Assembly (NCBI GenBank): GCA_030593565.1
Contig: JAUVGW010000010.1
Coordinates: 1-35,158, forward strand
Length of the DNA stretch: 35,158 nucleotides
Direction: 5' to 3'
From: Phycisphaerae bacterium
GTDB taxonomy: Bacteria; Planctomycetota; Phycisphaerae; UBA1845; UTPLA1
How positions within the stretch are numbered: the first letter of the stretch is position 1; every line of letters starts with the position of its first letter. The translations under genes were made by a program, and so were the position numbers. Shown here piece after piece: positions 1-35,158 of this stretch. Below the pieces are notes generated by a model. It saw only the letters and a list, made by a program, of their open reading frames with translations. It had not been told where the DNA came from and did no database searches.

Positions 1-1480
1 TGCCCCCGACAACAAGGGCGAGCGCTGGAAGGCACTGTCGATCGAGACGTTCTGGCCCGAGTACGAGGGCGACGGGTGGTACGCCGTCGACGCGGAGATT
101 CCCTCCGGCGGCGGCGAGAAGGTGTGGATCGTTTTCGGCGAGTAGCAGACGCTCGCCGTGGCCCTGCGGTGTGGTTGGCGGGCGGAGGATCTCCGAGGGA
201 ACCTGGTCATCCCGAACACGCGGGAAAAAGACGCGAAAAGACGCACCCTCGCCGGGTTCGGAATGAACGGTGGTGCCCCCGCCGTGTCCCCTGACGAGTC
301 CCTGGACTATCGCGAGGCCCAATCCGGTTCCTTTTTCGCGTGCTTTCGTGGTGAAGAATGGCTCGAAAATGCGGCCTCGGACATCCGGCGACATGCCGGT
401 ACCCGTATCCGAGACGGCCAGGCAGACGAAGCCGTCATCGTGATCGGGATGATCCACCCATGCCGCGAGGTCTTCGCGTGCGGCGGAAGCAACGCCGACT
501 CGGATGGTGCCGCCCTCCGGCATTGCATCCCGCGCATTGAAGGCAAGGTTCAGGACAATCTGCTGAATCTGGGTCCTGTCGGCTTTGATCCACAAGGACG
601 CGGGATCGGCTTTGGTGACGACGAGTTCGATCGAGGCCGGGAGTGTCCTCTGTAAGAGTTTTGCCGCGTCCTCAATAACGGCGCTCAGGTTGACAGGCTC
701 CTTGACGCACGGGACTTCCCTGCCGAGCGTGAGAATCGACTTAGTGACGCCAACGGCCTGATGGGCGGCCTCCTCTATTGCGCCGAGTACTTCGGATGCG
801 CTCTGGTCTCCCTCGAGCGACCTCTTGAGCCGCTCAACAGAATGGAGGATAACGGTGAGGAGGTTGTTGAAATCGTGCGCGATGCCCCCGGCAAGTTGCC
901 CGAGGACCTCCAGCTTCTGGACCCGATGGAAGTGTTCTTCCATCCGGAGCCGTTCCTTCGCGGGCTGTTTGGATTCGATGGCGTGATCGTGGATCCAGGC
1001 AAGATCCAGTTCGATGACTTCCTTGATATGCAGGATCAACTCGCGGTGCGCCGGGGAGTACATGTGCGGCTTGTCATCGAGTGCGCAGATCGTCCCGAAT
1101 ATGCCGCCGTCCGGCCATAGAAGCGGGAATCCCAGGTAGGAGACCATGCCACGGTTGGCCTCGGGGGCATCAGCCCATACCGGGTTCTCGCGGGCATCGT
1201 ACAGATGGAATGGCGCGCGCGCCGTGAGGACGGCGTGACAATACAGACGCCTGCCGATTTTGAAGGTCTCTCCGCGTTTGTAGGGGCCGTCCGCCGCAGA
1301 AGCGCAGGCGACAAGTTCGAGATCCGCGGCGTGCAACCTGGTGACGAGTATGACGGGCACCGCGCACAAGTCAGCCGTCAAGCCGATAAGCCTTTGCCAT
1401 TTCGTGATGACGTCAGCAGGCACAGCAAGCCTGATCGGCTTTGCCGGATAGACCTCAGCCTCGTCTGCGACGTCAGCCAT
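1..1480 (-). CDS. GAF-like/sensor histidine kinase (HisKA + HATPase); 3' end not closed inside the window
   Basis: Reverse-strand reading from ATG at 1480: MADVADEAEVYPAKPIRLAVPADVI...; H-box GQLAGGIAHDFNNLLTVI; HATPase motifs QIVLNLAFNARDAMPEGG, VSDTGTGMSPDVRGRIFEPFFTTKAREKGTGLGLAIVQGLVRGHGG. No in-frame stop before position 1, so it is absent from the ORF track. Confidence 0.85.
   Translation of the reverse strand, partial: MADVADEAEVYPAKPIRLAVPADVITKWQRLIGLTADLCAVPVILVTRLHAADLELVACASAADGPYKRGETFKIGRRLYCHAVLTARAPFHLYDARENPVWADAPEANRGMVSYLGFPLLWPDGGIFGTICALDDKPHMYSPAHRELILHIKEVIELDLAWIHDHAIESKQPAKERLRMEEHFHRVQKLEVLGQLAGGIAHDFNNLLTVILHSVERLKRSLEGDQSASEVLGAIEEAAHQAVGVTKSILTLGREVPCVKEPVNLSAVIEDAAKLLQRTLPASIELVVTKADPASLWIKADRTQIQQIVLNLAFNARDAMPEGGTIRVGVASAAREDLAAWVDHPDHDDGFVCLAVSDTGTGMSPDVRGRIFEPFFTTKAREKGTGLGLAIVQGLVRGHGGGTTVHSEPGEGASFRVFFPRVRDDQVPSEILRPPTTPQGHGERLLLAENDPHLLAAAGGNLRVDGVPPVALVLGPERLDRQCLPALALVVGG
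2..145 (+). CDS. C-terminal end of an unidentified protein (5'-truncated by window edge)
   Basis: Frame 2 reads ...APDNKGERWKALSIETFWPEYEGDGWYAVDAEIPSGGGEKVWIVFGE* with very high GC at third positions; stop TAG 143-145. Confidence 0.55.
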   Translation, partial: APDNKGERWKALSIETFWPEYEGDGWYAVDAEIPSGGGEKVWIVFGE

Positions 1481-1880
1481 GACAGTCCCCATCGCACAAA
1501 CAGACAAGATGGGCCTGCGGCCTCGCAGTGCGCCGGGTCGCGACGCGTGGGCAAGGCAGGCCGTAATCACATGTCGCTGACAGGCCCGGCAGGCCCGCGG
1601 CCCACCACACCATCGAACAGTCGATGTGGTTTTCCTCGCTTCGGCACGCTCGCCCCTTCATTGAGCGACGGCGTCAAGTGAACGTAGGGTAGTAGATCGA
1701 CGGGTCTATCGCAAGCGTGTGTTGACGACGCTCCACGCTCGAATACACGGTCCTATCGCGACGTTCAGCCGCGACCGATCAGGGGGTCCGAACGAGCGCG
1801 AGCGGACGAACGGCTTGATACAAGCCGTCACGGTTGCTCGGCGCTTCTTGGTCGAAGTCGCCACTGGCTTTGCACCGCAG

Positions 1881-2010
1881 CGCTAACACTACAGCGCAAA
1901 GTCGTGCCAGCAGCGTCTCAAGAGCCCCCGACCTTGGTCGGGGGGTTGCCTTGCGGCATGTGGGAGCGTACCCCCCGAGCAAGCTCGGGGGCTCATAGGA
2001 GCAGTCGCCG
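1881..2010. repeat. Dispersed nested palindrome, family A copy 1 (core about 1920-1995)
   Basis: aagagcccccgaccttggtcggggggttgcc...gcatgtgggagcgtaccccccgagcaagctcgggggctc; two hairpins whose outer arms also pair; same layout as copies at 5481, 7829, 9869, 33798. Confidence 0.85.
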
Positions 2011-2825
2011 CTTACTTCGCGCTGTAGGACCAACAGGCCATCGTGAAATGGCAGCGTCCTGGCCGATGCCGGCCGGAGGCACGTGCCCACGTACTTTGTT
2101 ATAGCGACTGGGGAGTCCGAATTTCCCGGAAACGGGATCGGCGTGCAGCCGAAGTGCAACAAGTTCGGCCCGGCCGGTACACCTATTGGGTTTCATGTTG
2201 CTCACTAAAGCGACGGAATAGCATAAAGATCCCACGGCTGGAATACTCCGTTGTTTTCCGGTCGCCAGCACGATGCCTGCCTGAGCAGCCCTCACGCGTG
2301 CAGAACGTCCGATAACCACGGGGACGCGCCCGAACTTCGGATGCCGAGCTTGGAGACCGCGGATCAGCGGCTGAAATGAAACTCGCCTTCATATTCGACC
2401 GATCTAGATCGAGTAGGCGCGTTCGCGAGACGGCCTGTCGGTATGACCCTCAATGCGGTTTGCTCGCATCTTCACCCGATCGTGAAGACCACGCGAGAAA
2501 GGAGATGATCGACCATTGGGGATTCGGGGACAGCCGAAAGGTCAGAACGTCGAAACATCGATAACCGAAAGGACGTCGCATCGCGACGCTTGGCCTCGCC
2601 CCAGTGAGAAGGACCGAAAAGGACTCCGAACGAGTGCGGTTAGAGCAGTTAATAGGTGGGCGGTGAGGTCCCCCAGACTTTCTGAAAGAGAGGGCGGCAG
2701 ACTGCCGCATAGCGGATTCCCTCTCATTGCTTCGCAAAGGATGGGGCACACTCAAACGTGGATCGCCGCCAAACGGCTGAAGGCTGGCGGCTCAAGTAAA
2801 GAATGGAAACATCGCCGGAGGCGGA

Positions 2826-3095
2826 TTGATGATGATTGAAGCAAATCGATATGCCCGACAAGCAGACGGTGATCGCAAAGATCAGGCCATTGGGCGGATC
2901 GTCAGACTTATTTCAAGCATGTCACTGAAAGAACTGGATGCGATGGCGGATCGACTCGGCCTGGGTCTCGTCACGCCCTGCGACAGGAGGTCTGGGCAGT
3001 CGGACGCGTCTCCGCCGCAGATCGAGGAACGTCCGTACTTCGCAACACCCAGCACAACGCAAGCCGAGTTGCACGTGGACACAATCGGGCAGTAG
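2826..3095 (+). CDS. Small hypothetical protein (89 aa)
   Basis: ORF MMMIEANRYARQADGDRKDQAIGRIVRLISSMSLKELDAMADRLGLGL...; plausible composition, no family recognised. Confidence 0.4.
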   Translation: MMMIEANRYARQADGDRKDQAIGRIVRLISSMSLKELDAMADRLGLGLVTPCDRRSGQSDASPPQIEERPYFATPSTTQAELHVDTIGQ

Positions 3096-3223
3096 ACATA
3101 TGTCCCTGCACGGCACGGCCGGAAGCGAACAAGCGAGAGGCAACGCATGGAGCGCATCGCGGTGGTACGCGCAACTCCGCCTCGAACGGCTCCCGGACAA
3201 ACTTTCGCGAACAACGCTTCGAT

Positions 3224-3373
3224 CTAGTGCTTTGTGACAGATCAATTGATGGGTGCCACTGGCGGCTTGTCCGCCAGTGCCGACACTGGCAGCTTACCTG
3301 CTCGCGTACACTGGCGGGCAAGCCGCCAGTGGCACCCTTGGAACCCCTCATTTGAGGTGTCATGGTGCACTAG
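3224..3373. mobile_element. MITE-like element (family B copy 1) with CTAG ends and nested palindrome
   Basis: Left CTAGTGCTTTGTGACA, right TGTCATGGTGCACTAG (imperfect TIR); interior GGGTGCCACTGGCGGCTTG...CAAGCCGCCAGTGGCACCC with inner hairpins CTGGCGG/CCGCCAG. Confidence 0.75.
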
Positions 3374-5322
3374 GGCCTTGAATCGGTGATGGCGGCGATT
3401 TCGTCCTCCACCTTCCGCCGTTTCTCGATGTCCATCTTCTTTCGTCTGCCGTCGGATTGACAGATGTCGCACGCGTTGTAGCCGTGTCCCTCGCACGCCA
3501 GACAAGGCCCCGGTAAAACACGTTTGCCTGTCTTCTTGCAGTCCCCGCAGGCGACAAAGCCCTTGCCACACCGACACCGGACCGTGCCTTTGCCGTCACA
3601 TTTGGAGCACGTTACGAGCTTGGTCTTGGGCACGGCTTCTCCGTTGCGACGGACGATCGTCGTCTCCTCGACCTTGCCGGTACCCTTGCACCTTCTGCAC
3701 TGGACGATTCCCGTGCCGTCGCAGGCTTCGTGCGGCACTCGCCCCGATCCCGTGCAAGTCGGACAAGGCCTGGACTCCGTCCGTTCGCCGGCACCGCCAC
3801 ATGCCGAGCATTCCAGCTTGCCGCGGCCTAGGCAAACGGCACAGCCTTGCTCCACGGTACGCAGCCGGATACCGATCTCCTTGCCGCACCTATCAAGGAT
3901 GGTCTCGAGCGATCGTGGATGCGCCGCCGTGAATTCCGCCAGTGCGCTCAATGCATGAACCGCGTCGGTGGTGTTCGCGAGGAATTCACGCCGGGCGTCT
4001 TGAGTCAGCGTGGCTAGGTTCTTCTTGCTCTTCCTCGACCTTTTCGGCGTCGGCCGGGGCAGGCTCTGATCGGCTATTCTGTCCATGGCGTCGATCCACG
4101 CCGCATTCCCGTAGCCATTCCGGTAGATGTTCACGGCGAGCTGTTGTGCACTGCGCCCAGCCAACGCGTGGACGGCCCAAACCGGGCCGGGAGCCTCGGG
4201 CTTGAGGTCTACGGCGACCTGGCTGACGCCCGGGTAGTTGGGCACGTCGATGTCAAGTTTTGTCGGGATGTAGCCCTCTGCCTCAATGAAGACCTCGATC
4301 AGGCCGGGAGGGAGTCCCGCGAGAGCCGTGCCGACGGGGGTTGGATCGTGGGCGAGCACTTTCACAAGCGCTGCAGCCGGCGTCCCCGTGATGAGGATGC
4401 GTCCGCGGACCTTGCCGCCAAGTTCCTTGTCCCAGTCTTCCAGGTCGTTGCCTTTGTGCGGCATCCCCCGCGCCTCAATGATCAGCACCCTGGCTTCCTC
4501 CCACTTCCCTTTCGCAGCGGCCTCGCGCGACCTGGCGAGCAGACGCCGCCCGGGTTCAAGCTCCTTCTCCTTCTCGAGCCGGCCGATGGCGCCTACCAGC
4601 CCGGGGACGCGCGGGTCCTTCGCACCGTAGGTGTTCAGCGCACGGACTTGGTCGAGGAGCTTCCGCGCAGCGTCAGGGGATCGCCTCTGGATTTCACCAT
4701 CAACTTCGTCCAGGAGGTGCGATCGGTGGGCTAGCGCAGCGGTCGTGGTACGGGACTCGAGTTGGAGCCTGAATTCATCGGATAGCGTAATCGGGGCGGG
4801 TTCGTTCAGCGCGGTTGACGCGCCGGCGAAGTCGTTTTTCGCGAGCAGACCCTCGACATTCGAGCGGGTCTGGCTGATGAAGGCTCCCTTGATCTCCTCG
4901 GTGAGCACGTCCCGGACGTCCGTCGGGAGTCCCTTCGGCAACGAGGCATTCAATACAAATACCGCCTCGCTGAGGTCTTGGTGGGCCACCAGCCGCTTAA
5001 CCTCGGCGGTGGTCTCGGTTGTCAGAGTAATGAGGCGAATCCGTTCCTTTTCGCCGGCCTCTGCCTGACGCTTGCTGGTCGCCCCTCGATGCCAATAGGC
5101 ATAGCCCATGTAACCGAAAACTGTTACCAGAACGATGGCCAGGCCGCAGACTGCGATGATGAACTTGCGGTGGACTTGCAGCCTCGCCTTCTCGTCTGAG
5201 TCCGCAACGTCGTAGCTTCCCTTGGCCTTGCTGGTGTTGAGCGAGTACTCGCTGCGCGCCTCAAGGGCTAGACGATCCAGGCGTTCGTCTTCCTCGGACA
5301 GATGGGGGCGTTTTGTGGGCAT
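3370..5322 (-). CDS. Membrane-anchored protein with PEGA-like segment and C-terminal DnaJ-type CxxCxGxG cysteine repeats, no J domain
   Basis: 650-aa ORF; single TM (FIIAVCGLAIVLVTVFGYMGYAYW); GRILITGTPAAALVKV...GLPPGLIEVFIEAEGYIPTKLDI resembles PEGA; C-terminus has about nine CxxC pairs (CAVC, CSAC, CPTC, CRRC, CSKC, CGDC, CLAC, CDIC...). Confidence 0.85.
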   Translation of the reverse strand: MPTKRPHLSEEDERLDRLALEARSEYSLNTSKAKGSYDVADSDEKARLQVHRKFIIAVCGLAIVLVTVFGYMGYAYWHRGATSKRQAEAGEKERIRLITLTTETTAEVKRLVAHQDLSEAVFVLNASLPKGLPTDVRDVLTEEIKGAFISQTRSNVEGLLAKNDFAGASTALNEPAPITLSDEFRLQLESRTTTAALAHRSHLLDEVDGEIQRRSPDAARKLLDQVRALNTYGAKDPRVPGLVGAIGRLEKEKELEPGRRLLARSREAAAKGKWEEARVLIIEARGMPHKGNDLEDWDKELGGKVRGRILITGTPAAALVKVLAHDPTPVGTALAGLPPGLIEVFIEAEGYIPTKLDIDVPNYPGVSQVAVDLKPEAPGPVWAVHALAGRSAQQLAVNIYRNGYGNAAWIDAMDRIADQSLPRPTPKRSRKSKKNLATLTQDARREFLANTTDAVHALSALAEFTAAHPRSLETILDRCGKEIGIRLRTVEQGCAVCLGRGKLECSACGGAGERTESRPCPTCTGSGRVPHEACDGTGIVQCRRCKGTGKVEETTIVRRNGEAVPKTKLVTCSKCDGKGTVRCRCGKGFVACGDCKKTGKRVLPGPCLACEGHGYNACDICQSDGRRKKMDIEKRRKVEDEIAAITDSRP

Positions 5323-5480
5323 GGTTGTGCCTCCGGCGGTGATATCAGAACGCCAAACCGATCACTGCAACGAGAGTCCCGGAAACAGAAACTTGAGTTT
5401 GGGCCGCGCTATTCCGTTTGTCAACACCTATCGGCGGGCGTTTCCTAGCATGACAGCGCCAAGTATGAGTCGGTTGAGCC

Positions 5481-5592
5481 CAAGAGCCCCCGATCCAGCG
5501 AGCCGGCTCGTCTCGAGCCGGTCTTCCTGTCGGGGGGTTGCCGCAGATACCTGGGAACGTACCCCCCGAACAAGCTCGGGGGCTCTTGGGTG
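5481..5592. repeat. Dispersed nested palindrome, family A copy 2
   Basis: caagagcccccgatccagcgagccggctcgtctcgagccggtcttcctgtcggggggttgcc...accccccgaacaagctcgggggctcttggg. Confidence 0.85.
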
Positions 5593-5725
5593 CTACCGCC
5601 GCCTATCCAGTGCTGACAACCCAGGAAGACATGTCATGGCTTGCGCGCCGTCGTGAGGACTCGCTACGGTTTGACGAGAAACGGTCCGCGCTCTTGGGAA
5701 CACTCAGTGCCGGGACAACCCGATC

Positions 5726-6328
5726 TCAGGCTCGCTTGCGTCGGGCGAGCGCGATCACGCCACCAACGATGAGCAAGACCGACGTGACCGGCTCAGGAAT
5801 GAATACCTCGCCGCCCACGTAATCGACAGTCGCGAATCCGCCGCCTTCCCCTGGATCCCTGACGAAACCTTCAGTGAGATCGTCCGGGCTGTCGTCGCTC
5901 AAGGTAAGCGGCACCGGCGTAGGCCACGCCTGGAGAGCCTGCAACTGGATCGTGGCGAGCAGGACCTCGCTTCCCCAGATGGCGATACCAGGTGGCGCGG
6001 AGACGATGGCTGCGAGTCCATCGCCATCAGGGGTGTCGGGAGCGGCATCCCACAACATCGTGTTGATGCTATAACCCACCTGTCCGATCTGGGGACTCGG
6101 GAAGATGAAGTCGAGCCCCCAGCCGATCACGGCATCGGACGCCGGGATGCTCGCCACGATGTCGACATCGAATAGCTCCCCGACTCCCACGGTCTGTGAG
6201 ACCGGCGAGAGGCTGACCACGATCGTATCCGCTGAGGCCGGTAACGCGACCAGGAGCCCCGTCAGGGCAGCGGTGCCGAGAATGACGTTGAGTTTCGTGA
6301 TACTCCATCCCCCTAGCGTGTGTGCCAT
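5726..6328 (-). CDS. PEP-CTERM sorting-domain protein, cohesin-like N-terminal region
   Basis: Signal peptide; LSPVSQTVGVGELFDVDIVASIP; C-terminal IPEPVTSVLLIVGGVIALARRKRA. Confidence 0.88.
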   Translation of the reverse strand: MAHTLGGWSITKLNVILGTAALTGLLVALPASADTIVVSLSPVSQTVGVGELFDVDIVASIPASDAVIGWGLDFIFPSPQIGQVGYSINTMLWDAAPDTPDGDGLAAIVSAPPGIAIWGSEVLLATIQLQALQAWPTPVPLTLSDDSPDDLTEGFVRDPGEGGGFATVDYVGGEVFIPEPVTSVLLIVGGVIALARRKRA

Positions 6329-6591
6329 GCTCTGATTCTACCCAATTGAACGGGCCAATTCAACGCGTGGGCACCCGCGTCAGGGATTCGATCGAGTATT
6401 CTCGGCCGGAACTGGCAGGAATGACCGTCAGGAATGGCTTCCTCCGGATTGCCCGCGAGCCTCGCCGCCCCGGCTGCGCCGGCCTACGCGGTAACGTCTG
6501 ACGTGACGATTCGACGATGTTCACGTATGATCGCCACAGCCGCCGAGCCGGCCTGATCGAAAAGCACGGACAGCCACACAGGGAGACAGCA

Positions 6592-6768
6592 ATGAAATGG
6601 CACTATGGGCGAAAATGGATACTCCTGGCCACCGTGACGATCGGCACCACGTTACAACTCGCGACTTGCCAGGAAGAACTCGCCCTTTTCGGCCTCCGAA
6701 CAGCCTTCTCCACCGTCACTTGGCCAATCAACACCATGATTCGTCAGTTTCTACTCACTTTGGGTTGA
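6592..6768 (+). CDS. Small secreted hypothetical protein
   Basis: MKWHYGRKWILLATVTIGTTLQLATCQEELALFGLRTAFSTVTWPINTMIRQFLLTLG; GGGAGA upstream of ATG 6592. Confidence 0.55.
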   Translation: MKWHYGRKWILLATVTIGTTLQLATCQEELALFGLRTAFSTVTWPINTMIRQFLLTLG

Positions 6769-6813
6769 TGTGACGGCGTCGGATTCCTCGTAGATCCGTG
6801 GGCCACAAAGGTC

Positions 6814-6984
6814 GTACGTGTTTAGCGTTCAGCCGGGATGGCATGGGTAGCGGAGCCGCGTTGAGCGGCGGAGCTTGCCCGTGGGCAAGGAACCTCGATG
6901 TGTTCACACGGGTAACGAGCGGGCCACCCCGCGGGATGGCCCGCTCGTTACCCAAGTCACCCTGTCTGAACGCTGAACACGTAC
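6814..6984. mobile_element. MITE-like element (family C) with 19-bp TIR and GTAC ends
   Basis: Left GTACGTGTTTAGCGTTCAG; right CTGAACGCTGAACACGTAC (18/19 complementary); interior hairpin GGGTAACGAGCGGGCCA...TGGCCCGCTCGTTACCC. Confidence 0.8.
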
Positions 6985-7007
6985 CGAATGTCATTCCGTG
7001 GGCCGGA

Positions 7008-7718
7008 TCAGTGTTGTTTCCCGTGCCGCTTCTCCCACACCTCCTCCGCCTCCGGACGACGCACATAAAACGGCTCCAACTCACGAGCCGGCGTAAAAAA
7101 ATCCTGCTCCGCAAGACGCCGACCGAGACGCATCACGTTCGACGCCCGCGGCCACCACATCGACTGATCCAGCACCACCGCGCCGGACGCCTCGACGGCC
7201 TCGCGATAGTATTCGATTCCCTCACCGACCACGGCCATCGGCTGCGGCTCCTCGGCCAACAACGCACCCGGCTCGATCATCCGTGGATCAGCCGTTCTCC
7301 GATAACACTCGCCGCCCCATTTATAGACGGCCGCGAAGACCTGTCGCCGTTTCGCATCAAGGATCACGACGAGACGCTCCGGCCGACTCGCCATGACGGC
7401 ACAATTCTCGGCAATCACATCCAACGTTGGGACGGCCACGGTTTTCGTCCCCGCCGCCAGCGCAAGATGCCGCGCGAAAGCAACCGCCACGCGAAGGCCC
7501 GTAAAGCTCCCAGGCCCGATCGATACGTGGCATTCGCCGACCTCGCTCGGTGTCCAGCCCTGCTCGCGACAAAGCCGGTCCACCGTGGGAATCAGTTCCC
7601 GAGCGTGTTCCCGGGTCGTCGTGAACGCACCCTCCACAACGATGCGCCCACCACACCCCAACGCCACGCTCCCGTGCGGACCGGACGTCTCGATCGCGAT
7701 AGCCTTTGCCTCTGTCAT
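7008..7718 (-). CDS. tsaB: tRNA threonylcarbamoyladenosine biosynthesis protein TsaB
   Basis: MTEAKAIAIETSGPHGSVALG...SIGPGSFTGLRVAVAFARHLALA typical of TsaB; start set to ATG 7718 rather than the long ORF start at 7955. Confidence 0.92.
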   Translation of the reverse strand: MTEAKAIAIETSGPHGSVALGCGGRIVVEGAFTTTREHARELIPTVDRLCREQGWTPSEVGECHVSIGPGSFTGLRVAVAFARHLALAAGTKTVAVPTLDVIAENCAVMASRPERLVVILDAKRRQVFAAVYKWGGECYRRTADPRMIEPGALLAEEPQPMAVVGEGIEYYREAVEASGAVVLDQSMWWPRASNVMRLGRRLAEQDFFTPARELEPFYVRRPEAEEVWEKRHGKQH

Positions 7719-7828
7719 TGCCCGTCGATCCTCGCATTGCCAGCGGTCGATCAGTAGGATACGATCGCGATGCTCGATGGTAAACCTGATGCTAACGGTA
7801 CAACGCAAGGTCGTGCTAGCAGCGTCTC

Positions 7829-7940
7829 GAAAGCCCCCAACCCAGCGAGCCGGCTCGTCTCGAGCCGGTCTTTCCGTTGGGTTGCCTTGCGGCATCTGGG
7901 AATGTACCCCCCGAGCAAGCTCGGGGGCTCTTGTGCCCAA
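7829..7940. repeat. Dispersed nested palindrome, family A copy 3
   Basis: cgaaagcccccaacccagcgagccggctcgtctcgagccggtctttccgttgggttgcc...taccccccgagcaagctcgggggctc; lies between divergent tsaB and STAS starts. Confidence 0.85.
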
Positions 7941-7992
7941 TCGCCCGTCCAGCAAGGTATTTCAGGACAAACGCTCAGATCGGAGTGAATCA

Positions 7993-8406
7993 ATGGCGGA
8001 ATCTCGATTGTTGATAGTGGAGTACAGCGGCGTCACGACCGTGACCTTCCCGGACAGCGCGATCCTGGAACCGACGGTGATCAGCCAGATCGCCAAGGAT
8101 CTCTACGCACTCGCCGACGAGAAGCAAATCCGCAAGCTCGTCCTCGACTTCTCGAAGGTGCGATTCCTCGCGTCGCACGCCCTGGGCATCCTCCTGACGC
8201 TCCGCAAGAAATCTAGGGACATCAAGGGAACCTTGGTGCTCTGCGGACTGAGACCGGACCTGATGAAGGTCTTCAAGATCACGAGCCTCGACAAGATATT
8301 CACGATTCTGCCTGATGATGCCGCAGCCCTGGCCTCGTTCGGCGTGACCATGAGACAACAAACGGAAGCCAAGCGAAATCCTCGCCGCGGGTCGCTCGAA
8401 ACGTAG
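7993..8406 (+). CDS. STAS-domain protein (anti-sigma factor antagonist-like)
   Basis: MAESRLLIVEYSGVTTVTFPDSAILEP...LVLDFSKVRFLASHALGILLTLRKK...GLRPDLMKVFKITSLDKIF. Confidence 0.85.
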   Translation: MAESRLLIVEYSGVTTVTFPDSAILEPTVISQIAKDLYALADEKQIRKLVLDFSKVRFLASHALGILLTLRKKSRDIKGTLVLCGLRPDLMKVFKITSLDKIFTILPDDAAALASFGVTMRQQTEAKRNPRRGSLET

Positions 8407-8424
8407 CGGACCGGAATCGCCGCC

Positions 8425-8790
8425 ATGCCGTCATCACATTTCAACGTCGAAGACTACGCCGGCGTCATCCTCGTCACCTTCACCGACAGCGCGCTGCTTG
8501 AAACCGCCATCATCGACCAGATAGGTGACGCCCTTTACGATCTCGTGGAAACGCAGCAGCACCAGAAACTCATCCTGGATTTCTCGCACGTAAAATCGCT
8601 TTCATCACACACGCTCGGCATCCTCTTGACGCTCCGCCACCAAACGCACGCGATCAAGGGAACGGTCCTCCTTTGCGGACTGCGACCGGAGTTGATGAAG
8701 GTCTTCAAGATCACGAACCTCGACGAGATGTTCCAGTTCCACGCCGACGACACCGAAGCCCTCGCCGCCTTCGGCATCAAGGTCAAATGA
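8425..8790 (+). CDS. STAS-domain protein, tandem paralogue of the preceding gene
   Basis: VTFTDSALLETAIIDQIGDALYDL...LILDFSHVKSLSSHTLGILLTLRHQ...GLRPELMKVFKITNLDEMF aligns along its length with the upstream ORF. Confidence 0.87.
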   Translation: MPSSHFNVEDYAGVILVTFTDSALLETAIIDQIGDALYDLVETQQHQKLILDFSHVKSLSSHTLGILLTLRHQTHAIKGTVLLCGLRPELMKVFKITNLDEMFQFHADDTEALAAFGIKVK

Positions 8791-8796
8791 AACTCA

Positions 8797-8934
8797 GCCG
8801 CGGAGCGATAACGAGATTGAGCCGCGCAGCGGGATTAAGCCGCGCAGCGGCAACGGGATTAAGCCGCGCAGCGGCGACGGGATTGAGCCGCGCAGCGGCA
8901 ACGGGATTGAGCCGCGCAGCGGCGACGGAATAAA
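8797..8934. repeat. 24-bp tandem repeat array (6 units, one shortened to 18 bp)
   Basis: Unit gccgcgcagcggcaacgggattaa; starts 7 bp after the STAS stop codon; followed by palindrome gcccagggcgaagcgcagcgagccctggg. Confidence 0.92.
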
Positions 8935-9206
8935 GCCCAGGGCGAAGCGCAGCGAGCCCTGGGAAGCCGGATCACGAGATCGGCAGCCCCCAACGGGGGC
9001 GGCGGAAAGACTTGGCACTATGACGTTCAACGAACCACGTTGAACCGGCTTCTCGTGAAAAACACCGCGCCGCATCGTTCCGGATCGCCCCGTTCTACCG
9101 GCTCTATCGCTTGCCTTGCACTTGTATCCGTCTGTGACTAGCATCTGCCCCGCTGCATAGGGATTGACGAACCTCGCGAACTTGCCAAAGTGAAAAGGAT
9201 GTCGAA

Positions 9207-9707
9207 ATGATCCGAAGTCTCTTGCTGATTGGTTGTTGCCTTGCTTTGTTGGGAACATCTTGCCCGTCCGGATCGACCCTGACCTGCGCAAACGATCTCG
9301 ACGGTTCCGAGTTCGGCTTCACCATGACCGTCCCGAGCCAGTTCGATTGCACGGGCGTGTTCCCCAATCCCTTCAGCTTGGCACAAGTCCGCTACCTCCA
9401 GTCCTCAACCGACATCGCGATCTCGGTCCAGGTCAACCGAGCCTCGACAGAAGACGACCAAGCCAGCGGGGATGGCATCACGACCGAGGAACTCGCCGAT
9501 CTCGCCACCGCCAACGGCATCACCTTCGAGCGCCAGAAGGTCACCATCGATGCGCTCACCGGCTACGTGGGTGGCGCGACCATGCAAAGCGGAAACCTGT
9601 TGTTCATCACCGTCATCGGCTCAACGGACCAGGACGCCTCGATGCAGACCACCTTGGACGCAATTCTCGAAACCATCCAGTGGGTCCAGCCAACCGAAGG
9701 CGCCTAG
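9207..9707 (+). CDS. Putative lipoprotein/secreted protein (166 aa)
   Basis: MIRSLLLIGCCLALLGTSCPSG (lipobox-like LLGTSC); stop TAG 9705-9707 lies in the CTAG end of the adjacent repeat. Confidence 0.75.
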   Translation: MIRSLLLIGCCLALLGTSCPSGSTLTCANDLDGSEFGFTMTVPSQFDCTGVFPNPFSLAQVRYLQSSTDIAISVQVNRASTEDDQASGDGITTEELADLATANGITFERQKVTIDALTGYVGGATMQSGNLLFITVIGSTDQDASMQTTLDAILETIQWVQPTEGA

Positions 9708-9836
9708 TGCTTTGTCATGCCTACATCATCGGGTGGTACGGGCGTCCCGCCCGTGCGAAATCGGGTTGCCATGGTCTTGCACGGGCGAGACGCCCGTACT
9801 ACCCAACCCACATATTTAGGCGTGACAAAGCACTAG
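9704..9836. mobile_element. MITE-like element (family B copy 2) with 18-bp TIR
   Basis: Left CTAGTGCTTTGTCATGCC, right GGCGTGACAAAGCACTAG (17/18 complementary); interior GGTGGTACGGGCGTCCCGCCCGTGC...GCACGGGCGAGACGCCCGTACTACC. Confidence 0.88.
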
Positions 9837-9868
9837 CGGTTCAGCGCAGAGTCGCGCGAGCAGCCGCT

Positions 9869-9985
9869 CAAGAGCCCCCGACCCAGCGAGCCGGCTCGTC
9901 TCGAGCCGGTCTTCCTGTCCGGGGGTTACCTTACGGCATGTGGGAGCGTACCCCCCGAGCAAGCTCGGGGGCTCTTGGGCACAGT
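9869..9985. repeat. Dispersed nested palindrome, family A copy 4
   Basis: tcaagagcccccgacccagcgagccggctcgtctcgagccggtcttcctgtccgggggtta...taccccccgagcaagctcgggggctcttggg. Confidence 0.87.
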
Positions 9986-10005
9986 CGCCACGAGGATACT
10001 TCGTT

Positions 10006-10656
10006 ATGTCCGAACAATCATCGCCCGTCAGCGTCGAGCACTTCGAATACATCGCCGCCCACACCGCGACCGATGACGACTTCTTGAAGTCCCTTCGACA
10101 AGGCGCCCTGGCCGCGGGCATCCCCGCCATCGCCATCTCGCCCGAACAGGCGAGCTTCTTCCAGATTCTCCTGAAGCTCTCCAACGCCAAACAGGTCGTC
10201 GAGGTCGGCACCCTGGCGGGCTATTCCGCCATCGCCATGGCCCGCGCGCTCCCGCCAAAGGGCCGCGTCCGCACGATCGAGATCGATGAAAAACACGCCG
10301 CTTTCGCCGAAGCCCAGGTCGCCAAGTCCGACGTCGCCGGCCGCGTCGAGGTCTACCGCGGCACAGGCAAGGACGTGCTGCCCACCTTCACCGCGAACTC
10401 CGCCGACGCCGCCTTCCTCGACGCCGACAAATCCAGCTACGCCCTCTACCTCCGCGAATGCCTCCGCATCGTCCGCCCCGGCGGCCTCATCATCGTCGAC
10501 AACGCCTTCGCCTTCGGCGAACTGTTCGCCGACGCCCCCCAGGACCCCGAAACACCCGCCATCCGGGCCTTCAACGAAATCATGGCTAACACCCCCGAAC
10601 TCCACGGCATCATCATCCCCCTCGGCGACGGCTGCTGGGTCGCCGTAAAACACTGA
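10006..10656 (+). CDS. Class I SAM-dependent O-methyltransferase (O-MT family)
   Basis: VVEVGTLAGYSAIAMARALPPKGRVRTIEIDEKHAAFAEAQV...DAAFLDADKSSYALYLRECLRIVRPGGLIIVDNAFAFGEL. Confidence 0.9.
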   Translation: MSEQSSPVSVEHFEYIAAHTATDDDFLKSLRQGALAAGIPAIAISPEQASFFQILLKLSNAKQVVEVGTLAGYSAIAMARALPPKGRVRTIEIDEKHAAFAEAQVAKSDVAGRVEVYRGTGKDVLPTFTANSADAAFLDADKSSYALYLRECLRIVRPGGLIIVDNAFAFGELFADAPQDPETPAIRAFNEIMANTPELHGIIIPLGDGCWVAVKH

Positions 10657-10684
10657 GAAAGCCCGCCAAAGACACTGACGCACC

Positions 10685-10794
10685 GCTCGTGCGAGATTCC
10701 CATCTCGCACGCCTTCTGGCAGGATTCCCATCCTGCGGCCCAACCGGTAGGTTCGCTTTGCCGCACAGGTGCGAGAAAGAATTCTCGCACGAGC
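10685..10794. repeat. Hairpin cluster with outer inverted arms
   Basis: GTGCGAGAT-TCCC-ATCTCGCAC, GCAGGAT-TCCC-ATCCTGC, GTGCGAGAA-AGAA-TTCTCGCAC; outer arms GCTCGTGCGAGA/TCTCGCACGAGC. Confidence 0.85.
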
Positions 10795-10817
10795 ATCAGT
10801 CCCGTAGAATGTCGCCC

Positions 10818-11489
10818 ATGGCGGACCAACTACAAAAAAAACCGATCGAAACCGCCGCCAGTCGCCGACTGGCAAGCCGATTCCTCGCCGAACGGGCCGC
10901 ACGCGTCGCCGTGTTGGCCGACTGGATCGCAGGATTCGGTGAATTCGAAGATGCCGCCTGCGACCGCCGCGCCGTTCGGGCCGCCGCATGGTTTCAGGAT
11001 GCCTGGTGCGTCGGTGATGCGCGTGTGGAAGGCCCGAGCGCACCGGTCGTGCTCGCCGTTCAGCCGACCGACTTCCAGCGAGAGCGCGCCGCCGACATCG
11101 CCGCCGAGTCGCTCGCTGACATCGTAGACGCCGGCACCCTCACCACCGCCGCCCGGGCTATCCGTGAAGCCGGCGCACACGAAACGAACGTGCCCGAGGC
11201 CGTCATCCTCCGCGAGGCGACGAACCTCGACTCGATCGGCCCGTTGTGGCTGTGGGGCCAAGTCGCCCGCTGCGCAGCGGAGGATCGGCCCGTCGCCTCC
11301 GTTGTGGCCGTGTGGGAGCGGCACGTCGAATACGACTATTGGGCCAAGCGAATCAGCGAGACCCTGCGTTTCAAGCGTTCGCGCGAACTCGCCCACCACC
11401 GCTGCCGCACGATGGACGCCTACTTCCTTGCACTACGTGACCAGCTAACCGGAGCTGACAGACACGTGGCGCCGGAGGCGCACGACTGA
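10818..11489 (+). CDS. Hypothetical protein (223 aa), possibly metal-dependent hydrolase-like
   Basis: MADQLQKKPIETAASRRLASRFLAERAARVAVLADWIAGFGEFEDAACDRRAVRAAAWFQDAW...; stop overlaps the next ATG at 11489. Confidence 0.75.
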   Translation: MADQLQKKPIETAASRRLASRFLAERAARVAVLADWIAGFGEFEDAACDRRAVRAAAWFQDAWCVGDARVEGPSAPVVLAVQPTDFQRERAADIAAESLADIVDAGTLTTAARAIREAGAHETNVPEAVILREATNLDSIGPLWLWGQVARCAAEDRPVASVVAVWERHVEYDYWAKRISETLRFKRSRELAHHRCRTMDAYFLALRDQLTGADRHVAPEAHD

Positions 11490-12745
11490 TGGACGTCTAT
11501 CGCGCAAAGTGGTTGCTGCCCGTCACTGCGGACCCGATCGAAAACGGAGCCCTCGCCGTGGAAGGTGACCGCATCGTCGGCGTCGGCACGCCCGCCGATT
11601 TCCCCGGTGCGTCCCCCCGCGACCTGGGGGACAGCATCCTCCTACCCGGTTTCGTCAATGCCCACACACATCTCGAAATGACCTGCTACCACGGCCGCGT
11701 CGCCCCGGCCCCGCTGTGGGACTGGTTCGAGCAAGTCATGGCGTTGCGTCTGAAACCCGGTGCGGTCGAAAACGAACGACGCGCCGTCCACGACGGAGCC
11801 GCGCTGTCCGTCGCCGCAGGCGTCACCTGCATCGGCGACATCTCCCGAACAGGTCTCCACGTCCGCGCGCTGGCAACGTCGCCGATTCGCAAGGTCTGTT
11901 TTCTCGAGTTGATCAGCGGCGCCCATCTGCCGCCGAACGACATCGCCTCGCTCACGGCCATGGCGGACGAAATGGCCACGCTCGCCGAGCCCGATCGCCT
12001 GACCATCGGCATCTCCCCACACACGCTGTACACGGTCACCTGGGACGACCTCGTCGGTTCCGCCCGCCTGACGGCCGACCGCAACCTCCCATTGACCATA
12101 CACGTCCTGGAAACGACCGAGGAAGCCGCATGGCTCCCCACCGGCAAAGGCCGACTCCAGACGCTGCTCGAAGGCTACAAGCTGCCGACCGTATCAGCCT
12201 GTCGCCACGGCCGCGCCGTCGAACAGCTCCAACAGGCCGGCCTGTTGGACCAGCGCCCGCTCCTCGCACACGTCAACTACATCGGGGACGACGAACTCCG
12301 CGATCTCGCCGCCTCGCAGGCCTTGGTCGCATGGTGTCCTCGGTCGCACCGATTTTTCGGCCACGCGGCCCATCGCTGGCGAGACATGCTCCGCGCCGGC
12401 GTCAACGTCTGTCTCGCAACGGACAGCCTCGCCAGCAACGACACATTGTCCATTCTGGACGAGATGCGCCACGTCAGACGGACCACTCCCGATATCGATC
12501 CGGACATCATTCTCGAAATGGGCACGATTCGCGCAGCCGTCGCCCTCCGGCTCGAAAACCGCATCGGTAGCCTGGAAACCGGCAAGCTTGCCGATTTCGT
12601 GACCATTCCATGGAACCAGGGCGGCAGCGAAACCGCTACAGTGAACCTCCTCGATGGCGAACGGTGCGTCGCCGAAACGTGGATCGGCGGTGTCAGCATG
12701 CCCAGAATGCCCCACCGAAGGAGCGTCGCCCCCCGCCGAATGTAG
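11489..12745 (+). CDS. Amidohydrolase family protein (MTA/SAH deaminase or guanine-deaminase-like)
   Basis: LLPGFVNAHTHLEMTCYHG; ISPHTLYTVT; LLAHVNYIGDDEL; CPRSHRFFGH; LATDSLASNDTLSILDEMR; LGSLETGKLADF-like end. Confidence 0.9.
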   Translation: MDVYRAKWLLPVTADPIENGALAVEGDRIVGVGTPADFPGASPRDLGDSILLPGFVNAHTHLEMTCYHGRVAPAPLWDWFEQVMALRLKPGAVENERRAVHDGAALSVAAGVTCIGDISRTGLHVRALATSPIRKVCFLELISGAHLPPNDIASLTAMADEMATLAEPDRLTIGISPHTLYTVTWDDLVGSARLTADRNLPLTIHVLETTEEAAWLPTGKGRLQTLLEGYKLPTVSACRHGRAVEQLQQAGLLDQRPLLAHVNYIGDDELRDLAASQALVAWCPRSHRFFGHAAHRWRDMLRAGVNVCLATDSLASNDTLSILDEMRHVRRTTPDIDPDIILEMGTIRAAVALRLENRIGSLETGKLADFVTIPWNQGGSETATVNLLDGERCVAETWIGGVSMPRMPHRRSVAPRRM

Positions 12746-12822
12746 CGTCGGCCCCCCGTGGCCGACGTGAAGTAGTGAGGGGTACCTCCGCCCATACGTC
12801 GGCCACAGGGGGCCGACGCTAC
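12742..12822. repeat. REPIN-like nested palindrome (two inverted GTAG-headed hairpins)
   Basis: GTAGCGTCGGCCCCCCGTGGCCGACGT ... ACGTCGGCCACAGGGGGCCGACGCTAC, 26/27 complementary; each arm has its own CGTCGGCC/GGCCGACG hairpin. Confidence 0.88.
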
Positions 12823-13030
12823 TTCCTCGGCCGCGAACCCACCCCAGGCACGCCGGGGGATGCAGTTTTGTCTTGCTTGACTCCGTAGAATTGGTACAAT
12901 ACGTTTCTTGGCCAGGCGCCCCGGGCTACACGTGGTTCCCCCCAGCTGCGTTCCGGGCCCTGGCCTTTGTTTATTCCCGGGCTCGGCCATCGAGGTCGCA
13001 GCCCCTCGAACTCGCAGGAGCAACAGACCC

Positions 13031-13423
13031 ATGGCCGACGAAGAACGCAAGATTCAGGTCGACGACGACTGGAAATCCGAAGCGGACGCCGAAAAAGAAC
13101 AGCTTTCCCGAAAAATCGAAGACGAACAGGCCCAATCCTTGCCGGATGCGACCTTCTCAAGTCTGATCCAGCTCATCGCCATGCAGGCCATGGTCGGGCT
13201 CGGCGGCATGGCGGGCCCGGGCGGCCAGCAAATCCCACCCAACTTCGACTTGGCAAAGCATCACGTCGACATCCTCGACGTTCTCACCGTCAAGACGAAG
13301 GGCAACCTGGATCCCGAGGAGCAAAAACTCCTCGACACCACGCTGCACCAGCTTCGCATGGCATACGTTGAAGCGGTCCAAGGCGGCGGCATGTCCGCAC
13401 CGCCCCCCGGCCGGCCGTCGTAA
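13031..13423 (+). CDS. DUF1844 domain protein
   Basis: FSSLIQLIAMQAMVGLGGM...NFDLAKHHVDILDVLTVKTKGNLDPEEQKLLDTTLHQLRMAYVE. Confidence 0.88.
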   Translation: MADEERKIQVDDDWKSEADAEKEQLSRKIEDEQAQSLPDATFSSLIQLIAMQAMVGLGGMAGPGGQQIPPNFDLAKHHVDILDVLTVKTKGNLDPEEQKLLDTTLHQLRMAYVEAVQGGGMSAPPPGRPS

Positions 13424-13455
13424 CGCCAAGTCGCCGCAGATCATTAGCCCCATAG

Positions 13456-13477
13456 CCCCCCGCGGAAGCGGGGGTTT
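13456..13477. terminator. Possible rho-independent terminator between convergent genes
   Basis: CCCCCGC-GGAA-GCGGGGG followed by TTT between DUF1844 and dacB-like stops. Confidence 0.5.
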
Positions 13478-13497
13478 GCTCGCCGCTCCCGCGCCGC

Positions 13498-15018
13498 CTA
13501 CTCCTTCGTCGACGGCCCCACATCCGGCCAGCGAACCAGCACCCGACAGGCCTCGTCCTGAAGTTTCTTCATCGCGGCCGTATTCTTCGCTTTGTTGTAA
13601 AAGATCGAGAACGCCAGCCATCGGTTCGACTTCGTGTGGACGTAGCCCGACAACGTCCGCACCCCGTTGACATAACCTGTCTTGGCAAAAATACGGCCCT
13701 TCGTCTCCGCGGAGCGAAGCCGCTTTGCCATCGTGCCGTCAACGCCCGCACAGGCCAACGCATCCCGAAACGTCTCGAAATCGCCTTTGCCCGAACGGAA
13801 CAAATGCCTCAGCACGACCACGCTCGCCCCCGGACTGAGCCGATTCGTACGAGACAGACCGCTGCCCTCATCGATAACGAACTGATCCGGCGGTACCCCC
13901 ACTTTCGACAGAAACGCCGCAACGGCCTGCGAGCCGTTGCGCCACGATCCTACGCCGGACCGCTCGTGCCCGAGCAGCTTGATCAACGCCTCGGCCATCA
14001 TGCCCAGGCTCTCCTTGCCGGCGCGCGACAAGGCATCCGATAGCGGCGAGTGATGCACCGCCACGATATGGCAATCCACCGGGATCGTGCCGTCGTCGTG
14101 CCGCACACGCTCACGCACCACCTCGCCCGCGACGCGCACGCCGGCCTCCGCCAGCGCCGCCTTCAGAACATGCCCGAAATACATGCCGGGATTACGCACC
14201 GACACAGGACCCACAACGCCCTTCTTCGAAACGACGCCGCGAACGAAAATCGTATCGCCACCCTTCTTGCGACTCACCGACACCGTGGCTTTCTTCCCGG
14301 TCGTTGTCTTGTTTTGAAGTTGCAGCGCCCCGTTCACCGGAACGAGCGACACGGCGGCAGGCTTGCCGGCGGCCGTCGGACGAACCTCCACGCTCGTACA
14401 ATTGCCGTTGAAGTTCAACCCGCCCACCGGCGCCTCGTACCATTTCTGATATTGATTCGCCGGCCAATGTGGGTGCGTGAACTGCTGATCGAAGATCGTA
14501 TCATCGATCACGAGATTGCCCGGCACCCCGCGCACACCCGCCGCCTTCAGCTTCTCCGCCCACTCCACGAACACCGCCGTGATCGTCTCGCCGCGCCGCC
14601 GCGCAAGCCGCTCGTCGCCAATCGTCGGATCACCGCCGCCTATCACGATCAAGTCTTTGCCGCGAATCGCCAGGACAGTCGCAAACCGATAATCTCGCCC
14701 CAATTGATCGATCGCCGCCGCCATCACGACAAGCTTCATGTTGCTCGCCGGGATCATCGCCCGATGCCCGTCACGATCATACAGAACGCGCCCGCCGGGC
14801 AATTCGACAACCCGCGCGCCGAGTCTGGCGCCCGCTTCCTTGTGGTTCGTCAGGATTCGATCGAGCCGGGATCGCAGGCGTGATGCCGCATTGCCGGGAT
14901 CGCCGATGGCCTGCGCAGCGACAAATACCGGCAATAGCAACAAGACAATCAGGCCGACAACGCGGCGGAAAACGCCGCGCCCGGCAAAAGTCCCAATATG
15001 TCGTGGATGCGCCTCCAT
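13498..15018 (-). CDS. dacB: D-alanyl-D-alanine carboxypeptidase/endopeptidase, PBP4 (S13) family
   Basis: MIPASNMKLVVMAAAIDQLG (SxxK), EGSGLSRTNRLSP, FAKTGYVNGVRTLSGYV (KTG); start chosen at ATG 15018 before a signal peptide. Confidence 0.88.
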   Translation of the reverse strand: MEAHPRHIGTFAGRGVFRRVVGLIVLLLLPVFVAAQAIGDPGNAASRLRSRLDRILTNHKEAGARLGARVVELPGGRVLYDRDGHRAMIPASNMKLVVMAAAIDQLGRDYRFATVLAIRGKDLIVIGGGDPTIGDERLARRRGETITAVFVEWAEKLKAAGVRGVPGNLVIDDTIFDQQFTHPHWPANQYQKWYEAPVGGLNFNGNCTSVEVRPTAAGKPAAVSLVPVNGALQLQNKTTTGKKATVSVSRKKGGDTIFVRGVVSKKGVVGPVSVRNPGMYFGHVLKAALAEAGVRVAGEVVRERVRHDDGTIPVDCHIVAVHHSPLSDALSRAGKESLGMMAEALIKLLGHERSGVGSWRNGSQAVAAFLSKVGVPPDQFVIDEGSGLSRTNRLSPGASVVVLRHLFRSGKGDFETFRDALACAGVDGTMAKRLRSAETKGRIFAKTGYVNGVRTLSGYVHTKSNRWLAFSIFYNKAKNTAAMKKLQDEACRVLVRWPDVGPSTKE

Positions 15019-15155
15019 GCGCCAGCATCTTACAGGCCCTTGGGAGCCATGCAAGCTTTTGACTCGCCCTCGAATCGCACATAAACTCGTATGAGAGCGC
15101 TCGTGCCTTGATAGTCGCGGATTCCTCTCAGGCTGGGGTCGATTACGCATGGCTT

Positions 15156-15540
15156 GTGCGAGAATCCTTTCTCGCACTCGCTTCCGCGAGAACCTCCTCC
15201 CACAGCCTGCCAAAACGGATGGGACGCAGGATAGGAATCCTGCCAGCGAGCCGGGCGGTCCTCCGCCCGGTCTACCAACAGCGAGCCGGGCGGTCCTCCG
15301 CCCGGTCTACCGACAGCGAGCCGGGCGGTCCTCCGCCCGGTCTACCGACAGCGAGCCGGGCGGTCCTCCGCCCGGTCTACCAACAGCGAGCCGGGCGGTC
15401 CTCCGCCCGGTCTACCGACTGGGAGTGGGGACGAGATAGGAATCTCGTCCCAGCCAGCAGAAAATTGTGGCACCGGCAACTGTGGCACCGGTGACTGTGC
15501 ACCGGCAACTGTGGCACCGGCGTCCCGCCGGTGGTCCTTC
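15156..15540. repeat. Composite hairpin array in a divergent intergenic region
   Basis: GTGCGAGAA-TCCT-TTCTCGCAC (15156-15177), GCAGGAT-AGGA-ATCCTGC (15226-15243), five 35-bp units (15245-15419), GGGACGAGAT-AGGA-ATCTCGTCCC (15428-15451), then tgtggcaccggcaac half-sites ending in CACCGGCGTCCCGCCGGTG. Confidence 0.92.
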
Positions 15541-15650
15541 ACCGACCGAAGGCCAGTGCCGCAGGATGTCTCGCGAAGGCCCGAATCAAAAGCCATGCCA
15601 CGTGAGGCAAGACCGCCGGATGCGACGAACCTCCTCACCGGCGAATCAGG

Positions 15651-16673
15651 GTGACGCGAGCAATGGGGCGGAAGCAGAACGTGTCCTCACACCTGACAGT
15701 ATCGAAGCGCGTCACATTGCTCGTCAGTTCGACGAATGATGATTGGGTCCTCGACTGCGCCGAGCGACTGGCCGAGGCCGGTGCCTCTGTGGACCTCGTA
15801 CCGAACGTCTACGCCGCCATGGCAAGGCTCACGTTGGACACCGACATCCGCCGCGTCCTCCTTGATATCCGGACGATGGACAAAGGCGAGGCGGCGTTTC
15901 TTCGCGTGGCCGCAAGGTACTACCCCTCCATCGACGTCATCATCCCGGCCTTCCCCGGCGCCGCCGAGCGAGCCGCCGCCCTTGGCATCGGCCTGCCGCC
16001 CACAAGTGTCGACGCCGTCACGGCCGCCGCGGAACTCGAAGACGCCCTCGCCGCGCCGACGACCGACGCTTCCACCGAGGTCACTGCTGCTGCTGCCGGC
16101 GACGATGCCACCGACCACGTCACCGACGGTGGCGTCACCGAGGCCGACGTCGAAGCCCCCCCCGGGGAACTCGCGGCTTCCTTGCCACCGCAGACGCCCA
16201 CAAGCCAGGCCGACCCGGTTCAGCAGGAACCGCCGCTCGACCCTAATGACGAGCTTCCACTTGACGCCGATAGCGACTCGGTGGCAGCTCCTACCGGAGC
16301 ATTGTCCACGGACGGCGGCCCGGAATCCGCGCCGGCCGGACCGTCACTCCACGATGCGGTCCGGGCGCGAATGGCGGGCGACGATCCAAGAACCAGTCGG
16401 CGTCCACCCCAACGCGTGGCCCCACAACATCGCGACACAAACGACAACCTGATCGATCCCCCGGCGAGCCGGGCCAGCGAGCCGGGCCGTCCCCCAGCGA
16501 GCCGGGCCGTCCCCGGCCCGGTCCCGCTTCCCAAGCCGGACCACCCCTCCGAGCCGCTCCCCCCCGCCAAACCCTCCCTGTCCCAAGACGAAGTAAACGC
16601 GCTACTCGGCGACGATGAATCGGTCGAACCGGATCTGCCGTCACCCGACGGCGAACAGGGGGGCGCATCATGA
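15651..16673 (+). CDS. Receiver-like N-terminal domain with long acidic/Pro-rich tail carrying an LSQDEVNALLGD motif
   Basis: VTLLVSSTNDDWVLDCAERLAEAGASVDLVPNVYAAMARL...RVLLDIRTMDKGEAAFLRVAARYYPSIDVIIPAFPGAAERAAALGI; alternative ATG at 15663; stop overlaps the next CDS. Confidence 0.75.
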   Translation: MTRAMGRKQNVSSHLTVSKRVTLLVSSTNDDWVLDCAERLAEAGASVDLVPNVYAAMARLTLDTDIRRVLLDIRTMDKGEAAFLRVAARYYPSIDVIIPAFPGAAERAAALGIGLPPTSVDAVTAAAELEDALAAPTTDASTEVTAAAAGDDATDHVTDGGVTEADVEAPPGELAASLPPQTPTSQADPVQQEPPLDPNDELPLDADSDSVAAPTGALSTDGGPESAPAGPSLHDAVRARMAGDDPRTSRRPPQRVAPQHRDTNDNLIDPPASRASEPGRPPASRAVPGPVPLPKPDHPSEPLPPAKPSLSQDEVNALLGDDESVEPDLPSPDGEQGGAS

Positions 16674-17983
16674 CTCAGTGGCCCGCTGATGCTACGGCAC
16701 GCCTCCTCGTGGTCACCGACCTCGACCGCCTCGGCCCGATCGTACGAAGTTGCTTTGCCCCGAACCCGATTGAGGGCGTCCGCACCTGTCTCGCCGGCAT
16801 CGCTGAAGTGGGACAAAAACCGACACGCGCTGTGCTCGTCGGACGCGAACCCGGCTGCCACAACCACGAAGCAGCCGTCGCGGCCATCAAGGCCGTCGCC
16901 GGAGACACCCCCGTCATCTTCTGCTGCGATCCCGCCTACGAAGACTTGGCCAAGGACGTCGTACGCCACGGGGCCGACGACTATCTGATCTTCCCTCCCG
17001 AGCCTGCTGAACTCGAACAGGCCCTCGGCATCCCATCGAAGGTGACACGCCAACGATGGATCGAAACGCCCGTCGTCGCACCGGCGCCCTCGGCGGAGGA
17101 ACTCGCCCACCTCGCGGATGCGCTGCCGCGACTCGTTGCCGGCGACGCCGGCACACTTGACGCCCTCGCCGCCCTGATCTGTGCCGCCCTCAACGCCGAG
17201 TCCGCCTCGGTCGTCATCCAGGGCACGGCAGGCCATGCCGGGCCGCCCGGCCCACTGGCCCTCGATGCCGTCCTTATTGAGCCCATCACCGACAACGAAC
17301 AACGAATCGGACAAATTCGCGTCGGCAGACGAAACGCCGGAGCATTCGCGCACGAGGACTCGGTCAAGCTCCGCCACTACGGCGTCCTCTTCGGCCGGAT
17401 GCTCGCCGGCGCGCGACGCGCGCACGAATGGCAACGCCTCGCGCTGACCGACGATTTGACCGGCCTCGCCAACCGCCGCAACCTCGTGGAATTCCTCGAG
17501 GACAAACTCGCCCTCGCGGCCAAAGCGCGATCCACCGTCACCGTTCTCTACTTCGATATCGACGACTTCAAACGCTACAACGACGCCTACGGCCACGATG
17601 CCGGCGACGAGATTCTTTGCGACATCGGCATCCTGTTCGCCCAGTGCAGCCGCGACACCGACCTGGTGGCACGTTATGGAGGCGACGAGTTCGTCGTCGT
17701 TTTCTGGGATCCCGAGGGCCCGCGAACGCTCGGCTCCCGCCATCCGCAAGGCGTCATCGATATCGTCCACCGATTTCGCGCGGCCCTCAAGAAGCACACC
17801 TTCACGCGACTCGGCCCCGAAGCCTCGGGACATCTCACCATCAGCGGCGGCTTGGCCCATTATCCCTGGGACGCCCACACAGGCATCGAACTCATCGAAG
17901 CCGCCGACCGCGCCCTCCTACAGGCCAAAGACGCCGGCAAGAACCGATTCTGGATAATCGGCGGCGGCGACGTGGGCGCGTAA
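16670..17983 (+). CDS. Diguanylate cyclase with degenerate receiver-like and GAF-like N-terminal regions
   Basis: DDLTGLANRRNLVEFL; LYFDIDDFKRYNDAYGHDAGDEIL; RDTDLVARYGGDEFVVVF (GGDEF plus RxxD I-site); GGLAHYPWDAHTGIELIEAADRALLQAKDAGKNRF. Confidence 0.93.
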   Translation: MTQWPADATARLLVVTDLDRLGPIVRSCFAPNPIEGVRTCLAGIAEVGQKPTRAVLVGREPGCHNHEAAVAAIKAVAGDTPVIFCCDPAYEDLAKDVVRHGADDYLIFPPEPAELEQALGIPSKVTRQRWIETPVVAPAPSAEELAHLADALPRLVAGDAGTLDALAALICAALNAESASVVIQGTAGHAGPPGPLALDAVLIEPITDNEQRIGQIRVGRRNAGAFAHEDSVKLRHYGVLFGRMLAGARRAHEWQRLALTDDLTGLANRRNLVEFLEDKLALAAKARSTVTVLYFDIDDFKRYNDAYGHDAGDEILCDIGILFAQCSRDTDLVARYGGDEFVVVFWDPEGPRTLGSRHPQGVIDIVHRFRAALKKHTFTRLGPEASGHLTISGGLAHYPWDAHTGIELIEAADRALLQAKDAGKNRFWIIGGGDVGA

Positions 17984-18077
17984 CGACGTACCTCAGCCGT
18001 TCGACGCGCAAAAACCGGGCCGCCACGTTTGTGACGGCCCGTGGTGATTGCCAGTCATGTCGCAAAGCAAACGCTGA

Positions 18078-18210
18078 CTAGAGCATTTCACGTTTGTCTG
18101 TAGCGGCCGACGCCCCTGTCGGCCGTGGATTGTTCGATGATGCTGCGTCCGACACGGGGGTCGGCCGCTACAGTCCATGGGTGCAGCCGACTTTTGCCAC
18201 GGGCTGCTAG
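18078..18210. repeat. CTAG-bounded region with REPIN-like nested palindrome
   Basis: CTGTAGCGGCCGAC (18098-18111) pairs with GTCGGCCGCTACAG (18160-18173); inner hairpin CGGCCGAC-GCCCCT-GTCGGCCG; CTAG at 18078 and 18207. Confidence 0.75.
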
Positions 18211-19391
18211 CGGCGGCGCCGTATCAGTGCCAATCCGCCTGCGGCAAACAGAGCCAGCGTCGTCGGCTCCGGGATGCAGTAGGTCGACAGATCCCAGTCC
18301 TTCACGTTACTCTCCCCCGCAGGGTAGAGGTACTGGTAGTCGGTGCTGGGGAAGACGATCCTCTCCCAGTCAGGCTGCCAATCAAGATCCCAATAGAAAA
18401 GGAGTTGGCCGTCATCCGCAGACGCCGTCACGGTTGGCGCCCACTCGGTTCCCGCAGAATCCACGAGTCGGATGTTCTCCTGCCGGCCGGCGACCCGATC
18501 GATGTAGTCGACGAGCAGCCAGACCTCCTTCTCATTCTCCTCCACGTACTCATTGTCAACGCGGAGTACCTCCGGCATCTCCCAGTAGGGATCGTCGTAG
18601 GTGGCCGCCAATGTACCAGCCTCGCGGAACGTCTCGTGCCAGTTGCCATCCTGGTCATCCGCATCCGTCAGGAAATACGCGATGTCATATTGGTTCATCG
18701 CGTATTCAGGCTTGTTCTCGCCGGGGCAGAGCGTCACGTATTGCTGGGCGTTCCAAGCCGGGTATTCCACCAGATTCCAGCCAGGCGTGAAGCTGTTCGT
18801 GTAGGTCTCCTCGCTTGCGCCACCTGGCCCGGGGCCACCGCGATCCGAGTCATGCCATACCGACTGCTCGGCAGGGTCGACACCGTCCCAGCGGTCACCA
18901 CCGACCAGGGTCAGGGCGTGCGCCGGGTTGTCAAAACCCACACCGACATACTGACAGCGCTCCAACTCATCCAACAGGAAATTGTAATCGGCTGGGGTCA
19001 GACCGTTGGCATTGTAAAACTTGGTGACGTCCGTGTACGCGTTCGCCGGCTTGAACTCGGCTGAAGCAGGGTTCTTCCCGTACGTGTACAGCCAGTAGTT
19101 AACGCCTCGCTCCATCCAGCCCAGGTTTCCCCAGCCGAGGTCTGTGATCAGTTGATTGTAGATGCTGTCGGCCCGAGCCTGGGGATTCGCCCCCGTTCCA
19201 TAGCCCGCCCCGCCCAGCAGATTCGCCGCCACGGCCTGCCAGCAACTGTTATCGCCTGCATCTGGCCAGCCCGGTATTTCGGGCCGGTCGAGCTTATTCA
19301 CATCCGGCACCGATTTGTACACGTCCCAATCGGCGGCGGCCGTGCCCGACAAGAACGCGACGACTGCAATCGCACAGACGATGTTTTTCAT
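18207..19391 (-). CDS. PEP-CTERM protein with papain-like/IdeS-like cysteine peptidase signature
   Basis: Signal peptide MKNIVCAIAVVAFLSGTAAA; GDNSCWQAVAANLLGGAGYG; PAHALTLVGGDRWDG; C-terminal IPEPTTLALFAAGGLALIRRRR. Confidence 0.85.
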   Translation of the reverse strand: MKNIVCAIAVVAFLSGTAAADWDVYKSVPDVNKLDRPEIPGWPDAGDNSCWQAVAANLLGGAGYGTGANPQARADSIYNQLITDLGWGNLGWMERGVNYWLYTYGKNPASAEFKPANAYTDVTKFYNANGLTPADYNFLLDELERCQYVGVGFDNPAHALTLVGGDRWDGVDPAEQSVWHDSDRGGPGPGGASEETYTNSFTPGWNLVEYPAWNAQQYVTLCPGENKPEYAMNQYDIAYFLTDADDQDGNWHETFREAGTLAATYDDPYWEMPEVLRVDNEYVEENEKEVWLLVDYIDRVAGRQENIRLVDSAGTEWAPTVTASADDGQLLFYWDLDWQPDWERIVFPSTDYQYLYPAGESNVKDWDLSTYCIPEPTTLALFAAGGLALIRRRR

Positions 19392-20163
19392 AATCGTCCT
19401 CCTCCCGGCAAGAAATGCCATTGTCCCAGTGTATTTGCCTCCATCCGTGAAATCTTATTCAGCCCAGCCCTGCTCCCTCCGGACTCGGCCCTTTTGCCCA
19501 GGTACCGTCTGTCCATGAGCGTCATGAATCCGGCAAAGACCCGTCCACCTACCGAAAGCCCGGCAGGTGGACGAAGACAGCATTCGTTCCCCCCGCCATG
19601 TTCATCCACATGATGCACCTCCTCTATTGCCGTATCATTTGAACTGTGGTTTTCGCCACCTCCTTGCCGCCAGACGAGGACGCCGAACAAGGGGGCCCGC
19701 AAACAGTAAGATTGACCCAGCGACATGATGCGCCGGACGATATGTCTGAGTGTGAGCGGGCACGCCTCCTCACACGTCATGGACTACAGACGAAGCCGCG
19801 CGTCTGCTCGAACACGCGCCATTCGGCTCGCACGCGCCAAGAAAACCACCGGCCCTGATTGTCGTAGTGCGAGTGGCCTCTCACGCAGGATGTGCCAGAC
19901 TCCTCCTCTACCCTTCCACTTGTACCTATAACCTCGACGCCTAGCCGTGTCAAGCTTTCAGGCCATGATTCTCGATTCGCGTGAGGCGACACGGGGCACT
20001 CGCATCGTGGCCCTTCTCCGAGGTACGCCGGAGATGACCCACCCCAAATTATCAAGAACAGCTTGGCCGACGGCCGTTGACGTCGGCCAAGCCTGCCGAG
20101 ATTCTCGTGTCCACAATCCAAATCAGGCCTGGACAAACCTTATGATAACGTTAAAATACAAGC

Positions 20164-21360
20164 ATGAAAGAGGAACGCAAATCCGCCACTGCAATCGGAG
20201 CCGCCAGTTTCAGCGCCTGTGCCCCGGCTGTCGAAGCCCATCGGCCCGCCATCGCAACGGAACTGGTGAGACAGCACATCGATCGCGCAACGGCACTACT
20301 GAAGAAACACGATGCCGGCGGCCTGCTGTTCTTTCGTGATACGAACATCATTGCGTTTTGCGGCGTCCCGTTGGCGCCTTCGGACCGCCTCGTGTGCGGC
20401 CTGCTGAATCGCGACGGCCGAGTGGCTTTCGTTGTGCCCGCCTTCGAAGCCGCCATGGCAAACGAGCTTCCCCCAACCGGCCAACTCGTCCCGTGGGAAG
20501 AGCACGAAGATCCGTATGCTACAGTCGCCAAAGCAGCACGATTGCTGGGCCTCGACGCCGGCACCGTGTTGCTGGACGGCCACACATGGATCGATGTCCA
20601 GGCGCGCCTCGCCGCGGCGCTGCCGAGGCTGACGCTCCGGCCAGACCCGGGCGTGATCGAAGCTGTCCGCATCATAAAAAGCCCGGAAGAAGTCGACGCC
20701 ATCCGCTCCGCCTGCAGGGACACCGGCAGGATATATCCGCTCGTCGGCGAACGCCTGCGCCCCGGCTTGGCCGAATGGGAACTGAGCCAGGATGTCTTGC
20801 ACCGACTTCGGCGAGATGGCCTGAGCCCGTTCGGCGACCTGATTCAGGGCGGGGACAGCGCCGCGATCCCACATGGCATAGCCGGATCACGTTTGTTTCA
20901 GGAGGGCGATGCAGTCATCGTCGACTTCGTGTGCGCCCACGACGGCTACCTCGGCGACATGACCCGCACATTCGCGATCGGCCGGCCTTCGGAGGAGATC
21001 AGACAGGCATATGCAGTGGTACGCGAGGCGCACCGAATGGCGATCGACGCCGTCCGTCCGGGTGTGACGTGCGAGTCGGTCGATCACGTCGCGAGGACGA
21101 CGATTCAGCGGGCCGGCCTCGGGAAGTACTTCGTCCATCGCCTCGGCCACGGAATAGGGCTGGACGTTCACGAACCGCCGTACCTGGTACGCGGCAACTC
21201 GCAGCTTCTCGCACCGGGAATGTGCGTCACAATCGAGCCCGGCGTCTATGTGCCGGGCCGGTTCGGTATTCGCATCGAGGATACGATCACCATCACGCAA
21301 GACGGCTGCGAGATTCTCAGCAACACCGTGCCAACCGACGTCTCACCGACATTCACCTGA
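20164..21360 (+). CDS. M24 family metallopeptidase (Xaa-Pro aminopeptidase-like)
   Basis: IIKSPEEVDAIRSAC; IPHGIAG; VIVDFVCAHDGYLGDMTRTFAIG; FVHRLGHGIGLDVHEPPYL; CVTIEPGVYVPGRFGIRIEDTI. Confidence 0.93.
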   Translation: MKEERKSATAIGAASFSACAPAVEAHRPAIATELVRQHIDRATALLKKHDAGGLLFFRDTNIIAFCGVPLAPSDRLVCGLLNRDGRVAFVVPAFEAAMANELPPTGQLVPWEEHEDPYATVAKAARLLGLDAGTVLLDGHTWIDVQARLAAALPRLTLRPDPGVIEAVRIIKSPEEVDAIRSACRDTGRIYPLVGERLRPGLAEWELSQDVLHRLRRDGLSPFGDLIQGGDSAAIPHGIAGSRLFQEGDAVIVDFVCAHDGYLGDMTRTFAIGRPSEEIRQAYAVVREAHRMAIDAVRPGVTCESVDHVARTTIQRAGLGKYFVHRLGHGIGLDVHEPPYLVRGNSQLLAPGMCVTIEPGVYVPGRFGIRIEDTITITQDGCEILSNTVPTDVSPTFT

Positions 21361-22128
21361 AAAAGGGGGGCAGGCTTACTTTTTCTTTGGATGCTCGCCC
21401 CGCTTCGGTCGCCAAGGAGGGCGAAGACTGGATTGGAGCTTCAAGCGAGCCGCGGTGTGACGTTGCCAGGAGACCTCGCCGTATGGAGCGCCTCGGGCGA
21501 GGCTGAGCCTTACCGCATCAAGCTCCGCTTCGGTTTCCGGTCGATTTACGAATGCCGTCCAAGTCCGCAGCGGAGATACCGGCCAATCCTTCACCGCGAC
21601 CAGCCAGGGGGATTTTACATCTTTGCGACGCCGGCGGACCAGGCTCGACCACAGCCAGTCCTCGGCACGCGCGACCAAGCCTGCCCGCAGGGCGTTTCGC
21701 TCGACGTAACGACAGACAGTCAGGAAATGGCGGTCCTCCTGAATGGGGAAGCTCTTGAAACGCCCCTGATAGACCGGGCCCGTGCCACGCGTATCGCGGT
21801 GGGCGTGCCAACGACGCATGTGTGTGGTGGTCAGCCATTGCATGTAGCGGGACGTCTGGCCGTCGCCTGTCGGCCAGAGCACGAGGTGCCAGTGGTTAGG
21901 CATGAGGCAGTAGCTGATGACGCGCATAGGCGATTTGGCGTGTGCCTCGTCGAGGACCTTCTCGAAGGCAACGTAATCACCGGACTTCTCAAACAGCGGC
22001 AGGCGACTCACACGCCGGTTGAGTACGTGATACACAATCCCGCCGCGGTCGATTCGCAGACGTCTGGCCATCGGGACATGTTACCCCGACCCCAATAACG
22101 TGTCATTAAGTAAGCCTGACCCTCTTTC
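21361..22128. mobile_element. RAYT-containing element bounded by inverted GGGGNCAGGCTTACTT repeats
   Basis: Left AAAAGGGGGGCAGGCTTACTT, right AAGTAAGCCTGACCCTCTTT flank the transposase ORF. Confidence 0.85.
21376..22071 (-). CDS. REP-associated tyrosine transposase (RAYT, Y1/IS200-like HUH family)
   Basis: MARRLRIDRGGIVYHVLNRRVSRLPLFEKSGDYVAFEKVLDEA...ISYCLMPNHWHLVLWPTGDG...GPVYQGRFKSFPIQEDRHFLTVCRYVERNALRAGLVARAEDWLWSS. Confidence 0.95.
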   Translation of the reverse strand: MARRLRIDRGGIVYHVLNRRVSRLPLFEKSGDYVAFEKVLDEAHAKSPMRVISYCLMPNHWHLVLWPTGDGQTSRYMQWLTTTHMRRWHAHRDTRGTGPVYQGRFKSFPIQEDRHFLTVCRYVERNALRAGLVARAEDWLWSSLVRRRRKDVKSPWLVAVKDWPVSPLRTWTAFVNRPETEAELDAVRLSLARGAPYGEVSWQRHTAARLKLQSSLRPPWRPKRGEHPKKK

Positions 22129-22210
22129 TCCCTCTCTCGTGGAATCGCGCAGTAGCGATAGTCGGCGCAGAGTAGGCTCCTGACATCCCAGCTTCACACC
22201 GCCGCTGAGG

Positions 22211-23026
22211 TCAGCTTCTGGGCGATTCGCGGAGTAAGTCCATGTCGATGTCGCGCCGTTTGTTTCCGACGATTGCAGTGTATTCGATGGGTAGGCGGCT
22301 GGTTCCGACACGGTGCTGGTAACGCTGCGTCTTGCGAACCTCAAGCGTCTTGTCGGCCATGACTGATTGGATGAGGCGAGCGAAGCCGCTGGTGTCGTCC
22401 TGATCGAGGAAACTCGACTTGATGTTGAAGGCGATCCAGCCGCCGGGCTCAATCAGGTTGTAAGCGTTGGCGAACGCCTTCGTTGGAATGTCCCCGAAAC
22501 CAAGAGCAGCAACGCAGGTCAGGCAGTTGAACCCGTGCCCTGCGAGTTCACGTCGATCGCTCTGGTCTAGTCGCGTCATATCAACGACGTGGTAATCAGC
22601 ATAGACGCCGGGCCGATCGCGTTGTGTGGCCTCAGCCGCAGCCTCAATGATGTCCACGCCAACCATAAACTCGACGCCGATGTTGGCGAGCTCTTCGCCA
22701 ACCATGCCGTTTCCGGCACCGAGATCAAGTACGCGCAGCGTACTTGCAGGCGTGTCGCAAGCGTCCAACTCCGCCTCGAAGAGCTTCCGAATCCTGGCGG
22801 GAGAGTCGCACTTGAGGATGTCGTATATGAGACGCTCGTACAGCCCGGGTACGGCGAAGAGTTCGTCGTAGTCATGCAGGCGAATCTCACGCCACTCTCC
22901 GTTCAGGCGGATCACGCACCACTCTTCATCCTGCGTGAACGAGAGATCCGCCGGGGGCAGCGCGATTCGGAGGTCGTTGCGTAAGGTCGTCCTTTGTCCA
23001 ATATGCGAGCTCGTCGCCACGGTCAT
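22211..23026 (-). CDS. Class I SAM-dependent methyltransferase
   Basis: LRVLDLGAGNGMVGEELANIGVEFMVGVDIIEAAAEATQRDRPGVYADYHVVDMTRL...AYNLIEPGGWIAFNIK. Confidence 0.85.
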   Translation of the reverse strand: MTVATSSHIGQRTTLRNDLRIALPPADLSFTQDEEWCVIRLNGEWREIRLHDYDELFAVPGLYERLIYDILKCDSPARIRKLFEAELDACDTPASTLRVLDLGAGNGMVGEELANIGVEFMVGVDIIEAAAEATQRDRPGVYADYHVVDMTRLDQSDRRELAGHGFNCLTCVAALGFGDIPTKAFANAYNLIEPGGWIAFNIKSSFLDQDDTSGFARLIQSVMADKTLEVRKTQRYQHRVGTSRLPIEYTAIVGNKRRDIDMDLLRESPRS

Positions 23027-23049
23027 ACAAGAAACTCCTTGCGGGTTCG

Positions 23050-23628
23050 TCAGGGTACTGTTGGCGTTTTCGCGGGAATCGCCTCTGATTCGCCGGGCTC
23101 GGCAGCGGGCTCAGCCGGCGACATCACCGGCGGCGCTGCTTGGGTGGCCGCATCCAACGGCCCAGGCACGAGCAACGGCGAAGCATCGAGGGACTCCGCG
23201 TCCATCATCGCCGCGATGCGCTGCAACGTTGCCAGGATCGTGGTCTGCTCCCATTCCTCCAAGCTCACCAGCTCCTGCCGGAACCGGTCTTGCAGAAGCG
23301 AGGGAGCTGCCGCCAGAACCTGTTCCCCCTCGCTGGTGAGGCGGACAGTTACACTCCGCCGGTCCTGCCCGTTCCGAGTTCGATCGACCAGCCCTCTCTT
23401 GGTGAGCCGATCCAGGATGCCTGTCACGGTTGGCCCGCTGAGGTGTACCGCTCGGGCGAGGACGCCGGTCGAGGATTCGCCCAGGTTGGCTGCCGCTTGC
23501 AGGGTCGCTAGTTGCGGCCCCGTGAGCCCATGCTCCTCGGCGAGCCGCCGAGAATGGAGATCGACGGCGCGCATGATCCGGCGAATCGCCGCGACGATCT
23601 GGTTTTCCATGCTGAGTGGAGTTCCCAT
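23050..23628 (-). CDS. MarR family transcriptional regulator
   Basis: LTGPQLATLQAAANLGESSTGVLARAVHLSGPTVTGILDRLTKRGLVDRTRNGQDRRSVTVRLTSEGEQVL. Confidence 0.93.
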   Translation of the reverse strand: MGTPLSMENQIVAAIRRIMRAVDLHSRRLAEEHGLTGPQLATLQAAANLGESSTGVLARAVHLSGPTVTGILDRLTKRGLVDRTRNGQDRRSVTVRLTSEGEQVLAAAPSLLQDRFRQELVSLEEWEQTTILATLQRIAAMMDAESLDASPLLVPGPLDAATQAAPPVMSPAEPAAEPGESEAIPAKTPTVP

Positions 23629-24012
23629 GCTGGCCCTTCTGCGCCAAGTACCGCATCCGATGGTTACGATCCAACATGCTAGGGTACTATCTATTCTGCG
23701 TCAACCGCAACGCGGGAGGAGGAGGGCGACGTTCGCAACGTCTGGTGCCACAAGAGGTTATGGCTCCCGTGGTCTTGGGTCTCCGCCCAAGATGCCTCAG
23801 TTTTTTCGCTTCTGTGCGAAATATCTGTGGCGAATGTAACGCCCGCCTGGCGTCCAACCCGTTCGATGCTTATGATCGCGAACCGTGGCCTCGGGCAGCA
23901 GCCAGCCTCGGCGACCGGTGGAGCGACGCTATCGACCACCCCGGCTCGCAAGCATTCTCGCTCAAGGCAGATGGCGTCGTGGCGCTGCGGCGCCGGGTTC
24001 CTGCGAGTCCCC

Positions 24013-24768
24013 ATGATTCGACTGACGGCCATATCCAAGACGTTCGACGAGGGCCACAGCCACGCCGTGCGGGACCTGTCGCTCGAAGTTCAGGATGGTG
24101 AAACGTTGGTTCTGCTTGGGTCGTCCGGCTGTGGCAAGACCACGACGCTTAAGATGATCAACCGTCTGATCGAGCCCACTTCGGGAACGGTGACCGTGGA
24201 CGGCCGCTGTGTGACTGAACACGACATCCTGCCGCTCCGACGATCCATCGGATACGTGTTTCAGGGGATCGGGCTCTTTCCCCACATGACGATCGAACAG
24301 AACGTGGCAGTCGTCCCGAAACTTCTGGATTGGCCCCCCGACCGCCGCGCGGCTCGCGCGCACGAGATGCTGTCACTTGTCGAGCTTGATCCGGTGGTCT
24401 ACGGACGCCGCCGCCCTGGGGATTTGTCGGGAGGCGAGCAACAACGTGTCGGCGTGGCCCGAGCGCTTGCCGCCGATCCTGCGTACTTGCTTATGGATGA
24501 GCCCTTCGGTGCCCTGGATGCTATCACCAGGGATATCCTTCAACAGGAGCTTCTGCGGATCAAACGCGAGCTGGGCAAGACGATTGTCTTCGTGACGCAT
24601 GACATCTTCGAGGCCCTGACACTGGCAGACCGGATCGCCGTTATGCATGAAGGGCGGCTGGAGCAGGTCGGTTCCCGGCGTGAGATCCTGGCAAACCCCG
24701 CGAGTGAGTTCGTCAGAAGTCTATTCGCAAAGCCGAAGGCACAGCTTGAACTGTTGGCCGAGCAATGA
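24013..24768 (+). CDS. ABC transporter ATP-binding protein, glycine betaine/choline (OpuCA/ProV-like) type
   Basis: Walker A LGSSGCGKTTTLKMINRL; LSGGEQQRVGVARALAADPAYLLMDEPFGALD; ITRDILQQELLRIKRELGKTIVFVTHD. Confidence 0.93.
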   Translation: MIRLTAISKTFDEGHSHAVRDLSLEVQDGETLVLLGSSGCGKTTTLKMINRLIEPTSGTVTVDGRCVTEHDILPLRRSIGYVFQGIGLFPHMTIEQNVAVVPKLLDWPPDRRAARAHEMLSLVELDPVVYGRRRPGDLSGGEQQRVGVARALAADPAYLLMDEPFGALDAITRDILQQELLRIKRELGKTIVFVTHDIFEALTLADRIAVMHEGRLEQVGSRREILANPASEFVRSLFAKPKAQLELLAEQ

Positions 24769-26351
24769 TGGTTCACGACGACAAGCACTCGCTCGCGGCA
24801 TGGCTGTTTCGCCTCCTTGCGTCCGCCGTCGTTTGCTGCGCTACGGCTGTATCAGCGGCTCAGACAGCGGACACCGTTCGGATCGGGTCGAAGAACTTCA
24901 CCGAACAGGAAATCCTCGGCGAACTCGTCGCTCAACTCATTGAGCGGCACACCGATCTGCGAGTCGAGCGGACGTTTGGCCTTGGCGGGACCGGTGTTTG
25001 CCACGCAGCTCTGGTTGCCGGCGAGTTGGACATCTACGTCGAGTACACGGGCACGGCGCTCCTCAATGTGCTGAAGCACGAGGTCCGCACCAACACGGAT
25101 GACGCGTACCAAATCGTCGCGAAGGCATACCGGCAGCGATTCGAACTGGAGTGGCTGCCACCAATGGGTTTCAACAACACCTACGCCATTACGGTACGCG
25201 CTACGCACGCTGACGAGCACGGCTGGCATGCAATCAGCGACCTTAGCAACGTCGCCGACCGGCTATCAGCGGGATTCACCGCCGAGTTCATGGAGCGTCC
25301 AGACGGCTATCCCGGTCTTCGCCGCGCGTACGGCCTCGACTTCGGGCGAACCGCTGACTTGGATCCGGGCCTGATGTACAAAGCCCTGGCGGATGGGCAG
25401 GTCGATGTGATTTGCGCCTTCGCCACCGATGGTCGCATCGCCGCGTACGACCTGCGTGTCCTGCTGGACGACAGTTCATTCTTCCCTCCGTACGACGCGG
25501 CCCCGGTCATCCGCAGTGCTCTGCTTCGCGAGCATCCTGAAGTCCGCGACGCGCTAGCTGCGTTGGCTGGAACCATCAGCGATCAGGCCATGCGCAGACT
25601 CAACTACGCGGTCGACGAACTAAGAAAAACGCCGTCGAGCGTGGCCAACGAGTGGATCGAGTCGCGAGCCGTGGGCATCCCGCAATCAACGGCAGATGCA
25701 ACAACACCGCGGACGGACGGCGTCGTTGGTTTCTGGGCAACGGTTACGACGCGGCGGGCGGAGTTGTGGCAGAAGGTGCTGGAGCACCTCGGTTTGTCAG
25801 CCTTGGCAATGGCGATCGCCATCCTGATTGGTGTTCCGACGGGCATCTTCATTCATCGACACCGTGCGGCACTACCCCTCGTGCTGGGCGCGACGGAGAT
25901 CGTTCAGACCATCCCCAGCCTGGCGATGCTGGCTTTCCTCTTCGCCGTCTACGGCATCTTGGGCATGACTCCGGCCGTCACGGCCCTCGTACTCTACGCG
26001 CTGCTGCCGATCGTGGTGAACACGTTCACCGGCCTGAAGGAGTTGTCCCCCGAAATCATCGAAGCCGCGGACGGTGTCGGCATGTCCGGGCGGCAGCGAT
26101 TGTGGATGGTCGAATTGCCACTGGCCCTGCCCATGATTGTGGCAGGCATCCGGACGTCGACCGTCTGGACCATTGGCATCGCTACGCTCTCGACCTACAT
26201 TGGCGCCGGCGGTCTTGGGGACTTCATCAGCCGCGGCTTGGCACGAAACGACCCCAGGCTGACGTTGCTTGGAGCCGTACCGGCAGCGATGATGGCCGTG
26301 GTTCTTAGTTTGGGCATCCGCCTCATTGAGCGACGGCTGCGAAAGTCCTGA
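24765..26351 (+). CDS. Fused substrate-binding (OpuAC-type) plus permease protein
   Basis: N-terminal signal then VRIGSKNFTEQEILGELVAQLIE...GELDIYVEYTGTALLNVL; C-terminal LSALAMAIAILIGVPTGIFIHRH...TIPSLAMLAFLFAVYGILGMTPAVTALVLYALLPIVVNTFTGLKEL...; ATGA overlap with the ATPase. Confidence 0.92.
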   Translation: MMVHDDKHSLAAWLFRLLASAVVCCATAVSAAQTADTVRIGSKNFTEQEILGELVAQLIERHTDLRVERTFGLGGTGVCHAALVAGELDIYVEYTGTALLNVLKHEVRTNTDDAYQIVAKAYRQRFELEWLPPMGFNNTYAITVRATHADEHGWHAISDLSNVADRLSAGFTAEFMERPDGYPGLRRAYGLDFGRTADLDPGLMYKALADGQVDVICAFATDGRIAAYDLRVLLDDSSFFPPYDAAPVIRSALLREHPEVRDALAALAGTISDQAMRRLNYAVDELRKTPSSVANEWIESRAVGIPQSTADATTPRTDGVVGFWATVTTRRAELWQKVLEHLGLSALAMAIAILIGVPTGIFIHRHRAALPLVLGATEIVQTIPSLAMLAFLFAVYGILGMTPAVTALVLYALLPIVVNTFTGLKELSPEIIEAADGVGMSGRQRLWMVELPLALPMIVAGIRTSTVWTIGIATLSTYIGAGGLGDFISRGLARNDPRLTLLGAVPAAMMAVVLSLGIRLIERRLRKS

Positions 26352-26434
26352 CCCCGGCCCCCCCGATTCGGCGGTGGCGCGGACACACGAACGTCACGCA
26401 CGTGCGCCCAGAAGCCCTGGGCGTCAGAAAGGGG

Positions 26435-26921
26435 GTCAAGAAAGGGGGTCAGGCTTTCTTACCTGCCCATCTTTCTCCCTACGGCTTGATCTTCGCCAAG
26501 GCCTTCTCGATCGTCGCTACCATCACCGCTTCAGGCTGTACTCCGGCGTGGGCAGCAAGGATCTTGCCATCGGGGCCGATGATGTAGCAGCACGGGATGC
26601 CTCCGACGCGATAGGCACTGGCCGCGGCATTGCCGTTCAGCAATTGGCCGTAGGTGTAGCCCTGCTTGGCAATCAGGCCATGGGATTTGCATCGGGCCGT
26701 CGTTCGCGGCAGTTGACACCATAGATCGCGACGGGCTTGTCCTTGTATCGATCGTGCAGCTTCTGGAGGCCGGGCATGGCCATCCGGCACGGACCGCACC
26801 ACGTCGCCCAGAAGTCCAGCAACACGATCTTGCCCCGCAGGCTCTTAAGGCTGACAGACTTGCCGGCGGGATCTTTCATCTCCCAATCCGGCGCATCGCT
26901 TCCGATCGGAAGCAAGCCGCT
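26435..26921 (-). pseudogene. Duplicated 3' fragment of the TlpA-like gene, frameshifted
   Basis: 487-bp block matching 29590-30077 (488 bp) with a 1-nt deletion (aatcaggcca vs aatcagggcca) splitting the frame into ORFs 26479-26802 and 26673-26930. Confidence 0.92.
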
Positions 26922-26928
26922 GGGGGGC

Positions 26929-27194
26929 AAAAGGGGGTCACGCTTACTTTTTCTTTGGATCCTCGCCTAGCTTTTGTCGCCAAGGGGGGCGAAGACTGGA
27001 TTGGAGCTTCAAGCGAGCCGCGGTGTGACGTTGCCAGGAGACCTCGCCATATGGCGCGCCTCGTGCGAGGCTGATCCTTACCGCATCAAGCTCCGCTTCG
27101 GTTTCCGGCCGATTCGCAGAGGTCCGGCCATCGGGGCATGCTACCCCGACGCAAAAAACGCGTCAATAAGTAAGCCTGACCCCCTTTTGACCCC
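26929..27194. mobile_element. Internally deleted, non-autonomous derivative of the RAYT element
   Basis: Shares gcttactttttctttggatcctcgcc...aagactggattggagcttcaagcgagccgcggtgtgacgttgccaggagacctcgcc with 21370-21546, then jumps to the 3' end sequence ccgattcgcagaggtccggccatcgggg...aagtaagcctgacccc. Confidence 0.92.
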
Positions 27195-27501
27195 TTTCGG
27201 ACTTCCCCTTTCTGACTCTGACAGATGTCACAATTGCAGTAGGCGGCCAGACGGATTCCGCGTGCAGCTTCAACCAGCGGGTAGAGGCTGAAGCTATGTC
27301 CAAGATAATGATAGACGCTTTGTGTCGTGTAGCCTTCGGCGGGGATTGGCAAGCGGTCCTTGCCCTCGATGCAATGATGCCGGTACGATGGCGATCCAGG
27401 AAGTGTCATATCGGACCAATTAGCTGCAGGCCGTTCCGTGCCGTTGGAAAGACCGAAACGGAGATCGAGCCTGACGCCATGCATGCGGGAGGACCAACGC
27501 A

Positions 27502-29448
27502 ATGTTCGTACCCAAGCCCATCAAGAAGTGGATTGCGGTTTTCCGTGGTGAAGTCGCCCCCTTGTTCCTTTTCCTGTCCGTGCTTTTGGGCTTCTGGTTC
27601 GGGCTGATGCCCGGATTCTACGGTTTCCATGTGGGACTGTTGATTCTGGCCCTGATTCTCAACGTCCACTTCGGAATCTTTCTGATCTTTGCCGGCATCG
27701 GCAAGTCGCTCGCCTTTGCCGTGGGGCCGTTGCTCTATCACACCGGCGTATGGATACAAGGACACGCGCCGATACTGATCGACCTGCCGGCATCCATACC
27801 CATCTTGGGTGCCACGGCGTATTCGCGGTTTGCGTTGAACGGTGCATTGCTCATCGGCCCCCTATTGGGCGCGATCCTCGGGCTGCTGCTTGCTCGATCG
27901 GTGACCGGGTTTCGGCGCACCTGGCTGCGGCTTCAGGATGATTCCGAAACCTTCAACCGCTGGCGGCAGAAGCGCTGGATCGGACTACTGAGTTCCCTGC
28001 TCATCGGCAAGGGCGCCGCGAACGTGCAGGCGGTACTCAAACGTCGGCCAAAGGTGATTCGCCTGGCCGGGGTGGTGGTGGCCGTCGTCGTTGCCGCTGC
28101 TGCGGCCACCGCCGCGTACTCCATCCAGGGAGACGTGCTCTCCGACTACGCCGCTCGCTCACTAACGTCGGCGAACGGGGCGGAGGTAAACCTGGAGCGC
28201 CTCGACCTTGACGTCTTCGGCGGACGCCTGTCGGCGAACGGCATCCAGGCCACAGATCCTGCCAATCCCGCCAACAATCGGGTGGCCATCGGGGAACTCA
28301 CCGCGACCGTGAGCACCTGGAATCTGCTGCTCGGCCGAGTCGTCCTGGACGAGGTCAAGTTGGTCAAGGTGGAGACGAACACGCAACGCACCGCGCCGGG
28401 CAAGGTGGCGGCTCAGGCGGAACAGCCGGTTCCAGCGGGGCAGTTCGACGCGGGTAAATACGACCTCGCCACGACCGACGTCGCCACATTGGAATCATAC
28501 TGCGCGAAGGCAAAGGAAATCCGAGAACACCTGCAAAAGGTCCGGGAGTGGCTTCCGGGGGATGAGGCCGAGTCCACACCCCTGCCCACAGCGATTCCGA
28601 AGAAGTACCTCGAGTACCTCACGGCCCAGTCCGAGAGCACCCCCACGCCGCGGCTGCTGATACGCCGTCTGCTCCTCGAAGATGTGAACGTACCGCTTGA
28701 ACAGCTCGGGCTCAGCAATATCGAGTGCACAAACCTCAGTGACTCTCCCCGCGGCGCGGGCCTACCAGTCGAAATCGAGATTCGTTCGATTGATCAGCCA
28801 TCCTCCGTCAGAATCGCCTGCCGCTGGGACCGGTCGGGGGGCGGAGCCGAGTTGGAGGCCTCGTTCGAGGACGTTGACCTGAAGGAGTTCCAGAAACAGC
28901 TCAAGAGCAGCAACGCCGTCACGTTCGAGGGTGGCACGGCAACGGTAACGGTGTCCGGCACGATCGCCCGCGACGCTATCGATTTGGCCATCAAAGTCAA
29001 AACGAAAGACATGAAGGCCACGGCCGGCGGTGCCTTGTGCGGACTCGATCCGCAGATTAGCTCCGAAGCCATGAAAGTGCTTCAGAACCTGGAGACCACC
29101 TTCCGACTGGTCGGCCCGACCACGGAACCTCGCCTGGTCTTCGACAGTTCGGCGCTGGGCACGCAGATGCGTGACGCCCTGGTACGGGCCGGCAAGGAGG
29201 AGTTGGCTCGTCGCGCCACTGAGCTCCTCGGCGACCAGCTGCCTGGTGGGGTGCCCGACGCGGCTTCGGCGCTGAGCAGTCCTGACGCCGTCAAGGATGT
29301 CGGCAGCAAACTGTTGGGCGACAAGACCGACGGCCAGTCGGCGAAAGAGGGCGATGCCACCGACGCCGCCGAGAAGGGGCGCGACGCCCTTGGCGGCCTT
29401 CTCGGTGGAAAGAAGAAAGACAGTAAAGACAGTAAGGACGACGAATAG
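27502..29448 (+). CDS. Fusion of TIGR03546-like N-terminal membrane domain and TIGR03545-like C-terminal region
   Basis: N-term VAPLFLFLSVLLGFWFGLMPGFYGFHVGLLILALILNVHFGIFLIFAGIGKSLAFAVGPLLYHTGVW; C-term AsmA-like (YAARSLTSANGAEVNLERLDLDVFGGRLSANGIQATDPANPANNRVAIGELTATVSTWNLL). Confidence 0.75.
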   Translation: MFVPKPIKKWIAVFRGEVAPLFLFLSVLLGFWFGLMPGFYGFHVGLLILALILNVHFGIFLIFAGIGKSLAFAVGPLLYHTGVWIQGHAPILIDLPASIPILGATAYSRFALNGALLIGPLLGAILGLLLARSVTGFRRTWLRLQDDSETFNRWRQKRWIGLLSSLLIGKGAANVQAVLKRRPKVIRLAGVVVAVVVAAAAATAAYSIQGDVLSDYAARSLTSANGAEVNLERLDLDVFGGRLSANGIQATDPANPANNRVAIGELTATVSTWNLLLGRVVLDEVKLVKVETNTQRTAPGKVAAQAEQPVPAGQFDAGKYDLATTDVATLESYCAKAKEIREHLQKVREWLPGDEAESTPLPTAIPKKYLEYLTAQSESTPTPRLLIRRLLLEDVNVPLEQLGLSNIECTNLSDSPRGAGLPVEIEIRSIDQPSSVRIACRWDRSGGGAELEASFEDVDLKEFQKQLKSSNAVTFEGGTATVTVSGTIARDAIDLAIKVKTKDMKATAGGALCGLDPQISSEAMKVLQNLETTFRLVGPTTEPRLVFDSSALGTQMRDALVRAGKEELARRATELLGDQLPGGVPDAASALSSPDAVKDVGSKLLGDKTDGQSAKEGDATDAAEKGRDALGGLLGGKKKDSKDSKDDE

Positions 29449-29633
29449 CGGCGCATTTGTCGGCGATGCCCGCGGTCTTGTCGCGTCTTTCCCGATGCGC
29501 AGAACGAGTTGCGGCACGCACCGCAAGCTATGTGATCGGAGAGAGATTAATGAGACGAAGGTGGACACTTTGCCTGACGATGACCCCGAGTCAAGAAAGG
29601 GGGTCAGGCTTACTTACCTGCCCATCTTTCTCC

Positions 29634-30842
29634 CTACGGCTTGATCTTCGCCAAGGCCTTCTCGATCGTCGCAATCATCACCGCTTCAGGTTGTACCCCG
29701 GCATGGGCAGCTAGGATCTTGCCATCGGGGCCGATGATGTAACAGCACGGAATGCCTCCGACACGATAGGCACTGGCCGCGGCATTGCCGTTCAGCAATT
29801 GGCCGTAGGTGTAGCCCTGCTTGGCAATCAGGGCCATGGGATTTGCATCGGGCCGTCGTTCGCGGCAGTTGACACCATAGATCGCGACGGGCTTATCCTT
29901 GTATCGATCGTGCAGCTTCTGGAGGCCGGGCATGGCCATCCGGCAGGGACCGCACCACGTCGCCCAGAAGTCCAGCAACACGATCTTGCCCCGCAGGCTC
30001 TTGAGACTGACCGACTTGCCGGCGGGATCTTTCATCTCCCAATCCGGCGCATCACTACCGATGGGCAACAAACCGCTACTCGCGCAGGGCTGTGGCGCCT
30101 CGAAGGCCTTCTTCTGATAGCCCTCCGGACAATCAAGACGGAACATGGCCGCGTCCACATCCAACAGGGGCTTCACATGCGCCGCAGTGAACACCACCCC
30201 ACCTGACGGCGCGGTCATGCCGGGCGGCAACCGCATGGCCACCGGTGTATCCAGCCGACGCAGCAGAAAGTCATCCTTTCCCAGGTATAACCGCAACACG
30301 GCGTCTTGCGGTCCCTTCATCCGTGCGCTGATCACGTGGCAGGGCTTGCCCTCAATCGTCTCCATGCCGTCATACGCAGCCGTCCCGCTGTCGATCGCAT
30401 CTTTGAATGGCGATGCCTCCAGGTATCTAGGCGGGAACAGCGGATTGCCCACGATCAAGCCGGCCTCATTCGGATTGCCCGACGTAAACGTCCTCGTTCC
30501 CTCGTCGATGCTGTACGCATGAACGCCGTCCATCGCAAGCGTGAACCGAGACGGTCCAGACGAACGCGGCGCGGTTATGGTGCCCGTGACGTTGAATCTG
30601 TGTGCGTCGCCGTCGGCCCCCCGCTTCGCCACGATCTTGCCGGCGAATGTGGGGTATCGGCCGACGAGCGCACCCTCCGGCCGGACCGTGGCATCATACG
30701 AGATCGCTCTCAAGGCGGCAGCCGCCGTGTCAGCCTTCTTGAGAATCTCCAATGCCTCGGGCGCATCGCCGGACGCGGCCCACGCGTTCGACGCGTTCGA
30801 CGCCATTCCCAAAATCACAAACACCGCTGCACATCTCGTCAT
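29634..30842 (-). CDS. Secreted TlpA-like thioredoxin-domain protein with DUF2092-like N-terminal domain
   Basis: [70 protein letters not shown]...GGIPCCYIIGPDGKIL. Confidence 0.9.
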   Translation of the reverse strand: MTRCAAVFVILGMASNASNAWAASGDAPEALEILKKADTAAAALRAISYDATVRPEGALVGRYPTFAGKIVAKRGADGDAHRFNVTGTITAPRSSGPSRFTLAMDGVHAYSIDEGTRTFTSGNPNEAGLIVGNPLFPPRYLEASPFKDAIDSGTAAYDGMETIEGKPCHVISARMKGPQDAVLRLYLGKDDFLLRRLDTPVAMRLPPGMTAPSGGVVFTAAHVKPLLDVDAAMFRLDCPEGYQKKAFEAPQPCASSGLLPIGSDAPDWEMKDPAGKSVSLKSLRGKIVLLDFWATWCGPCRMAMPGLQKLHDRYKDKPVAIYGVNCRERRPDANPMALIAKQGYTYGQLLNGNAAASAYRVGGIPCCYIIGPDGKILAAHAGVQPEAVMIATIEKALAKIKP

Positions 30843-30896
30843 TGTTCAATCCCATCGACAGCGTTCTGTCAAAACTCAATGGACGGGCTCGTGTAC

Positions 30897-30961
30897 CACT
30901 GCTTCAAGCAGTGTCTCGCAGCGGTTACCACGCACACAAAATCACCCTGCTCGAAGCAGGG
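30897..30961. repeat. Pair of hairpins in intergenic region
   Basis: CACTGCTT-C-AAGCAGTG and CCCTGCT-CGA-AGCAGGG. Confidence 0.6.
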
Positions 30962-31095
30962 GCACGCCTCGTCAACACCCAACCGTCAAAACCGTCTTGA
31001 CGGAACATCTGGATTCGAATTCCCTGGTTCGTCACCGGCCCGCCCGGTCCATGGCGGAACCGGCCAGCCGCTTCGGCCGCCAGCCGTCCTGACCA

Positions 31096-32244
31096 TCAAC
31101 CGAAACAAACACTATAGCATGTATCGGGCCCGAAACGCACGACCTCACGCACCAACACACCCGGAATATCACGCATCGTCGCCGGACCCACCTGCCGTAG
31201 CGGGCCGGGCGACGTCTCGCCGCCGATAAGGATCGGCGCCACGAAGATGCGCGCCTCGTCGGCGAGCCCATCTTGCATGAATGCCCCAAGCACCCCGCCG
31301 CCGCCTTCCACCAAGACGTTCGTCATGCCACGAGCGTGAAGCCGACGCAACAACGCACCTATCCGCACGCCGGTCTTATGGGACGGAATCTGCAAAACCT
31401 CGCACCCAGCCGCCTCGAGTCGGCGCAGTTTCCTCGGGATTCCGCCCCGTGATTTGGATTTCCCGCTGCCGCGAGCGACGTTCACCGTACCGGTGACAAT
31501 CAACGTCGGCGTCTGCCGTGCCGTGCGGATCAGCTTGCTCCCAAGCGGCGTCCGCAGGTGCGTATCCAGGACAACCCGTGCCGCCACGCGCCGCGGTTTG
31601 ACAAGCCGCGCGGTCAGTTCGGGATCATCCGCCAACACGGTCCCCACACCGACGATCACGGCATCCACCCGGGCGCGGAGCGCGTGCCCGGCCGCCCGGC
31701 TTTGTCGCGAGGTGATCCATTTTGACTCGCCAGTCCGCGTGGCGATCTTGCCGTCAATCGACTGAGCCCATTTCAGAATCACAAACGGCCGCCGCTGCTC
31801 GTGGAACGTGATGAACGGCGCATTCAGTGCCATCGCCCTGCCACGCTGCAGGCCAACCTCCACGCGGATGCCCTCCCGCCGCAGCAGCCGGATGCCCCGC
31901 CCGGCCACCACCGCGTTCGGATCCTTCATCGCCACCACGACGCGCTTCACCCGGGCTCGAATCAACGCCTCGGCGCAAGGCGGCGTCTTGCCCACATGGC
32001 TGCACGGCTCGAGCGACACATAGGCGGTCGTACCACGGGCCCCATCGACGCCGGCGGCGCGCAGTGCATTCACCTCGGCATGTGGCCCCCCGAATCGCCG
32101 GTGATATCCCCGACCCACGATCTGGCCGTTCTTCGCAAGAACGCAACCAACCATCGGATTCGGCTCGACGAAGCCCCGCCCCTGCTCGGCAAGGTCCAAC
32201 GCGAGTTCCATGAATTGACAGTCCTGCGGACTCCATCGGGCCAT
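31096..32244 (-). CDS. ribD: Bifunctional diaminohydroxyphosphoribosylaminopyrimidine deaminase/reductase RibD
   Basis: FMELALDLAEQGRGFVEPNPMVGCVLAKNGQIVGRGYHRRFGGPHAEVNAL; YVSLEPCSHVGKTPPCAEALI; KWAQSIDGKIATRTGESKWITS; VEGGGGVLGAFMQDGL. Confidence 0.95.
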   Translation of the reverse strand: MARWSPQDCQFMELALDLAEQGRGFVEPNPMVGCVLAKNGQIVGRGYHRRFGGPHAEVNALRAAGVDGARGTTAYVSLEPCSHVGKTPPCAEALIRARVKRVVVAMKDPNAVVAGRGIRLLRREGIRVEVGLQRGRAMALNAPFITFHEQRRPFVILKWAQSIDGKIATRTGESKWITSRQSRAAGHALRARVDAVIVGVGTVLADDPELTARLVKPRRVAARVVLDTHLRTPLGSKLIRTARQTPTLIVTGTVNVARGSGKSKSRGGIPRKLRRLEAAGCEVLQIPSHKTGVRIGALLRRLHARGMTNVLVEGGGGVLGAFMQDGLADEARIFVAPILIGGETSPGPLRQVGPATMRDIPGVLVREVVRFGPDTCYSVCFG

Positions 32245-32313
32245 GCCTGCGCAACTCCAACCAACTACCGATCGACGAACAGCGAACAACGATTAGAAGC
32301 ACCAGGCCGCCCG

Positions 32314-33699
32314 CTACGAAATACCATACTCCTTCAGCTTGCGATACAACGTCCGAGCGCCGATGCCCAGTTGCTTGGCGGCCTTTTCACGATTGCCGTG
32401 ATGCTGGGCCAACGCCGCCTGAATGGCCATCTTCGTCAGCTCGTCCAGCGTCACATCGAACGTCTTCGGCGCGAGCGACACCGGCACGATGTCGGTCGTC
32501 GTGTTGATCGGCGGCGCCGACGGCAGGTCGTCCACGTCGATCGTGTCGCCTTCCACGAACACGACCATCTGGTTGATCACGTTCCACAACTCCCGCACGT
32601 TCCCGGGCCAGCGATAGTTGTGCAGCAGCCGCAACGCCTCCGGCGTCACCTGCTTCACCTCCTTGCCGTGAAGCCCATTCGCCCGCTGCATGAAATGCTG
32701 CACGAGCGGCAGGATGTCCTCGCGACGGTCGCGGATCGGCAGCAGATTGATTTCCGCCTGGTTGATCCGGAAAAACAGATCCTCGCGAAACGTCCTTTCC
32801 CGAACGCCCTCCTTGAGGTTGTGGTTCGTCGCCGCCACGATGCGGACATCAACGTGCCGCGGCCGATTCGAACCCACGCGGACGATCTCCCCGTTTTCCA
32901 ACACGCGCAGCAGCTTCGCCTGCATGGGCATCGGCATGTCGCCGATCTCGTCAAGGAAGATCGTGCCCCCGTCCGCCTCCTCGAACAACCCACGACGATC
33001 CGCCATCGCGTTCGTAAACGCGCCTTTCACGTGGCCGAACAACTCCGACTCGAGGATGCCTTCGGATATGCCCGCACAGTTGATTGGCACCCACAGCTTC
33101 TTCCGCCGGTCAGAATTATTGTGAATCGCCCGCGCGATCAACTCCTTGCCCGTGCCAGATTCGCCGTAGACCAGCACGGTAAGTTTCGTATTCGCCACAC
33201 GCCGCACACGATCCAGCACCTGCCGCATCGCGCTGCTCGCGGCGATGATCCCCTCGAACGAGCAAGCCTCGTCAAGCTGACGACGCATCTGCGCCCCCTC
33301 GCGCGCCGTCATTGCCTGCCGCGCCGCCCGATTCACCGTCTCGCGGAGTTCATCAAGATCGAGCGGCTTGGTCAGATAGTCGAACGCACCGCCCACCTTC
33401 AACGCATCCCGCGCGAGCCGTTGGTCGCCGTGCGCCGTGATCATCACGACCTGTGTCCACGGGCTGATCTCCCGCGCCCTCGTCAGGACGTCCATACCGT
33501 TCATGCTCCCACCGAGCCGGTAGTCCGTCACAACCACGTGCGGCGGCCGTTCCTCCATCGACGCCACCGCCTCAGCGCCCGTCTCCACGAGCCGACAAGC
33601 ATGGCCCGTCCGCTCAAGGCCTTCCTTGATCGCCTCCCCATGCGACCGCTCGTCTTCGACGATCAGAATGAACGCTGTATCTGGCATGACGCTATGCAA
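32314..33699 (-). CDS. Sigma54-dependent response regulator (NtrC family: receiver, AAA+, Fis-type HTH)
   Basis: FILIVEDERSHGEAI; VVTDYRL; YGESGTGKELIARAIH; FGHVKGAFTNAMADRRGLFEEADGGTIFLDEIGDMP; C-term NREKAAKQLGIGARTLYRKLKEYGIS. Alternative start at 33687. Confidence 0.94.
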   Translation of the reverse strand: MHSVMPDTAFILIVEDERSHGEAIKEGLERTGHACRLVETGAEAVASMEERPPHVVVTDYRLGGSMNGMDVLTRAREISPWTQVVMITAHGDQRLARDALKVGGAFDYLTKPLDLDELRETVNRAARQAMTAREGAQMRRQLDEACSFEGIIAASSAMRQVLDRVRRVANTKLTVLVYGESGTGKELIARAIHNNSDRRKKLWVPINCAGISEGILESELFGHVKGAFTNAMADRRGLFEEADGGTIFLDEIGDMPMPMQAKLLRVLENGEIVRVGSNRPRHVDVRIVAATNHNLKEGVRERTFREDLFFRINQAEINLLPIRDRREDILPLVQHFMQRANGLHGKEVKQVTPEALRLLHNYRWPGNVRELWNVINQMVVFVEGDTIDVDDLPSAPPINTTTDIVPVSLAPKTFDVTLDELTKMAIQAALAQHHGNREKAAKQLGIGARTLYRKLKEYGIS

Positions 33700-33797
33700 T
33701 GGTACTCAACCCACTCGCGCTTGACAAAGCAACGCGGCCCGGTCGCCACATGCGGGGTGCACGTCACGATTGTAGATAGTTTCAGCCCCCACGGAAT

Positions 33798-33903
33798 AAG
33801 AGCCCCCGACCTTGGTCGGGGGGTTCGTTCCAGCAGTCATTCGGCTCTCCCCGACAGGAAGTCCGGCTCGAGACGAGCCGGTTCGCGGGGTCAGGGGCTC
33901 ATG
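33798..33903. repeat. Dispersed nested palindrome, family A copy 5 (opposite orientation)
   Basis: aagagcccccgaccttggtcggggggttcg...ccccgacaggaagtccggctcgagacgagccggttcgcggggtcaggggctcatg. Confidence 0.8.
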
Positions 33904-34009
33904 TAACTTAGGCATCGCGCAGGAATAACTTGACCGATTGCGCCGCCCTCGGAGCCGGGTTCTGTGAACCCGGTGCATTGGCTGGCCTGCTGGCTTGCCG
34001 TTTGGCGGA

Positions 34010-34861
34010 TCAACCATTTACCTTATTCTTGCGCGACTCCTTACTCACTGAATTAACCTCTCCCCCCCGCGCCTCGGCATCCTCCTCCCGCTGGCCCGGC
34101 GGCGGCAGCACCTTACGCCGACGGGCGGGATTGCCAGCCCAGTATTCGTTTTCCCCCACCACCGAGCCCGGCAGCAGGACGGCCCCGGTCCCGATCACCG
34201 CCCCGCGTTTGACGTGAACACCGGTCATCATCGACTTCGCGCCGATTACCGCGTCGTCTTCGACAACCGTGCGCTTGATCACCACCGAGCCCCGATCCTG
34301 ATAGTGGCCGCCGAGTGCGGCCTCGAACCCGATGATGACATTCCGGCCAATCGTGACGAGGTGCGGGTCGGCAATACAGGGCTCCGTCGCGAAGCAGGAC
34401 TTGGACCGCGGCCCGAAGACGGGTCCCATAACCCACTTCATCGGTGGCAGGTTCGCGATGTGGAAAACCAAAAAGCCCGGAAACGGTGCTTCATATCTGG
34501 CCTTCGTCAGCGCCCCGATCAGCGCGGAATAGATCAGTTGACGGTCGACTTTCTTCCCCGGCCCCATTTCGTAACAGCCTTCCTTCGGCAACGGGATCGG
34601 CAGTCGCAGGATGACCAACTCGGCCACGTAGATCAGGTTGTAGATGATCGCCAACTGGCCGAGCTTCCCTCCCCACAGCCACGCCGTCGCTAGATCCGCC
34701 CCGATCAACGACCGATCGGGCCACGCACCGCACCAAGTGAAGAACGCCACAGCCAGCGCGGCCGAACTCCACCAGATGAACAGACGGACCACGCCGTCAA
34801 GAACGAGGAACCCCATCAGGCCGTACTTGGAATCGCGTGTCTTCGCCTGCGAAGCGTTCAT
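34010..34861 (-). CDS. Membrane-anchored left-handed beta-helix (hexapeptide repeat) acyltransferase-like protein
   Basis: N-terminal TM segments; DPHLVTIGRNVIIGFEAALGGHYQDRGSVVIKRTVVEDDAVIGAKSMMTGVHVKRGAVIGTGAVLLPGSVVGENEYWAGNPARRRK. Confidence 0.85.
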   Translation of the reverse strand: MNASQAKTRDSKYGLMGFLVLDGVVRLFIWWSSAALAVAFFTWCGAWPDRSLIGADLATAWLWGGKLGQLAIIYNLIYVAELVILRLPIPLPKEGCYEMGPGKKVDRQLIYSALIGALTKARYEAPFPGFLVFHIANLPPMKWVMGPVFGPRSKSCFATEPCIADPHLVTIGRNVIIGFEAALGGHYQDRGSVVIKRTVVEDDAVIGAKSMMTGVHVKRGAVIGTGAVLLPGSVVGENEYWAGNPARRRKVLPPPGQREEDAEARGGEVNSVSKESRKNKVNG

Positions 34862-34905
34862 GCTGTTGCCCTTCTCGCCGTTGCCCTGTCGCCGTTGATG
34901 ATCGG

Positions 34906-35042
34906 CGGGGTAGCATGGATTAACGAAGCCGCCCGGGGTGGCATGAGTTAACGGAGCCGCCCGGGGTGGCATGGGTTAACGAAGCCGCCCGTGGTGGCAT
35001 GGGTTAACGAAGCCGCCCGGGGTGGCATGCAACGCCGTTAAC
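34906..35042. repeat. 28-bp tandem repeat array (4 full units and a partial)
   Basis: Unit cggggtggcatgggttaacgaagccgcc at 34906, 34934, 34962, 34990, partial at 35018. Confidence 0.92.
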
Positions 35043-35077
35043 TATCGTACGGGGTTTTTGATGGTTTTGAGTCATAA

Positions 35078-35141
35078 AGAACGCTCCTTTCTGCCGATTG
35101 TCGCCTGCGCAATACCAAGGCGAGCAGAACAGGAGCGTTCT
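35078..35141. repeat. Inverted repeat immediately upstream of a possible start codon at window end
   Basis: AGAACGCTCCTTTCTGC ... GCAGAACAGGAGCGTTCT, then TC-ATGATCATGGCCATGG at 35143. Confidence 0.6.
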
Positions 35142-35158
35142 CATGATCATGGCCATGG

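Follow-up and report, generated by a model that had tools for sequence, protein, structure and literature searches.

Palindromic repeats with many stem words in a planctomycete genome: probable REP/REPIN elements with proposed recognition by foot and loop

Introduction

The 35,158-nucleotide stretch of planctomycete DNA analysed here (the window) is scattered with palindromes in which a word and its inverse are followed by the same pair again, with stem words that change from locus to locus. What are these elements, and how can one genome hold so many stem words, more than the single REP-associated tyrosine transposase (RAYT) noticed in the window would seem to explain? Our analysis makes it very probable that they are REP/REPIN elements copied by RAYTs through recognition of foot and loop, belonging to at least eight families in the window and to a dozen or more genome-wide. 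Rates were obtained from a sample of about 1.55 Mb, taken by contig and amounting to some 30% of a 5.15-Mb Planctomycetota MAG; only the totals of class C1 were counted over the entire genome.

Results

Palindromes in the window

The palindromes named in the original prediction are all present with the sequences it gave, as doublets at 3251-3337 (CACTGGCGG, inside locus 3224-3373), 9731-9804 (ACGGGCG, inside element 9704-9836), 10689-10794 (GTGCGAGA), 12742-12822 and 18098-18173, and as five family A copies at about 1919, 5481, 7832, 9869 and 33797. The proposed layout of word, inverse, word, inverse holds for the doublets themselves, but the 9704-9836 element adds 13-bp TIRs, and 10685-10794 carries a separate, different hairpin, GGCAGGAT, between its arms. 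The repeats are listed below, with strands where one is assigned.

1919-1997: family A doublet (class C10, CAAGAG-CCCCCGA-CTTG); this repeat also follows a RAYT on contig C146
3224-3373: class C4 doublet, GGGTGCC-ACTGGCGG-CTTG..., within weak CTAGTGC-type ends
5481-5588: family A doublet around a GAGCCGGCTCG hairpin
7832-7933: family A doublet around a GAGCCGGCTCG hairpin
8938-8968, plus strand: AAAGCCCAGGGCGAAGCGCAGCGAGCCCTGGG repeat, which also brackets a Y1 gene on contig C381
9705-9835: 131-bp element, TIRs TAGTGCTTTGTCA enclosing a GT[AG]G-TACGGGCG-TCY doublet (class C3b)
9869-9977: family A doublet around a GAGCCGGCTCG hairpin
10685-10794: degenerate TGCGAGA-word doublet of the GTGGG/AGGA foot and loop type
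12742-12822: REPIN of class C2, GTAG-CGTCGGCC-CCCCGT-GGCCGACG and an inverted copy (GGCCGACG-CTAC end), feet outward, 29-nt spacer, arms 96% complementary
15152-15181, minus strand: single REP GTGGG-TGCGAGAA-AGGA
15245-15419, minus strand: tandem array of five 35-bp copies of GGTAGA-CCGGGCGG-AGGA-CCGCCCGG-CTCGCTG, of a superfamily that also flanks a RAYT on contig C17
15420-15465: REP GTGGG-GACGAGAT-AGGA, with foot, loop and tail as in TGCGAGAA and a different stem
15511-15533, plus strand: single REP GTGG-CACCGGCG-TCY (class C3)
16481-16523, plus strand: CCGGGCCG-type REP within ORF 15651-16673, whose reading frame remains open
18098-18173: REPIN of class C1, GTAG-CGGCCGAC hairpin and inverted partner
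33797-33905: family A doublet, inverted orientation
33992-34010, plus strand: GGCTTGCCGTTTGGCGGAT repeat, also found near a RAYT-like locus on contig C247

Two of these elements supply stop codons: the TAG ending ORF 11489-12745 is part of the GTAG foot of the REPIN at 12742, and ORF 9207-9707 ends on the TAG of the 9705-9835 element.

The palindromes at the named loci exceed chance by far. In the 1.55-Mb sample, 31 stem words (8-mers) reached at least five copies, compared with none in order-3 Markov-shuffled sequence; the shuffled copy had 258 perfect hairpins, the sample 1098. Short blastn matches ranged from 21 to 251 per named locus. Each of these five loci, like every family A copy, is a member of a dispersed family, and the words are multi-copy. 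The expectation that one genome hosts many REP/REPIN classes is thus borne out, and neither of the two outcomes named beforehand as speaking against it, single-copy words or a lack of foot enrichment, was seen.

Feet, pairs and spacers

Feet of the GTAG type, claimed at 12742, at 18098-18173 and on the minus strands of 9704-9836 and 15245-15419, are present at all four places. The foot is enriched next to hairpins: it accompanies 34% of clustered but 4% of single-copy hairpins, and a perfect hairpin directly follows GT[AG]G at 2.2% of sites versus 0.6% for pooled control tetramers. A GTAG or GTGG foot was found in a fraction of 0.86-1.0 of units of C1, C2, C3, GATGGGCA, GGTGCGTC, GACGAGAT and others, in 0.69 for TGCGAGAA and, by adjacency count, in 0.40 for CCGGGCGG. 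The GTAG/GTGG type covers many loci but not all, as family A, C4, C5 and C6 have CAAGAG, GTGCC, ATAG and GAG instead; the first of these flanks the family A copies, and GTGCC is the foot at 3224-3373. These four are REP-like repeats, not GTAG REPs.

Among close pairs, 201 of 236 (85%) have their feet outward, which is the geometry of REPINs, and seven classes keep near-constant spacers (20-21, 29, 26, 23, 102, 17 and 27 nt), while units of C6, C7 and C9 occur singly. Class C1 (GTAG-CGGCCGAC) comprises 485 units genome-wide; within the sample, 181 of its 200 units are paired, 85 of 91 pairs with feet outward and a spacer of 20-21. For C2 we counted 75 units in the sample, with feet outward in 18 of 20 pairs and a spacer of 28-31, and for C4 93 units and 41 pairs, all 41 with feet outward and a spacer of mostly 22-25.

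RAYT-like loci and their repeats

The window holds a single RAYT, as had been noted, but RAYT-like loci number about 12 in the genome. At ten of the 12, a dispersed repeat stands on both sides in inverted copies, as in REPtrons, compared with 1.1% of random windows, although the C71 and C9 brackets depend on 12-mers having just five copies; the RAYTs of C247 and of the window did not reach the threshold for a bracket, and their repeats were assigned by eye. The bracketing repeat differs for essentially each of the ten. All RAYTs compared have the HuH and YxxxN motifs that define the family, except two from this genome: a simple motif search found neither in C17 and no Y in C146a.

In the 87%-complete assembly, no RAYT was found for C1, C2, C4 or the GTGGG/AGGA type. 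In two related genomes, G032 and G041, C1 REPs bracket a RAYT. Across 61 genomes, RAYT presence went only loosely with C1 abundance (5/10 versus 5/51; Fisher p 0.007, with cut-offs set post hoc and relatedness ignored).

The RAYT of the window and its copy are as follows:

21376-22071, minus strand: RAYT/TIRYT gene, flanked by inverted GGGTCAGGCTTACTT
26923-27194: second copy of the RAYT element of 21361-22121, lacking internal sequence but retaining both ends (families D8 93%, D10 83%; inverted repeat I15)

The gene scores 43.1 bits with the Y1_Tnp profile (cut-off 23) and 67.5 bits with REP_Tyr_transpos, under the cut-off of 80. The GGGTCAGGCTTACTT-like repeat on either side is unrelated to GTAG REPs, which is the arrangement of TIRYT elements.

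Stem word versus foot and loop

The 31 frequent words group into fewer foot and loop types, within which stems differ by compensated changes. With foot and loop constant, we counted 93 perfect copies of CGGCCGAC, 40 of CGTCGGCC and 37 of CGTCCGAC; a second such set comprises CACCGGCG (69), CACAGGCG (8), CACCGCCG (6) and CACGGGCG (3). This count left the right arm free and is a fairer test than our alignment A1, which consists of selected perfect hairpins and whose covariation score is illustrative only. Related RAYTs in other genera have REPs whose foot is again GTGG and whose loop is TCY, and whose stem is TACGGGCG, GACGGGCG, CACCGGCG, CACAGGCG, CACCGGTT or CACGGGTT. We had also considered C1 and C2 as arm-swapped forms of one stem; since the two have a common foot and loop and are linked via CGTCCGAC by compensated pairs, a special inversion is unnecessary.

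Hence RAYTs are not paired with repeats stem word by stem word. The one-to-one pairing proposed originally survives in that essentially each bracketed RAYT has its own repeat, but the idea of every stem word as an independent class with a RAYT of its own is not supported, given compensated stems with a common foot and loop across genera.

In a strict form of that idea, every stem word would be its own class with its own transposase, part of which has been lost. The private repeats of the bracketed RAYTs speak for it, and the abundant words without a RAYT here fit the expected loss. However, words of one foot and loop type differ by just one or two compensated pairs, and a single RAYT can be bracketed by two words: the RAYT in PurH of G035 has CACCGGCG on one flank and CACAGGCG on the other, and those in PurH of G008 and G019 have two words each. 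We therefore consider the strict pairing unlikely.

A reading of the elements as MITEs of DDE transposases, with the hairpins as passengers, is very improbable. It draws on the 9704-type elements, of which the sample has about a dozen, 131-133 bp long with 13-bp TIRs, but could fit this one class only: TAGTGCTTTGTCA-type TIRs occur in 11 of 13 C3b doublets and in 0-1 of C1, C2 and C4, and the flanks of the listed copies have no constant target duplication. A loose 7-mer hint that classes have TAGTGC-type TIRs in common failed with a longer word and shuffled-word controls, except for C3b. That the hairpins are ordinary intrinsic or bidirectional terminators, incidentally GC-rich intergenic hairpins, is hardly credible, for the window copies do lie mostly between genes, at gene 3' ends and between convergent genes, but terminators would not account for inverted doublets with a fixed spacer, for the conservation of the feet, for the same word recurring at hundreds of sites or for copies within open frames, and RAYT bracketing together with doublet geometry rules terminators out as their origin; secondarily, the hairpins may be used as such.

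RAYTs in frame within essential-enzyme genes

The RAYT clade associated with the window's GTGG/TC[CT] hairpins occurs in frame within IleRS genes, at two sites, and PurH genes, at one site; flanks were read at 11 loci. The frames of these genes are unbroken and their catalytic motifs intact, and in seven of seven IleRS genomes tested the RAYT-bearing ileS is the sole ileS above the cut-off. In the genome studied here, too, one RAYT-type gene, on contig C438, sits, uninterrupted, within an essential-enzyme gene, that of IleRS, while the RAYT on C377 stands alone. A search for further such loci gave 35 hits of at least 100 bits, every one in a frame of 481 aa or more.

Discussion

Taken together, these results favour REPs and REPINs as non-autonomous single-strand hairpin transposons copied by RAYTs. 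Each RAYT would read the foot (GTAG or GTGG) and the loop, and the stem, of whatever sequence, would need only to pair perfectly; because stems are tolerated in this way, they could drift by compensated changes, giving many words per RAYT lineage. Remaining words may be orphans left by lost RAYTs. Since several families have neither GTAG nor GTGG feet, another rule may apply to them.

The GTGG/TC[CT] type would be the work of the clade found in IleRS and PurH, flanked by translated REP copies. We regard it as an even call whether this REP transposase clade truly inhabits essential enzymes, with RAYT and translated REPs inserted into variable loops of IleRS and PurH, and probably of other genes, without a change of frame. 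As the host needs the carrier enzyme, a stop or frameshift could then not silence the transposase, which would persist in a non-splicing, intein-like manner and also drive the GTGG/TC[CT] REPs genome-wide. This offers a possible answer to how horizontally immobile transposases persist: by residing, in frame, in genes indispensable to the host.

Like the REPINs/BIMEs described by Bertels and Rainey (2011, PMC3116915), our elements are inverted REP pairs that form a longer hairpin, dispersed at high copy and tied to RAYTs; unlike them, they comprise many classes within this one genome, of which several have a near-constant spacer of their own and some lack GTAG/GTGG. They resemble the GTAG-tagged REPs and REPtrons of Di Nocera et al. 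(2013, PMC3733652) in their foot, in having several families per genome with repeat-specific REPtrons, in REPs that supply TAG stops or lie inside genes, and in their occurrence in Planctomycetes. REPs in genes are described there, but in the accessible parts of that survey we found no RAYT gene in another gene, nor a description of one in the other literature consulted. The survey also describes TIRYT elements, which the window RAYT matches in being flanked by an inverted repeat other than a GTAG REP, and from which it differs in having an internally deleted copy within the window, at a distance of 4.8 kb.

Fluorescent pseudomonads and stenotrophomonads likewise have many classes and orphan REPs, and next to orthologous RAYTs an old word may give way to a new one ('orthoswitch'; Nunvar et al. 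2013, PMC3686654). There, however, genomes have at most four RAYTs, so that the RAYT-like loci here are about three times the largest per-genome number we found in the literature, and old and new words here have a common foot and loop across genera. The HuH and Y motifs and the GTAG/GTGG foot correspond to TnpAREP subclasses (PMC6006769) and group 3 rules (PMC8266576), as does recognition by foot and loop with tolerant, yet perfectly paired stems. The biochemistry of group 3 TnpAREP, in which GTAG and loop bases are essential, perfect pairing is required and stem sequence is of minor importance (PMC8266576), agrees with our reading, to which we add cross-genus comparative genomic evidence that a REP owes its identity to foot and loop and that its stem word can drift, as earlier shown with purified proteins. 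Those TnpAREP studies excluded overlong proteins as fusions or annotation errors, whereas such frames recur here across genera at defined sites; fusions of RAYTs with host enzymes may have been dismissed as annotation errors before.

Repeats and their stem words

Contig C79, which is the window, belongs to a MAG of 5.15 Mb (461 contigs, 87% complete), and our sample of 1.55 Mb comprised it together with 1.51 Mb of other contigs from this genome. The palindromes named in the original prediction exist as claimed and are all multicopy, with 111, 54, 21, 128 and 251 short matches in the sample for the loci starting at 3224, 9704, 10685, 12742 and 18098, respectively. Perfect hairpins (stem at least 8, loop 3-9) numbered 1098 in the sample versus 258 in an order-3 Markov copy, and 31 stem 8-mers had at least five copies, versus none in the copy. 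The GTAG foot, the tetramer 5' of the hairpin, was enriched as anticipated, being found at 34% of clustered hairpins, compared to 4.2% of single-copy and 2.3% of Markov hairpins; a perfect hairpin followed GT[AG]G in 2.2% of sites versus 0.25-0.9% for six control tetramer pairs. This confirms the initial observation.

Among oriented units of class C1 (GTAG foot) in the sample, 181/200 were paired, the feet pointing outward in 85/91 pairs, with a spacer of 20-21 nt; exact C1 units total 485 across the genome. With all classes pooled, feet pointed outward in 201 of 236 close pairs of the sample. This layout is REPIN geometry. Units of classes C6, C7 and C9 were single in the sample, with no pairs.

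Spacers of further hairpin classes
C2 (GTAG foot): mostly 29 nt
C3 (GTGG/TCY): 4 nt
C3b (GT[AG]G/TCY): 26 nt
C4: ~23 nt
C5: 101-102 nt
C8: 17 nt
C10 (family A): 26-27 nt

When the hairpins of the sample were sorted by foot and loop, several stem words emerged for each type.

Stem words by foot and loop
GTAG foot, CCCCGT-like hexaloop: CGGCCGAC, CGTCCGAC, CGTCGGCC
GTGG foot, TC[CT] loop: CACCGGCG, CACAGGCG, CACCGCCG, CACGGGCG, TACGGGCG
GTGG foot, AGGA loop: GGACGAGAT, GTGCGAGAA
GTAG foot, TCT loop: GGCGGGC, GTCGGGC

In the two large types, the majority of copies are still perfect with the right arm left free, and most of those with a mismatch differ from a perfect word by a single step. The stem is conserved as pairing, not as sequence, and REP identity probably resides in foot and loop. 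The interpretation in the original prediction is thus partly supported and refined: this genome hosts REPINs of many words and many RAYTs (REP-associated tyrosine transposases), with foot plus loop, in place of the stem, as the probable mark of identity.

RAYTs and their repeats

Searches of this genome with the PF01797 and REP_Tyr_transpos profiles yielded ~12 RAYT-like loci, on contigs C377, C210, C146 (two), C438, C63, C9, C79 (the window), C381, C17, C247 and C71 (weak). Ten of the 12 are bracketed on both flanks by an inverted 12-mer that occurs four or more times in the sample, compared to 222 of 20,000 random windows; the brackets on contigs C71 and C9 are weak. One RAYT on contig C146 (L126:8625-9077) is an NF047646-type pseudogene (one TGA) that retains its GTAG-GATGGGCA hairpins on both sides.

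Repeats at other RAYTs, from reading their flanks
C377: GTAG-GGTGCGTC
C210: adjoins GTAG-GTCGGGC
C17: CCGGGTCG/CCGGGCGG
C146, second locus: family A repeat
C63 and window: related GGGTCAGGCT(T)ACTT repeats
C247: GGCTTGCCGTTTGGCGG

No RAYT for class C1 was seen in the assembly at its 87% completeness. In the related genome G032, inverted GTAGCGGCCGACCCCCGAGTCGG stands on both sides of a 187-aa frame, whose 66% relative in G041 lies between class C1 units. Among 61 genomes, a RAYT of this clade occurs in 5/10 with at least six C1 units versus 5/51 others (p 0.007, kinship ignored and cut-offs set post hoc).

Elsewhere in the window, within 26423-27194, a partial duplicate of the thioredoxin-like gene region (29590-30077) adjoins the deleted RAYT copy, both standing among AAAGGGGGTCAGGCTTACTT ends; this element possibly carries the duplicate as a fragment of a gene. 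A 171-bp element (6814-6984; 27 matches in the sample) has inverted ends GTACGTGTTTAGCGTTCAG plus GGGTGGCATGGGT-type repeats, and the 28-bp tandem repeats CGGGGTGGCATGGGTTAACGAAGCCGCC at 34905-35045 belong to a dispersed family.

RAYTs inside IleRS and PurH

On contig C438 (L125:8056-12213), a RAYT is inserted in frame into the IleRS gene, at residues 213-219 of IleRS chain 8c8v, giving an unbroken 1385-aa frame that scores 835 bits for ileS (cut-off 621) and 86 bits for REP_Tyr_transpos (cut-off 80). Its RAYT relatives of at least 100 bits number 35 in 25 genomes, this one included. Every one lies in an open frame of 481 aa or longer, the median being 894; other RAYT frames in the same searches are mostly ~150-300 aa. 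Besides C438, we read ten relatives (11 RAYTs).

Host sites of the relatives
IleRS site 1: G029, G078, G044, G019 (read)
IleRS site 2: G050, G003, G041 (read)
PurH: G008, G035, G019 (read); G032 (by search)

PurH is interrupted at profile position ~264-276 in four genomes. No second ileS above cut-off was found in this genome or the seven IleRS-case relatives, where the interrupted copy passes with its frame unbroken; the next-best match here (contig C247) starts like a valyl-tRNA synthetase. In G001 and G032, ileS is uninterrupted. MAGs may contain assembly errors, but these are an unlikely source of the embedded RAYTs, because the same layout recurs in eight separate genomes with the IleRS case and in four with the PurH case. 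The RAYT-IleRS and RAYT-PurH fusions are proteins predicted from their genes.

The 11 embedded RAYTs, all with HuH and Y motifs, form one group in the tree (support 90/97, short of full significance). The three insertion sites require three changes on this tree, and monophyly of the IleRS site 2 RAYTs can be rejected, though weakly (p 0.036). Further RAYTs of the clade (G050:C79, G003:C107, G068:C339, G019:C1:699183) lie in 1131-1263-aa open frames, unlike the IleRS and PurH cases in size; a third host gene is likely. In G029 (L281), a long tandem REP run 5' of the RAYT in IleRS is predicted to be translated as GSIGVPPV repeats.

The hairpins flanking embedded RAYTs mostly combine a GTGG foot with a TC[CT] loop, their stems varying by genome.

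Stems beside embedded RAYTs
G078: TACGGGCG
G019: GACGGGCG; PurH RAYT, CACCGGTT with CACGGGTT
G035: CACCGGCG on one side, CACAGGCG on the other
G008: CACCGGTT with CACAGGTT

Stems TACGGGCG and CACCGGCG also occur in the window (9731-9804, 15511-15533). The G003 RAYT departs from the pattern with a TGC loop, and no perfect GTGG/TCY hairpin was present beside those of G029, G050 and G041 at the threshold used. That the C438 RAYT drives the class C3 words of its genome we infer rather than observe, because its flank, GGGGAGCATCGGCGTCCCGCCGGTACG, is a hairpin with one mismatch.

Comparison with known systems

We found no description of such RAYT insertions in the open papers covered by our searches. 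The highest reported number of RAYTs that we found is four in any one genome of the pseudomonads and stenotrophomonads (PMC3686654), compared to ~12 RAYT-like loci here. High counts are usual in this order, with up to 20 Y1 matches in other genomes (G019), part of which may be IS200. Two window elements furnish the TAG stop of the preceding ORF (12743-12745 and 9705-9707), a role reported for GTAG REPs in PMC3733652 too. Biochemistry of group 3 TnpAREP shows that neither the GTAG foot nor one of the loop bases is dispensable and that cleavage suffers from a mismatch, while the influence of exchanged stem letters is limited (PMC8266576), in agreement with the behaviour of the stems described here.

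Follow-up and report, generated by a model that had tools for sequence, protein, structure and literature searches.

The 133-bp element at positions 9704-9836 of the window, by which we mean the whole 35,158-nucleotide stretch of Phycisphaerae bacterium contig JAUVGW010000010.1 analyzed here, combines the ends of one transposon with the palindromes of another repeat system. Its best explanation, to which we give a probability of about 0.85, is a non-autonomous IS630 MITE with a captured REPIN, presumably moved in trans, with captures of this kind made independently many times and each then amplified.

A 133-bp hairpin element is repeated across the genome

A preliminary description of this DNA had proposed a near-perfect terminal inverted repeat (TIR), matching at 17 of 18 positions, around an ACGGGCG REPIN, and the ends, the REPIN arms and the fold of the element all bear this out. 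The ends CTAGTGCTTTGTCATGCC (9704-9721) and CTAGTGCTTTGTCACGCC (9819-9836, reverse complement) are identical at 17 of 18 positions. An inverted-repeat search returned the end pair at 23 nt (91%) and the REPIN arms at 9731-9756 and 9779-9804 (92% match), and the entire element folds into a single long hairpin (-92.4 kcal/mol, z = -14.6). Its parts are as follows.

9704-9836, plus strand: composite element, an IS630-type MITE with a REPIN interior; 133 bp, with further 133-bp copies in the genome
9704-9734, plus strand: shell end like the IS630 right end, CTAGTGCTTTGTCA...CGGGT, a short arm abutting the REP; compared with the IS630 ends in locus L217 and in own-genome fragments C451 and C16
9731-9804, plus strand: REPIN payload, two inverted REPs (GGTGGTACGGGCG NNN CGCCCGTGC) and a spacer, from the inverted-repeat search
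9805-9836, minus strand: shell end like the IS630 left end, CTAGTGCTTTGTCAC...GGGTT, a long arm; compared with the IS630 ends in L217 and in own-genome fragment C102
9704-9707, plus strand: left CTAG target or duplication, read from the sequence; its TAG terminates ORF 9207-9707
9833-9836, plus strand: right CTAG target or duplication, read from the sequence; common to the start of the neighboring repeat 9833-9989

The search for further copies with matching TIRs that the preliminary description had suggested was successful. The end 12-mer CTAGTGCTTTGT has 31 sites in the 5.15-Mb draft genome (461 contigs), against 0 for the reversed control, and complete 133-bp copies are many and lie in both orientations; this excess over the control, together with the recurring complete pairs, excludes chance. 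A stricter search of the same genome for exact 14-mer ends separated by a gap of 70-100 gave no match, some copies lying outside the gap range and others differing by one base. The element has multiple genome copies and no coding capacity, as is typical of an IS630-family MITE. CTAG is present at both of its ends, and neighboring copies share one CTAG at nine junctions, an arrangement that fits duplication of TA or of CTAG alike.

The repeat that follows the element is the last of four copies of a nested palindrome family with CTA(A/G)C at its start (1883-2009, 5445-5627, 7792-7945 and 9833-9989), and its first bases are the terminal CTAG of the element. The first copy, also delimited as 1863-2060, does not carry the inner ~30-bp AGCGAGCCGGCTCGTCTCGAGCCGG palindrome in its hairpin loop, and a stretch related to this family lies on the other strand at 33793-33903. 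Two tandem arrays were also seen in the window, one of 35-bp units of the REP-like palindrome CAGCGAGCCGGGCGGTCCTCCGCCCGGTCTACC (15209-15430) and one of 28-bp units CGGGGTGGCATGGGTTAACGAAGCCGCC (34906-35017).

A second window element carries a different REPIN in a diverged shell

3224-3373, plus strand: 150-bp relative with a diverged shell and a GTGCCAC-headed CACTGGCGG REPIN, from inverted repeats; partial copies in contigs C56 and C254

The preliminary description had regarded this second element as related to the first and as having the same shell. The element is real and has its own payload, the GTGCCACTGGCGG REPIN, with REP arms at 3251-3279 and 3309-3337 (97% match). Its two partial copies, in C56 and C254, are cut by contig ends, and their readable parts are alike. 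The claim of a shared shell did not stand: the right end CTAGTGCACCATGACA matches the left end CTAGTGCTTTGTGACA at only 12 of 16 positions, and for this reason we take 3224-3373 to be a relative of the 9704 shell with a diverged shell of its own.

Each of the two window elements provides an adjoining ORF with its stop codon, the TAG within a terminal CTAG (9705-9707 and 3370-3372); for 3224-3373 this is the right CTAG, which ends a 650-aa minus-strand ORF. Among public elements, runs of at least 200 open codons end at CTAG at 27 of 236 element ends, compared with 57 of 1552 control CTAG sites, an approximately three-fold enrichment. This enrichment was not seen in the small own-genome set.

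The shell resembles the two ends of an IS630 insertion sequence

Sequence comparison identifies the shell as the two terminal segments, each ~31-34 bp, of an IS630 (Tc1/mariner) insertion sequence. IS630 remnants in the same genome end in the TIR of the element: at the very start of contig C451, a DDE_3 (IS630) match runs straight into the end CGAGTGCTTTGTCACAGCTTAATGTTCGGGT, so that this fragment encodes the IS630 C-terminus into the TIR. With the 81-aa C451 remnant as query, we located an intact IS630 of 1227 bp in Phycisphaerae OFTM250 (L217, 531-1757), to which the remnant is 91% identical. It has CTAGTGCTTTGTCAC at both ends and is thus the transposase gene with the same TIR for which the preliminary description had recommended a search. 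Its HTH frame (HTH_32) overlaps the DDE_3 frame, and the transposase matches NF033545 at 125 bits (cut-off 100). A second IS630, in casp150-mb.46, is 1234 bp long and has the ends CTAGTGCATTGTCAC, close to the CTAGTGCATCGCCAC shells of our genome. The left (..AGCTAAGAATTAGGGTT) and right (..AGCTTAATTTTAGGGTA) IS ends pair with two different MITE ends respectively, the GGGTT long arm of the MITE being like the left end and the AGG short arm like the right. Given this correspondence, the shell amounts to both ends of the IS with the gene missing. Counting against the best explanation, the host draft genome yielded IS630 fragments and no intact IS630.

The payload is REPIN-type and independent of its shell

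The ACGGGCG payload consists of two inverted REP palindromes with a spacer and is repeated in the genome, where the REP core palindrome has 54 sites, some of them outside IS630 shells and both single and paired. These REPs also occur inside an unrelated shell of the same genome, TAA-GGGCGAGCGCATGAATAA...TTATTTATGCGCGGTTCC-TAA, and in further contexts; this TAA-flanked shell with its ACGGGC REPIN was seen at L198, L203, L205, L206, L207 and L210. REPs outside other elements of their own genome were found in the ACGGGCG contexts, at 12742-12822 and as loose copies in SJ586. The window holds two loose REPINs, one of which has limits identical to those of its shelled counterpart.

12742-12822, plus strand: loose REPIN GTAGCGTCGGCC...GGCCGACGCTAC; CTAGTGCATCGCCAC shells in C123, C139 and C205 carry the identical unit as payload (inverted repeats, locus comparison)
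18098-18173, plus strand: loose REPIN GTAGCGGCCGAC...; the IS630-type shell of C147 carries a similar unit as payload (inverted repeats, locus comparison)

Other genomes gave comparable results. In SJ586, GTAGTGGACGAGG has 524 sites, inside and outside IS630 shells, against 0 for the control, and KLAP7 carries one REPIN in two shells, IS630 and CAATACCGTTCAATTAAG. The MITE shell of KLAP7 with CAATACCGTTCAATTAAG ends and the GTAGTGGACGAGG REPIN inside was seen at L267, L273, L277, L281 and L291. AGCCG..GCGCTAGC REPINs are loose about as often as they are shelled in the loci read. Near public elements, payload words (13-mers) outside shells are few (16 sites versus 7 in the control, over ~750 kb), so in some genomes the palindrome may sit mainly in the shell.

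RAYT/TIRYT signatures, defined as GTAG...CTAC limits or paired GGGGWSAS motifs, the latter being a motif of TIRYT repeats (PMC3733652), are present in 46 of 117 payloads (39%), compared with 15 of 2233 segments (0.7%) drawn at random from the same loci; these counts are not independent, as elements of one genome are related, and 11 genomes carry either signature. The 9704 payload starts GGTGGTAC and does not have the 5' GTAG tag of GTAG-class REPs, and is therefore REPIN-type by structure only. Other payloads of its genome do start with GTAG.

21376-22071, minus strand: RAYT/TIRYT-type tyrosine transposase gene flanked by GGGNCAGGCTTACTT inverted repeats (PF01797; NF047646 at E 1.1e-18 and 67.5 bits, below the curated cut-off of 80)

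This gene is the one window match among nine to Y1_Tnp in the genome. One ACGGGCG REP, in C63, is separated by ~1 kb from a Y1_Tnp match and does not flank it directly, and a scan of the flanks of own-genome RAYT genes found none directly adjoining. Partial repeats of the ends of the RAYT gene region (21361-22130) occur at 26929-27199 and near 29600 (within 29594-30077). The same part of the window contains a direct duplication of ~490 bp (26435-26921 and 29590-30077, 96%, 3.15 kb apart), the second copy of which overlaps the end of a redoxin-like minus-strand ORF (29634-30842).

REPINs and IS630 shells were joined repeatedly

Public genomes were scanned for two 12-bp ends lying 115-175 bp apart. 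At least 116 stretches fit this pattern, mostly in Planctomycetota (Pirellulaceae, Phycisphaerae), and the matches listed also include records labeled Calothrix, Saprospiraceae, Chitinophagales, Ardenticatenales, Desulfobacteraceae, Thiotrichales and Acidobacteria. The family is patchy in its distribution: the 15-mer end is absent from all 16 family relatives, and the exact paired ends from all 391 further genomes of the phylum that were searched. Among the matches listed, we sorted 117 public elements (38 genomes) by payload and obtained 41 classes, of which 27 are hairpins at z < -3. About one-third of the classes are without a clear hairpin; a REPIN is thus common in these shells, not required.

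The same design of ends plus palindrome, with different palindromes in ~38 genomes among the matches listed, argues that two separate genome parasites, REPIN and IS630 shell, have repeatedly been joined. The idea of a modular TIR container with exchangeable palindromes, put forward in the preliminary description, holds for the founding of families: one shell type has many payloads, and one payload is found in different shells or loose. It does not extend to routine swapping, as shell and payload amplify together within a family. Nor is their co-inheritance, which the preliminary description had set against exchange, without exception, given the independent foundings and two hybrids in our genome. 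One of these (C48) has two different REP arms, the other (C122) joins an ATCGCC-type end to a different payload, and both indicate that arms or ends can recombine.

Origin and mobility of the composite element

In the mechanism that we propose, the element would retain nothing of the IS but its left and right ends (~31-34 bp), for recognition by an IS630 transposase, with the REPIN in place of the transposase gene. The transposase would move the double-stranded element in trans into CTAG, duplicating TA or CTAG. The REPIN would derive from a separate repeat system normally tied to RAYT/TIRYT (HUH tyrosine) transposases. Independent captures would have taken place in many genomes and involved several MITE types, and each combination would then have amplified as a unit. 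The most likely capture route is template switching, or filler DNA taken up in repair after IS630 excision. Alternatively, a RAYT could insert single-stranded REPINs into the hairpin loops of smaller MITEs, the shell being the target, which would make the palindromes exchangeable. We consider this second route, which is compatible with the best explanation, possible but less likely. The RAYT-type gene in the window and the exact REPIN limits inside shells are in its favor, as is the nested window family, in which three copies have the extra ~30-bp loop palindrome and the 1863-2060 copy does not, so that palindromes appear to come or go at such loops. That copy could equally have lost the palindrome, however, and the junction is without a demonstrated fixed RAYT target. 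Moreover, a search of 24 genomes for empty IS630 shells of 58-98 bp gave none. This speaks against REPINs often inserting into very small shells that already existed, with the caveat that the near-perfect palindromes of empty shells may be unstable.

The palindrome could also be the MITE's own interior, with loose REPINs representing old MITEs whose ends have decayed and no capture involved. Many bacterial MITEs are long hairpins, payload words outside shells are scarce near public elements, and some 'loose' copies are still bordered by a half or decayed shell, all of which would suit this account. Against it, one REP core is found in unrelated shells within a single genome, and loose copies stop sharply at the GTAG...CTAC or ATCAGCC...GGCTGAT limits of the payload and have unrelated flanks. 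Tandem and single REPs also exist, and RAYT-type signatures are strongly enriched; we thus consider an origin from the MITE itself unlikely. Assignment of the ends to the IS5 group, with its 4-bp CTAG duplication, or to another IS is very improbable, since a complete IS630 element has exactly these ends and a fragment in the genome itself encodes the IS630 C-terminus into the TIR, even though the terminal CTAGs are equally compatible with a 4-bp duplication and with TA within CTAG. A captured REPIN between IS630 ends remains the reading that we favor.

Implications and relation to known systems

REPINs, RAYTs and IS630 MITEs are each already known. To our knowledge, REPINs are generally held to spread solely via their own RAYT; their presence in IS630 shells in dozens of genomes would mean a second, independent spreading route. 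Many bacterial hairpin MITEs could be IS ends closed around a host palindrome. Two questions can now be tested directly: whether two unrelated transposases can move one element, and by what route a transposon shell acquires its palindrome. As a tentative generalization, RAYT-type repeats, in Planctomycetota and beyond, might generally exist as doubly mobile elements. REPINs would repeatedly enter MITE shells belonging to several IS families, perhaps through RAYT-catalyzed insertion into the MITE hairpin loop, and would then spread by DDE transposases. In the literature searched, the coverage of which is incomplete, no paper combined 'REPIN' and 'IS630', and host REPINs nested in IS630 ends across phyla were not found.

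The closest relatives by architecture are RUP, NEMIS/Correia, Nezha and similar elements, which we take to be IS630/Tc1-mariner MITEs. Like these, the element is short and non-coding, has IS630-type TIRs and a TA-containing target, can form a long hairpin and is thought to be mobilized in trans. Unlike them, it has as its interior a host REPIN that is also found outside the shell, and its foundings differ in their REPIN. It also resembles ISY100 of the IS630 family, for which 30 bp of each end suffice for transposition by the IS630-family transposase, with insertion at TA and duplication of TA (PMC2170065). ISY100 differs in being autonomous, with 947 bp and a single transposase ORF, and the passages of that source consulted describe no REPIN-bearing derivative. 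With REPINs (Bertels and Rainey 2011, PMC3116915) and GTAG REPs or TIRYT repeats (Di Nocera 2013, PMC3733652), the payloads share paired inverted REPs and a spacer and, as in the latter, many carry GTAG or GGGGWSAS signatures in a setting where the genome has RAYT-type genes. Insertion of IS elements into REPs is known (PMC3733652), and a REPIN inside IS630 ends is the reverse nesting. Unlike the REPINs and TIRYT repeats of those studies, the REPINs described here are bounded by IS630 ends, so that a second transposase could move them.
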